Origin: an uncultured Bacteroidia bacterium
Lineage (GTDB): Bacteria > Bacteroidota > Bacteroidia > Bacteroidales > Prolixibacteraceae
DNA length: 61,968 nt
Direction: 5' to 3'
Assembly: GCA_903923905.1 (NCBI GenBank)
Contig: CAIXZH010000008.1
Location: 1-61,968, forward strand
The position numbers and the translations under genes were made by a program. How positions within the stretch are numbered: the stretch's first letter is position 1; the number at the start of each line of letters is the position of its first letter. The notes under the pieces are model-generated. The model made no database searches and was not told where the DNA came from. It was given only the letters and a program-made list of their open reading frames with translations. Of the stretch, positions 1 through 61,968 are shown piece after piece.

Positions 1-62
1 AATTAATAAAAATAAATTAATTTTGGCTTATGGATTATTAATTCAATTTAGCCATATAGTGG

Positions 63-1514
63 ATGAATTCAGAGGCAAAATATGAAACTGGTATAAGATT
101 TTCCGGATCGACCCCCAGAGCGGGTGCGCTTGATGCCCTTCGCGGATATGCCATTCTGACGATGGTGTTTTCTGATACGGAAGCATTTGGTATTTTACCT
201 TCATGGATGTATCACGCCCAGGTTCCTCCCCCCATTCATAAATTCGACCCTTCAATCTTCGGCATTACCTGGGTCGATCTGGTGTTCCCGTTCTTCCTTT
301 TCGCCATGGGAGCCGCACTTCCATTTTCTATTGGAAAAAAATTGAACGCCAAGTCCGGTATTTACAATGCTATTTTAGGTGCACTTGGAAGAGGAGCCCA
401 ATTGGTATTTTTTGCGATTTATATCCAGCATATTTTTACAAGAGTGACCAGCAATTCCCATGACCTGAAATCCTGCCTGATCAGCTTGTTCGCTTTTGGG
501 CTCATGTTTCCGATGTTTATGCGTTTACCGGAGAGCTTGTCCCTGAAAGTGCGCACTTTGATTAAGAGCTTAGCTTATCTGACTGGTTTCGTACTTTTAT
601 TCACTTTAAACTATCCCGGTAACCACTCTTTTAATTTGGAGAACAGCGATATCATTATCCTGCTTCTTGGAAATATGGCCGTCTTTGGATCATTGGCCTA
701 TATTTTAACCTTTAAGAATAAACTGGCACGAATGGCGATACTTCCGTTCATCATGGGCATTATGCTTGGAAGTACCAATGACAGTTCATGGACTCACTGG
801 CTTTTCAATGCTACTCCGTTCCCCTGGATGTATAAGTTTACCTATTTAAAATATCTGTTCATTATTATTCCGGGTACTATAGCCGGTGAATATCTGATTG
901 AATGGATGAAACCTGAACTGTCACCTAAAAAGGAGATGGTGGCTGAAAAAAGGGTTGCATGGATTATTGCAGGTCTTTCCATTCTATTGGTAATCATTAA
1001 TTTATTTGGGTTGTTTTCGCGTCAGCTTATTCTTAATTTACTGTTGACTACCTCTCTTGTGGCTTTTGGAATTTATATTCTCCGAAAGGGGGAGGAAAGA
1101 AATGTGCTACTCTGGAAAAAGCTGTTTAAAGCAGGTGCCTATCTTTTAATGCTGGGTTTGTTTTTCGAAGCTTTTGAAGGTGGAATCCGGAAAGATTTCT
1201 CAACCTACAGCTATTATTTTGTCACATCAGGCTTAGCCTTTATCGCATTGACCTTTTTCTCGATTATATGTGATTTTTTGAAAGGGGACAAATACTGCCG
1301 GTTTCTGATACAAATCGGACAAAACCCGATGATTGCCTATGTATGCGCAGGAATGGTCATCATGCCAATTCTTGGAATCCTGGGGCTCTCATCTTTTTTA
1401 GTCCTCCTTGATTCAAATCCGTGGCTTGGATTTTTAAAGGGATTAATTATTACCACTTTAGTAACCTTGATTACCATGTTTTTCACACGGATTAAATGGT
1501 TTTGGAGGACCTGA
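63..1514 (+). CDS. DUF5009 / NagX-like membrane acyltransferase
   Basis: This 483-residue protein is almost entirely hydrophobic helices, roughly ten or more membrane segments. After a short cytoplasmic start it has LDALRGYAILTMVFSD (about residues 23-38), His51, and WVDLVFPFFLFAMG (70-83). This order matches the DUF5009 family, relatives of heparan-alpha-glucosaminide N-acetyltransferase (HGSNAT/NagX), in which a luminal or periplasmic His takes part in acetyl transfer to amino sugars. By family the protein would move an acetyl group across the inner membrane onto a hexosamine, or may only transport; the substrate is inference. An ATG start is used. An epimerase gene follows 78 bp downstream on the same strand and the SusC gene next, which places it in the glycan locus. 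The locus probably continues upstream of the window. Confidence 0.8.
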   Translation: MNSEAKYETGIRFSGSTPRAGALDALRGYAILTMVFSDTEAFGILPSWMYHAQVPPPIHKFDPSIFGITWVDLVFPFFLFAMGAALPFSIGKKLNAKSGIYNAILGALGRGAQLVFFAIYIQHIFTRVTSNSHDLKSCLISLFAFGLMFPMFMRLPESLSLKVRTLIKSLAYLTGFVLLFTLNYPGNHSFNLENSDIIILLLGNMAVFGSLAYILTFKNKLARMAILPFIMGIMLGSTNDSSWTHWLFNATPFPWMYKFTYLKYLFIIIPGTIAGEYLIEWMKPELSPKKEMVAEKRVAWIIAGLSILLVIINLFGLFSRQLILNLLLTTSLVAFGIYILRKGEERNVLLWKKLFKAGAYLLMLGLFFEAFEGGIRKDFSTYSYYFVTSGLAFIALTFFSIICDFLKGDKYCRFLIQIGQNPMIAYVCAGMVIMPILGILGLSSFLVLLDSNPWLGFLKGLIITTLVTLITMFFTRIKWFWRT

Positions 1515-1592
1515 TGTGGCTTCAGAATTCAAAGGAAAGGGTTAACACGATTAATATCAGATCATAAATGTCAAAATATATAACATACTAAA

Positions 1593-2750
1593 ATGAATGA
1601 ACTGAAGAAATATGCAGGACAGTACAGGGACGAATTGCTTGATTCTGTTATCCCATTTTGGATGAACCATTCCGGGGATTCCGTTTCGGGTGGATATTTT
1701 ACCTGTTTAAACCGTCGTGGCGAAGTTTTTGACACCGATAAGTTTATGTGGCTCCAGGGACGCGAGGTGTGGTTGTTCTCTATGCTTTACAATAAAGTTG
1801 AGCGGAAACAGGAATGGCTTGATATGGCTTTGCATGGAGCAGATTTTATGAAGAAATACGGGAGGGATTCCAAAGGGAACTGGTATTTTTCATTAACCCG
1901 CGAGGGAAAGCCGTTGGTTCAGCCTTACAACATTTTTTCAGACTGCTTTGCTGCCATGGCTTTCAGTGAACTTTACAAGGCCACAGGAGATCAGGAGCAT
2001 AAACAGATCGCACTAGCCACTTTCCAAAATATTCAGCAACGGCAGGATAACCCCAAAGGTAATTATAATAAGGCATATCCAGGTACAAGGCCCTTAAAAA
2101 GCTTTTCACTCCCCATGATTTTGTGCAATCTTTCACTGATTATGGAGGATATCCTGGGAACTGAACAGGTCAATAAAACCATTGAGCCGCTGATTAAGGA
2201 AGTTATGGAGGTTTTCTACAACGAATCTTTAGGATTGATCCTTGAAAGTGTTACTCCTGATGGTCATTTCAGCGATTCGTTTGAGGGAAGACTTGTGAAC
2301 CCGGGCCACGCCAATGAATCAATGTGGTTTATGATGGACCTGGCAGTGCGGAATAATGATAAAGCTTTAATCGACCGGGCAGTTCAAATTCTGCTTAACA
2401 ACACTGAATTTGGATGGGATAAAAAACACGGAGGGATCTTTTATTTCCTTGATGTGAAAGGGCACCCTACTCAGCAACTGGAATGGGATCAGAAGCTCTG
2501 GTGGGTGCATATCGAAACGTTGATTTCGATGGCCAAAGGTTACCGCCTTACGGGGAATGAGTCCTGCAAAAATTGGTTCGAAACACTGCACGAATACACC
2601 TGGAACCATTTCAAGGATCCTGAGTATCCTGAATGGTATGGCTACCTGAACCGTGCGGGCGATCCGCTCCTCGAACTTAAAGGGGGCAAATGGAAAGGTT
2701 GTTTTCATGTCCCGAGGGGAATGTACGAAATCTGGAAGATCCTGGAATAG
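1593..2750 (+). CDS. AGE-family N-acylglucosamine 2-epimerase / aldose epimerase
   Basis: The 385-residue product has the usual length of the AGE (renin-binding protein) family, an (alpha/alpha)6 barrel. Visible landmarks are FMWLQGREVWLF (51-62), NPGHANESMWFM near residue 230, LWWVHIET, and the C-terminal GCFHVPRGMYEIWKIL with a His near 372. The spaced His residues are those used for proton transfer at C2. Family members interconvert GlcNAc and ManNAc, or epimerise or isomerise mannose, glucose or cellobiose, and sequence alone does not choose between them. There is no signal peptide, so it acts in the cytoplasm. In nan loci of Bacteroides an AGE enzyme is paired with an MFS porter and a ROK kinase, and both occur here, but no neuraminate lyase or sialidase is visible. 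A mannose 2-epimerase role is equally reasonable in this mannosidase-rich setting. Confidence 0.85.
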   Translation: MNELKKYAGQYRDELLDSVIPFWMNHSGDSVSGGYFTCLNRRGEVFDTDKFMWLQGREVWLFSMLYNKVERKQEWLDMALHGADFMKKYGRDSKGNWYFSLTREGKPLVQPYNIFSDCFAAMAFSELYKATGDQEHKQIALATFQNIQQRQDNPKGNYNKAYPGTRPLKSFSLPMILCNLSLIMEDILGTEQVNKTIEPLIKEVMEVFYNESLGLILESVTPDGHFSDSFEGRLVNPGHANESMWFMMDLAVRNNDKALIDRAVQILLNNTEFGWDKKHGGIFYFLDVKGHPTQQLEWDQKLWWVHIETLISMAKGYRLTGNESCKNWFETLHEYTWNHFKDPEYPEWYGYLNRAGDPLLELKGGKWKGCFHVPRGMYEIWKILE

Positions 2751-2853
2751 AAAAGACAAGTGTATATACAGAGGGTAATACTTCATCAATTAATAACTTA
2801 ATAAAAAATATATAAGATATTTTGTGCTATTTTCTAATTTAAAAATTTCATTT

Positions 2854-5800
2854 ATGAAAAAAAAGTTAAGTGAATGTTTATTTAGGCTTTGGAGAACAGT
2901 GGTTTTGGTACTGTTTTTTGCCTGCACATGTATTGGTTTCCAGAATGCATTCGGACAATCGAAAGTCACAGGTAAGGTTTCCGATATTTCGGGTGCTACA
3001 CTTCCGGGGGTTTCCGTGGTGGTCAAAGGGACTACAAACGGTAGCATTACTGATGCCAATGGTGTATTTTCATTAACCGCCCTTCCTGCCAATGCCACAT
3101 TGGTATTCTCCTTCGTGGGGATGAAACCGCAGGAGGTTGTTGTCAAAGGAAAAACTTCTGTTAACGCTATACTCACCGAGGAGGCTGTTAATATCGACGA
3201 AGTAGTGGTTGTGGGTTATGGTACCCAGAAGAGGGCTTCGCTTATTGGTTCAGTGGCCTCTGTTAGTTCTGAAGAGATTACCAGGGTTGCAACACCTAAC
3301 GTTTCTCAGGCCCTGGTAGGAAAACTACCAGGTTTGATTACACGGCAATCGTCAGGTCAGCCGGGGAATGATGGTGTAGACATGTATGTTCGTGGGTTCG
3401 GTTCACTCAACAGCAATTCCCCGATGATGCTGGTAGATGGTGTAGAACGTTCATTTGACAACCTTGATCCTGCAGAAATAGAGTCAGTTACCATATTGAA
3501 GGATGCTTCGGCTTCTGCAGTTTACGGAGTCAGGGGTGCCAACGGGGTAATTCTTGTAACCACAAAACGGGGTAAATTGGGTAAACCTCTGGCAACTTAC
3601 ACCGGTTCATACGATTTGAGTCAAAGTACACGGATGGCCCAATACCTGAATGGAGAAGAGTTCGTGAAATGGTATAATTATGCAGATGAGGTAAACGGAC
3701 GGCAGCATACCTTTTCAGATGCAGTGGTCAATAAAGTTACCAAAGGTGATCCTGATGGTATTTACGGGAATACGAACTGGCTGAAAAAAATGATCAAACC
3801 CACGGCTCCGACTATGCACCATAACCTTACCTTGAACGGTGGTTCAGATAACATTAAATATTTTATGTCTCTTGGTTATCTTGATCAGGAAGGGATTATC
3901 AGCGGTGTTGGGTATTCACGTTATAACCTGCGGTCCAATCTGGATGCCAAGGTGACTAAGGAGATCTCTATTTCCCTCGATGTTAGCGGAAACGTGGCCA
4001 ACAGTTTCAATCCGCAGATCTCTAACTTTGATGCAAATGGGAATTCTGTTTCTACCAACCTCATGAATCAGATCGTTACGGCTCATCCATATATCAATGC
4101 ACAGTTACCCGATGGGCGTTATCTCGCTTCATCGCTTCAAACCGGAAACAACCCGATGGCTGCCAGGGATCTTTCAGGATTTAACAATACCGATAATTCA
4201 GGTTTGCAAACGAGTTTGACCATGAAATATGATGCCCCTTTCCTCAAAGGGCTCGGTTTCAAATTCGTTGGCAGCTATGATAAGAATTATTACCACGCCA
4301 AATCGTTTTATACCCCTTACAACGTTTGGGCAGTTAATCCTACCACTGATTCCAATACTCTGACCGAAGTGAATGCCCCATACGGAACGCTGGCTTTGCT
4401 CAGTGAAGGGTATACGCAGACCACCCGTTGGACCACCCAGCAATTCATTACCTATCAGAATGTATTTAATAAAAAACACGCAGTCGATGCATTGGTGGTT
4501 GCTGAACAGTCAGAATACAAAGGTACCAGTCTTGCAGCATCTGCCAGGAATTTCGATTTGACTGACCTTGCTGAATTCTCCTTTGCCAAGGAAAATCCGA
4601 GCAAACCAACCGGAAGTAACACCGTAACCCATCGCGCCGGGTGGGTCGGTCGTTTCAACTATACTTATGATAACCGATACCTGGCTGAGATTTCAGCACG
4701 TGTGGATGCTTCAACCAATTTCCCGTCGAATTTGCGTTACGGACTCTTTCCTTCAGGCTCACTGGGCTGGAGAATTTCTGAAGAAGAATTTTTCAGACCA
4801 TTAAAGACCACGATCACTAATTTTAAATTAAGGGCTTCTTACGGTATCCTGGGAAATGATGTGACCAACGGGAGTTATGATTATCTCCGTTTTGTAACGA
4901 TTAACGGTCCGGTAGCCAATATCGGGAACACCAATGTCAATGGAATATACACTACTTCGTTTCCCAATAAGAACCTGACCTGGGAAAAATCCAGAACCGC
5001 GAATTTGGGTTTTAATCTGGAGTTCTGGGGAGGAAAGTTGGGTGCTGAATTTGACTACTTCTACAAAGTAACAACTGATATCCTCACTACAATTGGGGGA
5101 ACTTATCCTCCTTCCATAGGTGGATATTATCCGAATACTGTCAATTCAGGCAAGGTTGATAACCGGGGATTTGAATTGATATTAAGTACCAAAAACAAGA
5201 TAGGCGGATTATCTTATGCCATCACAGGAACGCTAAGCTGGGCACATAACCGGATACTCAGTATGGATCAATCAGTTGACATACCTGAATACCAGAGTAT
5301 GATCGGACGTTCGATGGGAGCCAAGACCGGTCTGATCTCGCAGGGGCTCTTCAAAACTGATTATCAGGCTCAAACCTCCCCGGTGGTCAATTCCTCGGCA
5401 CGTGCGGGTGACATTATCTACAAAGACCTCAATGGTGATGGAAAGATTACCTATGATCAGGATGTTACGATCATTGGTCGGAGCAGTATGCCTGAGTTGA
5501 ACTACGGATTTAATTTTTTAACAACCTGGAAAAACTTTGATTTCTCTTTTCTTGTTCAGGGAGCAGCGATATGTGACAATGCTCTGATGGGCTGGTACGA
5601 TGGAATCGGTTGGGATGATACCCAATATACCCGTCCTTTTTATAATGGTGGAAATACCCCTAAATATCTGGTCGAAGGGGCCTGGTCACCCGGAAACCCA
5701 AATGGGAAATACCCCCGGTTGGATAATCAGTGGAGACCGAATAACAATTGGGCATCCTCCATGTGGATTAAAAATGGGGCCTATACCCGGCTAAAGAATG

Positions 5801-5991
5801 TCCAGTTTGCGTATGCTTTACCCAAATCGGTCACTAATCATCTTGGCTTTAATGCCAAATTCTCAGTAGCTGCTACTAACCTCTTAACCTTCTCGGCATT
5901 CAAATATCTTGATCCTGAAGCGCCAAATGTTAGCAACGGGTATTATCCGCAACAAAAGACCTTCATTTTTGGTGCAACAATTACCTTCTAA
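2854..5991 (+). CDS. SusC-like TonB-dependent outer-membrane receptor
   Basis: From the ATG at 2854 the protein is 1045 residues and begins MKKKLSECLFRL, a good signal peptide ending near AFGQ; the GTG at 2824 would put ten unlikely residues in front of it. After the signal come a carboxypeptidase-regulatory-like beta domain (SKVTGKVSDISGATLPGV onward), the TonB-box-like NIDEVVVVGYGTQKR, a plug with ASAVYGVRGANGVILV, and a long beta-barrel ending in an aromatic residue (FGATITF). It would import oligosaccharides across the outer membrane using TonB energy. The SusD gene starts 17 bp downstream, the standard pairing. No ECF sigma or anti-sigma gene is adjacent, so control is probably by another regulator, possibly the AraC protein at 40504-41379. 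Confidence 0.97.
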   Translation: MKKKLSECLFRLWRTVVLVLFFACTCIGFQNAFGQSKVTGKVSDISGATLPGVSVVVKGTTNGSITDANGVFSLTALPANATLVFSFVGMKPQEVVVKGKTSVNAILTEEAVNIDEVVVVGYGTQKRASLIGSVASVSSEEITRVATPNVSQALVGKLPGLITRQSSGQPGNDGVDMYVRGFGSLNSNSPMMLVDGVERSFDNLDPAEIESVTILKDASASAVYGVRGANGVILVTTKRGKLGKPLATYTGSYDLSQSTRMAQYLNGEEFVKWYNYADEVNGRQHTFSDAVVNKVTKGDPDGIYGNTNWLKKMIKPTAPTMHHNLTLNGGSDNIKYFMSLGYLDQEGIISGVGYSRYNLRSNLDAKVTKEISISLDVSGNVANSFNPQISNFDANGNSVSTNLMNQIVTAHPYINAQLPDGRYLASSLQTGNNPMAARDLSGFNNTDNSGLQTSLTMKYDAPFLKGLGFKFVGSYDKNYYHAKSFYTPYNVWAVNPTTDSNTLTEVNAPYGTLALLSEGYTQTTRWTTQQFITYQNVFNKKHAVDALVVAEQSEYKGTSLAASARNFDLTDLAEFSFAKENPSKPTGSNTVTHRAGWVGRFNYTYDNRYLAEISARVDASTNFPSNLRYGLFPSGSLGWRISEEEFFRPLKTTITNFKLRASYGILGNDVTNGSYDYLRFVTINGPVANIGNTNVNGIYTTSFPNKNLTWEKSRTANLGFNLEFWGGKLGAEFDYFYKVTTDILTTIGGTYPPSIGGYYPNTVNSGKVDNRGFELILSTKNKIGGLSYAITGTLSWAHNRILSMDQSVDIPEYQSMIGRSMGAKTGLISQGLFKTDYQAQTSPVVNSSARAGDIIYKDLNGDGKITYDQDVTIIGRSSMPELNYGFNFLTTWKNFDFSFLVQGAAICDNALMGWYDGIGWDDTQYTRPFYNGGNTPKYLVEGAWSPGNPNGKYPRLDNQWRPNNNWASSMWIKNGAYTRLKNVQFAYALPKSVTNHLGFNAKFSVAATNLLTFSAFKYLDPEAPNVSNGYYPQQKTFIFGATITF

Positions 5992-6008
5992 CTTTAAAAA
6001 ACGGAATT

Positions 6009-7655
6009 ATGAACAGATATATTTTATCCTTTACCATCTTAGTTGCACTGTTTGGACTTTCCGGTTGCAACAAGTTTCTGACTCCCAAGCCAACCACTGA
6101 ATATTCAGAGACAGTAGCCTTTGCCAGTGAAGCCAATGCAAAGTTATATGTCAACTCTTTTTACCCTATCATCAGCTATTACGGCTTGTTTGGAGGTGCT
6201 TATCTGAGTGGGTGTATGTATGTTGACGGCATGACGGATATCATCAAAACGGCAGGAAGTACAATCGGTTCCAACGGGGCCATTGCTAACATGTATGCCA
6301 CAAACCCTAGTCTGATAACTCCTGATCAGGATGCCATGGACATCTGGACGAATGCTTATTATTATATCCGGCTGATCAATGAATTCCTGGATGGACTTGA
6401 TTCCAAAGCCACCTTTGACGCAACTATAAAAACCCGTCTGAGTGCTGAAGTCCGTTTTTTCAGAGCCTCATTATACTTTTTATTAATGAGAAATCATGGA
6501 AGTGTGATTTTATTGAAGGCGTTGACGACCAATCCATTAAATGCCCGCAGTTCTGCTAGTGATTGCTGGGATTATATTGAATCTGAGTTTGACTTCTCTG
6601 CACAGAACCTGCCTGAGGCATGGACCAGTGCCGATGCAGGTCGTATAACAAGCGGAGCAGCTTATGCGATGAAATCCAGGGCAATGCTTTATGCCGAAAG
6701 ATGGCAGTCGTCCTATGATGCCGCCAATAAGGTTATGGCAATGGTCAGTGACGGAACCTATGCACTTAACTCCTCGTATGATAAGGCCTTTGGATCCTAT
6801 TTCACCAATAGCAACAAGGAGGCTATTTTGGAATACCAGTATAGCTATCCCAATCTGGTGCATAGTTACGATGGGATTACCAGTCCGGGAGGCGATCACA
6901 TTGGGTTTGGCGGAGATATTGAGCCTACCCAGGAGTTGGTTGAGTCATATGAATTAGCCGGAGGAGGTAATGTTGATTGGTCGGCTTGGCATACCACCGG
7001 TGTTACCACAACTCCTCCCTGGGATCAGCTTGAGCCAAGGTTCCAGGCAACTGTTTTGTATAATGGCAGTACCTGGAAAGGGAGAACAATTCAGCCTTAT
7101 GAAGGGGGAGTTGACGGATGGACAGCTTATCCACCAGCTGCCGGTAGTAATAAAGGGGCCTCGGTGACCGGATATTATCTTAAGAAGTATGTGAATGAAA
7201 ATCATATCGATTTAATCAATATCCCAAGTTCACAGCCTTTGGTGGAGATCCGGCTGGCAGAAGTTTATCTGAATATGGCTGAAGCAGCTTATAATCTGAA
7301 CAATGTAACGGATGCAAATAGCAAAATAAATATTGTACGTCAACGCGTTGGCTTACCAGCTCTGAACCTTTCAGGTACAGTACTTTACAACCAGATCAAA
7401 CAGGAACGCAAAATTGAGCTTGCCGGCGAAAATCACCGCTACTGGGATTTGAGAAGGTGGAAAGATGCTGTAAGCCAGCTTACCGGTTTATATGTCCATG
7501 GACTCAAGGCCACCAATAACGGCGGGTCATTCTCTTATGACTATATTACCTGTGATGACCAGCCACGTCAGTTCCCGGAAAAACTTTATGCGTTCCCGAT
7601 TTTATCGGCGGAACTTGTCAATAATCCTGCCTGTCTACAAATTACTGGATGGTAA
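6009..7655 (+). CDS. SusD/RagB-like glycan-binding lipoprotein
   Basis: The 548-residue product starts with a lipoprotein signal (MNRYILSFTI, lipobox LSGC with Cys20). It has the SusD family layout: N-terminal NKFLTPKPTTEYSE, a helical TPR-like core (RLSAEVRFFRASLYFLL), and the conserved C-terminal block EIRLAEVYLNMAEAAYN followed by QERKIELAGENHRYWDLRRW. SusD proteins sit on the cell surface as a lid over the SusC barrel and bind the glycan. It follows SusC by 17 bp and overlaps the next coding region only if that gene's upstream ATG were used. Its divergence from other SusD proteins would set the glycan specificity, which cannot be read by eye. Confidence 0.96.
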   Translation: MNRYILSFTILVALFGLSGCNKFLTPKPTTEYSETVAFASEANAKLYVNSFYPIISYYGLFGGAYLSGCMYVDGMTDIIKTAGSTIGSNGAIANMYATNPSLITPDQDAMDIWTNAYYYIRLINEFLDGLDSKATFDATIKTRLSAEVRFFRASLYFLLMRNHGSVILLKALTTNPLNARSSASDCWDYIESEFDFSAQNLPEAWTSADAGRITSGAAYAMKSRAMLYAERWQSSYDAANKVMAMVSDGTYALNSSYDKAFGSYFTNSNKEAILEYQYSYPNLVHSYDGITSPGGDHIGFGGDIEPTQELVESYELAGGGNVDWSAWHTTGVTTTPPWDQLEPRFQATVLYNGSTWKGRTIQPYEGGVDGWTAYPPAAGSNKGASVTGYYLKKYVNENHIDLINIPSSQPLVEIRLAEVYLNMAEAAYNLNNVTDANSKINIVRQRVGLPALNLSGTVLYNQIKQERKIELAGENHRYWDLRRWKDAVSQLTGLYVHGLKATNNGGSFSYDYITCDDQPRQFPEKLYAFPILSAELVNNPACLQITGW

Positions 7656-7663
7656 TACATATA

Positions 7664-9358
7664 ATGAAAAACATGAAGAGTATGAAGAACATAAAATATG
7701 GAGCAGTGGTATTATCATTGATAGTACTGATCAGTAGCTGTGCTAAGGTAGATTCTGAATTCAGAACAAAAAGCACTTCCAACAAGCTGAGAACCCTCAT
7801 GGTCACTTTTGCGGACGGGACAGGTGGCTATAAGCCCGATGAGGCAGAACCTTATCCTGCAAATCTTACCATTGAAATTCCCTGGTATTATCCCGACGGC
7901 TCTCTGACTCAAACATCTCTGGATAGCCTTTTTCTGACTGCAACATTGCCGAACAGCGCTTACATGAGCCCGGCTTTGGGTATTCAAAATTTGACATCTG
8001 CTAAAGTCTTCACGGTAACTGCTCAAAACGGTGCCCAAAACAAATATACCATCACAGCGGTCAGGAAGAGAAGCAGCAAGACGGATATTAAGTCTTTCAA
8101 ATTAAATGAGGCAAATATTGACGGAGTTATCATCAACAATAAGGTGATCATTCCATACACTGCAGTTGATATCTCGCATCAGACGGCTACTGTTGAATTA
8201 GCCTATTATGCCAAGATCTCTCCCGATCCAACAGTAGCCCGGGATTACACCCACCCTGTAGCTTTTACGGTTACTGCTGATGACGGTACTACGGTGGTTG
8301 ACACGGTTCGGATTGGAATTCCTGTTAAAGTGGCGCAAGGTTTTGCATCAGTCAAAAAACTCTGGTCAAAATCTGCCGGAGATCTTCAGTTTGTTGATTA
8401 TCAAAATATTTCGATTGCAGTGAGTGGCGACTATTTTGTTTTGCCTTTCTCCAATGAATGGGATGGAGGATCAGCGGCCAAATATTACGACAAAAAGACA
8501 GGAAATTATGCCGGCGATTTGAATGTAACCGGAATTGGTGGTCTTTACGCCGTAGCAAATGACAGCAAGGGAAATATTGTTGGAATCAATAATATCTATG
8601 CGGGTGATAATGTTAGGCTTTTCAGATGGAATAATGTGACATCAGCACCGCAGCCATTAGCCAGAAGTTCAGACTGGAGCTCTGTCGGGAGTACCTTCTA
8701 CGGCAGAAAACTATCGGTCTTTGGTGATCTTGACGGTGATGCCGTAATCATGACTACCACCGATGGGGCCCCTATGGGTGGCGCTAACCGTATTCTCAGA
8801 TGGACCATTAAGAGCGGAGTTCTGGTATCCCAGGATCCTGAATCGATGGTCTATCCAAAAGATTGGGGATATGTTGCCAAAGCGGTTCCTGCAGGACCAA
8901 AACAGACAGATAACTTTTTTGTTTGTTCCAACCTTCCGATTTTTATGGATTACATTAACGGCAGCAGCAATAGTCTCATCGCATCGTTCAGCTCCAATTA
9001 TCTGGCTTCAATGCGCGATGCAACTCCGGCATTGACCTATTTCGAGTTTAATACCGGAAAATATACAGCAATTGTTGATGGTGGGTCGTATAGCAGTGCC
9101 ATGCATATTTTCAATGTCACAGATCCGGGCAAGATACCTACTCCGGCAGGTTCAACGGATGCATATAAGGCATTCCATGTTTTTGATGGTGAAAGTGATT
9201 ATATCGCCTGTCCTTCACCAAACTGGAATATCACGGCTGAAGTTGCAGTTGGTCCCGTTTCGTCGAATGGTTTCACAATGGACGTGTACTTCCTGACCAC
9301 AAACGGTGGAATAACAGTTTATGAATTAAGCTGTATTGATGCAAGTAAATTTAATTAA
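7664..9358 (+). CDS. DUF5018-type surface lipoprotein, candidate glycan-binding protein
   Basis: I choose the ATG at 7664 (MKNMKSMKNIKYG) over the one at 7649, which lies inside the SusD gene and would delay the signal peptide. The product is then 564 residues with a lipobox ending LISSC (Cys26). The following 120 residues (KLRTLMVTFADGTG, PYPANLTIEIPWYYPDGS, FTVTAQNGAQNKYTITA) read like the DUF5018 beta-sandwich domain found behind SusD genes. The rest is beta-rich and resembles a repeat or propeller-like domain, but I recognise no enzyme motif. By position it is a surface glycan-binding protein in the SusE/F place. A good Rho-independent terminator follows at 9378-9407, so SusC-SusD-DUF5018 may form one transcript segment. 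Confidence 0.8.
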   Translation: MKNMKSMKNIKYGAVVLSLIVLISSCAKVDSEFRTKSTSNKLRTLMVTFADGTGGYKPDEAEPYPANLTIEIPWYYPDGSLTQTSLDSLFLTATLPNSAYMSPALGIQNLTSAKVFTVTAQNGAQNKYTITAVRKRSSKTDIKSFKLNEANIDGVIINNKVIIPYTAVDISHQTATVELAYYAKISPDPTVARDYTHPVAFTVTADDGTTVVDTVRIGIPVKVAQGFASVKKLWSKSAGDLQFVDYQNISIAVSGDYFVLPFSNEWDGGSAAKYYDKKTGNYAGDLNVTGIGGLYAVANDSKGNIVGINNIYAGDNVRLFRWNNVTSAPQPLARSSDWSSVGSTFYGRKLSVFGDLDGDAVIMTTTDGAPMGGANRILRWTIKSGVLVSQDPESMVYPKDWGYVAKAVPAGPKQTDNFFVCSNLPIFMDYINGSSNSLIASFSSNYLASMRDATPALTYFEFNTGKYTAIVDGGSYSSAMHIFNVTDPGKIPTPAGSTDAYKAFHVFDGESDYIACPSPNWNITAEVAVGPVSSNGFTMDVYFLTTNGGITVYELSCIDASKFN

Positions 9359-9377
9359 TTACCTTTAACATAAAATA

Positions 9378-9407
9378 GCAAGGCACTTAACCGTGCCCTG
9401 CTTTTTT
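9378..9407 (+). terminator. Rho-independent terminator after the DUF5018 gene
   Basis: The arms GCAAGGCAC (9378-9386) and GTGCCCTGC (9393-9401) pair with a single A/C mismatch around a 6-nt loop and are followed at once by six T residues (9402-9407). It lies 19 bp after the DUF5018 stop and would end or weaken transcription before the GHL10 gene, a common way to keep SusC/D expression higher than that of downstream enzymes. Confidence 0.85.
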
Positions 9408-9450
9408 GTATTTTAAATCAGATTATTCACAGACCGGAATATTTTTAGTC

Positions 9451-10812
9451 ATGAAGATACTCTTTTACATTACCAGTTTATTGTTATTCCCGCTTGTTGT
9501 TTTCTCATGCAATAACAAAAACAGTACAATACTTCCTCCCGTCACCGATCCGACAACCACCAATGTGGATACTTCTATTGTAAGGATGTTCAATAATACA
9601 CCGGTGATCTTGTGGATGGAAGCTGCTGCAAATTTTTCGAGGCTTGGAACTGCAGATCGGATGGCCGCTATTTTTCAAAAGATCGCTGATATGGGTGTAA
9701 AAGGGGTTGTTGTTGATGTTAAAGGGATTAGCGGTTTGGTAAGTTACAACTCTTCCATAGCCGGACAATTAAAGACATGGAACGGCTATACCCAGGCACC
9801 TGATTTCGATTATCTTCAAAATGTAATTACCGAGGCAAAAAAGAAGGGGCTCAAGGTTTTTGCTTCAATGAGTGTTTTTGGAGAAGGATTAAACTATGGC
9901 GGAACAAAATATGGTAAAGTTTTCTCGGATACTGCCTTTGCAAATATTCAAAGTCAGGTGATCTCGGTTTCAGGAGATGTCAAGAAGATCACTGATGTAT
10001 ATGCCTACGGAATGCTAAACGCTTTACAACCAGCTGCCCAGAATTATGAATTGTCACTGATTAAGGAGCTCATTACGAATTATAATATTGACGGATTTGT
10101 ACTCGACTATTGCCGCTATTACGATATTTGTGCCGATTTTTCTGATTATTCACTGAATGCGTTTAAGACCTGGGCCGGATTAGCCTCGGTCAAAACTACG
10201 GATATCGTGCAGTCATGGAAAGAGTCCAGCGGTGCAGTAGTTCCCGGCGTAACCGGAACTTACTACAAAAAATGGCTGGAGTTCAGGGCACAATCCATTC
10301 ATGATTTTATCTCAAAAGCCAGGAGTGCAGCTAAAGCCATCAAGCCAAAAATTGCATTCTGCTCCTATTCAGGGGCATGGTACGATTCCTATTATTATGT
10401 TGGGGTAAACTGGGCCAGCAACAAATACGATCCGTCAACCAACGGATATTCCTCATGGGCAACTTCCACCTACAAGAATACCGGAATTGCTGAGTTACTT
10501 GATATGTTTATGACCGGTGACTATACCTCGACACTTACCGGTGCAGGATGGTGGACAGTTCAGGGACAAATCGACGGGGCAAAAACGGTTTTGGAAAATG
10601 CCAATATCCACTTTGGCGCCGTTGATATGGGCAATACCGTATGGTCGAACCTTAAAAATATGGATGACGCAATTACCATGATCCTGCAGCAGAATAAAGG
10701 GATTATGCTCTTCGACCTGGTACACATCGATGATCCTTCCACCAATCAGTTCAATATACAGTTATACGATAATCTGAAACAAACAATCACTCAGGGTCTT
10801 GTGGGCAGATAA
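9451..10812 (+). CDS. GHL10 (family 10-like) glycoside hydrolase lipoprotein
   Basis: From the ATG at 9451 the product is 453 residues with a lipoprotein signal (lipobox VVFSC, Cys20) and a Ser/Thr/Pro-rich tether, so it is probably held on the outer surface. The body reads as a TIM barrel of the GHL10 (DUF187) family: VILWMEAAA at strand 1, GVKGVVVDVKG (83-93), GLKVFASMSVFGEG, and DGFVLDYCRYYD near residue 215, where GHL10 proteins keep acidic residues at strand ends. The extended frame beginning with TTG at 9406 overlaps the terminator and is not the real start. It sits directly after the SusC-SusD-surface-protein set, the slot usually taken by the surface endo-glycanase of such loci. Its substrate is unknown, and an endo-acting role is inference. 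Confidence 0.75.
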   Translation: MKILFYITSLLLFPLVVFSCNNKNSTILPPVTDPTTTNVDTSIVRMFNNTPVILWMEAAANFSRLGTADRMAAIFQKIADMGVKGVVVDVKGISGLVSYNSSIAGQLKTWNGYTQAPDFDYLQNVITEAKKKGLKVFASMSVFGEGLNYGGTKYGKVFSDTAFANIQSQVISVSGDVKKITDVYAYGMLNALQPAAQNYELSLIKELITNYNIDGFVLDYCRYYDICADFSDYSLNAFKTWAGLASVKTTDIVQSWKESSGAVVPGVTGTYYKKWLEFRAQSIHDFISKARSAAKAIKPKIAFCSYSGAWYDSYYYVGVNWASNKYDPSTNGYSSWATSTYKNTGIAELLDMFMTGDYTSTLTGAGWWTVQGQIDGAKTVLENANIHFGAVDMGNTVWSNLKNMDDAITMILQQNKGIMLFDLVHIDDPSTNQFNIQLYDNLKQTITQGLVGR

Positions 10813-10857
10813 GAAAATTACCGTGGTCATTTTATGAAATTTACATTATTAGAAAGC

Positions 10858-11949
10858 ATGGAAACACAAAACACACGTCGCGATTTCTTTAAAAAGGCCT
10901 CTCTGTCTGGGATTGCTGCAATGGCAGTTCCTATGATTGGGATGGCCGATAATTATACTTTGGATTTGCCTGTTTCATTTGATGGTAGCAAATTGATTGT
11001 ACCCCACGCTTCAGGTCTGAAAATTACTGGGACATTTTTGGATGAGATATCTCATGATATTCCTCACCAGAACTGGGGAGAAAAGGAGTGGGACCGCGAT
11101 TTTGCCCATATGAAGGCTATCGGGATTGATACGGTGATCCTGATCCGTTCGGGTTACCGTCGGTTCATGACTTACCCTTCTGCCTATCTGCTGAAAAAGC
11201 ATAACTGTTATATGCCCTCTGTCGACCTGGTAGAAATGTATCTGAGATTGTCAGACAAATACGGGATGAAGTTTTACTTTGGATTGTATGATTCGGGCAA
11301 ATACTGGGACACCGGTGATTTAAGCTGGGAAGTTGAGGACAACAAATATGTGATTGATGAAGTCTGGAAAAACTATGGCAGCAAATTCAAGAGTTTCCAG
11401 GGATGGTACATCAGCGGTGAAATCAGCCGCAAAACAAAGGGGGCGATTGGCGCCTTTCATGCGATGGGAAAGCAATGCAAAGAGGTTTCAAATGGTTTGC
11501 CGACCTTCATTTCACCCTGGATCGACGGGAAGAAGGCGGTCGAGGCGGCAGGAGGTAACCTGACCAAGGAGAACGCAGTTTCAGTCCAGGAGCACGAAAG
11601 GGAGTGGGGTGAAATTTTTGACGGGATCCACGATGTTGTTGATGCCTGCGCTTTCCAGGATGGTCATATCGATTATGACGAGCTGGATGCATTCTTTACG
11701 GTCAATAAAAAACTGGCTGACAAATACAAGATGCAATGCTGGACCAATGCAGAAACGTTCGACCGGGATATGCCCATTCGTTTTCTTCCAATCAAATTTG
11801 ATAAACTTCGCATGAAACTGGAGGCAGCAAAAAGAGCCGGATACGATAAGGGAATCACCTTTGAATTTTCCCATTTTATGAGTCCGCAATCTTCCTATCT
11901 TCAGGCCGGCCATTTATACAACCGGTACCGGGAGTATTTTGGAATTTAA
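10858..11949 (+). CDS. DUF4434-type TIM-barrel protein with Tat signal (first copy)
   Basis: The ATG at 10858 gives METQNTRRDFFKKASLSG, a twin-arginine signal at the usual distance from the start; the ATG at 10834 would add eight residues and is less likely. The 363-residue protein then shows EWDRDFAHMKAIGIDTVIL, KYGMKFYFGLYDSGKYW, FQGWYISGEISR, PTFISPW and CWTNAETFD, a TIM-barrel-like pattern of the DUF4434 family with Glu residues at likely strand ends (GWYISGE; NAETF). DUF4434 proteins are regarded as putative glycosidases of unknown specificity. Tat export implies folding before export to the periplasm. A second DUF4434 protein is encoded at 19054-20109; they share the plan but are clearly diverged. 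Confidence 0.72.
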   Translation: METQNTRRDFFKKASLSGIAAMAVPMIGMADNYTLDLPVSFDGSKLIVPHASGLKITGTFLDEISHDIPHQNWGEKEWDRDFAHMKAIGIDTVILIRSGYRRFMTYPSAYLLKKHNCYMPSVDLVEMYLRLSDKYGMKFYFGLYDSGKYWDTGDLSWEVEDNKYVIDEVWKNYGSKFKSFQGWYISGEISRKTKGAIGAFHAMGKQCKEVSNGLPTFISPWIDGKKAVEAAGGNLTKENAVSVQEHEREWGEIFDGIHDVVDACAFQDGHIDYDELDAFFTVNKKLADKYKMQCWTNAETFDRDMPIRFLPIKFDKLRMKLEAAKRAGYDKGITFEFSHFMSPQSSYLQAGHLYNRYREYFGI

Positions 11950-12040
11950 AAATTTGATTAACAGGAGAATCCAGTTATTAAATCCTTAACGGGATATCAG
12001 GATTAAATATAGAAATAAACACCTTAACCATCTGAATTCT

Positions 12041-13456
12041 ATGGCAATTAAAAATAAGAGTGAGAACATGCTTTATGTGATCTTCCTGGCAGCGGTAGCG
12101 GCTCTTGGAGGATTTCTTTTTGGGTATGATACTGCAGTTATATCGGGCACAATAGGGAGCGTAGCCACTCAATTTGGGTTAAATGATGTCAATACCGGCT
12201 GGTATGTTGGATGTGCACTGGTCGGTTCTATTTTTGGAGTTGCCATTGCCGGAAAACTGAGTGATTATTTCGGACGAAAAGGGGTTCTGATCTTTTCAGC
12301 CATCCTTTTTTCCGGTTCTGGAATCGGGTGTATGTTATCCGGCAGTGTTTCAGATCTAGTTCTTTACCGCATCATGGGAGGGGTTGGCATAGGTGTGGCT
12401 TCTGTAATATCTCCACTATATATCTCTGAAATTTCGGTCGCAAGGTTTCGCGGAACCCTGGTGTCTCTTTATCAACTGGCTATTACCGTTGGGTTTATGG
12501 GCGCATACCTGGTCAACTACGCAATCAGTGAATATGCGATTCATATGAAAGCACTCGGTATTGTAGGCGGATTTTGGGGCAAATACATCGTCACCGAAAC
12601 ATGGCGCGGAATGCTTGGAGCCGAATCTCTCCCTGCATTGCTCTTTTTCTGCATCCTGTTTTTTATCCCGGAAAGTCCAAGATGGCTTGTTCTTAAATCG
12701 AAAGAGTCCTCAGCGCTTAAAACACTGCGTCGTATTTATGGCTCCGAACAGGCTAACGAGCAGGTTGCCGATTTGAAAAACCTGGTTCAATCGGAAGAAA
12801 AATCGGATTGGAAAATTCTCTTCCAGCCCGGATTCAGAATTGCCCTTTTTATCGGGGTAAGTCTCGCAATTTTAGGTCAGTTTATGGGGGTCAATGCCGT
12901 TCTGTATTACGGACCTTCAATATTTCAGCAAACGGGACTTTCCGCCGGAGATTCCCTGTTTTATCAGGTAATCGTAGGATTGGTGAATTTTGGTTCAACG
13001 GTGCTGGCAATGGTGGTGATTGACAAAATCGGCCGGAAAAAGCTTGTCTATTACGGTGTTACAGGTATGATTATTTCCCTGATACTCATTGGATTTTATT
13101 TTACCATCAATAAGGCTTCAAACGTAATTCCGCCAATTACCTTACTCATACTCATTTTGGTTTATATATTTTCGTGTGCCATCTCAATTTGTGTGGTAAT
13201 CTGGGTATTGCTTTCCGAGATGTATCCGGCAAAAGTCCGCGGACTGGCGATGTCAGCAGCCGGCTTCTCACTCTGGATCGGAACATTCCTGATCGGACAG
13301 CTCACGCCCTGGCTGATGACCACCCTCTCATCTGCAGGAGTCTTCTGGCTTTTCGGGGTAATGTGTCTTCCATATTTATATATCACCTGGAAACTTGTTC
13401 CTGAAACAACCGGCAAATCGCTGGAAGATATTGAACGGATGTGGCTGAAGAAGTAA
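12041..13456 (+). CDS. MFS sugar porter (sugar:H+ symporter family)
   Basis: The 471-residue product has twelve predicted membrane segments and the sugar-porter signatures in order: GGFLFGYDTAVISGT in helix 1, DYFGRKG after helix 2, RIMGGVGIGVASVISPLYISE, RFRGTLVSLYQLAITVG, PESPRWLV at the end of the first half, then DKIGRKKLV, and the C-terminal PETTGKSLEDIE. These proteins carry monosaccharides across the inner membrane. Given its neighbours, GlcNAc, mannose or glucose are the likely cargoes; the residues visible do not decide. The start is the ATG at 12041. It is followed by an octamer repeat tract (13460-13508) and the SIS isomerase gene. Confidence 0.93.
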   Translation: MAIKNKSENMLYVIFLAAVAALGGFLFGYDTAVISGTIGSVATQFGLNDVNTGWYVGCALVGSIFGVAIAGKLSDYFGRKGVLIFSAILFSGSGIGCMLSGSVSDLVLYRIMGGVGIGVASVISPLYISEISVARFRGTLVSLYQLAITVGFMGAYLVNYAISEYAIHMKALGIVGGFWGKYIVTETWRGMLGAESLPALLFFCILFFIPESPRWLVLKSKESSALKTLRRIYGSEQANEQVADLKNLVQSEEKSDWKILFQPGFRIALFIGVSLAILGQFMGVNAVLYYGPSIFQQTGLSAGDSLFYQVIVGLVNFGSTVLAMVVIDKIGRKKLVYYGVTGMIISLILIGFYFTINKASNVIPPITLLILILVYIFSCAISICVVIWVLLSEMYPAKVRGLAMSAAGFSLWIGTFLIGQLTPWLMTTLSSAGVFWLFGVMCLPYLYITWKLVPETTGKSLEDIERMWLKK

Positions 13457-13459
13457 ATG

Positions 13460-13508
13460 GCTGATTAGGCTGTTAGTCTATTAGGCTATTAAGCTGTTAG
13501 GCTGTTAG
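13460..13508 (+). repeat. Imperfect octamer repeat tract, RCTRTTAG type
   Basis: After GCTGATTAG (13460-13468) come five 8-nt units: GCTGTTAG, TCTATTAG, GCTATTAA, GCTGTTAG, GCTGTTAG. The same kind of unit recurs at 35010-35032 and 49911-49966, each time directly behind a stop codon in this locus. No function is evident. Confidence 0.8.
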
Positions 13509-13551
13509 GTTTTTTGAATTTAAGACAAATTGATATTTAAAATAAACCCAT

Positions 13552-14604
13552 ATGAATAAGTTTCTAAACGAGATTGAAGAGCAACCGGATGCCTTAAGAG
13601 AGACATTGCATTTTTTCAGTGACGGTGAGGGACATAAAAGTCTGAATCGGGTGACTATGCTTTGGAAGTCAGGGATATACGATAAAATTATCTTCACAGG
13701 AATGGGAAGCTCCTATTTTATTGCCAATGCTGCAACCTGCCTGTTAAATCCTCAGAAAATAGCTTCATTCGCCATCAATGCCGGGGAATTGCTTCATTAT
13801 CAGTTTTCACTGCTGAATAAAAAGACGTTGCTGGTTTGCATATCCCAATCGGGAGAAAGTTATGAGGTTGTGAATATACTGGAACGATTGCCACTTGATG
13901 TAACCGTGATCGCAATCAGCAATGAAGCCGGAAGTACCCTTGCAAAAAAAGCACATGTCGCGTTACTCAGTCAGGCCGGCAAAGAGGATATGACCTCAAC
14001 CAAAACCTTTATCTCGACCTATTTGGTTGTTTATCTGCTATCCTTAACCTTTGGCGGGAAATTTGATCAAAACTCAGTACCAGAGGTCGAATCGACCATT
14101 CAATCGGTTTCGGATCTGCTGAATAACAGGAATCAATGGTTAGATGAAGCAGTCAGGATGATTGCACATACTCCATTCGTTCAGCTGGTTGCAAGGGGTA
14201 CTACTTTTGCCGCCGCACAACAGAGTGCGCTGATGCTAATGGAGGCAACCCGAAATCCGGCCTCAGCACTCTTGGGGGGAGAATTTCGGCATGGTCCGAT
14301 GGAGATGGTTAAGGAGGGATTCCGGGCGGTGGTATTTGCCCCTTCCGGGATAACCTACCTCCAAAGTATTTTGGCAGCAACTGATATCCTGAAATTCGGA
14401 GGAAAGGTACTACTGATTTCAGATCAGGATCCATCCGTCACCCACCATAATCTATTCACCCTAGTTATACCGTGCGCCAACGAACCATTGTTTGGGATTT
14501 TGTGTTTAATTCCAATGCAATTAATTGTCAATCAATGGTCAATAGAAGAGGAAAACGTACCTGGCAATTTCACACGCGGCGCAAAGGTGACAGCTGTGGA
14601 GTAG
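13552..14604 (+). CDS. SIS-domain sugar-phosphate isomerase / deaminase (GlmS-C/AgaS-like)
   Basis: The 350-residue cytoplasmic protein has two SIS domains. The first contains FTGMGSSYFIANAA and CISQSGESYEVVNIL, the phosphosugar-binding Ser-rich loop; the second contains ARGTTFAAAQQSALMLMEA and GGEFRHGPMEM, the Glu-x-x-His pair that acts in aldose-ketose isomerisation. It resembles the isomerase half of GlmS and the AgaS or FrlB group but lacks the glutaminase half, so it probably works in the breakdown direction, for example glucosamine 6-phosphate to fructose 6-phosphate plus ammonia. That would connect with the ROK kinases and the GlcNAc-releasing GH20 enzyme, though no deacetylase (NagA) is visible in the window. 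The ATG at 13552 is the first good start. Confidence 0.83.
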   Translation: MNKFLNEIEEQPDALRETLHFFSDGEGHKSLNRVTMLWKSGIYDKIIFTGMGSSYFIANAATCLLNPQKIASFAINAGELLHYQFSLLNKKTLLVCISQSGESYEVVNILERLPLDVTVIAISNEAGSTLAKKAHVALLSQAGKEDMTSTKTFISTYLVVYLLSLTFGGKFDQNSVPEVESTIQSVSDLLNNRNQWLDEAVRMIAHTPFVQLVARGTTFAAAQQSALMLMEATRNPASALLGGEFRHGPMEMVKEGFRAVVFAPSGITYLQSILAATDILKFGGKVLLISDQDPSVTHHNLFTLVIPCANEPLFGILCLIPMQLIVNQWSIEEENVPGNFTRGAKVTAVE

Positions 14605-14671
14605 AAATCAATCAGTAAAGGAGTTGCTTTTAACCGGATTGAGGATTATAGATTACTAATTCAGAAATTAC

Positions 14672-14679
14672 TATCTTTG
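14672..14679 (+). promoter_or_regulatory. Possible Bacteroidota -7 box (TATCTTTG)
   Basis: The sequence TATCTTTG fits the TAnnTTTG consensus and ends 4 bp before the ATG of the nucleotidyltransferase gene. No clear -33 TTTG lies at 19-21 bp, and the spacing would leave almost no leader, so this is weak evidence for a private promoter of the toxin-antitoxin pair. Confidence 0.25.
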
Positions 14680-14683
14680 AATC

Positions 14684-14974
14684 ATGATTACAAAAAATGA
14701 TATACTGACAAAGCTTAAAGAGTTGAAACCAGCTCTCTATAAAGATTTTGCAGTCAAGGAGATAGGTTTATTCGGATCTTTCTCTGATGAAACAAATTCT
14801 GAAAAGAGTGATATCGACTTGCTGGTTGAATTGGAAAGACCGATTGGATGGAAATTTTTCTCTCTTGAGCTTTACCTTGAAAATATTTTCAATCGCAAAA
14901 TTGATTTGGTAACCAAAAATGCATTAAAGGATCAGATTAAGGAAAATATTCTAAAGCAAATAAATTACGCTTAG
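14684..14974 (+). CDS. mntA: MNT-type nucleotidyltransferase antitoxin
   Basis: The 96-residue protein has the minimal nucleotidyltransferase fold: GLFGSFSDETNSEKSDIDLL with Gly-Ser at 31-32 and the metal-binding Asp43-x-Asp45, followed by LVELERPIGWKFFSLELYLENIF. It is the antitoxin partner in MNT/HEPN (MntA/HepT) modules, where MntA blocks the HEPN RNase by AMP transfer to a tyrosine next to the HEPN active site. The HEPN gene begins one base after the stop. The region looks more A/T-rich than the sugar genes on either side. The pair sits inside a run of catabolic genes, which suggests insertion by horizontal transfer. Confidence 0.9.
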   Translation: MITKNDILTKLKELKPALYKDFAVKEIGLFGSFSDETNSEKSDIDLLVELERPIGWKFFSLELYLENIFNRKIDLVTKNALKDQIKENILKQINYA

Positions 14975-14975
14975 G

Positions 14976-15335
14976 TTGAAAAAAGAGGAACGGAACTATT
15001 TAATGTATCTTGAGGACCTTCTACTCGCCATAAATAGAATTGGGGAATATACAGAAGGGCTTTCTTTTATCACCTTTAAAAGAGACTATAAGACTGTTGA
15101 CGCAGTGGTCAGAAATTTTGAAATTATCGGAGAAGCTGCAAAAAATCTGCCACCTGAAATCAAGGCAATCTATCCACAAGTTCCAAGGAATGAAATGTAT
15201 TTGTTGAGAAATAAGATATCTCATGAATATTTTGGGATTGATTATGAAATAATATGGGATGTTGCGATTCATTATCTGCCTGATAATAAAATACAAATAG
15301 AGAATATTCTGAAGATTGAAAATGAAAAACGATAA
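14976..15335 (+). CDS. hepT: HEPN (DUF86/HepT) ribonuclease toxin
   Basis: The 119-residue protein is all helical and carries the RNase motif Rx4HxY as Arg78, His83 and Tyr85 (RNKISHEYF). The Tyr is the residue expected to be AMP-modified by MntA. The TTG at 14976 gives the normal family start before YLEDLLLAI; the first in-frame ATG (15003) would remove nine residues of helix 1, so TTG is preferred. Its last 14 nt overlap the start of the ROK kinase gene, whose ATG lies at 15322, so toxin and kinase are likely translated from one message. All three key residues are present, so the toxin looks intact. Confidence 0.88.
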   Translation: MKKEERNYLMYLEDLLLAINRIGEYTEGLSFITFKRDYKTVDAVVRNFEIIGEAAKNLPPEIKAIYPQVPRNEMYLLRNKISHEYFGIDYEIIWDVAIHYLPDNKIQIENILKIENEKR

Positions 15336-16209
15336 AATTGCCATTGGCGTTGATATCGGCGGGACAAATATTAGGGCAGGGGCAGTTGCATTTGACGGCA
15401 GTATAATTGGCGATACGTTTTCTATTCCTATCAATGCCACAGATCCAAAAGAGCTGGTTTTCGGAAGAATTGCCAGTTCAATTTCAAGGGTGATCACCCA
15501 GAATGATTTGAAAATGGGTGATATTCGGGGCATTGGTTTGGGATGCACCGGTCCGCTCGATGTAAAAAGAGGTCTGATTCTTCAATGTCCAAACCTACCG
15601 ACCATGGATTTTTTCCCATTAAGGAGTTCGGTTGAAAAAGAGTTCGGTCTTCCGGTGTTCATGAATAATGATGCCAATGCCATGATGCTTGGAGAAGCTA
15701 TCTGGGGAGCTGGAAAAGGATCATCAAGTGTCCTGGGAATTACTTTGGGAACGGGCTTTGGCTGTGCGATAATACTGGACCAAAAAATCTGGATGGGTGC
15801 TACGGAGACTGCCGGTGAGATTTGGATTTCGCCCTACCGCGAAGGAATTATTGAAGAGATTGTTTCGGGTGCCGGCGTTGCTAAATTGTATGAAAAATTA
15901 AGTGGGCTTAAAGCTTCCTCCAAAGAGGTTGCAAACCTTGCATTTGAAGGTGATGCTTCAGCAAAACTGGCGTGGGAGGAATTTGGAAAAGCAACAGCCT
16001 TTGCACTCGCCTGGTCCATCAACCTGGTTGATCCTGAAATTGTGATTATTGGCGGTTCAATCGCGAATGCAATGCCGCTGTTTTACCCTTCGCTACATGA
16101 TTCACTGGTTAAAAATATCTGTCCGATTCCTGTTCAGAATCTTAAAATAGTTAAGGCTCAGCTTGGTGATGCCGCAGGATTTATAGGGGCTGCAGCTTTG
16201 GTCTTTTAA
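15322..16209 (+). CDS. ROK-family sugar kinase (first copy)
   Basis: From the ATG at 15322 the product is 295 residues. It has the ATP-binding start IAIGVDIGGTNIRAG (7-20), GLGCTGPLD, the catalytic Asp117 in NNDANAMMLGE, and ITLGTGFGCAI for the second phosphate loop. No helix-turn-helix precedes the kinase fold, so it is an enzyme and not a NagC-type repressor. The zinc loop of most ROK proteins (His and CxCGxxGC) is absent: after TAGEIW (163-168) the chain runs ISPYREG straight into SGAG. Likely substrates are GlcNAc, ManNAc, glucose or mannose. The gene overlaps the HEPN toxin by 14 nt, and its stop falls at the start of the extended GH2 frame. Confidence 0.87.
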   Translation: MKNDKIAIGVDIGGTNIRAGAVAFDGSIIGDTFSIPINATDPKELVFGRIASSISRVITQNDLKMGDIRGIGLGCTGPLDVKRGLILQCPNLPTMDFFPLRSSVEKEFGLPVFMNNDANAMMLGEAIWGAGKGSSSVLGITLGTGFGCAIILDQKIWMGATETAGEIWISPYREGIIEEIVSGAGVAKLYEKLSGLKASSKEVANLAFEGDASAKLAWEEFGKATAFALAWSINLVDPEIVIIGGSIANAMPLFYPSLHDSLVKNICPIPVQNLKIVKAQLGDAAGFIGAAALVF

Positions 16210-16262
16210 TGCTTCAAATTGAGGTTCTTACCAGTATTACCCAAATTCTGATTAATTTTAAA

Positions 16263-19034
16263 ATGATTATGAGATCCGCCGCCATTCTGTTCATACTTCT
16301 AACTTTTACCAGGGTGGATGCCCAGAAGATTAAACTTTCTGATAACTGGATGATTAAGAATTCCATAGAGGTAAAATCGTCTGACGAAATTGTCTCATCA
16401 GTTCAGTATAATCCTCAGAATTGGTATCAAACCTCGGTACCCACGACGGTGTTGAGTGTATTTGTTAAAAATGGAACCTATCCCGACCCCCATTTAGCCA
16501 TGAACAATTTCCTTATACCAGACGTATCTGACGCCTTCAATGCAAAACATGATCTTGTCCGATACAGTTATCTCAAAGGGAAGGAGAATCCCTGGAAAGA
16601 TCCTTATTGGTTCAGAACAGTAGTCGTTTTGCCTGAACAATTCAGCAACAAACAGATCTGGCTGAATTTCCAGGGGATTAATTACCGTGCTGATGTCTGG
16701 GTAAACGGGCACCTGGTTGCCGATAGCCGAAATACTGTCGGTATGTTTCGCCGCTTCAGATTCAACATAACCAAATATGCGCTGGCCGGGGCTAATAATT
16801 GCATTGCAGTAAAAATTCACCAGGTTGATCATCCGGGTGAACCCGATCCGGGTACTCAGTTTGAAGTCTTTGGCCCCACTCGGGGCCATGCTCTCGATAT
16901 TTTCAAGGACGAAACCCTAAAAATGTCAGGAGGTTGGGATTGCGCCCCTGTAATCCGTGACCGAAATATGGGGATCTACCAGGATGTTTTTCTGGAAGCA
17001 ACCGGACCGGTGTCCCTTGAAAACCCTTTTGTAACCACCACCTTGCCATTGTCCGATACAACCAGGGCCGATATCGCGTTGCAGGCTGAAATCAGGAATA
17101 ACACCAATCAAAAAGTGAAGGGGGTTTTGGTCGCAACTATTGACCTGATCAGCGATCTTGAATTTCCAACCTATACCAAACACTTGGGCGGATCGATGCC
17201 TACAATAAAAATAAGGAAGGAAATAACGATTAATCCGGATGAGGTTCAAACGATATCCCTCAATTCAAAAGAGTTTTCCGCACTTCTGATCAAAAATCCA
17301 TATTTATGGTATCCGAATGGTTACGGGAAACAATATCTCCATAAGTTAAAGCTGAACTTTGAAATTGGAGGTAAAATTTCAGATAAACAGGATGTTACTT
17401 TTGGAATCCGGCAGGTAACCACGACATTAAAACGGATCGGAAACGACTACGGAAGGGTATTTCAGGTAAACGGTCAGCGCATATTTTGCAAGGGAGGGTG
17501 GCTTCAACCAGATATGTTGCTGGATATGAGGCGGAAACGGATTTTTGACGAGGCGCGTCTCCTGGCCGAAGCAAATGTCAATATTGTGGGAAGCGAGGAT
17601 TCCCCGGCTCCTCCGGATGATGTCATTGAAAGTTATGACAAATATGGGCTGATGTACTGGGAAATTTTTTTCCAGTGCTGGCGGATGTATCCTGGCAGTG
17701 AGACCGCTCACTATCCGCTTGATCATCAGCTGGCTGTTGCTGAGGTGAATGATATGGTGAAACGGTTTCGGAACAGCCCGGCCATAGTAGCCTGGTTTAC
17801 CGCCAATGAAGTGATGGTTGATGAAGAGCTTTACACGGCTTCAAAAAAAGCGGTCAAAACCCTCGATCCTACGCGACCTTTCATTCCAACCACCAGCATT
17901 GACTGGGATGTGAATAAACTGACTCCATATATTAAAGAGGATTTGCCGACCGGAACAACCGATGACGGAGCACCTGACTATAACTGGAATCCCCCGGCCT
18001 ATTTCTTCGACAAGGTTGAGGAGGTTCACCTTCAGATGTTCCGGAATGAACTGGGTGTGCCGGCGATTCCGGCCTACAGCAGTTTGCTCAGATTTATCCC
18101 TTCTGCTAATCCGGAACATCCGCAGAACCGGAAAAATCCGATTTTTCCGCTGGACAGTATCTGGGCAGAACATGGGGCCTGGGATGGACTGAACTATTGC
18201 TTCAGAGGGTACGACAATGCCATCAGGACCTTGTATGGCAATCCAACTACAGTGAAACAATATGCCGACAATGCCCAGTTGGTTAATGCAGATAGCTACC
18301 GCGCTATGTTCGAGGCGGCGAATCACCGGATGTGGGACATCACCAGCGGGGTGATGATCTGGAAACTCAATTCATGCTGGCCTGATGTGGGTTGGCAGAT
18401 CTATGACTGGTTTTTAAATCCCGGGGCCGCTTATTTCTTTGCTAAGAAGGCTATGGAGCCTCTTCATATTCAAATGAATGGCAACAACAGATCCTTGTCA
18501 GTAATCAACGCAACGCAACGAAGCCATCACGGGTTGACGGTCAAGGCGCAGATCATTGACTGGAATATGAAAGTGCTATGGAGCTATAAAGATACTGTTT
18601 CTGTCAAGGCTGACAGTTATCTTGAGTGTCTGAAAATTCCAAAACCGAAGGACAGTGCACCAGTCTATTTCGTGAAACTCTCGCTTCAGGACCAAAAGGG
18701 GCATCTGATTTCAGAAAATTTATATTGGGAATGTGCGCAGCATGAAGACTTTTCATCGCTGGCGGCTTTACCAAAAGTGAGTTTGAAAAAAACTGTAACA
18801 ATCACCAATCAGGGCAAAGAGCTTAGGATTGAAGTGAAATTAAAAAATGAAACAGGGTCTCTCTCGTTTTTTAACCGGTTAATTCTGCATACCGATCAAT
18901 CGGGAGGAGAGGTGCTTCCCACATTCTGGAGCGACAACTATCTGACCCTTTTCCCCGGCGAGGAAAAAACGGTTACTGCCAATGTTGCCATCAATGATTT
19001 GGCCGGTGGAAAGCCTTTAATTGACATTGAATAA
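16263..19034 (+). CDS. GH2 glycosidase, beta-mannosidase / exo-beta-glucosaminidase type (first copy)
   Basis: I start the protein at the ATG at 16263 (16269 is equally good), which gives a signal peptide ending RVDAQ; the frame extended to 16209 has no signal at its start. The protein is about 920 residues. It has a GH2 sugar-binding domain (NWYQTSVPTTVLSVFVKNG, WLNFQGINYRADVWVNG), immunoglobulin-like domain, and a TIM barrel with WFTANEV (acid/base Glu after Asn) and FRNELGVPAIPAY (likely nucleophile Glu). The TSVPTTVL and GINYRADVWVNG pattern is that of beta-mannosidases and exo-beta-D-glucosaminidases, not beta-galactosidases. A periplasmic role removing beta-mannose or beta-glucosamine fits the locus. 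Another GH2 protein at 28154-30769 shares the plan but is clearly different. Confidence 0.88.
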   Translation: MIMRSAAILFILLTFTRVDAQKIKLSDNWMIKNSIEVKSSDEIVSSVQYNPQNWYQTSVPTTVLSVFVKNGTYPDPHLAMNNFLIPDVSDAFNAKHDLVRYSYLKGKENPWKDPYWFRTVVVLPEQFSNKQIWLNFQGINYRADVWVNGHLVADSRNTVGMFRRFRFNITKYALAGANNCIAVKIHQVDHPGEPDPGTQFEVFGPTRGHALDIFKDETLKMSGGWDCAPVIRDRNMGIYQDVFLEATGPVSLENPFVTTTLPLSDTTRADIALQAEIRNNTNQKVKGVLVATIDLISDLEFPTYTKHLGGSMPTIKIRKEITINPDEVQTISLNSKEFSALLIKNPYLWYPNGYGKQYLHKLKLNFEIGGKISDKQDVTFGIRQVTTTLKRIGNDYGRVFQVNGQRIFCKGGWLQPDMLLDMRRKRIFDEARLLAEANVNIVGSEDSPAPPDDVIESYDKYGLMYWEIFFQCWRMYPGSETAHYPLDHQLAVAEVNDMVKRFRNSPAIVAWFTANEVMVDEELYTASKKAVKTLDPTRPFIPTTSIDWDVNKLTPYIKEDLPTGTTDDGAPDYNWNPPAYFFDKVEEVHLQMFRNELGVPAIPAYSSLLRFIPSANPEHPQNRKNPIFPLDSIWAEHGAWDGLNYCFRGYDNAIRTLYGNPTTVKQYADNAQLVNADSYRAMFEAANHRMWDITSGVMIWKLNSCWPDVGWQIYDWFLNPGAAYFFAKKAMEPLHIQMNGNNRSLSVINATQRSHHGLTVKAQIIDWNMKVLWSYKDTVSVKADSYLECLKIPKPKDSAPVYFVKLSLQDQKGHLISENLYWECAQHEDFSSLAALPKVSLKKTVTITNQGKELRIEVKLKNETGSLSFFNRLILHTDQSGGEVLPTFWSDNYLTLFPGEEKTVTANVAINDLAGGKPLIDIE

Positions 19035-19053
19035 CCTAAATAAAAAGATTATC

Positions 19054-20109
19054 ATGGACAGACGCTACTTCATTAGAACTTGTGGAATCAGTTCGGCCTC
19101 CTTACTGCTGGCAAACCAGGCTTTTTCAGTGCTTTCATCACAGGCAGTTAAAAATTCTAAAATCAAGCCAATCAGCGGGTCATGGTTTGAGTTCAGCCAC
19201 ACGCTTGATGTGGAAGGGAAATACTGGAATGATGTGCTCCCGAACTTCACCACGGAGCAATGGAAGGCAAAGGTTAAGGAAATTCGGGAAACGGGGATGG
19301 AATACCTGGTCCTGATGGCCGTTGCCAATGACGGGAGGACCTATTATCCCTCAAAACTTCAGCCCCGTTATGATTTTGCCTGTCCCGATCCGCTTGAGGC
19401 AGTATTAACAGCTGCTGATGAGTGTGGTATGAAATTTTTCGTGAGTAACGATTTCTGGGACAAGTGGTCCTATACTACGAAGATGATGAAAGATCGTGAA
19501 ATAGCCAGATTGAGAGATCGGGGGATGGAAGAGGTGGCCGAAAAATATTCAAATCACAAAAGTTTCTATGGCTGGTATTATCCCAATGAATCGGGTCTGA
19601 ACAACGCAATAGACGAATTAACGCTTAACTATGTGAACCGGTGTACTAAAAAGGCCAGGGAACTGATGCCCAATTCGGTCAATCTGATTGCTCCCTACGG
19701 CACAAAATCGATGCGGCCAAATGATCAGTATATTTCACAGCTTGAGAAACTGGATATTGACATTATCGCCTACCAGGATGAGATTGGGGTCCGGAAAACG
19801 AAGACCGGAAGCGCCGGAAAGTATTTTGAAACGCTTCATACTGCACATGCCAAAGCGGGACGCTCACGAATCTGGGCGGACATGGAGGTCTTTGAATTTG
19901 AAAAGGGGGTCTATACCAGTGCATTGATTCCTGCGAATTTTGAACGGATTCTCCAACAAATGGAGGATATTTCCCCTTTTGTGGAGAAAATTCTGATCTA
20001 TCAATACCTGGGAATCATGAACAAACCGGGCTCTGTTGCTTCGGTTGGACACCCAAACTCGGGGAAATTGTATACTGATTATATGAATTGGGTGAAGTCA
20101 CGAAGGTAA
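19054..20109 (+). CDS. DUF4434-type TIM-barrel protein with export signal (second copy)
   Basis: The ATG at 19054 gives MDRRYFIRTCGISSASLLLA, a Tat-like signal with an Arg pair; a frame opened by the TTG at 19021 overlaps the end of the GH2 gene and is unlikely. The 351-residue product shows EQWKAKVKEIRETGMEYLVL, CGMKFFVSNDFWDKWSY, HKSFYGWYYPNESG, DIDIIAYQDEIG and IWADMEVFEFEKG. Glu residues end the likely strands of a TIM barrel (PNES, DEIG, MEVFEFE), the pattern of the DUF4434 family. Substrate is unknown. It sits 19 bp behind GH2 and probably shares its message. The stretch after it, up to 20536, holds only gene remnants. Confidence 0.72.
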   Translation: MDRRYFIRTCGISSASLLLANQAFSVLSSQAVKNSKIKPISGSWFEFSHTLDVEGKYWNDVLPNFTTEQWKAKVKEIRETGMEYLVLMAVANDGRTYYPSKLQPRYDFACPDPLEAVLTAADECGMKFFVSNDFWDKWSYTTKMMKDREIARLRDRGMEEVAEKYSNHKSFYGWYYPNESGLNNAIDELTLNYVNRCTKKARELMPNSVNLIAPYGTKSMRPNDQYISQLEKLDIDIIAYQDEIGVRKTKTGSAGKYFETLHTAHAKAGRSRIWADMEVFEFEKGVYTSALIPANFERILQQMEDISPFVEKILIYQYLGIMNKPGSVASVGHPNSGKLYTDYMNWVKSRR

Positions 20110-20150
20110 TTTAAATATTTTTGAATTATTTTTGGAGTAAACTCCAAACA

Positions 20151-20254
20151 ATGAACAAAACAATTTTTATCCTGCTGTTGATTCTTTCCTGTACCTCTTT
20201 GCCCAAAAGAGTCCTGAAAAACTAAGCTATCATCTCATCAGGACCAATCCCTAG
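20151..20254 (+). pseudogene. Remnant of a secreted-protein gene, frameshifted
   Basis: An ATG at 20151 opens a fine signal peptide (MNKTIFILLLILSCTSL), but the frame stops at 20225. Read in the neighbouring frame from 20198, the DNA continues as FAQKSPEKLSYHLIRTNP, which is what would follow a signal cleaved after AQ, and then stops at 20254. The simplest reading is a gene that lost its frame at about 20197 and then its body. The remaining piece is too short to name a family. A 24-residue membrane peptide is the alternative. Confidence 0.5.
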
Positions 20255-20297
20255 GGGAAACTGCTTCACTAATATGAAACATATGGCAGATTATTAT

Positions 20298-20525
20298 TTA
20301 TAATCCAAGAAATCCATTAATATCTTCTTTTTTTAATGAAATATTATCACCGCTATCAGCCTGACTTATTGATTGGGCCAAGCGATTCTTAATTGTCGGT
20401 TCTTCAACAAAACGATCCAGATCAGAAATGGCGGTTAACCGGTAGGCTTTATTTTTTTCCCCTTTGAACTATAAACTGTTCGTTTTTATCAACCAGATTT
20501 CGTATATTTATCTGAAAAGTGATTT
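20298..20525 (-). pseudogene. Remnant of a Phd/YefM-like antitoxin gene
   Basis: The minus strand is open over about 75 codons and reads NLVDKNEQFIVQREKNKAYR, then a stretch with DLDRFVEEPTIKNRLAQSIS and a C-terminus KEDINGFLGL. To my recollection this matches the second half of small Phd/YefM-type antitoxins of Bacteroidota. No start codon is available: the frame is closed by a stop upstream, and the N-terminal DNA-binding part is missing. No RelE- or Txe-like toxin gene is next to it. The reading depends on short homopolymers near 20451-20463. I call it a decayed antitoxin. Confidence 0.55.
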
Positions 20526-20536
20526 AAATTTATACC

Positions 20537-21214
20537 ATGCGCCTCCTAAATGAAGGTAATGTTGATCTGAGAATTGACTTTCGTGAACAACGAAGCGGAA
20601 TCATCGAAGAACTGAGGAAATGTAATAGTCAGTTAACTTATCAGGTTGGTGCACTTCCGGTGGGCGACTATTGGATTGGCGATCGAATAATCGTAGAAAG
20701 AAAGACTATCATCGATTTTCTGGCCTCTATCAAAACCGGTAGAATTTTTCAGCAGGGCTACCGGATGGCACAATCTGGTAAAAATGTTCTGATCATCCTT
20801 GAAGGGGATCAGTCGGATATCGTGGCCGGTTCAATGTCACGTAAAGCGGTTCAGGGTGCATGGATTCATTTGACCGTTTTTCTGGGTATCCCGGTTATCC
20901 GGTCATTGAACATCAGCGAAACGGCACATGTTTTGATTTATATTTTAGATCAGTCTCACCATCATGAATTACCAAGACCAAAACCAATTATAGTTGGACT
21001 AACTGGAATCAGGGTCTCCAAAAATCAGCGGCAAAAGCTGTTCCTGCTTCAGAATTTACCAGGAATAGGGACAAAAAAAGGGCTGACGCTTTTAAGGTCG
21101 TTTAGGACCATTGAAAATATTTTAAATGCACCTCCTGAGGATTTAATGAAAGTCAGAGGAATTGGTTTGATGCTGGCAAACAGGGTATATCAAATATTTC
21201 ATGAACCATTTTAG
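20537..21214 (+). CDS. XPF/ERCC4-type structure-specific nuclease with HhH domain
   Basis: The 225-residue protein has an ERCC4 nuclease domain at residues 8-150: DLRIDFREQRSG with Asp14, then GDYWIGDRIIVERKTIIDFL. The VERKxxxDF signature (ERK 54-56, Asp60) is the metal-binding active site of XPF, Mus81 and Hef. A short linker leads to a double helix-hairpin-helix at about 165-223 (LPGIGTKKGLTLLRSF and VRGIGLMLANRVYQIF). This is the archaeal and eukaryotic XPF arrangement without the helicase, for cutting branched or flap DNA. It is unusual in bacteria and unrelated to the sugar genes around it. The ATG at 20537 is the natural start. It stands between gene remnants and the terminator at 21245, which suggests an acquired cargo gene. 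Confidence 0.88.
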   Translation: MRLLNEGNVDLRIDFREQRSGIIEELRKCNSQLTYQVGALPVGDYWIGDRIIVERKTIIDFLASIKTGRIFQQGYRMAQSGKNVLIILEGDQSDIVAGSMSRKAVQGAWIHLTVFLGIPVIRSLNISETAHVLIYILDQSHHHELPRPKPIIVGLTGIRVSKNQRQKLFLLQNLPGIGTKKGLTLLRSFRTIENILNAPPEDLMKVRGIGLMLANRVYQIFHEPF

Positions 21215-21244
21215 CCTCTTAATAATTCTCTGTAAAAAAATAAA

Positions 21245-21277
21245 AAACCCTCAAAGTTCTTGAATCCTTGAGGGTTT
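21245..21277 (-). terminator. Terminator of the GH20 gene
   Basis: A perfect 10-bp stem, AAACCCTCAA (21245-21254) with TTGAGGGTTT (21268-21277), has a 13-nt loop. On the minus strand it is followed by a T-rich run (the complement of 21228-21250), as expected for a terminator 25 bp after the GH20 stop. On the plus strand only three T residues follow, so it may also act weakly on the nuclease gene. Confidence 0.88.
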
Positions 21278-21301
21278 AATTGATGTGATATTCTTTTTGA
21301 T

Positions 21302-22978
21302 TTATTTTTTGACCGGCTCCTGTGGTTTTGCAGCCGCTTTAAAGGCGCTCTTTGCATAATTAATCCCCATGATATCATACCGTTTGGTGAATGTTTGGAT
21401 TCGGCGGTAAAAATCATCCCAGTTCTTGACCTCTTTAGGACTCCACAACGCTTCGGCCATGGCGGCAATCCGGGGGAAAGTCATGTATTGGGCATGTTTG
21501 ATATTCGGGACATACTCTGTCCAGAGATTAGCCTGACCGCCAAGGATATGTTTGGCAGCCTCGGCATCAAGTTCTTTTGGAACAGGATCGAATTCATAAA
21601 CTTTATTCAGCGGATTAAAACCGCCGATAGCCAGAGGTTCGTCTTCTTTGGGACCCTGGTAATGGTCAAAATAGCAGGGTTGACCGGGTGTCATTACTAC
21701 GTCATGACCTTGTTTGGCCGCATCAATACCACCCTGTGTTCCGCGCCAGCTCATCACAGTTGCCTTTGGAGGTAATCCCCCTTCCAGGATCTCGTCCCAA
21801 CCCAGCAGGACACGCCCCTTGGAATTGATGAACTTTTCAATCCGTTTGATGAAATAACTTTGCAGTTCACCTGCATTTTTAAGACCTTCGGTTTTGATCC
21901 GTTTTTTGCACTTCGGACATTTTTCCCATTCTGTTTTGGTGGCCTCATCGCCGCCAATATGGATATATTTTGAAGGGAACAGGTCGATCACTTCAGTGAG
22001 CACATCCTGCAAAAACAGGAAGGTGGAGTCATTTCCGGCACAATAAATATCGGTAACCGGCCAAACTCCGCCGGGAAGGACAGTGAAAGGACCTCCAGAG
22101 CAGGAATATTGCGGATAAGCTGCCAGGGCCGCCGTGACATGGGCCGGCATTTCAATTTCAGGAATAATCGTGATGAATTTGGTTTGTGCATAAGCTACCA
22201 TCTCCTTTATGTCGGCCTGGGTGTAAAATCCGCCAAAAGTGGCTTTTTCTCCGGCAGTCTGTTTTGACCTTGAATTCCAGGGTTTGTCTTCACGGTCAAC
22301 CCGCCAGGCACCAACTTGTGTAAGCCTGGGATATTTTTTAATTTCAATGCGCCATCCCTGATCGTCAAGCAGGTGCAGGTGAAGTGTATTAATTTTATGA
22401 ATGGACAGGTAATCAATCATTTGAAGGACCTCCTCTTTTGGGAAAAAGTGGCGCGAAACATCCAACATATATCCCCTCCATTTAAATGAGGGACTGTCAG
22501 CTATTGAACTTACCGGAACAAGCCAATCAATGTTTTCCTGCTTCTGTGTACTTTCAAGCTCTGCAGGAAGTAACTGGCGCAACGTCTGGATTGCATAGAA
22601 GAATCCGGCAGGTTTGGCGGCTTTTATTTCTATTCTGGCCGTAGTAACATCCAGGGTATACCCTTCATCACCCAATGTCTCATCAGTTTTGAAAAATACC
22701 TGGTTCGATCCTTCGGCTCCGCCCGTGATAACTTTAGGTTTCCATCCGGCAGATTTCAGGAACAAATTTGAAAATTGATCTGCAATACCCTGTTGGTCAG
22801 AATTCTGAACAATCAACCCTGTGTTCTCCCCAATTTTGAATGACGAGGTTCCAAGAGTCATTTTCCGAACCTGGGGGATCAGCGAAATTTCCTTTGCAGT
22901 AAAGGATTTAGGTGGCTGACAACTCCATAAGAAGCAGCATGACAGTAAGATAAATATTCCGGCAAATTTTCGTTTCAT
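21302..22978 (-). CDS. GH20 beta-N-acetylhexosaminidase, lipoprotein
   Basis: The 558-residue product starts with a lipoprotein signal (lipobox FLWSC, Cys20). A GH20 N-terminal alpha/beta domain (about 30-155) is followed by the catalytic TIM barrel: FKWRGYMLDVSRHFFP (165-180), NTLHLHLLDDQGWRIEI, and KYIHIGGDEATKTEW with the Asp344-Glu345 pair of substrate-assisted catalysis. WDEILEGGLP and the C-terminal AEALWSP also match the family. The expected reaction is release of terminal beta-linked GlcNAc or GalNAc. A CxKC-type pair (KCPKCKK, about 356-362) is a small family variation. The gene runs opposite to GH29, and the two share the intergenic region 22979-23164. Confidence 0.96.
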   Translation of the reverse strand: MKRKFAGIFILLSCCFLWSCQPPKSFTAKEISLIPQVRKMTLGTSSFKIGENTGLIVQNSDQQGIADQFSNLFLKSAGWKPKVITGGAEGSNQVFFKTDETLGDEGYTLDVTTARIEIKAAKPAGFFYAIQTLRQLLPAELESTQKQENIDWLVPVSSIADSPSFKWRGYMLDVSRHFFPKEEVLQMIDYLSIHKINTLHLHLLDDQGWRIEIKKYPRLTQVGAWRVDREDKPWNSRSKQTAGEKATFGGFYTQADIKEMVAYAQTKFITIIPEIEMPAHVTAALAAYPQYSCSGGPFTVLPGGVWPVTDIYCAGNDSTFLFLQDVLTEVIDLFPSKYIHIGGDEATKTEWEKCPKCKKRIKTEGLKNAGELQSYFIKRIEKFINSKGRVLLGWDEILEGGLPPKATVMSWRGTQGGIDAAKQGHDVVMTPGQPCYFDHYQGPKEDEPLAIGGFNPLNKVYEFDPVPKELDAEAAKHILGGQANLWTEYVPNIKHAQYMTFPRIAAMAEALWSPKEVKNWDDFYRRIQTFTKRYDIMGINYAKSAFKAAAKPQEPVKK

Positions 22979-23119
22979 AATGATTGAATTTTGTTTTTGG
23001 AGGCTACAAGATAGAAAGAATTTTTTGTTGAATAATGATATTTTATAATAACTTTGAAAAAGTTTATCAAAAAATTTAAAAAGCAGGGGTGATTCCTGAT
23101 CAATTTCAATTCAAAGTAC

Positions 23120-23127
23120 TAAATTTG
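23120..23127 (+). promoter_or_regulatory. Likely -7 box for the GH29-ROK-GH92 operon (TAAATTTG)
   Basis: TAAATTTG matches the Bacteroidota TAnnTTTG box exactly and lies 38 bp before the GH29 ATG, giving a plausible leader of about 30 nt. No strong TTTG is seen 19-21 bp upstream. The surrounding 186-bp gap also has to drive GH20 on the other strand. Confidence 0.4.
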
Positions 23128-23164
23128 TCACTGAAAATCTCCAACCAATCAAATAATACACATT

Positions 23165-24610
23165 ATGAAGTCAATAAAACTCCTGGTTCTTCTTTTGTTA
23201 CTGACTAATCTATATGTAGTTGGCCAGCATCATGAACAGAATTATACTCCCGATCCCAATCCCCGGATTCAGCAACGGATAGGTGAATGGCAGGACATCA
23301 AATTTGGGCTCCTGATGCATTGGGGGCCATACAGTCAGTGGGGAATTGTGGAGTCGTGGTCAATTTGCCCGGAAGATGAAGGGTGGTGTGTCCCTGACAC
23401 GGTAAAAGATTATTTCGCTTACAAAAAACACTACGAGAATCTGGGAAAAACCTTCAACCCGACGAAATTTGATCCCGCAAAATGGGCCAAAGCAGCAAAG
23501 GAAGCCGGGATGAAATATGTCGTTTTTACCACCAAGCATCATGACGGATTTTGCATGTTTGACAGTAAATATACTGATTATAAAATCACCGGTCCTGATT
23601 GCCCTTTTCATACCAATCCCAAAGCCGATGTGACGAAAGAGATTTTTAATGCCTTTCGCAAAGAAGGGTTATGGGTTGGTGCCTATTTCTCAAAACCGGA
23701 CTGGCACACTCCCGATTACTGGTGGTCCCATTTTCCCCCACTTGACCGAAACGTCAATTACGATCCTGCAAAATACCCTGACCGCTGGAATAGTTTTGTA
23801 AAATTCACCCATAACCAGGTGATGGAACTCTGCACAAACTATGGTAAGATAGATTTATTTTGGTTTGATGGCGGTTGGGTTCAGAAGAACGGTCCGGTAG
23901 GTGAAAAGCCTCATGCTGAAGGCTTCAGCGTCAAAAAGCGCTTCGATCAGGATATCAAAATGGACGAACTGGTGACTGAAATCCGTTCCAAACAGCCTGA
24001 TGCCATCGTTGTTGACAGGGCTGTTGAAGGGAAAAACCAGAATTACCTGACTCCTGAAAACACGGTTCCTGAAAAAATGTTGCCTTATCCATGGGAATCA
24101 TGCATCATTTTAGGTGGTGGATGGTCTTTCTCTTATAATGCCACGATGAGGCCTACACGTGACATGATTCACATGCTTTCGGATATCGTGGCAAAAGGGG
24201 GGAACCTGCTTTTAAATATCGGCCCCGGACCTGATGGTACATGGTATGATTCAGCCTATGACCGGCTGAAAGAGATTGGCGACTGGCTGAAAATTAACGG
24301 ACAGGCTATTTATGGCACCCGACCAATCGCACCTTATCTGGATGGTAAGTTACGCTTCACAAAGGGGAAAGATGGTTCAGTTAATGTTATATATTTGTTG
24401 GCAGAGAATGAAAAGCTTCCTTCATCCATATCGGTTCAGGGATTTGTTCCTGAAAAAGGGGCCGGTATTACACTTCTTGGGAAAAAAGGAAGTACGCTGA
24501 AATGGAAGGCGGATGGCACAAGCTTCAAGATTTCGGTCCCGGAATCTCTGGGTAAAGCGATGCCGTTAAAATATGCAGTTGTTTTGCATATCGATAAGGT
24601 CGCGAAATAA
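23165..24610 (+). CDS. GH29 alpha-L-fucosidase (first copy)
   Basis: The 481-residue secreted protein (signal peptide ending near VVGQ) opens its catalytic barrel with RIGEWQDIKFGLLMHWGPYS, then YVVFTTKHHDGFCMFDS, VGAYFSKPDWH, and KIDLFWFDGGW, where Asp235 is the nucleophile position of GH29. GNLLLNIGPGPDG and a C-terminal beta-sandwich follow, as in typical alpha-fucosidases of about 450-500 residues. It would remove terminal or core alpha-L-fucose in the periplasm. A second GH29 at 58320-59615 is only distantly similar, so the two probably act on different fucose linkages. Upstream lies a TAAATTTG box; downstream a 40-nt palindrome separates it from a ROK kinase. Confidence 0.95.
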   Translation: MKSIKLLVLLLLLTNLYVVGQHHEQNYTPDPNPRIQQRIGEWQDIKFGLLMHWGPYSQWGIVESWSICPEDEGWCVPDTVKDYFAYKKHYENLGKTFNPTKFDPAKWAKAAKEAGMKYVVFTTKHHDGFCMFDSKYTDYKITGPDCPFHTNPKADVTKEIFNAFRKEGLWVGAYFSKPDWHTPDYWWSHFPPLDRNVNYDPAKYPDRWNSFVKFTHNQVMELCTNYGKIDLFWFDGGWVQKNGPVGEKPHAEGFSVKKRFDQDIKMDELVTEIRSKQPDAIVVDRAVEGKNQNYLTPENTVPEKMLPYPWESCIILGGGWSFSYNATMRPTRDMIHMLSDIVAKGGNLLLNIGPGPDGTWYDSAYDRLKEIGDWLKINGQAIYGTRPIAPYLDGKLRFTKGKDGSVNVIYLLAENEKLPSSISVQGFVPEKGAGITLLGKKGSTLKWKADGTSFKISVPESLGKAMPLKYAVVLHIDKVAK

Positions 24611-24614
24611 TAGG

Positions 24615-24654
24615 TTTGTTGTAGAGACAAGGCATGCCTTGTCTCTACAACAAA
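24615..24654. repeat. Perfect 40-nt palindrome
   Basis: Bases 24615-24634 (TTTGTTGTAGAGACAAGGCA) are followed without spacer by their exact reverse complement to 24654. It starts 4 bp after the GH29 stop. It could act as a hairpin terminator or message stabiliser, but the GTAGAGAC...GTCTCTAC core is like dispersed palindromic repeats I recall from other bacterial genomes, so a REP-like mobile element is as likely. Confidence 0.85.
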
Positions 24655-24727
24655 TAATCATATAATCTTATATTTACAGAATATTTCATTTTGTCAAACG
24701 ATTCAACAATATTTAATTAAATTTAAA

Positions 24728-25666
24728 ATGGGTTCTATTGCTATTGGTGTTGATGTAGGGGGCAGTCATGTAAGTTGTGCGGCATGCAATATTTTGGAAA
24801 AGAAGTATTTACCGGAAACCTTTTCGGAGAACGATCTGGATAATCAGGGTACTGCCGACGAGATCATAAGTGTTTGGAGTAAAACTATTCAGGCTACCAT
24901 TGATAAGGTGGGCTTGGAGAATGTTTCCGGTGTCGGTTTTGCCATGCCAGGACCTTTTGATTATGCCAATGGAATTGCATTGTTTAAGGGGAACAATAAA
25001 AAGTTTGAAAATATTTATGGATTGAAGGTTCCTGAGGCCCTTCGGGAAAAGATGAACCTTCCGGATAGTTTTCCAATCCGGTTTATCAATGATGCAACGG
25101 CTTTTGCTATAGGGGAAGACTGGATCGGGAAGGGTAATGGTTTTAAACGGTCTATGGCGATTACGCTGGGTACCGGTTTTGGATCTGCTTTCCTGTGCGA
25201 CCGGCTGCCGGTAGTTTCTGGTGATGAAGTCCCGGATATGGGTTGCATCTGGTACCTTCCATTTAAGGATGGAAATGCGGATGATTTTTTTTCAACCCGG
25301 GGTTTTTTGAATCGCTATTTTGAGAAAACAGGGATTCGGCTTCTCGGTGTGAAGGAGATGGCACATCTGGCTGAAACCGATCCTGTGGCAAAGTCACTTT
25401 TCGATGATTTTGGCACCCAGCTGGGTATCTTCCTGTGTCCCTGGATGGTTAAGTTTGGTGTGGAAGTTTTGGTTATCGGCGGGAATATTTCCTATGCTTT
25501 TCCCTTGTTCGGCGAAAGCCTGAATGATTGCCTGAAATCTGAGGGTGCGGATATCAAAGTTGCGGTTTCTGAACTAAGAGAGTCTGCAGCGATGATCGGC
25601 AGTGCTGTTCTTGTGGATGATTCCTATTTTGAAAAGGTAAAATTACTCTTGCCTCAAATGTCGTAA
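24728..25666 (+). CDS. ROK-family sugar kinase (second copy)
   Basis: The 312-residue protein has SIAIGVDVGGSHVSCAA (3-19), GVGFAMPGPFDYANG, catalytic Asp122 in RFINDATAFAIGE, and AITLGTGFGSAFL. There is no DNA-binding domain. As in the ROK protein at 15322-16209, the zinc-binding His and CxCGxxGC loop are missing and replaced by GCIWYLPFKDGNADDFFS; the shared IWxxPxxxG pattern shows that the two belong to one unusual ROK branch. Phosphorylation of a released hexose, for example mannose, GlcNAc or glucose, is the expected role. It lies between GH29 and GH92 and is transcribed with them. Confidence 0.87.
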   Translation: MGSIAIGVDVGGSHVSCAACNILEKKYLPETFSENDLDNQGTADEIISVWSKTIQATIDKVGLENVSGVGFAMPGPFDYANGIALFKGNNKKFENIYGLKVPEALREKMNLPDSFPIRFINDATAFAIGEDWIGKGNGFKRSMAITLGTGFGSAFLCDRLPVVSGDEVPDMGCIWYLPFKDGNADDFFSTRGFLNRYFEKTGIRLLGVKEMAHLAETDPVAKSLFDDFGTQLGIFLCPWMVKFGVEVLVIGGNISYAFPLFGESLNDCLKSEGADIKVAVSELRESAAMIGSAVLVDDSYFEKVKLLLPQMS

Positions 25667-25690
25667 ATCTATAAGTTAAACTTGCCACTC

Positions 25691-28090
25691 ATGAAAAATT
25701 CCGGTTTTAGGATTTTGGTTCTTTTCATCATGTTCGGATTACTGGCATCTTTCACTATTCCGAAGGGGTCATTCAATCCGTCCGCGTATGTCGATCCGCA
25801 AATTGGTTCGGTCCATGGCCGCTGGTTTTTTTATACTCCGGCTGCCTTGCCGTTCGGTATGGCTAAGCTTGCACCTCATACTAATGCTGCCGGAAGTCTG
25901 GGTAGTTGGGACCCGTGTGGATACGATGACCGGCATACTTCAATCGAAGGATTTGGCCATTTTCATGAATTTCAAATTGGGGGAGTGGTATTTATGCCAA
26001 CGATTGGTGATCTGAGAACGATTCCCGGAAAACAGGAACACCCTGAAGGGGGTTATCGTTCCCGCTTTGACAAAAAAAGTGAACATGCAGAACCTGGTTA
26101 CTATTCAGTTTTTTTGAAGGATTATGGAATCAGGGCAGAGTTAACAGCAACCGAACGGGTTGGTTTTCATCGCTACACCTTTCCGGAAACAACTCAGGCC
26201 CATTTGATCATCGATATTGGACACAAGCAAGGGGAGAGCAGCGATGTTACCGATGCTTTCGCTAAGGTTGTTAATGGCAATGAGGTCGAAGGTTATGTTG
26301 AGACCTATCCCGAATATGTAAAATTCGGGGATCCCGGGAAACGGGTGATGATGTATTTTGTCGCCAGGCTAAGCAAACTGCCTTCCGGGACAGGTTCATT
26401 TAAAGACTCCATTCAACAAAAAGGGGCTACCTCCACCAAAGGAATTGGGAACGGTCTTTTTTTGACCTTTAAAATGGCCCAAAATGAGAAGCTCGAGATC
26501 GCGACCGGTTTGAGTTATACCTCCATTCAGAATGCCAGGCTCAACCTGCAAACCGAATCCGCAGGAAAAACATTCGATGATGTACATCAGATTTCACAAT
26601 TGATCTGGGCACAAAAGCTAGGACGTATCAAGGCTGAAGGTGGAGATTCAGTGAGCCGGGTGAAGTTTTATACCGGACTGTATCATGCATTGCTTGGACG
26701 GGGCATATCGAGCGATGTTAACGGGCAGTATCCATTGGTTGATAAAGGGATAGGACAAATACCACTTGATGAAAAGGGCAAACCACAATACCACCACTAT
26801 AATACCGACGGGATCTGGGGCGGCTTCTGGAACCTGAGTCAGCTTTGGGCGTTGGTTTATCCTGAATATTTTAAGGAATACGTTCAGTCAAATATCGATT
26901 TTTACAAAACACGCGGGTGGCTGCACGATGGTGAAGCTGCCGGAGTATATACCAATGGTGTTCAGACCAATTACCAGGGTTTGATGATTGCCTCAGCTTA
27001 CAATTGCGGAATCCGTGATTTCGATGTGAAAACAGGTTATGAAGCCGCCCTGAAAAATGAGGTTGATTACCATGGCAGGAACCTCGGAAACGGAAAATTC
27101 GATCTGAACTATTTTGTGAAGGATGGATATGTCCCATCGCGCGATACGCTGTTTTCAAACGGATGGAAATTTAATTTCGGGTGCTCCCATACGCTGGAGT
27201 ATTCCTATAGTTCTTATGCAGTGGCTCAACTTGCTCGGCAATTAGGTCATAATGAGGACTATGACAAATTAATGAAACAGGCCACCTACTACCGCAATCT
27301 TTTCGATCCGGAAACAAAGTTTATCAGGCCTAAGATGGCAGACGGTACATTTATTCCAAATTTTGATCCGATGAAAGCCTGGATCGGTTTTCAGGAAGGC
27401 AATGCATTTCAATATACGTGGTATGTGCCGCACGATGTGGCAGGACTTATCCGGCTGATGGGGAAAGATGAATTCAACCGAAGACTTGAACATGTTTTTG
27501 ACACTTCCCGGAAAACCCGGTTTGGCGGAGGCGACAGCGATGTCGATAGCTTCTCGGGCATCGAAATGGTTTATAACCACGGAAACCAGCCTTGTTTACA
27601 CGATTCCTGGTTATTCAATTACAGCGGACAACCCTGGCTTACCCAAAAATGGACACGGGCCATTTGTGATGAATTTTATGGCGCAGAACCTTTACGCGGA
27701 TATGGAATCGGTCAGGATGAAGACCAGGGTCAACTGGGAGCATGGTACGTGCTGGCAGCCTTAGGGATATTTGATGTTCAGGGGCATACTGCGATAAATC
27801 CGACTTTCCAGTTTGGAAGTCCGCAGTTTGACAAGGTAACAATTCAACTCAATCCAAAGTATTACAAAGGCAAAACACTGATTATCAAAGCTCAAAATAA
27901 TTCCAAAAAGAATGTCTATATCCAATCGGTCTCTTTCAATCAACAAAAGATTGATGATTGCTGGATTGAGCGCACTCCTCTTACTGAAGGCGGCACCCTG
28001 TTATTCGAAATGGGGGAACAGCCGAATAAAGCATGGGGGATAACTGTTCCTCCCCCAAGTATGAGTGACGCATTTGTGAATATTAAATAG
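25691..28090 (+). CDS. GH92 alpha-mannosidase (first copy)
   Basis: From the ATG at 25691 (the TTG at 25682 is a frame extension) the product is 799 residues with a signal peptide. It has the GH92 beta-sandwich start (YVDPQIGSVHGRWFFYTPAA, PFGMAKLAPHTN), GFGHFHEFQIGGVVFMP, and an (alpha/alpha)6 barrel with FQEGNAFQYTWYVPHD, holding the catalytic-acid Glu position, and GIGQDEDQGQLGAWYVLAALG, holding the general-base Asp position. GH92 enzymes are calcium-dependent exo-alpha-mannosidases that invert configuration and trim alpha-1,2, 1,3 or 1,6 mannose from N-glycans and yeast mannan. Specificity cannot be read here. It is followed by a GH2 gene only 63 bp downstream. Confidence 0.95.
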   Translation: MKNSGFRILVLFIMFGLLASFTIPKGSFNPSAYVDPQIGSVHGRWFFYTPAALPFGMAKLAPHTNAAGSLGSWDPCGYDDRHTSIEGFGHFHEFQIGGVVFMPTIGDLRTIPGKQEHPEGGYRSRFDKKSEHAEPGYYSVFLKDYGIRAELTATERVGFHRYTFPETTQAHLIIDIGHKQGESSDVTDAFAKVVNGNEVEGYVETYPEYVKFGDPGKRVMMYFVARLSKLPSGTGSFKDSIQQKGATSTKGIGNGLFLTFKMAQNEKLEIATGLSYTSIQNARLNLQTESAGKTFDDVHQISQLIWAQKLGRIKAEGGDSVSRVKFYTGLYHALLGRGISSDVNGQYPLVDKGIGQIPLDEKGKPQYHHYNTDGIWGGFWNLSQLWALVYPEYFKEYVQSNIDFYKTRGWLHDGEAAGVYTNGVQTNYQGLMIASAYNCGIRDFDVKTGYEAALKNEVDYHGRNLGNGKFDLNYFVKDGYVPSRDTLFSNGWKFNFGCSHTLEYSYSSYAVAQLARQLGHNEDYDKLMKQATYYRNLFDPETKFIRPKMADGTFIPNFDPMKAWIGFQEGNAFQYTWYVPHDVAGLIRLMGKDEFNRRLEHVFDTSRKTRFGGGDSDVDSFSGIEMVYNHGNQPCLHDSWLFNYSGQPWLTQKWTRAICDEFYGAEPLRGYGIGQDEDQGQLGAWYVLAALGIFDVQGHTAINPTFQFGSPQFDKVTIQLNPKYYKGKTLIIKAQNNSKKNVYIQSVSFNQQKIDDCWIERTPLTEGGTLLFEMGEQPNKAWGITVPPPSMSDAFVNIK

Positions 28091-28153
28091 TCAATGAACA
28101 ATAAATTTAATTTTAAACAGTCTCCAGGCTTTGTCACAAAATTTATAAAACCT

Positions 28154-30769
28154 ATGAAGATTAAAAGTTTCTGTATTTTGGCGCTTTGGGTCATATCATT
28201 TCAAGCCTTTTCCCAACATGATGTAATTAAACTTAATTCCGGATGGAAAGCTAAAAAGGCAGTAGAGGTTGTAGTCGACGGAACTGTTATCTCAGGCAAG
28301 GATTTCAGATTATACGATTGGATGGAAGCTGTGGTTCCCGGAACAGTCCTGACCACCTTACTTCATAACCAAAAAGTTCCGGATCCGTTTTTCGGTATGA
28401 ACAATGAGCTGATTCCTGACATCTTTCAGACGGGTGCCGAATATTACACCTATTGGTTTTATGACGAATTCAAAGTTCCGGAAATGAAGGAGGGGGAACA
28501 GTTGTGGCTGAAGTTCCGTGGGATCAATTATTCTGCTGAAATGTTCCTGAATGGAAAGAAGATCAATCCGGATACCCATGAGGGGATGTATCTGAGGGAG
28601 AAATACCTGATTACCCCATTCCTTGAAAAAGGGATAAACCGCCTGGCTGTACTGGTCCATCCGCCCGATCCTGTCGGGGCTCCGAATGGACAGGGTGGTG
28701 ACGGAATGATTGCCAGGTCGGTGACCATGCAATTTACGGCAGGATGGGATTGGATTTGTCCGATCAGGGACCGGAATACAGGTATATGGGATGAAGTTGC
28801 TCTCGAAATAACCGGTGCGGTCGATCTTCTTGATCCATCCATTCAGACAAAAGTACCCGGAAAGAGAGTGACTGGCGGCAAACAGGCTCCTGCCATTGTT
28901 TTAACCTCAGCTGATCTTCTGAACAGTACTGAAACCATCCAAACCGGAAAGCTGATTGCACGTTGCGGCAAGATTGAGGTTTCGAAGCTGGTAACCATCC
29001 CTGCAGGAGAAAAAATTACGGTGACTCTTCCGGAGATTAAAATTGAAAATCCTTTGCTTTGGTGGCCTAACGGAATTGGGGAACACCCTTTATACAAGGT
29101 TGAATTCTTATTTATCGGCGATAAAGGGGTAGTATCGGATGTCGAAACTGTTCCTTTTGGTATCCGCCAGACCGGAACCCGGTTTGATGATAAGCTGAAT
29201 GCCAGGATCTTCACGATTAACGGACAAGATGTCTTCATAAAAGGGGGAAACTGGATTGCCTCTGATATGCTCCTTCGGCTATCTGCCAAACGTTACGATA
29301 CTGAGGTTCGGATGCACGCCGAAATGAACATGAATATGATCCGTGTCTGGGGTGGCTCCATGACCGAACGTCCTGAATTTTATGACGCCTGCGATAAATA
29401 TGGCATCATGGTTTGGCAGGATCTTTACATCTCGGGCGATTGCAATGGCCGATGGTTCGACCCTCAGAAGAAAGAGTCCCAGGAGCGTCGCCGTGCTTAT
29501 CCTGACAATCACTCCCTGTTTGTCAATACCGTTATTGATCAGGTCAAAATGTTGCGCAATCATCCAAGCCTCTATTTGTGGTGTGGCGGTAATGAGTACC
29601 CGCCTCCTGCCGATATAGCCAGAAAACTTGCAACAGAGGTTTTCCCGAAATATGACGGCTCACGTTATTACCTTGAACAATCAACCTCAACCGACCTGGC
29701 CAAAAACAGTCTGGGCGGGAACGGTGACGGCCCATACAACATACAGAATCCGCTTAATTTCTTTACGGTTACCTCTTTCCCGTTCAACCCGGAATTGGGC
29801 TCAGTGGGAATCCCTAACGTGGAAACAATGCGCCGGATAATGGAGGAAAAGGACCTGGTCCTGCCTACAAAACATGGCGAAAACCCCACATGGAGTTATC
29901 ACAAGTACATTTCTTATGATAATTTTATCGATCAGTATGGAAAGGCCGATGGAATTGCAGATTTCTGCAAAAAGGCGCAACTGGTGAACTATGAGCAATA
30001 CCGTGCTCTTCAGGAGGGTTTTAGTGCAAAAATGTGGACAACCTATTCCGGAATGCTGGTATGGAAAAACCAGAATCCATGGACCGCACTGCGTGGACAA
30101 TTTTATGATGTTTTTCTGGAGCAGAACGGTGGCTTCTATGGATACCAACATGGGGCCAAACCACTTCATTTACAATTGAATCTGAATGATTCATCGGTTT
30201 GTCTAATTAATCAAACAATTTTCGATCTGAATGACCTCACCGTTTCGGCAGAGCAATTTGACATTCACGGAAATTTACTGTCAAAAGATCAGTACAAGAC
30301 TTCAACTCCGGCGAATAAGGTTTCTCTTCTAAAAAAGCTTAAAACACCAGATCCTGGTCAGGCAGTTTATTTTTTACGTTTGAAACTCACGGATAACGAT
30401 AACCAGCTTAAAGATGAGAATTTCTATTGGTTATCCAAACCCGGGAAAAGCTACGAAAAACTGAACGAATTGAAGCAAACAAACCTTGAAAGTGAATGGA
30501 AAAACAATGCCACAGGGGAGAAGTCTTTACTGATCCGGAATCCCGGAAAGGAAACTGCATTTTTTGTAAGACTCAAAGTATTGACCCAAAAAGGTGGAGA
30601 ACTCGCTCTTCCTGTTTTCCTAAGCGATAATTATATCACTTTGCTTCCTGGCGAAAGCAGGGAAATTAAGATCGATTGCACCCAACTTCCGGAATCCGTC
30701 AATTCAAAATCGTTATGGATCGAAATGGAAGGGTGGAATGTAAAAAACTGTTCTCTAAAAATGGAATAA
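28154..30769 (+). CDS. GH2 glycosidase, beta-mannosidase / exo-beta-glucosaminidase type (second copy)
   Basis: The ATG at 28154 begins MKIKSFCILALWVISF with cleavage near AFSQ; the frame from 28094 adds 20 residues before the signal. The 871-residue protein shows WMEAVVPGTVLTTLLHN, DPFFGMNNELIPD, WLKFRGINYSAEMFLNG, DRNTGIWDEV, then the barrel with FIKGGNWIASDMLLR, MIRVWGGSMTE, WCGGNEYPPP (acid/base Glu) and FNPELGSVGIPN (nucleophile Glu). This is the GH2 beta-mannosidase and exo-beta-glucosaminidase layout. With GH92 in front of it, removal of the beta-linked core mannose of an N-glycan is a sensible role. Compared with the GH2 at 16263, it keeps the WGG-x-x-x-E motif that the other lacks (there VGSEDSP), so the two differ in the active-site wall. 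Confidence 0.9.
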   Translation: MKIKSFCILALWVISFQAFSQHDVIKLNSGWKAKKAVEVVVDGTVISGKDFRLYDWMEAVVPGTVLTTLLHNQKVPDPFFGMNNELIPDIFQTGAEYYTYWFYDEFKVPEMKEGEQLWLKFRGINYSAEMFLNGKKINPDTHEGMYLREKYLITPFLEKGINRLAVLVHPPDPVGAPNGQGGDGMIARSVTMQFTAGWDWICPIRDRNTGIWDEVALEITGAVDLLDPSIQTKVPGKRVTGGKQAPAIVLTSADLLNSTETIQTGKLIARCGKIEVSKLVTIPAGEKITVTLPEIKIENPLLWWPNGIGEHPLYKVEFLFIGDKGVVSDVETVPFGIRQTGTRFDDKLNARIFTINGQDVFIKGGNWIASDMLLRLSAKRYDTEVRMHAEMNMNMIRVWGGSMTERPEFYDACDKYGIMVWQDLYISGDCNGRWFDPQKKESQERRRAYPDNHSLFVNTVIDQVKMLRNHPSLYLWCGGNEYPPPADIARKLATEVFPKYDGSRYYLEQSTSTDLAKNSLGGNGDGPYNIQNPLNFFTVTSFPFNPELGSVGIPNVETMRRIMEEKDLVLPTKHGENPTWSYHKYISYDNFIDQYGKADGIADFCKKAQLVNYEQYRALQEGFSAKMWTTYSGMLVWKNQNPWTALRGQFYDVFLEQNGGFYGYQHGAKPLHLQLNLNDSSVCLINQTIFDLNDLTVSAEQFDIHGNLLSKDQYKTSTPANKVSLLKKLKTPDPGQAVYFLRLKLTDNDNQLKDENFYWLSKPGKSYEKLNELKQTNLESEWKNNATGEKSLLIRNPGKETAFFVRLKVLTQKGGELALPVFLSDNYITLLPGESREIKIDCTQLPESVNSKSLWIEMEGWNVKNCSLKME

Positions 30770-30770
30770 G

Positions 30771-32069
30771 ATGAAGACTCTTAGCGTTGGGATTGGACTG
30801 GTTCTTATGTTGTTTATAGGTTCTTGCCAGAATCAGGCTGAACGGAAAACAGCTGAGCTGAGGACGAAGATTAAGATTGACCGCTATTTCCCCTATGTTA
30901 AAGCAAAAGCGCTTGAAGTGATGAAAGCCGGATTTAATGCGGGTGACGGTTACCGTGAAGTCTGGATTCGCGATTACAACACCTTTATTCAGCTTGCGGC
31001 TCAAGTCAATGACAAGGCAATCCTGAAAGAAAACCTGCTTGTTTTTTTCCGGATGCAGGGTGAAGATGGCAATATTCTGGATGGATTTACACCCATTGAG
31101 AAGGTTGGCAAGGGAGAATATGATTTCTACTATTCAAAACTTGAGCCAAGATATGCAGGACATAAAAATACCGTGGAAACCGACCAGGAGAGCTCCTTGA
31201 TCCAGGCTGTTTATAAATACATCCGGTTAACCGGTGACAGCGCCATTCTGGATGAAAAAGTCGCGGATAAAAAAGTCGGGGAACGGCTCCAATGGGCAGC
31301 AGATTTTATCTTAAGCCAACGGTTCAACCGGCAATACGGCCTCGTGATCGGTGCAACTACTGCCGATTGGGGGGATGTGCAGCCCGAGCATGGGTGGGGA
31401 GTTGACCTCGATGCCAATACCCATCCCGCTATTGATATTTATGACAATGCGATGTTTCTGATTGCCCTTAATAACCTGATGGAGATAATCCCTGATTCGA
31501 AAGCCAGATGGGAAAAGATCAGGAACAGTATTGCTCAGAACTGCCGGAAGTATTTATGGGACGAGCAAAATCAGAAATTCATTCCACACCTTTATCTCGA
31601 AAAAGGTTCTCCCTTTCCAAAGGATTTTGACGAAAACAAAATATATTACTTCGGCGGAACCACGATTGCTATTGAAGCTGGGTTGCTTAGTCCAAAAGAG
31701 ATACAAACATCACTTGCAGAGATGATCAAACGGGTAAAGCTGGCAGGTGCCGGTTCTATCGGATTGACTCTTTATCCCCCTTATCCGAGCGGTTTTTTTG
31801 CCAACAAGATCATGAATCCTGAATATAGCTACCAAAATGGCGGCGACTGGACCTGGTTTGGCGGAAGGATGATTCAGCAGCTCATCAAAAACGGTTTAGT
31901 TGAGGAGGCATATGAGCAAATGATTCCAATGGTCAAACGGGTCAGGGATAATAACGGTTTCTTCGAATGGTATTCAGTAGATAACAAACCGCGTGGTTCA
32001 GGCACTTTCAGGGGTGAAGCGGGTGTTTTGTTTACTGCAATTACAATGTTTGAGGAGTGGGCAAAATAA
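30771..32069 (+). CDS. (alpha/alpha)6-barrel glycosidase-like lipoprotein, family uncertain
   Basis: The 432-residue product begins one base after the GH2 stop and has a lipobox (FIGSC, Cys19). The body is helical with features of six-hairpin glycosidases: YREVWIRDYNTFIQLAA near residue 62, DQESSLIQAVYKYIRLTGD, GLVIGATTADWGDVQPEHGW, YDNAMFLIALNNL and YSYQNGGDWTWFGGRMIQQL. The WIRDYNTF and NGGDWTW motifs are like those of amylo-alpha-1,6-glucosidase, GH63 and GH15 relatives, but I cannot assign a numbered family. Asp and Glu residues (RDY, DQES, GDW) are available for an inverting mechanism. Tight spacing with GH2 and GH92 makes it part of the same glycan pathway. Confidence 0.6.
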   Translation: MKTLSVGIGLVLMLFIGSCQNQAERKTAELRTKIKIDRYFPYVKAKALEVMKAGFNAGDGYREVWIRDYNTFIQLAAQVNDKAILKENLLVFFRMQGEDGNILDGFTPIEKVGKGEYDFYYSKLEPRYAGHKNTVETDQESSLIQAVYKYIRLTGDSAILDEKVADKKVGERLQWAADFILSQRFNRQYGLVIGATTADWGDVQPEHGWGVDLDANTHPAIDIYDNAMFLIALNNLMEIIPDSKARWEKIRNSIAQNCRKYLWDEQNQKFIPHLYLEKGSPFPKDFDENKIYYFGGTTIAIEAGLLSPKEIQTSLAEMIKRVKLAGAGSIGLTLYPPYPSGFFANKIMNPEYSYQNGGDWTWFGGRMIQQLIKNGLVEEAYEQMIPMVKRVRDNNGFFEWYSVDNKPRGSGTFRGEAGVLFTAITMFEEWAK

Positions 32070-32139
32070 TTTTCCGCTCTTTTCTTTCCTCTATTCCGGA
32101 TAGTTTGTGAGGTATGCTGAATCGAACTAAGAATGTTCA

Positions 32140-32290
32140 AATTTCTCCGTAGGAGATAAAAATAAATAGAAAAGTTAATTCTGAAAATAAATTTCCCATA
32201 GGAATTAACCGGAAATCTGTTAATGTCCTAGCGGACAATGGTTTTTCTTTCACTCGTTTTTCTATTGAAATTGATGCCCTCCGGGCAAAA
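32140..32290. repeat. Cluster of four short hairpin units between genes
   Basis: The 265-bp gap 32070-32334 holds four small inverted repeats in similar A/T-rich settings: TCTCC-GTA-GGAGA (32144-32156), TTCC around CATA with GGAATT (about 32190-32206), TGTCC-TAGC-GGACA (32224-32237) and TGCCC-TCC-GGGCA (32275-32287). Centres are about 30-50 bp apart, and the stems change while the plan stays. The last one sits before AAAAAGG and is not a terminator in the plus direction. I know of no function; a degenerate dispersed repeat is the likeliest reading. Confidence 0.6.
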
Positions 32291-32334
32291 AGGTTTAATA
32301 TAATTTTTAAACAATCTCTAAGAAAATTAATCTG

Positions 32335-34995
32335 ATGAGAACTCTATTGACACTAGTTTTAATTTCTTCGCTGGCTTTAAGTTTTAGCATACCAATCAAT
32401 GCTCAATCAAAAGTAAACGAGGTAATTGTCGTATTCAAAACCCATTTCGATATCGGCTACACCGACTGGGCAGATAATGTGGTCTATAATTATTCGCATT
32501 CAACCATTACCGGGGCATTGGATATGATTGAAAAATCAAAACAATTCCCCCGGGATGAACAGTTCAAATGGACAATATCAGGGTGGCCCCTGACACAAAT
32601 GATCACAAAGTCCGAGCCTGAGGTAAAACCCCGGATCGAACAGGCAATACGCGATGGAAACCTGATTGTCCAGGCAATGCCCTTAAGTTTTGAAACGGAA
32701 GCACTCGATCCGGAACCCCTGGTCAGATCGCTGGCGTACTCCTCAAAAATTAACAGAGATGCCGGTTTACCCTTGCCCATTGATGCCAAACAAACCGATG
32801 TCCCGAGCCATTCGTGGATTCTTCCCACAATGCTTGCCAATGCCGGAATCAAATTCCTGCATATTGGATGCAATGCCGCTTCGATGTCTCCCGAGGTTCC
32901 GTTGCTTTTCTGGTGGGAAGGACCCGATAAATCAAAAGTCATGACCATGTATTACGGTCCCTATTATGGAACAAGTCCTGCGCCTCCCAAAGAATGGCCT
33001 TTCCGCACCTGGCTTGCGATCGTGATGACCAATGACAATACGGGTGTTCCAACCTTCAAGGAATATCAGGATGCAATTCAGGATATCAAAAAACAAAATC
33101 CGGGTGCAAGTGTGAGAACCGGCAGTATGGGCGATTTTTACACTACGCTGATGAAGGAAAAGCCTGAATTGCCGGTCGTGAGGGGGGACATGCCTGATAC
33201 CTGGATTCACGGATATATGTCGATGCCCAGGGAGGTTAAAGCAGGGCGAATTTTGAGTAAATCTGTTGCAAACCTTGAAGCCTTAAATACCCTTAACGGT
33301 ATGTGGGGAAGCCAGACTGAAAAACAGATATCACCAATCATTGATGATGCCATGGAGCAGATTCATCTCTGGGACGAACATTCGTTTGGCATGGCAATGA
33401 GTCACGGTCATGCCGGATACTGGGCCTACGGGGATGATTTTGAAAACCTAAGGGCAAAGGGTTATTATGAGCCCATTGAATATTCATGGAAGGAGAAATC
33501 AAACCATATCACCCTGGCAACCCAGTTAATTGATCCCACGCTCAGCCGGGAAATCAAAGGACTTGCAGTCGCAGCAAATATTGCAGGTGAGCGTATCGTC
33601 GTATATAATCCGCTGCCCTGGGAACGAAGCGGTTTAGTGACTGTCCAGACCAATGAGCCATTGAAAAAAGTGCTGAAGAACAGTTCAACCGGCGAACTTA
33701 TCCATGTGTTCAGAAACCATAACATCACCCAATTTCAGGCGAACCATATTCCGGCCATGGGTTACACGACCTTTGTTCCGGTTGACGATGCCTGTCCGGT
33801 TAATACCTCATCGCTTGTTTGTGATGCTAAAAACGGAATCCTTGAAAACGGGTTCTTCCGGCTGGCTTTTGATCTGAAAAATGGGACAGTGAGTTCTTTG
33901 ATCGATAAAAAAACCGGACGCGAAGCGGTTAATCCGAATTCTGATTTCAAATTTGGACAATATGTTTATGAACGATTCAGCAAGGAAAAAACGGATAAAT
34001 ACGCCAAAGATTACATCAAAGGGGGATACGACTGGGCTTACCCGGAACTTGGAAGAATTAACCTGGACAATAAACCTTACCGGATGATATCCGGCACGAA
34101 TCCACGAATTGAATTTATTGAAGATACTCTTTCTGTCTCGGCAATCATCCATTTTGATGGTGAGGAAGCGTTAAAACATCATTATTCACTTACCTTCAGT
34201 TTAACAGTCAATAAGCCTGCTGTTGAAATAATCTGGAGCATCAATGGCAAACCGGCTGACGCGTGGCCCGAAGGGGGCTGGATCAGCTTTCCGTTTAATA
34301 TTGATAAACCGCAGTTTAAATTAGGACGCCTTGGTGCCGTTGTGGACCCAGTAACCGACTATATTAAAGGCTCAAATCACGATTATTGTTTCCTGAATTC
34401 CGGAATGGCTGTGCTCAATTCGAAAAACCAGGGATTCGGGATTATGTCGCCCGATGTTCCCGGAATCAGTCTCGATCGTCCTGGCTTATGGTGCTATTCA
34501 CCAGCGTTTATGCCCAAAAAGGGAAATGTTTTCTTTAATTTATTCAATAATCAGTGGAGTACCAATTTTACGGAATGGGTTGAAGGATCATGGAATGCCC
34601 GCTTTTATATCTGGAGCATTGACCAGTTTTCAAATGAGGCATCCATTATTACCCCTTCGGAGGAGATCCGGAATCCTCTGATGACTGCTATAGCAATCGG
34701 GGCGGCAGGAAAGCTTCCCCCTACCGGGCAGGGGATCGCCTTATCAGCAAAAGGTATTCTGGTAACCGCATTTGGGAAGAACAGGGATGGGGAAGGTGAT
34801 CTTCTGCGTCTTTGGGAACAAAGTGGTGTCAACACCGGATGTATTGTTTCACTTCCCAGGGAGAGCCGTTACAAACAGGTTCAACCCTGCAATCTGAGAG
34901 GCGAAAAGATCGGTAAAGCAATGAAGATTACGGATCACTCGTTTGAGGCAAAACTAAATGCCTATCAACCGGTTTCTTTCATCCTTTATAAGTAA
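32335..34995 (+). CDS. GH38-clan alpha-mannosidase-like protein (HxDIGYT type; DUF5054-like)
   Basis: The 886-residue secreted protein has a signal ending INAQ and then at once FKTHFDIGYTDWADN, with the zinc ligands His37 and Asp39 of GH38-type domains. DAKQTDVPSHSWILPTML carries Asp155 at the nucleophile position. Further blocks are FWWEGPDKSKVMTMYYGPY, WDEHSFGMAMSHGHAGYW with possible third and fourth ligands, and C-terminal beta domains (FRLAFDLKNGTVSSLIDKKT). The overall plan matches the GH38-related DUF5054 group more than classical lysosomal-type GH38 enzymes. It would be a zinc-dependent alpha-mannosidase or a related glycosidase. It stands alone behind the repeat cluster and ahead of the transglutaminase gene. 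Confidence 0.8.
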   Translation: MRTLLTLVLISSLALSFSIPINAQSKVNEVIVVFKTHFDIGYTDWADNVVYNYSHSTITGALDMIEKSKQFPRDEQFKWTISGWPLTQMITKSEPEVKPRIEQAIRDGNLIVQAMPLSFETEALDPEPLVRSLAYSSKINRDAGLPLPIDAKQTDVPSHSWILPTMLANAGIKFLHIGCNAASMSPEVPLLFWWEGPDKSKVMTMYYGPYYGTSPAPPKEWPFRTWLAIVMTNDNTGVPTFKEYQDAIQDIKKQNPGASVRTGSMGDFYTTLMKEKPELPVVRGDMPDTWIHGYMSMPREVKAGRILSKSVANLEALNTLNGMWGSQTEKQISPIIDDAMEQIHLWDEHSFGMAMSHGHAGYWAYGDDFENLRAKGYYEPIEYSWKEKSNHITLATQLIDPTLSREIKGLAVAANIAGERIVVYNPLPWERSGLVTVQTNEPLKKVLKNSSTGELIHVFRNHNITQFQANHIPAMGYTTFVPVDDACPVNTSSLVCDAKNGILENGFFRLAFDLKNGTVSSLIDKKTGREAVNPNSDFKFGQYVYERFSKEKTDKYAKDYIKGGYDWAYPELGRINLDNKPYRMISGTNPRIEFIEDTLSVSAIIHFDGEEALKHHYSLTFSLTVNKPAVEIIWSINGKPADAWPEGGWISFPFNIDKPQFKLGRLGAVVDPVTDYIKGSNHDYCFLNSGMAVLNSKNQGFGIMSPDVPGISLDRPGLWCYSPAFMPKKGNVFFNLFNNQWSTNFTEWVEGSWNARFYIWSIDQFSNEASIITPSEEIRNPLMTAIAIGAAGKLPPTGQGIALSAKGILVTAFGKNRDGEGDLLRLWEQSGVNTGCIVSLPRESRYKQVQPCNLRGEKIGKAMKITDHSFEAKLNAYQPVSFILYK

Positions 34996-35000
34996 TTAAA

Positions 35001-35032
35001 GGCTATCAGGCTTTTAGACTTTAGACTATTAG
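35001..35032 (+). repeat. Degenerate octamer repeat (GCTTTTAG/ACTATTAG type)
   Basis: Directly behind the GH38 stop are GGCTATCAG, GCTTTTAG, ACTTTAG and ACTATTAG, the same unit type as at 13460-13508 and 49911-49966. Confidence 0.6.
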
Positions 35033-35060
35033 CCTTTAAAATTTTAAATTGAACTTTATA

Positions 35061-35102
35061 TACCATTAAGCATTTACCATTAAACATTTACCATTAAGCA
35101 TT
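35061..35102 (+). repeat. Three 14-bp tandem repeats before the transglutaminase gene
   Basis: TACCATTAAGCATT, TACCATTAAACATT and TACCATTAAGCATT run head to tail and end 6 bp before the ATG at 35109, so they fill the place of the ribosome-binding region. Copy number could vary by slippage. No promoter box is obvious within them. Confidence 0.85.
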
Positions 35103-35108
35103 ATTCTC

Positions 35109-37808
35109 ATGGCAAATAAAATAGTATCGTTTACCCTGTTGATTACCCTTTTCATTTCCTGTGTCCCAGAGGCCACCCTTATTCAAAATCCTGAACGGCT
35201 TGCAGATATTCAGCGTATGCTGACTGTTCAAAAAGGAATTACCTCGAAAAGTCTGCTTCCGGTGTGGGATGTATTCAATCAGCCACTCCCGGAATCCGAA
35301 AAACAGGCCATGGAGTTTTTATATGCCTATATGCCACTGAGCGATCTGGCAGATTATAAACCCGAATTTTTCCTGAAGAACGTGCAGCAAAGTCTGCTGG
35401 CAAAGGATGAAATGCCGTGGGGCAAGTCAATTCCGGAGGAGGAATTTCTCCATTTTGTACTGCCACTTCGGGTGAACAACGAAAACCTGGATAATTTCAG
35501 GGAGGTGATGTATCCGGAGATCAGGGAGCGGATTAAAGGGCTGGGAATGAAGGAAGCGGCCCTTGAAATTAACCACTGGTGTCACGAGAAGGTGAATTAC
35601 CGTGGTACAGACTCACGGACCAGTGCCCCTTTAAGTGCCATTAAAAAATCATTCGGGCGTTGTGGCGAAGAATCGACATATACCGTGACTGCCATGCGAA
35701 CTGCAGGAATTCCCGCCCGTCAGGTATACACTCCCCGTTGGGCTCATTCCGACGATAACCATGCCTGGGTAGAGGTGTGGATCGATGGCAAATGGAACTA
35801 TCTTGGTGCCTGTGAGCCTGACGTAGATTTGAACATGGGATGGTTCAGCGAACCCTCACGCCGCACTATGCTGGTTCATACGCGGGCCTTTGGACGGTAC
35901 TTTGGAAAAGAAGATGTGGTGATTGCTACAGACCGTTTTTCGGAATTAAACCTTACTTCAAATTACGCTACGGTTAAAAAAATAACTATTGCTGTTAAAA
36001 ACAGTGACGGAACACCAGCTGATAGCGCCAAAGTGGAATATCAACTATATAATTATGCAGAGTATTACCCGATTGCCTCGGGTTTTACGAACAAGAGTGG
36101 CCTGACCAGTTTGACAACCGGAATGGGAGATCTGATTATCTGGACATCCAAAAACGGGAAGTTTGCCTACCAGAAATTTTCGGTCCCTGAAATAGATACC
36201 TTGCAATTGGTACTCAGCCAGATTATTCCGGCAGATAAGAGCGAAATTTTTGACTTTGTTCCACCTCATGCAGCAAAGGTACTGACAAATGTTTCCGACC
36301 AGGCAGTCAAACAAAATACCCGGCGTCTGGCCAACGAAGATTCGGTCCGGGGAGCCTACCAGAAAACCTTTAAGGATTCAGCCTGGATTGCCGGATTTGC
36401 AAAAAAAACTAATCTCCCTTTTGATACCCTTTCAAGGTTTTTCAAGCTAAGCTATGGAAACTGGGATCAGATTGCCTCTTACCTGGAAAAAAATGGTTCG
36501 TCTTACAGGAGTACCTTACTGGATTTGCTGATTCAGATATCTGACAAGGATTTCAGCGATACGCCTGAATCAATCCTGACCGATCACCTGGTCCAGGTTG
36601 CAAAATCGGGTGGTCAGCAGGCAGGAACTTCGAAGGAACTGTTTACCAGATATATCCTTTCTCCGCGAATTGGCCTCGAAAAATTAACTTCCTGGAGAAG
36701 CTTCCTGATTAATTCATTGAGTAAAGAGATGACATCATCCGTTCGTGAAAATATCTCGGTTCTGACTACCTGGATTCGTGAAAATATCCGGATAAATGGT
36801 GATGCCAACAAACTTTCACGGAATCCGATTTCTCCGGCCGGTGTCTACAATCTGAAAGTTGCCGATCCGACCTCCAGAGATATATTCTTTGTTGCTGCAT
36901 GCCGTTCTTTTGGAATCCCTGCACGTATCAATCCGGAAACCCAGATGCCCGAATATTTCAAAAACGGCCAGTGGCTCCGGGCTGGTTTCGAACCTGAAGC
37001 GGTGGTTCAACCCGAAAAAGGGAGTCTCCGGCTTATTGACAAGAACAATCCGGTTCCGCCTCAGTATACTTTGCACTTTACCATTGCAATCCTGCGCGAT
37101 GGTTTCTACCGGACCCTTGAATTTCCTGAAGGTAAAGTATTGACCGAATCGAAGGATCCAATTGCCATGGAGGCAGGTCATTATGCACTGGTCACCGGGA
37201 GTCGTCTTCAGGATGGCTCTGTATTGAGTAGCCTGACTTTCTTTACCATTGAAAATGGAAAACTGACCACAGTGCCGATTGAGATTCGTAAACAACCCGG
37301 AGAACTCAAAACCTCGGGAAAGCTGAATCTTGATCAGCTGAGCATTGAAAAAATCGAAGACAGGAAGGCGGAGAGTATTGGTTCACTTACAGGTGGAAAA
37401 CATTCTGTAATTGTGCTCCTTGATCCGGATAAAGAGCCTTCCAAACATATTCTGAATGACCTGGGTCCTTATGTCGATCATTTCAATAGATGGGGTGGCC
37501 AATTTATTTTTGCCATTCCTTCGGAGGAAATTTCCCAGGCAGGGGTTCTTAAAACCTATAACCTCCCTGCTAAAATGGTGTGCGGCAGCGATAAGGCCGG
37601 GGATATTTTCAAGGCAATTTCGGCGATTTACGGTGAAGGGCTTAAAGATAAGTTACCACTGGTACTCCTTTGTGATGAATCGGGAAATATTTACCTATTC
37701 TCTTCTGGATATAAGATCGGTGCGGGCGAGCAGTTGCTTAAAGTAATTGCCGGGATGGAAGCTCTGAAAAAGTCTAATCCTGCTAAAGTCTCATGTACTA
37801 CCAAGTGA
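35109..37808 (+). CDS. Transglutaminase-fold lipoprotein, candidate peptide:N-glycanase-like enzyme
   Basis: The 899-residue protein has a lipobox (LFISC, Cys18), an N-terminal helical region, and a transglutaminase-fold domain at about 130-260. Its motifs are SFGRCGEESTYTVTAMRTAG (Cys185), DDNHAWVEVWIDGKWNYLG (His218) and ACEPD, where Glu236 falls near the usual Asp. GRCGE is also the signature around the catalytic Cys of eukaryotic peptide:N-glycanase. A second, degenerate copy of the fold lies at about 555-650 (FVAACRSFGIPARINPETQ) without a catalytic Cys. The last 120 residues (SVIVLLDPDKEPSKHIL and onward) resemble a thioredoxin fold without CxxC. The family is known to me only as transglutaminase domain-containing. 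Release of glycans from peptides is inference from motif and setting; a protease or a binding role is possible. Confidence 0.75.
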   Translation: MANKIVSFTLLITLFISCVPEATLIQNPERLADIQRMLTVQKGITSKSLLPVWDVFNQPLPESEKQAMEFLYAYMPLSDLADYKPEFFLKNVQQSLLAKDEMPWGKSIPEEEFLHFVLPLRVNNENLDNFREVMYPEIRERIKGLGMKEAALEINHWCHEKVNYRGTDSRTSAPLSAIKKSFGRCGEESTYTVTAMRTAGIPARQVYTPRWAHSDDNHAWVEVWIDGKWNYLGACEPDVDLNMGWFSEPSRRTMLVHTRAFGRYFGKEDVVIATDRFSELNLTSNYATVKKITIAVKNSDGTPADSAKVEYQLYNYAEYYPIASGFTNKSGLTSLTTGMGDLIIWTSKNGKFAYQKFSVPEIDTLQLVLSQIIPADKSEIFDFVPPHAAKVLTNVSDQAVKQNTRRLANEDSVRGAYQKTFKDSAWIAGFAKKTNLPFDTLSRFFKLSYGNWDQIASYLEKNGSSYRSTLLDLLIQISDKDFSDTPESILTDHLVQVAKSGGQQAGTSKELFTRYILSPRIGLEKLTSWRSFLINSLSKEMTSSVRENISVLTTWIRENIRINGDANKLSRNPISPAGVYNLKVADPTSRDIFFVAACRSFGIPARINPETQMPEYFKNGQWLRAGFEPEAVVQPEKGSLRLIDKNNPVPPQYTLHFTIAILRDGFYRTLEFPEGKVLTESKDPIAMEAGHYALVTGSRLQDGSVLSSLTFFTIENGKLTTVPIEIRKQPGELKTSGKLNLDQLSIEKIEDRKAESIGSLTGGKHSVIVLLDPDKEPSKHILNDLGPYVDHFNRWGGQFIFAIPSEEISQAGVLKTYNLPAKMVCGSDKAGDIFKAISAIYGEGLKDKLPLVLLCDESGNIYLFSSGYKIGAGEQLLKVIAGMEALKKSNPAKVSCTTK

Positions 37809-37900
37809 TTAGAATGATTTATACATTCCAGAGAAGCCGGCATATAGGCCAAAAATAGTCGGTGAAATCTTCTGAAAGCCTTATGATTTAAGGTTTGCAA

Positions 37901-37936
37901 AAAAAGGTTATCGAAATTTGTTTCGATAACCTTTTT
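37901..37936. terminator. Bidirectional terminator between convergent genes
   Basis: AAAAAGGTTATCGAAA (37901-37916) and TTTCGATAACCTTTTT (37921-37936) form a perfect 16-bp stem with a TTTG loop. A-rich and T-rich ends serve both directions, between the transglutaminase gene (plus) and the exporter (minus). It marks the end of the region 3 transcript. Confidence 0.93.
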
Positions 37937-37947
37937 ATGCATCAATA

Positions 37948-40368
37948 TCATTTTTTCTGCTGGTCCTGATACGGGGTCTTATGATTAACTATGCCGGCAG
38001 CATTGTGCTCATCTTCCAAATCTTCATCGTTATATATTTCTACAATTGGCTCGGTGAAGGCCTTGCTGGTCAATCGTTTATCAAGTGTTAAGAGTAAGGA
38101 AGGCAGGACCATAATGTTGAAGAACATCGCTATAAGTAAGGTAGTCGAGATAAGAACTCCCAAGGCCTGTGTTCCACCAAAGCTAGACACAATAAAGACA
38201 CTGAAACCAAGAACCAGCACAATACTCGTATAAATCATACTAAAGCCCGCTTCATGAAGCGCGCTGATGGCAGAATGTTTGATCGCTCCATTGGTTACCT
38301 TTAGTTCATGCCTGTATCTCGAAAGGTACTGAATGGCATTATCAACCGAAATACCGAGGGCTATGCTAAAGACAATAATAGTGGATGGTTTAATGGGTAT
38401 TCCGGCAAAACCCATGATTGCTGCAGTGATCAATAATGGAATGATATTGGGAATCATTGATACTAAAATCATTCTGAATGAGGAGAAAAGCAAAGCCATG
38501 AGTAGCGAGATCATCAAAATCGCAATCAAAACACTTTCAAACAGATTGGTTATTAAGAAGTTGGTTCCCCTGGCATAAACCACGCTATTCCCCGTAACTG
38601 TGACCTTATATTTTGAAGGGTTGAAAATACTGTCAATTTGAGGATGGATTTTGGCCATTAAGGAATCCATATGGCGGGTACCAATGTCGGCCATCTGGTA
38701 ACTTACGCGTGTTAACCGCTTGGTGCTGTCGAGATAGGCATACAACAGGTTGTTTTTCTTACCGTTTTGATTTTTAGGAAGATATCCAAGAATAAAACCT
38801 TTCTCGACATTACTTGGCATGGAATACATTGAAGAATCACCTCCAAAATAGGCTTGTTTCGAAAACTTAAACAATTCTGCAATGGATAACGGTTTAGAAA
38901 ACTCGGAGTGGCTGTTGATCATTTTCTGAAGTTCATTGATCTTATCCAAGGTTGAGCCAACAAAAACACCATTTTTCTTTTTGGTGTCAATCGATATTTC
39001 AAACGGCATGACCCCTCCAAAGTTATGTTCAAAAAATTTCAGGTCCAGGAATATTGGATCATCCGACTCGAAATCGTCGACTATTTTCCCGGATGTTTTC
39101 ATCATGCTGATTCCCCAACATCCAATCAATAAAAGGCCGATGGCTATTCCATAAATAAGGTTTCGTTTATTGCTGATCAGGAAGACGATTTTATTGATAA
39201 TTGCCCCGAAAAAATTACTGTCCAGATGCTTCACATGCTTAGGCGATGGGGGATCTAAAAAGCTGAAAATTATGGGTAAAAGGGTAATGCAAATCAGGTA
39301 CTCCAGCATGATGTTAAGGGCAGTAATTATCCCGAATTCACGGAGCATCTGGTTGGGAATCAGGATGAATGCAGCAAACCCTAGAGCAGTGGCAGCATTG
39401 GTCATCAGTGATGCAAAACCGATTCGCTGCACTACACGGATCAGCGCCCTGATTTTATTCCCGTGACTGCGATATTCCCAATGGTATTTATTAAGGACAT
39501 AAATGCAGTTTTCAATGGCAATGATGATAATCAATGATGGGATGACCCCGGTGAGTATGGTGATTTTGAAATTGAAAAGCACAGTTGTCCCTAAAACCCA
39601 AATGATACTAATTGCAACAATCAGCAAAGAACTCAAGACTACCTTTACCGATCTGAAGAACAAGTACATGATGAGGGCGGATATCCCAATACTCATTAAA
39701 ATAAAAATAAAAAGTTCATGCTTCACCTGCTTCATCATGATGGTCCGGATATAAGGCATACCCGAGTAATGAACTTCTATCTTATTCTTTTGCTCATAGG
39801 AAGAAGCAGCCTTAACAATCTTGCCAACCAATGCAATTCTTCGTTGGTCTACTAATATATTCTTATTAAGGGTTATCGCCATTAAAGCGGCATTGGTCTT
39901 CCGGTTGTAGAGCATCCCCTCGTAAAACTTGAGTCCGAGCAATGTATTTCTCAAACTATCTACTTCATTTTGAGAAGTTGGACGTTGTTTAACCAGCGGG
40001 AAATAGTCAAATTGATGGGAAGTCTCATTTTTCACCAGGTTGAGCCCTCTGGTCATACTGATTACATCTTCAACACCCTCAATTTTCCGAATGTCACTTC
40101 CCAAATCGTACCATGCATTAAATTGATCAAGCTTAAAGATGTTAGGATTTTTTATTCCGAGCATCAATACGGTTCCGTCCTCACCATATTGGTCTTTGAA
40201 TTTTTTATATTCCACCATGGCACTATCTTTCACGCCAAGAAGTGCAGTATTTTCATAAGACAATTTAACGCTTTGAGCCTCATAGGCCATAAAGGCGGTA
40301 ATAACTGAAAGTAGAACAATGATTATGGTTCTGTTCCGGAGAATAATGCGGGATATTATTGTAAACAT
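37948..40368 (-). CDS. MMPL/RND-superfamily exporter
   Basis: The 806-residue protein has two repeats of a large extracytoplasmic loop plus five to six membrane helices. It begins with a helix (IIIVLLSVITAFMAYEA), a first periplasmic domain, then helices with GVIPSLIIIIAIENCIYVLN (Asp of the classic GxxxD replaced by Glu in this stretch) and RIGFASLMTNAATALGFAAF. The second half repeats this with GIPIKPSTIIVFSIALGISV, DNAIQYLSRYR, and EAGFSMIYTSIVLVLGFSVF. This is the layout of MMPL or hopanoid-exporter-type RND proteins that move lipids or hydrophobic molecules. It is on the opposite strand, bounded by a strong terminator, and has no evident link to glycans. Confidence 0.9.
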   Translation of the reverse strand: MFTIISRIILRNRTIIIVLLSVITAFMAYEAQSVKLSYENTALLGVKDSAMVEYKKFKDQYGEDGTVLMLGIKNPNIFKLDQFNAWYDLGSDIRKIEGVEDVISMTRGLNLVKNETSHQFDYFPLVKQRPTSQNEVDSLRNTLLGLKFYEGMLYNRKTNAALMAITLNKNILVDQRRIALVGKIVKAASSYEQKNKIEVHYSGMPYIRTIMMKQVKHELFIFILMSIGISALIMYLFFRSVKVVLSSLLIVAISIIWVLGTTVLFNFKITILTGVIPSLIIIIAIENCIYVLNKYHWEYRSHGNKIRALIRVVQRIGFASLMTNAATALGFAAFILIPNQMLREFGIITALNIMLEYLICITLLPIIFSFLDPPSPKHVKHLDSNFFGAIINKIVFLISNKRNLIYGIAIGLLLIGCWGISMMKTSGKIVDDFESDDPIFLDLKFFEHNFGGVMPFEISIDTKKKNGVFVGSTLDKINELQKMINSHSEFSKPLSIAELFKFSKQAYFGGDSSMYSMPSNVEKGFILGYLPKNQNGKKNNLLYAYLDSTKRLTRVSYQMADIGTRHMDSLMAKIHPQIDSIFNPSKYKVTVTGNSVVYARGTNFLITNLFESVLIAILMISLLMALLFSSFRMILVSMIPNIIPLLITAAIMGFAGIPIKPSTIIVFSIALGISVDNAIQYLSRYRHELKVTNGAIKHSAISALHEAGFSMIYTSIVLVLGFSVFIVSSFGGTQALGVLISTTLLIAMFFNIMVLPSLLLTLDKRLTSKAFTEPIVEIYNDEDLEDEHNAAGIVNHKTPYQDQQKK

Positions 40369-40503
40369 ACTGAGTTAGATAATAACTTTTTATGTTGGCT
40401 AATTGTAATATTTGCCTTGCAATTGAGCTGCCAAAAGTACTACAATAATAAATCTTTACAAAAGACTTTTTTGATCTCGGTAATAATGGGTCAATAGCTA
40501 ATA

Positions 40504-41379
40504 CTACTCTTTTCTCTTTTGCCGGTAGCAGGAGGGATTTTGCCTGGTTTTTTCCTTGAAAACTTTGCTGAAGTAAAATATGGAACAGAAGCCCAGATTA
40601 AACGATATTTCCTTTATGCTTAAATCTGTATTATTCAAAAGATAAATGGCATGTTGAATGCGCAATGACAAATGATATTGATTTGGTGATAACCCGGTAT
40701 ATTTTTTAAATGATGACCTGAAAAGTGAGTAACTCACATTTAACCCTTCGGCTATCTGTTCAATATTCAGATTTTTATCCAGATTTTCACGAATTAATAG
40801 ACATGCCTTTTGAATCACAGTTTCTACTCTGCTGTTGCTGGAATTGATATTTTTTTGAATTCCAACGATAATTCCAAGAATCTGGATCACTAATCCGGAA
40901 CATATTTGCTGATAGCCTGGTTTTTCCAGGCTGATAACATTGAAAATATCCTGGAAAAGATGCAAAACTGGGTCCTCGAATCCAATATGAATAATGGGCA
41001 CATCTGATGATAGCCCGTACACTTCAAATATATTCTGAGCAAAATTTCCATTAAAGCCGAGGTAGTGCTCCTTCCAGCCCCTGTATTTTAATGGTTTATA
41101 CCGATGCCATTGATTTGGACGGATAAGAATCACCGACCCCTCCTTGATTTCATATTCGCCATCAGATGTTTCCAAAACGCCTTCACCTTCGGTAATGTAA
41201 TTCAACTGATATTCCTGCAATATCCTCCCGTTTTCCCAACTGAAATTATAACCACGGGGATGTCCCTTGGGCGGATAATCGGCTCCCAATGGTACACTGG
41301 CGATACCTGCAACATTCAGGTACATCCCCCACGCTTCATCCTCTGAATTATGGACTAAATATTTAAAAGTATCATTCAT
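40504..41379 (-). CDS. AraC-family transcriptional regulator
   Basis: The 291-residue protein has an N-terminal cupin-like sensor domain (YQLNYITEGEGVLETSDGEY, IKEGSVILIRPNQWHRYKP) and a C-terminal double helix-turn-helix: LNIEQIAEGLNVSYSLFRSS and LSIKEISFNLGFCSIFYFSK, ending FKEKTRQNPSCYRQKRKE. The sensor is of the kind that binds small sugars. It runs divergently from the esterase gene at 41540, sharing a 160-bp intergenic region (41380-41539), so it probably controls that gene and perhaps the region 5 operon. It is the only transcription regulator visible in the window apart from the toxin-antitoxin module, and so a candidate for locus control. Confidence 0.93.
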   Translation of the reverse strand: MNDTFKYLVHNSEDEAWGMYLNVAGIASVPLGADYPPKGHPRGYNFSWENGRILQEYQLNYITEGEGVLETSDGEYEIKEGSVILIRPNQWHRYKPLKYRGWKEHYLGFNGNFAQNIFEVYGLSSDVPIIHIGFEDPVLHLFQDIFNVISLEKPGYQQICSGLVIQILGIIVGIQKNINSSNSRVETVIQKACLLIRENLDKNLNIEQIAEGLNVSYSLFRSSFKKYTGLSPNQYHLSLRIQHAIYLLNNTDLSIKEISFNLGFCSIFYFSKVFKEKTRQNPSCYRQKRKE

Positions 41380-41539
41380 AAATTCAATGCAATAATAGGG
41401 TTTTTTATAAAGCTTAACCCCTTTTGGGCAGGTTCAGCTTCAAATATTATTATCAATCAAATTTTTCGTTAAGTTTTCCCTTTAATTTCCCTGATTTTTA
41501 TAGATTGCAGATAAAATCAATTTCCGTCATTTAAAATTC

Positions 41540-43774
41540 ATGTCGATGAAATCATTCATTCAACTATTGCTGGGCATGGGATTCATGTTTTTAATGCAAG
41601 GCAACACTACTGGTCATTCTCTAGCAGATGAACCGAAGAAGCAGGTTAGCCACGAATACATTTCCCTAACCGGTCAGGCTATATCCAAGGTTAATCATTT
41701 TGGAACGGATCATGCAATACAATCTGCCAGATTACATCTGATACGTTCCGGGTCAAAATCTCCCGAAGGTACAGTTTTTTTGTTGTCCGGAAATACCAGC
41801 AAACCATTCAACAGGGGAAACCTGGACATTAATGTGGTCCGGTTTTTGAATAATCAGGGCATTGATGTGGCAAAACTGGAATATACCTCCGGAATAGATT
41901 CAACAATTTCAACTAACCAGCTTCTGAACGATGGAATGAAAGCATTCCGGCTTCTACGGATCCGCCCCGGTAATTTTGGATTGCACAATGATCGGTTAGG
42001 GATTGCAGGTATTTTAGCCGGGGGTCCCGTTGCTGCCCGGATAGTTCAGAAACTGGATGAAACGGAGCAACCGGATAATCTGATCCTGATTGATGCGTTA
42101 AATTTTGATGAAACCATTCCGGGAACAGTTTTTCCGGCCATTGTTCCTCCTCTGCGACCGAAGGCAAGATTGCTTTGTGCATTTTCTGCAGATGGTCCAA
42201 AGCAGGATGTAAATTTTGCCCGGGAATATGCAAAAACCTGGATTGGTTATGGTGGTCAGGCCTCTTTTACTTTGACAGGTGATAGTCTGAATTTAATGTC
42301 CTCAAAATCAGATTTGGCTGAAAGTAACCCTAAACTTGCCCAGCTTTTAAAGACATTTCTTGAAATGAAGGTTGAGGGAGCCGGAACTGAAGTAAATCCT
42401 GCAGCAGTCCCGGTTGAAGGATACAGTCCTGATCGCCACGCGGAAAAACTGGCACTTATTGCCAAAGAGAAGTATGATCTGATAATGTTAGGGAACTCGA
42501 TTACCAACAATTTTGAAAAACCCGAATATCAGCCTGTCTGGAAGCAGTTTTTTTCTCCCAGGAAGGCTTTGAACCTTGGCTATTCAGGATATCGTACTGA
42601 AAATTTGCTTTGGAATATTCAAAACGGTGAACTAAATGGCCAGTCACCAAAAGTAATTATACTGGAGATTGGTACAAACAATATTGATGAGAAAAATTAT
42701 CCGACACGACATACTGCAGCTCAGCTTGCCGGAGGGATGGAAGCCATCGTTAAACTTGTGCTCCAAAAGTGTCCAGATTCAAAGGTAATTGTTATGCGGT
42801 GTTTTCCGGGTTGCTATGGCGGACCGAATCCAACTTCTCACCGGGTGATACTCGAAAGGGCTTCAGACCTTGTCTCCAGGTTTGCTGACGGGAAACGGGT
42901 ATTCTATTGTGATGTGAATCATGTGTTTTTGAATATGGACGGATCAATCAGTCACGAAATGATGCCCGACTGGTTGCATCCAAGTCCGGAAGGTGCCAAA
43001 CGGTGGGCTCAGGCCATGGAACCCTTGCTTTCTGAGTTGATGGGCGGTAAATCCCTCGATAACGACATTCCGGTAAATTCGGCTATCGTACCACGACCTA
43101 AACTTGAGGAAGATAATTATGACTGGTGGGATCGTCACCGTGAGGTATTGCACATCAAGGACTCGATCAATCCGGAAATTGTGCTGATTGGAAATTCCAT
43201 TACCCATTTCTGGGGGGGCTTGCCGGCTTTGAAAACTAAGGATGGGAAACCCCGAAATCCAAATGGTCCCAAAGCCTGGGCCTCGGTTTTCGGACCGTAT
43301 CGGGTATTGAACCTGGGGTTTGGATGGGACCGTACACAAAATGTTCTTTGGCGTCTTGACCATGGGGAATTGGAAGGGCTTCATCCACGCTCGGTAATTG
43401 TCAATATTGGGACCAACAATACCAGCCAGACAACAAATGCAAGAATGAACAGTGCCAATGAGATTGTTGAAGGAATTCGTGCAATTTGTCTGAGGGTTCG
43501 ATCAAAGGTGCCGGGGACAAAAATCATCCTGATGGCAGTCTTGCCTCGAGAACAAATGCCCGACAATCCGCGTCGCATTCTGATCAATGAGATCAATCAC
43601 CAACTGGAACAGTTTGCTAAAAAGGAGAGAATCACCTTTGTGGATGTCAGTTCCAAAATGCTTTCACCGGACGGGACTCTTTCCAGAGAGATAGCCGGCG
43701 ATTTCTGCCATCCTACCGAAAAGGGATACCAGATTTGGGCCGATGGAATCAGATCATTGATCGAAGAGCCTTGA
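41540..43774 (+). CDS. Three-domain secreted esterase: inactive alpha/beta hydrolase plus two SGNH domains
   Basis: The 744-residue protein has a signal peptide and three parts. Residues about 40-280 resemble an acetylesterase-type alpha/beta hydrolase, but the nucleophile elbow reads GILAG (157-161) with Leu159 where Ser is expected. Residues about 295-500 form an SGNH domain: IMLGNSIT with Ser320, IGTNN (377-381), and Asp477-x-x-His480 in PDWLHPSPEG. Residues about 530-744 form another: VLIGNSITHFW with Ser553, IGTNNT, and GDFCHPTEKG. SGNH domains of this sort, like the platelet-activating factor acetylhydrolase gamma group, remove acetyl groups. De-acetylation of the glycan is the likely role; the dead first domain may bind sugar. 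It is divergent from the AraC regulator. Confidence 0.85.
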   Translation: MSMKSFIQLLLGMGFMFLMQGNTTGHSLADEPKKQVSHEYISLTGQAISKVNHFGTDHAIQSARLHLIRSGSKSPEGTVFLLSGNTSKPFNRGNLDINVVRFLNNQGIDVAKLEYTSGIDSTISTNQLLNDGMKAFRLLRIRPGNFGLHNDRLGIAGILAGGPVAARIVQKLDETEQPDNLILIDALNFDETIPGTVFPAIVPPLRPKARLLCAFSADGPKQDVNFAREYAKTWIGYGGQASFTLTGDSLNLMSSKSDLAESNPKLAQLLKTFLEMKVEGAGTEVNPAAVPVEGYSPDRHAEKLALIAKEKYDLIMLGNSITNNFEKPEYQPVWKQFFSPRKALNLGYSGYRTENLLWNIQNGELNGQSPKVIILEIGTNNIDEKNYPTRHTAAQLAGGMEAIVKLVLQKCPDSKVIVMRCFPGCYGGPNPTSHRVILERASDLVSRFADGKRVFYCDVNHVFLNMDGSISHEMMPDWLHPSPEGAKRWAQAMEPLLSELMGGKSLDNDIPVNSAIVPRPKLEEDNYDWWDRHREVLHIKDSINPEIVLIGNSITHFWGGLPALKTKDGKPRNPNGPKAWASVFGPYRVLNLGFGWDRTQNVLWRLDHGELEGLHPRSVIVNIGTNNTSQTTNARMNSANEIVEGIRAICLRVRSKVPGTKIILMAVLPREQMPDNPRRILINEINHQLEQFAKKERITFVDVSSKMLSPDGTLSREIAGDFCHPTEKGYQIWADGIRSLIEEP

Positions 43775-43907
43775 TGTGTTTAAATTTGTCTGCACATCTT
43801 AGCAAAATTGTACCAAAATTCACAATTAAATACCTTGAAATTTTGTAAATTAGGATCAAAAATAGGATCACGTTGAAATCATCCAAAAGCACCTGATAGT
43901 AAATCTA

Positions 43908-44521
43908 ATGACTCAAAATAAAAGCAACATCAATATTCCCGATGAAATCATCTGTAACAGGATATTCTTAATCAGGGGTCAAAAGGTTATGCTGGATAAA
44001 GATCTTGCTGAATTATATGGCGTAACTACCGGAAATTTAAAAAAGACAGTTAAGCGAAACATCAAACGATTTCCTGATGATTTTATGTTTCAACTTATTG
44101 GGGAAGAATTCGAAAACCTGCTATTCCAATTTGGAAGATCAAACTGGGGAGGGACACGAAGCTTTCCATATGCCTTTACAGAACAAGGAGTTGCGATGTT
44201 GTCCGGAATATTAAATAGTGATCGTGCAACAGCTGTCAATATTCAAATAATGAGGATCTTCACTAAATTAAGATTAATGCTGGTTGATACTCTGGAATTG
44301 AGGATTGAAATTGACGAGATCAAAAAAAGCATCAAAACCAGGATAAAAACATTGATCTGGTGTTCAGCTATCTTGATGAACTGATGACCGGAAAAGAAGA
44401 TCTGAATGCCCGAAAAAGGATTGGATTTAAAATTGGCGGATCAGAATCCAACCAAAAACCGTTGTTCAGTTCCCAACACATAATTATGCTTAAATATTTT
44501 TCAAAATCCATTTTAGTTTAG
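43908..44521 (+). pseudogene. ORF6N-domain gene with frameshift
   Basis: The frame from the ATG at 43908 encodes an ORF6N DNA-binding domain (IRGQKVMLDKDLAELYGVTT, NIKRFPDDFMFQL, PYAFTEQGVAMLSGILNS, AVNIQIMRIF) and stops at 44384 after an odd tail. From 44336 the neighbouring frame continues with NQDKNIDLVFSYLDELMTGK, NARKRIGFKI and a stop at 44521, the normal family C-terminus. One A is missing from the AAAA run at 44334-44337. ORF6N proteins are common in phage and mobile DNA. The first 140 residues might still fold, so partial function is possible; a sequencing error is the alternative. Confidence 0.85.
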
Positions 44522-44526
44522 AGAAA

Positions 44527-44560
44527 AAAACCTAATATTAAAACCTCAAATTTAGGTTTT
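44527..44560 (+). terminator. Weak hairpin after the ORF6N gene
   Basis: AAAACCTAA (44527-44535) and TTAGGTTTT (44552-44560) can pair over 9 bp. The stem is A/T-rich and the T-run is part of the stem, so termination is uncertain. It separates the broken ORF6N gene from GH38. Confidence 0.45.
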
Positions 44561-44618
44561 ATGAATTTGACTTTGATGATAACCTTGCAACGCTTTCAAA
44601 CTAATATTTAACACCTTC

Positions 44619-47507
44619 ATGAGAAAGATATCTCTTATTCTTTCAGCTTCACTGCTGGCAGCGATGCTCTCAGTAAATGCCCAAACTTCAAAATCCACCT
44701 CAGTAATCTTCCAGAATGCACCTGTCTTGTTTAAGGAGCAAGGGAAAAGGGTTCAGCAAATCGTTGCAGAGATCAAAGCTGATCAACCGGCGGAATTGGT
44801 ATTTTCTATTCCGGGTGAAAAGATTCAGAAGGACTCCGTAAAAAAAGGGGATAACCTGATTCTGCTGACTGTTTCTGCTATTTCTTCCCCCAGGAAGGTT
44901 AATATCTCAGTAAAAGGGGATAAATCTTTTTCCGGTAAATTTCCGTTAACGCTAACACCGGTGAAAAAATGGGAGATTGATCTGGTTCAGCATGCCCATA
45001 CCGACATCGGCTATACCCGTCCGCAATCTGAGATACTTGCTGAACATATGCGTTATATTGACTATGCGCTTGATTATTGCGACCAGACCGACGCCCTTCC
45101 TGATGATGCCAGATTTCGGTGGACCTGTGAATCGGCATGGGTCACCCGGGAGTATCTCCGGTCTCGCCCTTCTTCGCAAATCGGGCGTTTGAAGAAGCGG
45201 ATTGCCGAAGGCCGCATTGAAGTTACCGGCATGTATTGCAATATGGCTGAGATTTCCGATGAAAATGTGATGACCGACTTCCTTCAGCCTTTAAAGGAGT
45301 TCAACAAATTGGGAATACCTGTTCAAACAGTTATGCAGGATGACGTTAACGGAATTGCCTGGTGCATGCCTGATTATTTAAAGAATTCGGGCGTGAAGTA
45401 CCTTGATATGGGGATTAATCAAACCAGGTCTATTCTTCCCTTCGAAATACCAACCTGCTTCTGGTGGGAAGCTCCATCCGGAGCCCGGCTTCTTGCTTTC
45501 AGGGCTGACCATTATATGACCGGAAACTTCTTTGGCATGGAGTCGAAAGCCATTAAGGTTCCCCAAATGCTCAACCACCTTGCAAAACTGGATGAAAAGC
45601 AATATCCTTTTGACAAGATTTCCATTCAGTTTTCGGGATATTTTACCGACAATTCGCCACCATCAACGGCGGCATGTGAACTGGTCAAAAACTGGAACTC
45701 TACTCATGAATCGCCCAAATTGCGTTTGTCAGTTGTGAATGAGTTTTTTCATTATGTGGAGAATAATTATGCCGCCTCACTTCCCGTTTACAGGAATGCC
45801 TGGCTCGACTGGTGGACCGATGGATACGGCTCAACTTCGCGTGAGACTGCGGAAGTGAGAAAAACTCAGAACATGTTGCAGGTTGATGAAGGTTTGTTTG
45901 CGATGGTGGCCGTTATGGGCGGAGAACAATCCCCGGCTCTGGAATCCAATATTGATCATATCAGCGAAAATGCAATATTCTTCGATGAGCATACCTGTGG
46001 CGCTGACGAGAGTATAAGTCATCCTTTCTCTGAAAATTCGACCAGGCAATGGCTGCAAAAGGGTGCTTACGCATGGGAAGCACTGAAAAAAGTCACTTTA
46101 CTGCATGAAGAGGCATTGGCCCGATTCCAACAGTTTCTCAAAAAGGGAGATTTTCCGGTAATCTATGTCATTAATTCAATGGGATGGAACCGCTCTGGCG
46201 ATGTTAATTTATTTGTAGACAGTGAAATACTACCGGTTGCCAAAAAATCAAAAATCATTGATCTCTCAACGGGACAGGAGGTACCCGCCCAAATGGTTTA
46301 CAGACGGGCCGAAGGTGCTTATTGGGTACTTGAGGTTAAGGATATTCCGGCAATGGGTTATAAGGCCCTGAAAATTGTTCCCGGTGAAGTGGAAATGAAA
46401 GCGGAACCTGTTACCAATTCTGAGGTACTTGAAAATAATTTTTATAAGGTGGTTATCAATAAATCCACCGGGACAGTCAGCAGCCTTTACGACAAAGAGC
46501 TGAACCAGGAGCTTGCTGACAGTCAGAATCCATATCAAATTGGTCAGCCGGTTAAAGAAACCTCAAAAGAACGGGATACTGCCCCTTTTATCCGCACCTC
46601 CGTCTCAAATGTGAAAATTGGAAATAACATGAATGGGCAGGTATGGGAAAGCATCAAAATCTCCTCAGACCTTCAGGGCTTTGAAAAAGGGGGGGATGGC
46701 TCTCCAAAAGGGATAGATCTGGAGATACGTCTTTATAAAAATGTAAAAAAAATAGAGTTTAAATATACCGGACATAAGCTGATCGTTACAGATCCTGAAG
46801 CGCTGTATGTAGCGTTCCCTTTCTCATTGCCAGAATCCAAAATAGTTTTTGAAACAATTGGAGGTATTTTGACCCAGGGACAACAATTGCCGGGATCGGC
46901 TTCCGACTGGAATGTCGCCCAGAATTTTGTGTCAATTCGCGGGAAGAAGGGACAAATAATCGTGGTCAGTAATGAAGTGCCGCTTTGGCAATTCAGTGAT
47001 TTTAATATGAATAAATATGAAAGGTATCCCAAACCGGGAAAGACCTGGCTCTATTCGTATGTGATGAATAATTACTGGTTTACCAATTTCCGGGCCTTTC
47101 AGGAAGGAGGGTTCAGCTGGAGTTACCAGATTACCTCTTCAGCCGATACAACAAATACCTTTGCCACTAAATATGCCTGGAATGAAAGGAATCCTATTCC
47201 TACCAGAACCTTTCCTGCAGGAGTAAATGAATTGAAAATGCCATCAATGGGAACTGTTAAAATCTCTGGCCCATCGAATGGAATGTTGGTTAACAGCAGA
47301 CCTTCATTCAAGAATCCGGGATCTCTCCTTTTGCATTTTCGGGAATTGGAGGGTAGACCCGCGGAAATGACACTCGAATCGGGGATTACAGGCAGACCAA
47401 TTAAACGGATGGTTGAGGTGAATGTGAGCGGAAAGGAATTAGGAGATCCGATTCAATCGATAAAATTAAATCCTTTTGAGGTGAAGTTTGTAGAAGTTCA
47501 ATTTTAG
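44619..47507 (+). CDS. GH38-clan alpha-mannosidase (HxDIGYT type, with N-terminal beta domain)
   Basis: The 962-residue secreted protein (signal ending VNAQ) has an extra beta-sandwich of about 100 residues before the catalytic domain. That domain opens at WEIDLVQHAHTDIGYTRPQS with zinc ligands His127 and Asp129. TVMQDDVNGIAWCMPDYL holds the nucleophile Asp (241 or 242), FWWEAPSGARLLAFRADHYM follows, and FFDEHTCGADESISHPFSE offers later ligands. C-terminal domains (LENNFYKVVINKSTGTVSSL) match the GH38 beta domains. It would be a retaining, zinc-dependent alpha-mannosidase in the periplasm. Its organisation is closest in this window to the partial protein at 59743. The next gene is GH92, 169 bp downstream. 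Confidence 0.87.
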   Translation: MRKISLILSASLLAAMLSVNAQTSKSTSVIFQNAPVLFKEQGKRVQQIVAEIKADQPAELVFSIPGEKIQKDSVKKGDNLILLTVSAISSPRKVNISVKGDKSFSGKFPLTLTPVKKWEIDLVQHAHTDIGYTRPQSEILAEHMRYIDYALDYCDQTDALPDDARFRWTCESAWVTREYLRSRPSSQIGRLKKRIAEGRIEVTGMYCNMAEISDENVMTDFLQPLKEFNKLGIPVQTVMQDDVNGIAWCMPDYLKNSGVKYLDMGINQTRSILPFEIPTCFWWEAPSGARLLAFRADHYMTGNFFGMESKAIKVPQMLNHLAKLDEKQYPFDKISIQFSGYFTDNSPPSTAACELVKNWNSTHESPKLRLSVVNEFFHYVENNYAASLPVYRNAWLDWWTDGYGSTSRETAEVRKTQNMLQVDEGLFAMVAVMGGEQSPALESNIDHISENAIFFDEHTCGADESISHPFSENSTRQWLQKGAYAWEALKKVTLLHEEALARFQQFLKKGDFPVIYVINSMGWNRSGDVNLFVDSEILPVAKKSKIIDLSTGQEVPAQMVYRRAEGAYWVLEVKDIPAMGYKALKIVPGEVEMKAEPVTNSEVLENNFYKVVINKSTGTVSSLYDKELNQELADSQNPYQIGQPVKETSKERDTAPFIRTSVSNVKIGNNMNGQVWESIKISSDLQGFEKGGDGSPKGIDLEIRLYKNVKKIEFKYTGHKLIVTDPEALYVAFPFSLPESKIVFETIGGILTQGQQLPGSASDWNVAQNFVSIRGKKGQIIVVSNEVPLWQFSDFNMNKYERYPKPGKTWLYSYVMNNYWFTNFRAFQEGGFSWSYQITSSADTTNTFATKYAWNERNPIPTRTFPAGVNELKMPSMGTVKISGPSNGMLVNSRPSFKNPGSLLLHFRELEGRPAEMTLESGITGRPIKRMVEVNVSGKELGDPIQSIKLNPFEVKFVEVQF

Positions 47508-47676
47508 GATTTTTATCAGAAAAAATATTCCAGGATGAATCAAAGCAATACAAAGTATTAAAGATTAGCATTTAACCTTGGTAAAACCATTGTGACTTAG
47601 TCCCCTTTTTAGTCAACTGCAAATCTCTAATAAAGGAGATACATTTTTAATATGTGATCAATATAACAGCTAATAA

Positions 47677-49902
47677 ATGAGACAAATACATACTATTTTC
47701 TGGTTTCTGCTGATTCTATTCAGTGGGTGCATCCATAAAGATGTAACCGTTTATGTCGATCCGAATATTGGAGGTGTTGCCACTTTACTGACCACCAAAA
47801 ATCCCACGGTCCATCGACCGCATAGTATGGTCAGGGTATTTCCAGTCACAAAACCGGGACTGAATGACCGTTTCCTGAGTGACAAGATTTATGGCTTTGC
47901 GCTGAATATGCCCGCCTACCGGATGGGACATGTGACGGAAATTATGCCTACTGCCGGAAAGCTGAATATTAGCCGGAATGAAAATGCAGCACTTTATGAC
48001 CATGACCAGGAAGAGGTTCACCCGTATTATCACAAAGTATGGCTTGAGGATTCAAAAATTGAGGCAGACTGGACAACCACTGAGCGGGCGGTAATTTATC
48101 GTTTTAATTATAAAGGGAAAGATTCAGGCAATATTCTTTTCCGTTCAGAAGGGAAGGCATCATTTAAAGTGATTGGCAATAATTCGGTTCAGGGTTGGGA
48201 AGAATTCCAACATACTAAACAATACTTCTATGCCGAATTGAATCATCCCTTTCAAAAATCGGGCTCTTTCGAATCGGGAAAAATCGGTGATCAAACTGAA
48301 GTTACCGGAAACAGCGTGGGTGTTTACCTGGAATATAAACCACTGGATCAGCCCCTTGAAGTTCGGGTGGGCATTTCCCTGATTGGTATTGACCAGGCGG
48401 CTGCCAATCTTCATAAGGAGACGCTTGGTAAAAAGTTTGAATCCATCATGGGAGAGAGTCATCAGGTTTGGGCGAAAGAACTTGGGAAGATCCAGGTGGA
48501 AGGGGGAACTGATCGGCAGAAACGGATTTTCTACACTTCGCTATACCGCTGTAATGAACGAATGGTGAACATTTCGGAAGATGGCCGTTATTTCAGCGGT
48601 TATGACGGAAAGGTTCATGAAGACGGAGGGCACCCTTTCTTTGTTGACGACTGGCTTTGGGACACCTACCGTGCACTTCATCCGCTGATGTCTATCCTCA
48701 ATCCCGATCAGCAGGCAGATATGGTTGAATCGTATGTCCGAATGTATGAACAAAGTGGTTGGATGCCCGGTTTTCCGCAGTTTTATGGCGATTTCCCGGC
48801 TATGGTCGGATTTCATTCTGCAGCGCTGGTTTGGGATAGTTATCAAAAGGGTATTCGAAATTTTGATGTGGCAAAGGCATATGAAGGTTTAAGAAAAAAT
48901 GCCACCCTGGCCACGATGCTGCCTTGGCGAAACGGACCAATGTGTTCGCTGGATAGTTTTTACCTAAAGAACGGTTGGTATCCGGCATTACCCGAAGATA
49001 GTGCAGAAACAGTTTCCCTGGTGGATGGTTTTGAAAAACGACAGGCTGTTTCACTTACACTTGAACATAGTTATGACGACTGGTGTTTGGCTCAGTTGGC
49101 CAATGCCCTGGGGAAAACCGATGATTACAACTACTTCCTGAACCGGTCGAAGAATTATCGCAATGTTTTTAATCCGGCCAACGGATTTATGGCCCCCAAA
49201 ATGGCCAACGGACAATGGATTGAGCCTTTTGATCCACAGTTATCCGGAGGAGTTGGCAGCCGCAGTTTTTACACCGAAAACAATGCCTGGACCTGGAATT
49301 TTAGTGTTACCCAGGATATCCCTGATTTGATCGGACTTTTGGGTGGAAAGGTGGCTTTCGTAAACAGGCTGGATGCTTTATTCAACGAGCCCACACGGAT
49401 TTCAAAATGGCAGTTTATGGGTAAATTCCCCGATTCAACCGGCTTAAACGGAATGTTTGTGGCTGGAAATGAACCTTCGCTGTATATTCCATATCTTTAT
49501 AATTATGCGGGACAACCCTGGAAAACACAGCGACGGATACGCGAAATCATGGATATGTGGTTTGACGACCGTCCCATAGGCATTCCGGGTGATGAAGATG
49601 GCGGTGGACTTTGTTCATGGTATGTTTTCTCCGCCATGGGATTCTTTCCGGTTACACCAGGAAGCGGCATTTATGCTATCGGAAGCCCGTTTTTCAACAG
49701 CATAACAATCCAGCTTCCAAATGGTAAAACATTCCAGGTGCTGGCCGAATCCTGCTCGAAAAAATTCAAGTACATCAAGTCTGCCAAATTGAACGGCAGG
49801 GTGTTGGATACTCCGTTTATCACGCATCAGAATATCATGGAGGGTGGCCGGCTTCATCTGGTCATGAGCGATAAACCGAATAAGGAATGGGGGGTGAAGT
49901 AG
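47677..49902 (+). CDS. GH92 alpha-mannosidase, lipoprotein (second copy, diverged)
   Basis: The 741-residue product is a lipoprotein (lipobox LFSGC, Cys18). It keeps the GH92 start VTVYVDPNIGGVATLLTT, YTENNAWTWNFSVTQDIPDL with the catalytic Glu position, MFVAGNEPSLYIPYLYNYAG, and GDEDGGGLCSWYVFSAMGFF with the base Asp position. It lacks the GFGHFHE block of the other GH92 and has AYRMGHVTEIMPTAGKL there, so the calcium or minus-one subsite region differs. This suggests another mannose linkage or a mannose-phosphate or substituted target. It probably sits on the outer membrane. The stop is followed within a few bases by a long octamer repeat structure. Confidence 0.93.
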   Translation: MRQIHTIFWFLLILFSGCIHKDVTVYVDPNIGGVATLLTTKNPTVHRPHSMVRVFPVTKPGLNDRFLSDKIYGFALNMPAYRMGHVTEIMPTAGKLNISRNENAALYDHDQEEVHPYYHKVWLEDSKIEADWTTTERAVIYRFNYKGKDSGNILFRSEGKASFKVIGNNSVQGWEEFQHTKQYFYAELNHPFQKSGSFESGKIGDQTEVTGNSVGVYLEYKPLDQPLEVRVGISLIGIDQAAANLHKETLGKKFESIMGESHQVWAKELGKIQVEGGTDRQKRIFYTSLYRCNERMVNISEDGRYFSGYDGKVHEDGGHPFFVDDWLWDTYRALHPLMSILNPDQQADMVESYVRMYEQSGWMPGFPQFYGDFPAMVGFHSAALVWDSYQKGIRNFDVAKAYEGLRKNATLATMLPWRNGPMCSLDSFYLKNGWYPALPEDSAETVSLVDGFEKRQAVSLTLEHSYDDWCLAQLANALGKTDDYNYFLNRSKNYRNVFNPANGFMAPKMANGQWIEPFDPQLSGGVGSRSFYTENNAWTWNFSVTQDIPDLIGLLGGKVAFVNRLDALFNEPTRISKWQFMGKFPDSTGLNGMFVAGNEPSLYIPYLYNYAGQPWKTQRRIREIMDMWFDDRPIGIPGDEDGGGLCSWYVFSAMGFFPVTPGSGIYAIGSPFFNSITIQLPNGKTFQVLAESCSKKFKYIKSAKLNGRVLDTPFITHQNIMEGGRLHLVMSDKPNKEWGVK

Positions 49903-49910
49903 GTGGATAG

Positions 49911-50025
49911 ACTATTAGACTATTAGGCTATTAGACTATTAGGATTTTAGATTATTAGGCTTTTAGGGAAAAAGATTTTAGGTGATTAGCCTTATAGCCT
50001 AACAGTCTACAGTCTAACAGCCTAT
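49911..50025 (+). repeat. Octamer repeat array with an inverted second arm
   Basis: Seven head-to-tail 8-nt units fill 49911-49966: ACTATTAG twice, GCTATTAG, ACTATTAG, GATTTTAG, ATTATTAG, GCTTTTAG. From about 49986 to 50025 the same units appear reversed (TAGCCTAACAGTCTACAGTC and onward). The two arms can fold into a long imperfect hairpin ending about 40 bp before the next ATG. It may stop or stabilise the GH92 message, or be a repeat without function. Confidence 0.82.
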
Positions 50026-50068
50026 CAAAAAAGATTTTCTTGCTATCATATAATAAACAAAAAAGATC

Positions 50069-51319
50069 ATGAATTCACGTGAACGTATTCGCGCCTCCAT
50101 TAATCACAAGACCCCCGACAGGGTCCCCATCGACCTTGGTGCAACCCCAAGCTCCGGAATTTCGGTCGTTGCCTATCAAAACCTGATCAGATACCTTGGC
50201 AAGACTCATCTTAAGACACATGCCTATGATGTCATTCAGGAGGTTGCCCAACCTGAAATGGAGTTGCTTGACCATTTTAATGTGGATGTAATCGATATTG
50301 GCCGGCACTTCAACACGGATGAAAATTACTGGAAGGAGATTGAGATCATCAAAGGACACAAAGCACTCTATCCAAACTGGCTAAATACACAACGACTTCC
50401 CGATGATTCCAGTATTATTTATGGGCCCAGCGGTGAAATCATTGGTCGGATGCCTGTCGGTGCTACATTTTTTGATCAAACGATCTTTCCGTATCTGGAT
50501 GGATATCCGGATAATTACAAAAATCTGGCAAACGATATGAAGCGGGTCATCTGGGGCGGGGTAGGTTTTACCCCCTGGGATTGGGCCGATGAAAAGGATT
50601 TCTGGAAAATGCTTCGTGAAAAAACAATCGATCTTAAACAGAAAACAGATAAGGCACTTCTGTTGGGAATCGGGTGTAACTTATTTGAATGGGGTACCAT
50701 GGTCCGAAGAATGGATAATTTCCTGATGGATTTACTGGCTGATCCGCCTAGCGTCCATGCTTTTCTGGATGCCTTGATGGAAAGCCATATGAAGAGTCTT
50801 GAAAAGACCATTGAAGCCGTTGGTGATGTAGTGGATATTATTAAATTTGGAGATGATCTTGGAACAACCAATGGTCCGTTTATGTCGGTTGAAATGTACC
50901 AGGAATTCTTTAAGCCCCGTCACAGGCAACTTTGCGATTATGTGAAAGCCAATTCATCAGCCCATACCATGTTACATTGCTGCGGCGGAGTTTATGAACT
51001 GATTCCCGAATTAATCGAAGCTGGTTTTGAGATTTTAAATCCGGTCCAGATCAACGCTTCAAACATGGAACCGGAGCGGTTGAAAAGAGAATTCGGAAAG
51101 GATATTGTCTTCTGGGGTGGTGGATGCGATACAAAAAGTATCCTGAATAGAGCGACACCCCAGCAAGTGAAAGATCACGTCAAACACAACCTGGAAATAT
51201 TCAGTGTCGATGGCGGGTATGTATTTAATACCGTTCATAACATCATGCCCGATGTGCCGCCTGAAAACATTGTGGCTATGTTTGACGCAGTCAACGAGTT
51301 TAATACACAATCAGATTAA
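50069..51319 (+). CDS. UroD-superfamily methyltransferase-like protein (MtaA/CmuA group)
   Basis: The 416-residue cytoplasmic protein starts MNSRERIRASINHKTPDRVP, the opening of the uroporphyrinogen decarboxylase superfamily. Near residue 300 it has MLHCCGGVYELIPELIEAGF and later FWGGGCDTKSILNRATPQQV and VPPENIVAMFDAVNEF. The His-x-Cys and later Cys could bind zinc as in corrinoid-dependent methyltransferases; a heme biosynthesis UroD would be shorter and have other N-terminal arginines. No corrinoid protein gene lies in the window. It is followed 21 bp later by a GH38 gene, so it is probably part of the mannose operon. Removal of O-methyl groups from sugars is a speculative role. Confidence 0.8.
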   Translation: MNSRERIRASINHKTPDRVPIDLGATPSSGISVVAYQNLIRYLGKTHLKTHAYDVIQEVAQPEMELLDHFNVDVIDIGRHFNTDENYWKEIEIIKGHKALYPNWLNTQRLPDDSSIIYGPSGEIIGRMPVGATFFDQTIFPYLDGYPDNYKNLANDMKRVIWGGVGFTPWDWADEKDFWKMLREKTIDLKQKTDKALLLGIGCNLFEWGTMVRRMDNFLMDLLADPPSVHAFLDALMESHMKSLEKTIEAVGDVVDIIKFGDDLGTTNGPFMSVEMYQEFFKPRHRQLCDYVKANSSAHTMLHCCGGVYELIPELIEAGFEILNPVQINASNMEPERLKREFGKDIVFWGGGCDTKSILNRATPQQVKDHVKHNLEIFSVDGGYVFNTVHNIMPDVPPENIVAMFDAVNEFNTQSD

Positions 51320-51340
51320 ACGATCAAAATCAAATTGAAG

Positions 51341-54025
51341 ATGAAGAGCTTATTAGGGATGAATTTAGCTGTAATACTGCTAACGTTTATTGCAATTTCC
51401 GGGTTGTCAGTCGCTGAGGGCAGGACTTCAGTTCCTGAAGATAAGGGAGCAACAATGAAAGACACCATTCATGTACTGGGTCATGCCCACATGGATATGA
51501 ACTGGCTTTGGACCTGGTCTGAAACGATGAAGATGGCAAATGACAATTTGCGTCAAACTGTCGCCTTTATGGAGGAATTCCCCGATTTTACGATGATTCA
51601 AAGTCAGGCCTCAGTCTATTCCTTTGTTGAAAAAGTCGATCCCCCATTGTTTGACCTGGTTAAGAAATATGTGAAAACCGGTAGACTTGAGTTGGGTGGT
51701 GGTATGTGGACTGAAGGGGATGTAAACCTCTCATCCGGTGAAGCAATTGGCCGCTCCTTTCTGCTGGCCCAGCATTATTTTCAAAGCCGGTTCGGGAAAA
51801 TGGCCCATGTGGGGTGGTTGCCCGATAATTTCGGACATATTTCCCAAATGCCCCAGATCCTGAAACAGGCCGGCTGTAACTATTTCTATTTTCACCGGAC
51901 GAAACCGTTCAAAGGGTCATTCTGGTGGGTAGGTAGTGATTCTTCCAAAGTATTGTGTTATGCCAATGATGGTTATAACGGGAATATCACTCCGAATCTG
52001 AAGGATGAGTTCAAAAAGATCACTCCAGACAAACACAGACTCCTGCAGATTACGGGTATCGGAGATCATGGGGGCGGTCCGACACGCGCTATGATCGATA
52101 TGGTACACCAATTGGACAAGACTCCGGGCTATCCGGCAGTTAAATTCTCCACAGCAGGGAACTTCTTTGACCGGATTTCGCAAGAAATGGATGGAAGACC
52201 TACCCATTATGGCGAAATGCAATTCATTTTTGAAGGCTGCTATACCAACGTTTCAGACAATAAGGAGGGGAACCGGAATTCAGAAAATATGCTCTACAGC
52301 AGCGAATATTTTAATACCCTGCGCTGGTTAAACGGAGATCAGTACCCGGCTGCTGAATTGCGCGATCTCTGGACTACAGTGGCATTCAACCAGTTTCACG
52401 ACATCCTGCCGGGTTCCGCAATTAACGAATCCAATAAGGAAACCGCTGCCCGCTATACCGATGTGCTCCGTAAATCGACAGATCTGCGCGACAATGCTTT
52501 TCGCAAAATGGCCGATGAGGTGAAATTTCAGACCGGCATGGGACAACCCGTTGTCGCCTGTAACCTTCATCCAACTACCCGAAAGACCATTGTTGAGGCT
52601 ACCATTTATTCCCACACGGAACCTGTCACCGTGAAGGTCAACAGTTGGGGTGACTTTTATGGTTCAAAAAATATCAACCCTGTCGATATAGGCCAGGGAA
52701 AAGTTGCAACCGTCCTGGTTCGCGATGGGTCCGGCAAAAGTTATCCTGCACAGATTGTGTGGGCAAAGGTGACTCCTCCGGGATTTACATCCAAAGTGCA
52801 GTTTATTGTCGGTGATCTGCCTGCCGGAGGTTACAAGACCTTTTATGTGGATGTGACCAAACCCGGAGAATATAATGAACCCATTTCATTTAAGGATAAA
52901 ACGTTCGACACCGACTTTTTCACGATTAAGGTAGATCTGAAAACTGGTGGAATCATCAGTCTGATTGACAAACGAAACGGAACAGAATGTGTCAAAAAAG
53001 GGGGGCAATTAAATACGCTTCGTATGTTTCTCGAAGACCGGAAAGGCGGGATGAAATCCTGGGTGCTGAACAAAAATGTTAAAATAGAGGATGTTACGGA
53101 TGTTAAAAGTGTGAAGGTTGTTGAAGACGGACCGGTCAGGGCTTGCATCGAAACAGTAAAGAGCTGGGGAAAATCACGGTTCATTGAACGCACTTATATT
53201 TATCGGGCATACCCACGGATTACGTATGACATGGAGGTTCACTGGCTTGAAACCGGCAGTGATTCAACCGATTCTCCAATGTTACGTGCCGTTTTCCCGC
53301 TCGCAATTCAGAATTCAAGGTTCTATTGCCAGGTTCCTTTTGATATCGTGGAAAGACCTGCAGATGGGATGATAGGTGGGAAACCAGTCCCGGAATCGCT
53401 CAAACATCGCAATGATTATGGTATCTATTCCGAATCGAATGATGGCCAGGAGGTCCCCGCCCAGAAATGGGTTGATGTTACAGACGGAAAAACAGGTATT
53501 GCCTTACTGAATAAAACGAAATACGGCCATTCTTTCGAAAAGGGTGAGCTTCGGATTACACTCATGAGATCTGCCGGTGATCCCGATATCTATCCGAATT
53601 TAGGTAAATTCAACATCAGTTATGCCATCTATCCTCATGCAGGGGATTGGAAAAGTGATGTTTGGGCCGAGGGAGACGATTTTAATGTTCCTGCTTATGC
53701 GGCTGAACCACCTTCACTGGCCCTGGTGAAAGAGCATGCCACACGTCCTGAAGAGGCTTCGTTCTTCTCTGTCCTTCCGGCAAATGTGGTGATGACCGGG
53801 GTAAAGCAGTCGGAAGATGGCGGTGAACTCATTGTTCGGGTACTGGAGATTGCGGGTAAAGAAACCCCGGCCGTTATCAACCTTCCGGTTGCAGCCAAAT
53901 CGGTGAGACGTCTCAGCATCATTGAGTATCCTTATGAAAATGGTTCAGTACCTGAATTACAGGGAAATTCGGTAACTCTTAAATTGAAACCTCATGAAAT
54001 TGTAACACTTGGTATTAAACCATAA
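51341..54025 (+). CDS. GH38 alpha-mannosidase, classical type
   Basis: The ATG at 51341 begins MKSLLGMNLAVILLTFIAIS, a signal peptide; the TTG at 51335 is a two-codon extension. The 894-residue protein has the classical GH38 motifs: VLGHAHMDMNWLWTWSET with zinc ligands His50 and Asp52, VGWLPDNFGHISQMPQIL with the nucleophile Asp162, FWWVGSDSSKVLCY, and FNQFHDILPGSAI with a further His-Asp pair. C-terminal beta domains follow (FFTIKVDLKTGGIISLIDKR). It would remove alpha-mannose with retention of configuration using zinc. It is the clearest GH38 member in the window; the other three carry HxDIGYT instead of HxDMNWLW. The next gene begins 20 bp downstream. Confidence 0.95.
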   Translation: MKSLLGMNLAVILLTFIAISGLSVAEGRTSVPEDKGATMKDTIHVLGHAHMDMNWLWTWSETMKMANDNLRQTVAFMEEFPDFTMIQSQASVYSFVEKVDPPLFDLVKKYVKTGRLELGGGMWTEGDVNLSSGEAIGRSFLLAQHYFQSRFGKMAHVGWLPDNFGHISQMPQILKQAGCNYFYFHRTKPFKGSFWWVGSDSSKVLCYANDGYNGNITPNLKDEFKKITPDKHRLLQITGIGDHGGGPTRAMIDMVHQLDKTPGYPAVKFSTAGNFFDRISQEMDGRPTHYGEMQFIFEGCYTNVSDNKEGNRNSENMLYSSEYFNTLRWLNGDQYPAAELRDLWTTVAFNQFHDILPGSAINESNKETAARYTDVLRKSTDLRDNAFRKMADEVKFQTGMGQPVVACNLHPTTRKTIVEATIYSHTEPVTVKVNSWGDFYGSKNINPVDIGQGKVATVLVRDGSGKSYPAQIVWAKVTPPGFTSKVQFIVGDLPAGGYKTFYVDVTKPGEYNEPISFKDKTFDTDFFTIKVDLKTGGIISLIDKRNGTECVKKGGQLNTLRMFLEDRKGGMKSWVLNKNVKIEDVTDVKSVKVVEDGPVRACIETVKSWGKSRFIERTYIYRAYPRITYDMEVHWLETGSDSTDSPMLRAVFPLAIQNSRFYCQVPFDIVERPADGMIGGKPVPESLKHRNDYGIYSESNDGQEVPAQKWVDVTDGKTGIALLNKTKYGHSFEKGELRITLMRSAGDPDIYPNLGKFNISYAIYPHAGDWKSDVWAEGDDFNVPAYAAEPPSLALVKEHATRPEEASFFSVLPANVVMTGVKQSEDGGELIVRVLEIAGKETPAVINLPVAAKSVRRLSIIEYPYENGSVPELQGNSVTLKLKPHEIVTLGIKP

Positions 54026-54045
54026 CATAAATAACAACAAAAAAG

Positions 54046-55095
54046 ATGAAAAAAAGGGAGATGCTCAGCTATGTTGGCGATTTAAGTCAACTTTTAGGAA
54101 TTAAGGAATATATCCTCGTTGACGGAAAAGCCAAAGGCGTTCGGGCGTATGATGTAAAAAACGGGTCAGGACTCGAGTTTACCATCCTTGCGGATCGGTG
54201 TCTCGATATTGCCGGACTCTCGTTTAAGGGAAATAATTGCAGCTATATCGCTAAAGCTGGTGTGGTTGCCCCCGAATATTACGATGAGAACGGCATAGGA
54301 TTCTTGCGAAGCTATCTGGCCGGATTTTTGTCCACATGTGGATTGCGAAATGTAGGTTCCCCGTGCGAAGAAAATGGCGAATATTTCCCGCTTCACGGAA
54401 GGCTTGCCAATACTCCCGGAGAACAGGTGTGCGCCTCTACCGAATGGGTTGATGATGTTCCCGTATTTACCATCAGTGGCAAAATGCGCGATGCCAGGCT
54501 CTTTGGCGAAAACCTGGTTCTGAACAGAAAAATTGTCTCAAAATACGGGGAAAACAAGTTAACTCTGCACAACGCTGTGGAGAATCTGGGTTTCAAACGC
54601 GAGGCATTGATGTTGCTGTTCCATTTCAATTTGGGTTATCCGCTGCTTGATGAAAATTCAATTCTGGTTACCCCAACAGCAAAGCTTGATCCCCGGGACC
54701 AGGATGCACTGGATGGGGCAGCTGTTTCCGGTGAATGCCAGCCTCCGACACCTGACTATGCCGAACAGGTTTTCTATCATGATTTAAAGGCAGACAATGA
54801 GGGCAATACCTGTGTGGCTCTGATTAATAAAAATCTGGAAATCGGAGTGGCTATTCATTTCAGCAAAAATCAGCTCTTCAATTTCACCCAGTGGAAGCAG
54901 ATGGGAGAGGGTGATTATGTCATGGGTATGGAGCCCTGCAACTGTTATGTCGGCGGCCGTATCGATCCGCGAAATGCAACTGTCCGGGAATACCTCGAAC
55001 CCGGTGAAATCCGCAATTTCGACCTTACCATCGAACTTTTGAGCGGGTTGGGGGAGATTAATGCAATGATTAAAAAAATAGAGAATTTAAAATAA
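54046..55095 (+). CDS. DUF4432 aldose-1-epimerase-like protein
   Basis: The 349-residue protein has the galactose mutarotase-like beta-sandwich of DUF4432: GLEFTILADRCLDIAGLSFK near the N-terminus, FLSTCGLRNVGSPCEENGEY, FPLHGRLANTPGEQV with the His of the active site, LMLLFHFNLGYPLLDEN, and MGMEPCNCYVGGRI at the end. No signal peptide is present. Members of this family are thought to convert sugar anomers or otherwise bind sugars, often beside isomerases and kinases. Here it lies between GH38 and the D-lyxose/D-mannose isomerase (6 bp apart), so it may supply the right anomer of mannose to the isomerase. Confidence 0.87.
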   Translation: MKKREMLSYVGDLSQLLGIKEYILVDGKAKGVRAYDVKNGSGLEFTILADRCLDIAGLSFKGNNCSYIAKAGVVAPEYYDENGIGFLRSYLAGFLSTCGLRNVGSPCEENGEYFPLHGRLANTPGEQVCASTEWVDDVPVFTISGKMRDARLFGENLVLNRKIVSKYGENKLTLHNAVENLGFKREALMLLFHFNLGYPLLDENSILVTPTAKLDPRDQDALDGAAVSGECQPPTPDYAEQVFYHDLKADNEGNTCVALINKNLEIGVAIHFSKNQLFNFTQWKQMGEGDYVMGMEPCNCYVGGRIDPRNATVREYLEPGEIRNFDLTIELLSGLGEINAMIKKIENLK

Positions 55096-55101
55096 TAACC
55101 A

Positions 55102-55776
55102 ATGAAGCGCAGCGAAATAAATCGGATTCTTGTCAATGCCAAAGCATTTATGGCCCAAAAGCAATTTATCCTGCCCCCATGGGCATACTGGAGTCCAACT
55201 GATTGGAAAGAAAATAAGGAAGATGCACATGAAGTTGTCGGGAATATGCTGGGATGGGATATTACGGATTTTGGATCGGGAGATTTCTATAAAAGGGGAC
55301 TTTTCCTGTTTACCATCCGCAACGGGAAATTTAATGTTGACAGAAAACCCTATGCCGAAAAAATCATGATTGTTGAGGAAAACCAGGAAACGCCCATGCA
55401 TTTTCATTGGTCAAAGATGGAAGATATCATTAACCGCGGAGGGGGAAACCTGGTGATTGAATTATTCAAATCAGACGAAAAGGAGGATTTTTCCAGCCAG
55501 CCATTCACGGTAAAAACAGACGGTATTGTCCGTAATTTGCAACCTGGAGATTCAATTGTACTGACTCCCGGTGAAAGTATATGTTTGGAGCAGGCAATCT
55601 ATCACCGATTCTACGGAGAACCCGGCAAGGGCAAAGTGTTGGTCGGTGAGGTAAGTTGTGTAAATGATGATTCAGCCGATAACAGGTTCCATGAACCGAT
55701 TGGAAGGTTCCCTGTCATTGAAGAAGATGAGGAACCCATCCATCTGTTGGCGTCCGATTACAAAGCATACTTATAG
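55102..55776 (+). CDS. D-lyxose / D-mannose isomerase (cupin type)
   Basis: The 224-residue cupin has the length and motifs of D-lyxose ketol-isomerase: QFILPPWAYWSPTDW at 21-35, TPMHFHWSKMEDIINRGGGN with metal ligands His100, His102 and Glu107, and CLEQAIYHRFYGE with His168. These enzymes use manganese to convert D-lyxose to D-xylulose and D-mannose to D-fructose. In a locus full of mannosidases the mannose reaction is the likely one, giving fructose for the PfkB kinase that follows. The gene starts 6 bp after DUF4432 and is followed by the duplicated leader element at 55781-55890. Confidence 0.88.
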   Translation: MKRSEINRILVNAKAFMAQKQFILPPWAYWSPTDWKENKEDAHEVVGNMLGWDITDFGSGDFYKRGLFLFTIRNGKFNVDRKPYAEKIMIVEENQETPMHFHWSKMEDIINRGGGNLVIELFKSDEKEDFSSQPFTVKTDGIVRNLQPGDSIVLTPGESICLEQAIYHRFYGEPGKGKVLVGEVSCVNDDSADNRFHEPIGRFPVIEEDEEPIHLLASDYKAYL

Positions 55777-55780
55777 CGGA

Positions 55781-55890
55781 TGAAATAGCCATGACAGGAA
55801 TAACACCAACCGAAATGAATATTTCATCGTGGCTATTAGCTGCGCTGATCTTCGATTCCATTTGGCCACTAAAAAACAAATTATATACAA
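55781..55890 (+). promoter_or_regulatory. Duplicated leader element, copy 1 (before PfkB gene)
   Basis: This 110-nt stretch is nearly the same as 59652-59742 apart from about 19 extra bases (near 55838-55857). It can fold with arms AATAGCCATGA (55784-55794) and TCGTGGCTATT (55827-55837), and an inner hairpin GAAAT-GAAT-ATTTC. Shared blocks are CACCAACCGAAATGAATATT and AAAACAAATTATATACA, the latter reaching the start codon. A cis-acting RNA or a REP-like repeat are both possible. Confidence 0.6.
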
Positions 55891-57093
55891 ATGAACAAAA
55901 AGATCATTATAGCTGGTACAGGTTGTGCCCTTGCAGATTATTTGTATACCGGAATGCGGTTTGATTCTCCAAAATTTTCAAAATACCTCTCCAGTCAGGA
56001 TGGAGATGGTGGTCTGGCTCCGGGAAGGCTCGTGTTTACTGAGGAGCTTGAGAGATTCTCAGGAGTCCCATATTCGGAAATCAGCATAGAACTAACCGGG
56101 GGGAAAATCCCGGAGGCTGTAAATATTGGCGGACCGGGTTTGGTTTCATTAATTAATGTGTCACAACTACTTTCCCGTGAAGATTTTGAAGTCCGGTTTT
56201 ATGGAGGCAAAGGAAATGATGAGACCGCCGATTTTATTGAACACCTGGTGAGTAAAACACCCCTTAACATTGATCATTACCACCGGATTTCGAAAAAAAG
56301 GACCCCTTTTACGGACGTGCTTTCAGATCCAACTTATGATAATCACCACGGCGAACGCACATTTATTAATAATATTGGCGCTGCATGGGATTATACTCCC
56401 GATCTTTTGGGCGAAGGTTTTTTTGAAGCCGATATCGTCTGTTTCGGGGGAACGGCACTGGTCCCCATGATCCATGATAATCTTACCCTCTTGTTGACCA
56501 GGGCAAAAGAAAAAGGTTGTCTGACAGTGGTTAACACCGTTTTTGACTTCCGGAATGAGAAGAGAAATCCCGGGCAACCCTGGCCGTTGGTTGACAAACC
56601 TGAAAACTACCAACTGATCGATTTGCTGATTATGGATTGCGAGGAGTCATTGAAAATCAGCGGCCGTAAATCGATCGAAGAAGCTGCACAGTACTTTGTT
56701 GATCTTGATGTAACAACTTTGGTGATTACAAATGGTGCAAAGGAGTTTTATGTTTTTTCAAACGGAAAATTATTTGAAAAAACTGAATTGCAAAAACTTC
56801 CTGTTTCACAAATGGTTAGCCATGATTTTAAGAACAATCCCGGATCAAAAGGGGATACAACCGGTTGCGGAGATAATTTTGCCGGCGGAATCATCTCTTC
56901 GCTGGCGCAACAATTGCAGACCGGAAAAGTTGGAAAACTGAATCTGATGGAGGCCATTGCCTGGGGGGTCTCTTCGGGGGCTTTTGCGTGCTATTATGTG
57001 GGCGGTACCTATATTGAGCACGAGGAAGGCGAAAAACATAAGATTTTGGAAATATTTAAATATCAGTATATTCAGCAAATTTCAGCACAGTGA
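55891..57093 (+). CDS. PfkB-family sugar kinase
   Basis: The 400-residue protein belongs to the ribokinase/PfkB family: IPEAVNIGGPGLVSLINVSQ (73-92) and FYGGKGNDETADF in the substrate part, VITNGAKEFYVF, and the signature KGDTTGCGDNFAGGI, with Asp328 as the catalytic base and TTGCG as the anion hole. At 400 residues it is somewhat longer than the usual 300-330. It follows the D-mannose/lyxose isomerase and overlaps the mannitol-1-phosphate dehydrogenase gene, which points to fructose as substrate and fructose 6-phosphate as product; the site of phosphorylation is inference. The gene is preceded by the duplicated leader at 55781-55890. Confidence 0.87.
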   Translation: MNKKIIIAGTGCALADYLYTGMRFDSPKFSKYLSSQDGDGGLAPGRLVFTEELERFSGVPYSEISIELTGGKIPEAVNIGGPGLVSLINVSQLLSREDFEVRFYGGKGNDETADFIEHLVSKTPLNIDHYHRISKKRTPFTDVLSDPTYDNHHGERTFINNIGAAWDYTPDLLGEGFFEADIVCFGGTALVPMIHDNLTLLLTRAKEKGCLTVVNTVFDFRNEKRNPGQPWPLVDKPENYQLIDLLIMDCEESLKISGRKSIEEAAQYFVDLDVTTLVITNGAKEFYVFSNGKLFEKTELQKLPVSQMVSHDFKNNPGSKGDTTGCGDNFAGGIISSLAQQLQTGKVGKLNLMEAIAWGVSSGAFACYYVGGTYIEHEEGEKHKILEIFKYQYIQQISAQ

Positions 57094-58292
57094 TTAACAA
57101 TTCTTACGATAAAATAGTCCTTTTCGGTGCAGGAAAAATCGGCCGGTCCTTTATTGGCCAACTGTTTAGCAGGGGAGGTTTCGAGGTGGTGTTTGTGGAC
57201 GTTTTTAAACCGGTGATCGATGAACTGAATAAACGTCAAAGCTATCGCGTGGTGGTCAAAGACGAAGTTGAATCTGTAATAACCATAAATAATGTTAGAG
57301 GCGTTTTTGGTGAAGATGAAGAACTAGTGATCCGAGAGATAGCAACGGCCCGCTTGTTAGCCGTTTCGGTTGGATTGCATGGATTGAAATCGGTTATGCA
57401 TCTTATCGCAAAAGGGTTAGTCGAAAGGTATAAAATTCCTGAGGCAAAACCACTCGATATCATTATCGCCGAAAACCTCAGGAATGCCGCCGAGTTTATG
57501 CATGCTGAACTTCAGAAATATTTACCGGAAGGCTATCCGTTGGAGGAGCGTGTCGGACTAATTGAAACAAGCATCGGCAAGATGGTCCCCATCATGCTTA
57601 AAAAAGAGATGGAGGCCGACATTCTGCAAGTCATTGCAGAACCATACAATACGCTGATTCTCGATAAGAAAGCATTCAAAAACCCGATCCCTGCGATTGA
57701 GGGACTTGCACCCAAAGAGAATATGAAGGCCTGGGTAGACAGGAAACTGTTTATCCATAACCTTGGCCATGCCACAACCGCTTACCTTGGTTATCTTTCA
57801 AATCCAAAAGCCACTTTTTTGTATGAAGTCCTGGCTGACCATTCGATCCGGGAAAAAGTTCGCCAAACCATGTTGCAGGCAGCGAATATTTTGCTCAAAA
57901 AATACCCTGATGAATTTACCCTGGAGGCACTAATTGAGCATACCGATGATCTGATCAGGCGGTTTCAAAACAAAGCACTTGGAGATACCGTGTTCAGGGT
58001 GGGATGTGACCTCCGGCGCAAACTGAGTGCAGAAGACCGGTTAGCCGGTGCCATCTACCTGGCAATGAAGCTGAACCTGCCTTATGATTTAATTCTTTAT
58101 GGGCTGGTCGCCGGATTCCATTTCAGGGCAACCGATGAAGCAGGGAATCTTTTGCCTGCAGACCAGGAGTTTACATCAATTTATGCCAGGGGTGTTCCGG
58201 AAGTGATGACTTCCGTTTGTGGATTTGACCCAATTGACGATCAGGATTTAATTGCAGAATCTGTTTTGATTGATCAATCCATACGGCCCTGA
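57090..58292 (+). CDS. mtlD: Mannitol-1-phosphate 5-dehydrogenase-like protein
   Basis: The 400-residue protein opens with KIVLFGAGKIGRSFIGQLFS (8-27), an NAD-binding Rossmann loop of the mannitol dehydrogenase family, followed by LDIIIAENLRNAA (typical IxCEN region), VGLIETSIGKMVP, KLFIHNLGHATTAYLGYL with the conserved His and Asn, and a C-terminal helical domain. Length and motifs fit MtlD, which interconverts fructose 6-phosphate and mannitol 1-phosphate. The GTG start at 57090 overlaps the kinase stop as GTGA, so the two are translationally coupled; no better start is available. It gives the mannose pathway a reducing branch. A tagaturonate or other polyol-phosphate dehydrogenase is a less likely alternative. 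Confidence 0.85.
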   Translation: MINNSYDKIVLFGAGKIGRSFIGQLFSRGGFEVVFVDVFKPVIDELNKRQSYRVVVKDEVESVITINNVRGVFGEDEELVIREIATARLLAVSVGLHGLKSVMHLIAKGLVERYKIPEAKPLDIIIAENLRNAAEFMHAELQKYLPEGYPLEERVGLIETSIGKMVPIMLKKEMEADILQVIAEPYNTLILDKKAFKNPIPAIEGLAPKENMKAWVDRKLFIHNLGHATTAYLGYLSNPKATFLYEVLADHSIREKVRQTMLQAANILLKKYPDEFTLEALIEHTDDLIRRFQNKALGDTVFRVGCDLRRKLSAEDRLAGAIYLAMKLNLPYDLILYGLVAGFHFRATDEAGNLLPADQEFTSIYARGVPEVMTSVCGFDPIDDQDLIAESVLIDQSIRP

Positions 58293-58319
58293 TTCACACC
58301 TGATAAATCTAACTTACAA

Positions 58320-59615
58320 ATGAAAAAATCAATTTTCCTGTTCATTTCACTTTTCGCCTTTTCGTTGGCTTTTAGCCAGGATAAAGCTACTAATACGGAG
58401 CAGATGAAATGGTGGCGCGAAGCCCGTTTCGGTATGTTTATTCATTGGGACATGTCAAGCGTGGCAGGAACCGAAATCAGCTGGTCGAGGCTTGGTCCAA
58501 AGCCATTGGATATTTGGGGCGACGCTGCAGGAACAGGTGGTGATTCAATCTATGACAATCTGTATAAAAAGTTTAATCCGACGCAGTTTAATGCGAGGAA
58601 ATGGGTGGAGATTGCCAAAGATGCCGGAATGAAGTACCTCGTTTTTACAGCAAAACATCATGGCGGTTTTTGCATGTGGGATACCAAATATACGGACTAT
58701 TCCATCATGAATACTCCTTATGGAAAAGATGTTATCCGTGAACTTTCAGCGGAATGCCATAAAGCAGGAATCCGGTTTGGCATTTATTACTCTCCGCGCG
58801 ACTGGCATCATCCCGATTACGGAATGGGCGATAACAGCAGGTATGAAACTTATATGACTGGGCAACTCACAGAGCTGCTGACCAATTACGGACAGGTTGA
58901 CGTAGTATGGTTTGATAGTTTTGGGAAGGGTGAATCGGTCAAATACTGGCATGCCGATAAGGTTCTGGAACTTGTAAGGAAACTCCAGCCTCAGACAATT
59001 GTCAATAACCGGTGCAATTACTTCGGAGAAAATGTCCCTTCGCTGAAGGCCGATTTTGATACTCCGGAGCAAACAATAGGATCCTACCAGCCCACCCGGA
59101 ACTGGGAATCGTGTATGTGTGTGGTTGAAGCTCCCAAAGGTGGGTGGTCATACCGGCGGGATGGCAAGGTCAAACCCTTCGCAGAATGCATCCGGAATCT
59201 GGTTGGTTGCGCAACCGGTGACGGCAATCTCCTTCTGGATGTGGGCCCCGACCCTGCGGGAATCATACCTTCCGATCAGGCCGGCCGCCTGGCACAAATA
59301 GGCGAATGGATCAGAAAGTACGGCTTTACAATCTATGGAACCCAGGGGGGACCGTTTCGGAATGGCAAATGGGGAGGGGGAACCTTTAAAGGAAATAAAG
59401 TATATGTTCACCTTTATGAATCTGCTCCTGATACCGTTAGCCTGCCTGCACTAAAAGAAAACCTTGTGAATGCTAAAAATCTGTCGCACAGCAATGTCAA
59501 AGCTTCAATGTCAAATGGTAAAATCAAGATAATAAGTACTCCTGCTGACCGTCATTCCCCTGATACAATCCTTGAACTGACCTTTAATCAGAATGTAACC
59601 AGAATAGACAATTAA
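58320..59615 (+). CDS. GH29 alpha-L-fucosidase (second copy)
   Basis: The 431-residue secreted protein (signal ending AFSQ) has KWWREARFGMFIHWDMSSVA at 30-49, YLVFTAKHHGGFCMWDTKYT, FGIYYSPRDWHHPDYG, and QVDVVWFDSFGKG with Asp199 at the nucleophile position, then GNLLLDVGPDPAG. There is a short C-terminal domain, shorter than in the GH29 at 23165. Sequence differences around the HWD and WFDS motifs suggest a different GH29 subfamily, perhaps the one limited to alpha-1,3/1,4 fucose, but this is a guess. It follows the dehydrogenase by 27 bp and precedes the second copy of the leader element. Confidence 0.94.
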   Translation: MKKSIFLFISLFAFSLAFSQDKATNTEQMKWWREARFGMFIHWDMSSVAGTEISWSRLGPKPLDIWGDAAGTGGDSIYDNLYKKFNPTQFNARKWVEIAKDAGMKYLVFTAKHHGGFCMWDTKYTDYSIMNTPYGKDVIRELSAECHKAGIRFGIYYSPRDWHHPDYGMGDNSRYETYMTGQLTELLTNYGQVDVVWFDSFGKGESVKYWHADKVLELVRKLQPQTIVNNRCNYFGENVPSLKADFDTPEQTIGSYQPTRNWESCMCVVEAPKGGWSYRRDGKVKPFAECIRNLVGCATGDGNLLLDVGPDPAGIIPSDQAGRLAQIGEWIRKYGFTIYGTQGGPFRNGKWGGGTFKGNKVYVHLYESAPDTVSLPALKENLVNAKNLSHSNVKASMSNGKIKIISTPADRHSPDTILELTFNQNVTRIDN

Positions 59616-59651
59616 CAGAATTGATTCCTTAAAAATACCAGATCTATAAAA

Positions 59652-59742
59652 ATGAAATCGCCATGATAAGAATATCACCAACCGAAATGAATATTTTCTC
59701 ATGGTGATTCCATCTGGCCTTTCAAAAACAAATTATATACAG
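59652..59742 (+). promoter_or_regulatory. Duplicated leader element, copy 2 (before last GH38 gene)
   Basis: The 91-nt stretch matches 55781-55890. The arms AATCGCCATGA (59655-59665) and TCATGGTGATT (59699-59709) still pair, with a G-T wobble at a different place from that in copy 1. It runs through CAAAAACAAATTATATACAG to the ATG at 59743, so the ribosome-binding region is part of the duplicate. Confidence 0.6.
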
Positions 59743-61968
59743 ATGAAACGAATTAAGCTCCTCTTTTTTTTATGCTGCAGCCTGGGTGCATCTGGTCAGC
59801 AAAGTCAGGTTGAAAATATAAAATCACCGTTCCCTGCTTCAATGGACTGCAAGCCCCAGTTATATTATCGCTATCGGAACGACGGCAAACCCGGCCGTGA
59901 AATCACCCTTGAATTTAAAGGGGGGAAGCTTGCCGGAAAATCACGGATTGAAGTAACTGCAGACCGGGTTTCTGAAAACACCGAATTGGCCATGTCTTCC
60001 GACGGGCAGTCAGCCTGTCAAATTTTGCTTCCTGCCGGTGCCGGGGTGAAAAAGGAATCTAAGGTCACTCTTGTCATCCGTCAGGGGAAAAACTCATTGA
60101 AGAAAGACTTTACCGTACCTCCAATGCGTGAATGGACGGTTTACATCTATCCCCATTCCCATGTTGATATTGGCTATACCAACACTCAGGCGAATGTTGA
60201 GATTCTGCACAAACGGAATATCGATGAAGGGATCAAATTGGGAGAGGCTACCAAAAACTATCCGGGAGGGGCCCGTTACAGATGGAACCCCGAAATTACC
60301 TGGCCTTTGGAGCGGTATTGGCAAAGTGCAACTCCCAGGCAAAAGGAGGTGGTCGTAAAAGCGATCAAGGATGGTTCACTTTGTATTGACGCAAGCTACC
60401 TGAATTTAAATACCAGCAGCTGTTCGGGAGAAGAGTTGTTTCAGATACTCCGTTTCAGCAGGGAGATGCAGAAACTAACAGGTATACCTTCGAGCACCTA
60501 CCAACAGATGGATATTCCGGGCATGTCATGGGGCCTTGTCCCGGTGATGGCCCAGCAGGGAGTCCGGTATATCATGGCCTGGCCAAACGGTTGCCGTGCG
60601 GGTAATGAGCATATGGTGGACGAAAAGCCTTTCTGGTGGGTAGGTCCTGACGGGAAATCAAAGGTGCTCTATTTTCAGCCCGGTGGATATGCCAATAGTG
60701 GCAGTATGGATAAAGGGGGGACTACCGGCCGGCCCTGGTTTGGCCAGCGGGATGCAGATAAGATCCCTGCGGTCATCAAAACAGGTAACGCAAATGTCGA
60801 TTTTTTAAAAGCCCTTGTAAAGCGTGAACGCCCTGATTATCCCTATGATTTTTATGTTGTATCGTGGTGTCTGTGGGACAATTGCCCGTTGGATGCCGAT
60901 ATTCCGGATGCCGTCAGAAAATGGAATGAACAGTATGCCTTTCCCCATCTCGTGATTGCCGGAGGAACGGAGATTATGCAGATGATTGAGAAGAATTACG
61001 GGGACAAGCTTCCTACCGTTAAAGGTGACCTCACCGAATACTGGACCGACGGCTTAGGAACCGCAGCCGGACTTACGGCAATTAACCGTAATGCCAAAGA
61101 GCGCCTCGTCCAGGCTGAGACCCTCTGGACTATGCTGCGTCCGGGCAAAGGAGCACCCCGGACTGAATTTGATGAAGCATGGCGCTATATCGCCCTAGGA
61201 TCAGAGCATACCTGGTGTGCCGAAAATCCTACCGAACCATTCTTCCAGGATGCCATCTGGAAAGTTAAGCAAAGCTATTTTCATACCGCGGATGACCGAA
61301 CTCAAACCCTGTTTGAAGAGGCCATGGCACCGGCAACTGACCGGTCAGCCGGGGCATTGGGCCCCGCTGAAGGTCCTTCCGAAGGGGGTATTGCCGTAAT
61401 TAACACCCAGTCATGGGCACATGGCGGACTGATTACCCTTTCCGGGGCGGAGAGCCAGAGAGGGGATCGGGTTACTGACTGGCAAGGGAAAGATGTGATG
61501 TCACAGCGACTCTCAACAGGGGAATTGGTGTTTCTGGCATCTGATGTCCCTGCTTTGGGTTCTGCCCATTACCAGGTGATGTCCGGGAAATGTCCGTTAA
61601 CCGAAGGGGGCAGGTTAGTTGGTACGAAATTGACTATCCAGCAGCTTGAAGTGAAGATTGATCCGGTTTCGGGGAATATCATCCAGCTTCAGAACAAAGA
61701 AACCGGAAAGAATTTTGCAGATGTGAAAAAAGATAGCGGAATCAACGCTTTTCGCTGGATGCCTGGTGACAGTGACAATGCACGTGCCGATTCGGCAGTT
61801 GAAATAGCTGCAGTCGAACGTGGTCCACTGGTGGTAGAATTAAAAGTGACCTCAAAAGCCACCGGATGCCGTTCTGTCTCGCGTTCCGTACGCCTGATCC
61901 ATGGGTTGCCATGGGTTGAGATTACAGATGTCGTCGATAAGCTTCCCCTTCCGGCCAAAGATGGGATC
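59743..61968 (+). CDS. GH38-clan alpha-mannosidase (HxDIGYT type), cut by window end
   Basis: From the ATG at 59743 the frame is open to the last base (742 codons). MKRIKLLFFLCCSLGASGQQ is a signal peptide. After a beta domain the catalytic part begins at WTVYIYPHSHVDIGYTNTQA with zinc ligands His140 and Asp142. TYQQMDIPGMSWGLVPVM holds the nucleophile Asp257, FWWVGPDGKSKVLYFQPGGY follows, and LGSEHTWCAENPTEPFFQ may supply further ligands. The beta domain (GKLTIQ-like region, QLEVKIDPVSGNIIQLQNKE) is present, but the C-terminus lies outside the window. It resembles the GH38-clan protein at 44619-47507 most. Its leader is the duplicated element shared with the PfkB gene. Confidence 0.88.
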   Translation, partial: MKRIKLLFFLCCSLGASGQQSQVENIKSPFPASMDCKPQLYYRYRNDGKPGREITLEFKGGKLAGKSRIEVTADRVSENTELAMSSDGQSACQILLPAGAGVKKESKVTLVIRQGKNSLKKDFTVPPMREWTVYIYPHSHVDIGYTNTQANVEILHKRNIDEGIKLGEATKNYPGGARYRWNPEITWPLERYWQSATPRQKEVVVKAIKDGSLCIDASYLNLNTSSCSGEELFQILRFSREMQKLTGIPSSTYQQMDIPGMSWGLVPVMAQQGVRYIMAWPNGCRAGNEHMVDEKPFWWVGPDGKSKVLYFQPGGYANSGSMDKGGTTGRPWFGQRDADKIPAVIKTGNANVDFLKALVKRERPDYPYDFYVVSWCLWDNCPLDADIPDAVRKWNEQYAFPHLVIAGGTEIMQMIEKNYGDKLPTVKGDLTEYWTDGLGTAAGLTAINRNAKERLVQAETLWTMLRPGKGAPRTEFDEAWRYIALGSEHTWCAENPTEPFFQDAIWKVKQSYFHTADDRTQTLFEEAMAPATDRSAGALGPAEGPSEGGIAVINTQSWAHGGLITLSGAESQRGDRVTDWQGKDVMSQRLSTGELVFLASDVPALGSAHYQVMSGKCPLTEGGRLVGTKLTIQQLEVKIDPVSGNIIQLQNKETGKNFADVKKDSGINAFRWMPGDSDNARADSAVEIAAVERGPLVVELKVTSKATGCRSVSRSVRLIHGLPWVEITDVVDKLPLPAKDGI

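Follow-up and report, generated by a model that had tools for sequence, protein, structure and literature searches.

The window analyzed here, a stretch of 61,968 nucleotides from an uncultured member of the Prolixibacteraceae (Bacteroidales), carries a set of putative glycan-degrading enzymes around a gene for a predicted exported lipoprotein of the transglutaminase fold, here called TG. The question raised by this locus is what such a protein does among glycosidases. A sequence-only reading had noted exo-enzymes for every sugar of a fucosylated N-glycan and no obvious glycan-releasing enzyme, and had proposed that TG might be an extracellular N-glycan amidase or a protease that opens glycoproteins.

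Glycosidases lie on both sides of TG, as assigned by profiles together with comparisons and structure matches. Upstream are a GH20 hexosaminidase on the reverse strand (21302..22978), sharing 52% identity with a GH20 that stands two genes away from TG in another TG locus, L280, and, on the forward strand, a GH29 fucosidase (23165..24607), a GH92 mannosidase (25682..28090), a GH2 (28094..30769) and, immediately before TG, a divergent GH38-like protein (32335..34995). The GH29 is 67-69% identical to the GH29 adjoining TG in L280, and 57-58% identical to a GH29 of L259 that is two genes removed from TG. Downstream, all on the forward strand, follow a GH38-like protein (44619..47507), a second GH92 mannosidase (47677..49902), a GH38 alpha-mannosidase that matches four GH38-related Pfam domains (51335..54025) and a second GH29 fucosidase (58320..59615). 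The window content amounts to two GH92, three GH38-like, two GH29, one GH20, two GH2 and one GH94-like gene, with two ROK genes, one SusC/SusD pair and putative glycosidase families of no assigned activity (GHL10/DUF4985, and DUF4434 twice); a fourth GH38-like ORF, open at the right edge, is placed by similarity only.

A profile scan covered 34 of the window's 38 complete ORFs of at least 150 aa and found no member of GH18, GH85 or the PNGase F family; the four ORFs outside the scan are antisense to larger ORFs. The absence noted earlier thus holds for the ORFs scanned, but the argument drawn from it applies to the locus only: a full PNGase F-II-like gene lies on another contig, C115, of the same genome. 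The idea that TG is needed as the genome's glycan-releasing enzyme was therefore dropped.

The TG gene (35109..37808, forward strand, as are the features below) encodes 899 aa from an ATG start. Its N-terminus looks like a lipoprotein signal, predicted from a loose lipobox pattern that is matched by 35 of 50 homologues, including TG of the window. Transglut_core (PF01841) is the sole Pfam family in the protein and is matched twice; PF01112 and the PNGase F domains PF09112/PF09113 were not found by Pfam, and NCBIfam assigned no family. The protein scores 93.3 bits against a cut-off of 23; its best stretch, the first Transglut_core domain (residues 147-229; 35547..35795), holds the motifs GRCGEES, beginning at residue 183, and DDNHAWVEVW, beginning at 215. 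The presumed nucleophile Cys185 (codon 35661..35663) and the presumed catalytic base His218 (codon 35760..35762) are invariant in all 50 aligned homologues. An Ig-like domain (residues 293-369; 35985..36215) is homologous to 3e8v (profile E = 3e-29). The second Transglut_core copy (~residues 543-607; 36735..36929) scores 31.4 bits and is degenerate, lacking the Cys and His in 25 of 25 aligned homologues. The thioredoxin-like C-terminus (residues 744-881; 37338..37751) matches 2m72 (profile E = 3e-4) and, by Foldseek, ResA/TlpA-type folds; no CXXC was seen by eye in the 899-aa sequence. The ORF, the lipoprotein signal, both motifs, the degenerate copy and the thioredoxin-like C-terminus had all been proposed from the letters of the DNA, and these proposals were borne out.

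The transglutaminase-like superfamily is defined by a Cys-His-Asp triad. TG has the Cys and the His, and in a HMMER alignment with mouse PNGase the column of what we take to be the catalytic Asp is occupied by Gly233. Glu236, earlier placed in the Asp position, instead pairs with a Glu three residues further on. This segment, GACEP (residues 233-237; 35805..35819), is highly conserved, with Gly233, Cys235, Glu236 and Pro237 invariant in 50 sequences and Ala234 kept in at least 90%, and Glu236 is a candidate replacement acid. The usual Asp is missing from all 50 aligned homologues; among eight other transglutaminase-like loci with a readable motif it is kept in six (FDAT, LDPT and similar) and not in two.

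AlphaFold2 modeled the whole protein with a mean pLDDT of 89.5. The first domain was also folded separately (pLDDT 85.8) because the thioredoxin domain dominated the full-length Foldseek search. The top match of this domain, and the sole entry at E 0.001 or better, was 3isr, titled a putative cysteine protease, followed by TglA, LapG and human transglutaminase 3; mouse PNGase ranked eighth (E = 0.018). The fold search thus did not single out PNGase, and the sequence matches to it were weak (phmmer E = 0.11, profile E = 0.61). The GRCGE nucleophile Cys of cytosolic PNGase (NGLY1/Png1) is present in TG. Cytosolic PNGase also has a paired CXXC zinc site. Membership of TG in the PNGase family, the likeness stressed by the sequence-only reading, was rejected because the Asp column holds Gly233 and no CXXC was seen.

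A protein outside that family might still act as a true surface de-N-glycosylase of the PNGase type, taking whole glycans off proteins or peptides. The fold is compatible, GRCGE and ACE are common to TG and mouse PNGase in their weak alignment, and in the 76 TG-positive genera described below PF09113 was unmatched in 38 and reached E 1e-40 or better in only 12. This role is improbable given the missing catalytic Asp, the full PNGase F-II-like gene of the window genome, and the coupling of TG to AGA-type core cassettes (below) instead of surface release.

The TG family is widespread in Bacteroidales and not peculiar to the window locus. An HMM of 15 homologues detected it in 144 of 392 Bacteroidales genomes. 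In a phylum sample of 295 genomes, the window genome aside, a single one had a full-length copy. At least 587 TG stretches were confirmed when named genomes were scanned. Most of the protein is covered in 79 of the best 80 of these; one runs into a contig end and one is interrupted. Carriers among the matches listed include Bacteroides fragilis, Phocaeicola massiliensis, Dysgonomonas mossii and Labilibaculum, and two of the closest among them are Prolixibacteraceae MAGs. A TG-positive set of 94 genomes was assembled from 76 of the 77 positive genera, one genome each (one genus was missed), and 18 genomes of the window's family; three of the 76, and one genome of the family set, have an interrupted TG frame.

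Glycosylasparaginase, or aspartylglucosaminidase (AGA, EC 3.5.1.26), hydrolyzes GlcNAc-Asn. Matches to its Pfam family, PF01112, split into an AGA type, defined here by a Pfam match starting at model position 25 or later, and others, mainly of isoaspartyl-peptidase type. Thirteen AGA-type sequences were read, and one was compared with the PDB, where it matched glycosylasparaginase at E = 3e-131 and isoaspartyl peptidases at 7e-37. Among 234 genomes, AGA was found in none of the 94 with TG; 52 had AGA without TG and 88 had neither, the TG-negative genomes being partly inferred as such by their absence from positive listings and mostly taken one per family, not at random. Within Bacteroidales, AGA-type PF01112 occurs in 0/94 TG-positive and 20/92 TG-negative genomes (p = 2e-7, ignoring ancestry), with an 84-aa PF01112 fragment of unreadable type in one TG-positive genome counted as not AGA. 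In the window's family the figures are 0/21 and 11/18 (p = 2e-5) or, counted per genus, 0/6 and 9/14 (p = 0.014), again with p values that ignore ancestry. Outside this family, TG and AGA occur in different sampled families, which makes ancestry a contributor to the exclusion; a true amidase swap is visible within a single family and between families.

A second link was found among the neighbors. When the neighbors at 81 TG loci were clustered, one was clearly recurrent, at 22 loci. A representative of this cluster hit solved CutC structures (E = 8e-68) as well as the NCBIfam CutC model, under that model's cut-off, and PF03932 recovers the same neighbor genes above its own cut-off. With presence defined as a match above the Pfam cut-off, which leaves out weaker matches in two genomes, CutC is present in 72 of the 76 TG-positive genomes taken one per genus. 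In 24 of the 76 genera no more than 3 kb separates it from TG, 22 of them with the genes directly adjacent, against 0.2 expected under random placement; in the other 52 it is not within 3 kb. The pairs occur in both gene orders and several orientations.

CutC follows AGA as well. By hand tally of the 234 genomes, it is present in 88/94 with TG, 41/52 with AGA and 11/88 with neither; 17 of 78 TG-negative Bacteroidales genomes have it over the cut-off. In the class and phylum sample it occurs in 27 of 32 AGA-positive and 0 of 16 AGA-negative genomes. For AGA, 16 of 52 genomes have CutC no more than 3 kb away, which serves as the estimate; the 17 of 19 seen in the neighbor survey is no estimate because those AGA loci were mostly chosen for a nearby CutC. 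A paired comparison within families was made because the p values ignore ancestry: in 17 families with sampled TG-positive and TG-negative members, the window's family excluded, CutC follows TG in 13, with four ties and no reverse case. In a tree of 42 CutC proteins the TG-linked and AGA-linked copies interleave, with seven changes, of which at least two are forced by well-supported branches, and the CutC of the window genome groups (100/100) with the two AGA-linked copies from its own family. The tree and the cassettes described below fit a history in which CutC was retained while the amidase was swapped.

These two associations bear on the protease proposed earlier, that is, a protease or glycopeptidase that would open glycoproteins or trim peptide from GlcNAc-Asn. 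The top fold match to a putative cysteine protease, the high rank of LapG, which is a protease, and the exported multidomain architecture all fit such an activity. A protease would not make AGA dispensable, yet TG and AGA never occur together in the sampled genomes, and CutC tracks either of the two; we regard this role as unlikely. That TG is inactive, structural or at work on an unrelated substrate, with the CutC link due to shared ancestry, is more doubtful still: the canonical Asp is absent and two domains are degenerate, but Cys185 and His218 are invariant in 50 sequences, the linkage spans 24 genera in several gene orders and orientations, and the within-family pairs stand at 13 to 0.

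The glycosidase neighbors were sought by BLAST; the queries were the window proteins and a single representative each of CutC, AGA and isoaspartyl peptidase, a set that may overlook divergent GH genes. Up to 8.6 kb from TG in the 76 genera, CutC was found in 24, GH92 in 10, GH20 in nine, GH29 in five, GH2 in three and GH38 in two. For GH92 the 10 of 76 compares with 1.7 expected at random. Control loci were isoaspartyl-peptidase loci from 20 of the 22 TG-positive genomes with a PF01112 match; they contained one GH92 and neither CutC nor the other four GH families. With the five GH families pooled, 17/76 TG loci and 1/20 control loci have a member, a difference that is not significant (p = 0.11). 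The survey of TG homologues beside GH92, GH38 and GH20 suggested by the sequence-only reading thus came out positive for GH92 and not for the five-family pool. In 59 of the 76 genera none of the five families was detected within 8.6 kb, some contigs ending sooner, and the view that TG homologues always sit in glycan loci was rejected.

Where glycosidases are present, some TG and AGA loci have the same N-glycan-core enzymes: GH92, GH20 and beta-mannosidase. The TG cassettes GH20-TG-CutC-GH2 (L269) and GH20-TG-CutC-x-GH2 (L297) parallel the AGA cassette CutC-GH2-AGA-GH20 (L224), and GH92-GH20-ROK-TG (L246) parallels CutC-GH20-GH92-AGA (L314). A GH92 of ~980 aa from TG loci L246, L259 and L276 and AGA loci L304 and L314 is 47-53% shared over nearly the whole length, with the two kinds of locus interleaved. 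Some other GH92 near TG are 43-58% alike to this type although incomplete or of lesser length. For L247, L281 and the window the likeness is only 30-34%, and the window GH92 at 25682..28090 (~33% identity) is not of the ~980-aa type. The GH20 and GH2 neighboring TG and those neighboring AGA are likewise related and interleaved, the best-matching loci being 41-49% alike in GH20 and 35-47% in GH2. The GH2 adjoining AGA in L307 is a relative of beta-mannosidase (2je8, E = 1e-204); the window GH2 at 28094..30769 has an exo-beta-glucosaminidase as nearest solved relative and is not the cassette beta-mannosidase.

Because of the AGA exclusion, the common CutC coupling and the partly shared core-glycan cassettes, TG is rather likely to be an exported cysteine amidase that cuts the first GlcNAc-Asn amide bond of N-glycans, replacing AGA in many Bacteroidales. 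Both the reaction and the size of the substrate are inferred from this correlative evidence. The exported N-glycan amidase proposed earlier is upheld to that extent; the data point to the GlcNAc-Asn step of AGA and not necessarily to whole glycans. Finishing of GlcNAc-Asn stubs by TG is more likely than stripping of whole glycans because a PNGase F-II-like gene lies on another contig of the genome. Several points were counted against GlcNAc-Asn hydrolysis by TG: only some GH92 near TG match the AGA-locus type; the usual Asp is missing and 3isr outranks PNGase in the fold search; and the window genome carries TG and CutC on separate contigs, with no recognized glycosidase beside CutC. So were the 52 genera without CutC within 3 kb, the 59 with no detected neighbor from the five GH families and the pooled p of 0.11, the part played by ancestry in the exclusion, and the presence of CutC in E. 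coli and in 11 of 88 genomes that have neither TG nor AGA.

In the proposed pathway, mannosidases, GH20 and fucosidase would trim the glycan, leaving GlcNAc-Asn on an amino acid or peptide, and TG would act late in chitobiose-core breakdown, on GlcNAc-Asn or short GlcNAc-Asn peptides. TG most likely performs the step of AGA with a cysteine nucleophile. Cys185 would attack the carboxamide to form an aspartyl thioester and release 1-amino-GlcNAc, with His218 as the base and Glu236 or another group standing in for the missing Asp. CutC, as a further step of inference, probably acts on the product of the amidase step, in the cytoplasm; 1-amino-GlcNAc as that product is a guess. The full combination, with TG a transglutaminase-fold GlcNAc-Asn amidase outside the AGA and PNGase families and CutC the enzyme of its product, such as a 1-amino-GlcNAc (glycosylamine) hydrolase, is a tentative proposal with a modest chance of being right in every part.

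CutC is a widespread protein, annotated as a copper protein in humans and in E. coli. One paper ascribes the copper-sensitive phenotype of E. coli cutC mutants to the small RNA MicL (PMC6538781). The few CutC sequences inspected have no evident signal peptide. E. coli, Caulobacter and Lactococcus, used as controls, also have CutC, and their copies, like those of the 11 in 88 genomes with neither amidase, speak against a universal role of this kind for CutC. The sole PF03932 match of the window genome is on contig C119, and no glycosidase was recognized from the ORF starts in 13 kb around it.

If the assignment is correct, an amidase family found in 144 of 392 sampled Bacteroidales genomes would complete N-glycan use at its final step in one of the major gut orders; it could also supply a new reagent for glycobiology. 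The tight link with TG opens the job of CutC to direct testing and, if CutC handles the TG product, would give it a metabolic role in N-glycan catabolism. In the text of a 2023 review of bacterial N-glycan enzymes, GH18, GH85 and PNGase are the three described N-glycan-removing families, and the words "transglutaminase" and "CutC" do not occur (PMC10154615). "Transglutaminase" is also absent from the text of a gut Bacteroides PNGase paper (PMC9522356) and of a PNGaseL paper (PMC12381499). Among the matches listed by a literature search, with most subscription journals outside it, neither a transglutaminase-fold glycosylasparaginase nor a role of CutC in N-glycan catabolism was reported. The novelty is a known reaction, predicted here for a different fold.

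Among known systems, cytosolic PNGase resembles TG in the transglutaminase fold, the GRCGE cysteine, the histidine and the ACE after the acid column. TG differs in the Gly of the Asp column, the lack of a visible CXXC, its predicted export as a lipoprotein, and the additional Ig-like, dead second-copy and thioredoxin-like domains. PNGase F and F-II (PF09112, PF09113, PF22252) cut the bond predicted for TG but have no Pfam relation to it, and the PNGase F-II-like gene of the window genome is a separate gene. The PDB entry 3e8v from Bacteroides fragilis, a "possible transglutaminase-family protein", is the Ig-like domain of the TG family; unlike TG it is an 82-aa proteolytic fragment, and its title names no tested function. 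The alf-2 pathway of Lacticaseibacillus casei (AsnA2) has a GlcNAc-Asn hydrolase clustered with a fucosidase and a ROK kinase; unlike the TG loci it uses an AGA without a signal peptide, and "CutC" does not occur in the text of the paper (PMC6960285). The closest likeness in predicted role is to AGA (PF01112) itself, with which TG shares the predicted cleavage of the GlcNAc-Asn bond, predicted export, coupling to CutC and, in some loci, the cassette partners. AGA is an Ntn-hydrolase. TG belongs to an unrelated domain, a transglutaminase fold with a cysteine.

The transglutaminase-fold lipoprotein (TG) is perhaps dispensable for N-glycan release in the window's genome, because a PNGase F-II-like gene with Pfam matches to PF09112, PF09113 and PF22252 is carried on another of its contigs, C115 (L335:1-1800). 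Judged from these sequence matches, release may be possible without TG. An endo-acting enzyme so far unrecognised could reside at the locus: a GHL10/DUF4985 protein and two DUF4434 proteins, all of putative glycosidase-like families, are encoded at 9406-11949 and 19021-20109, and any one of the three could be that enzyme. The genome (5.4 Mb) has 18 GH92 matches, the highest count among the 76 genomes searched.

Just upstream of TG lie a GH94-like gene (30771-32069) and a GH38-like gene (32335-34995), each with a weak match to its Pfam profile; going by these profiles, both may encode divergent enzymes. Directly downstream of TG, the run of plus-strand glycan genes is broken by two minus-strand genes (37948-41379), one for an exporter of the MMPL type, the other for a regulator of the AraC type.

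CutC, the PF03932 protein annotated as a copper protein, is found in the window's genome on contig C119 (L336:6006-6623). Across Bacteroidota its presence follows that of glycosylasparaginase (AGA) or TG; in the class/phylum sample, it occurs in 27 of 32 genomes with AGA vs none of the 16 that lack it. The tracking of AGA or TG by CutC links CutC to catabolism of the N-glycan core in Bacteroidota, independently of the role of TG.

TG frames with an in-frame stop or split over two ORFs were found in genomes G001, G364, G413, G497 and G638 and in the extracted loci L017 and L068, reflecting either decay or assembly error. Relatives of TG, some shorter at ~402 aa and others of ~830-870 aa, match its residues 60-250 with 30-38% identity; they come from genomes of the window's own taxonomic family (G023, G026, G029, G036 and others), AGA-containing ones included. 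A solved structure, 3e8v, a fragment entry titled "possible transglutaminase-family protein", represents the Ig-like domain of the TG protein family, encoded in the window at 35985-36215.
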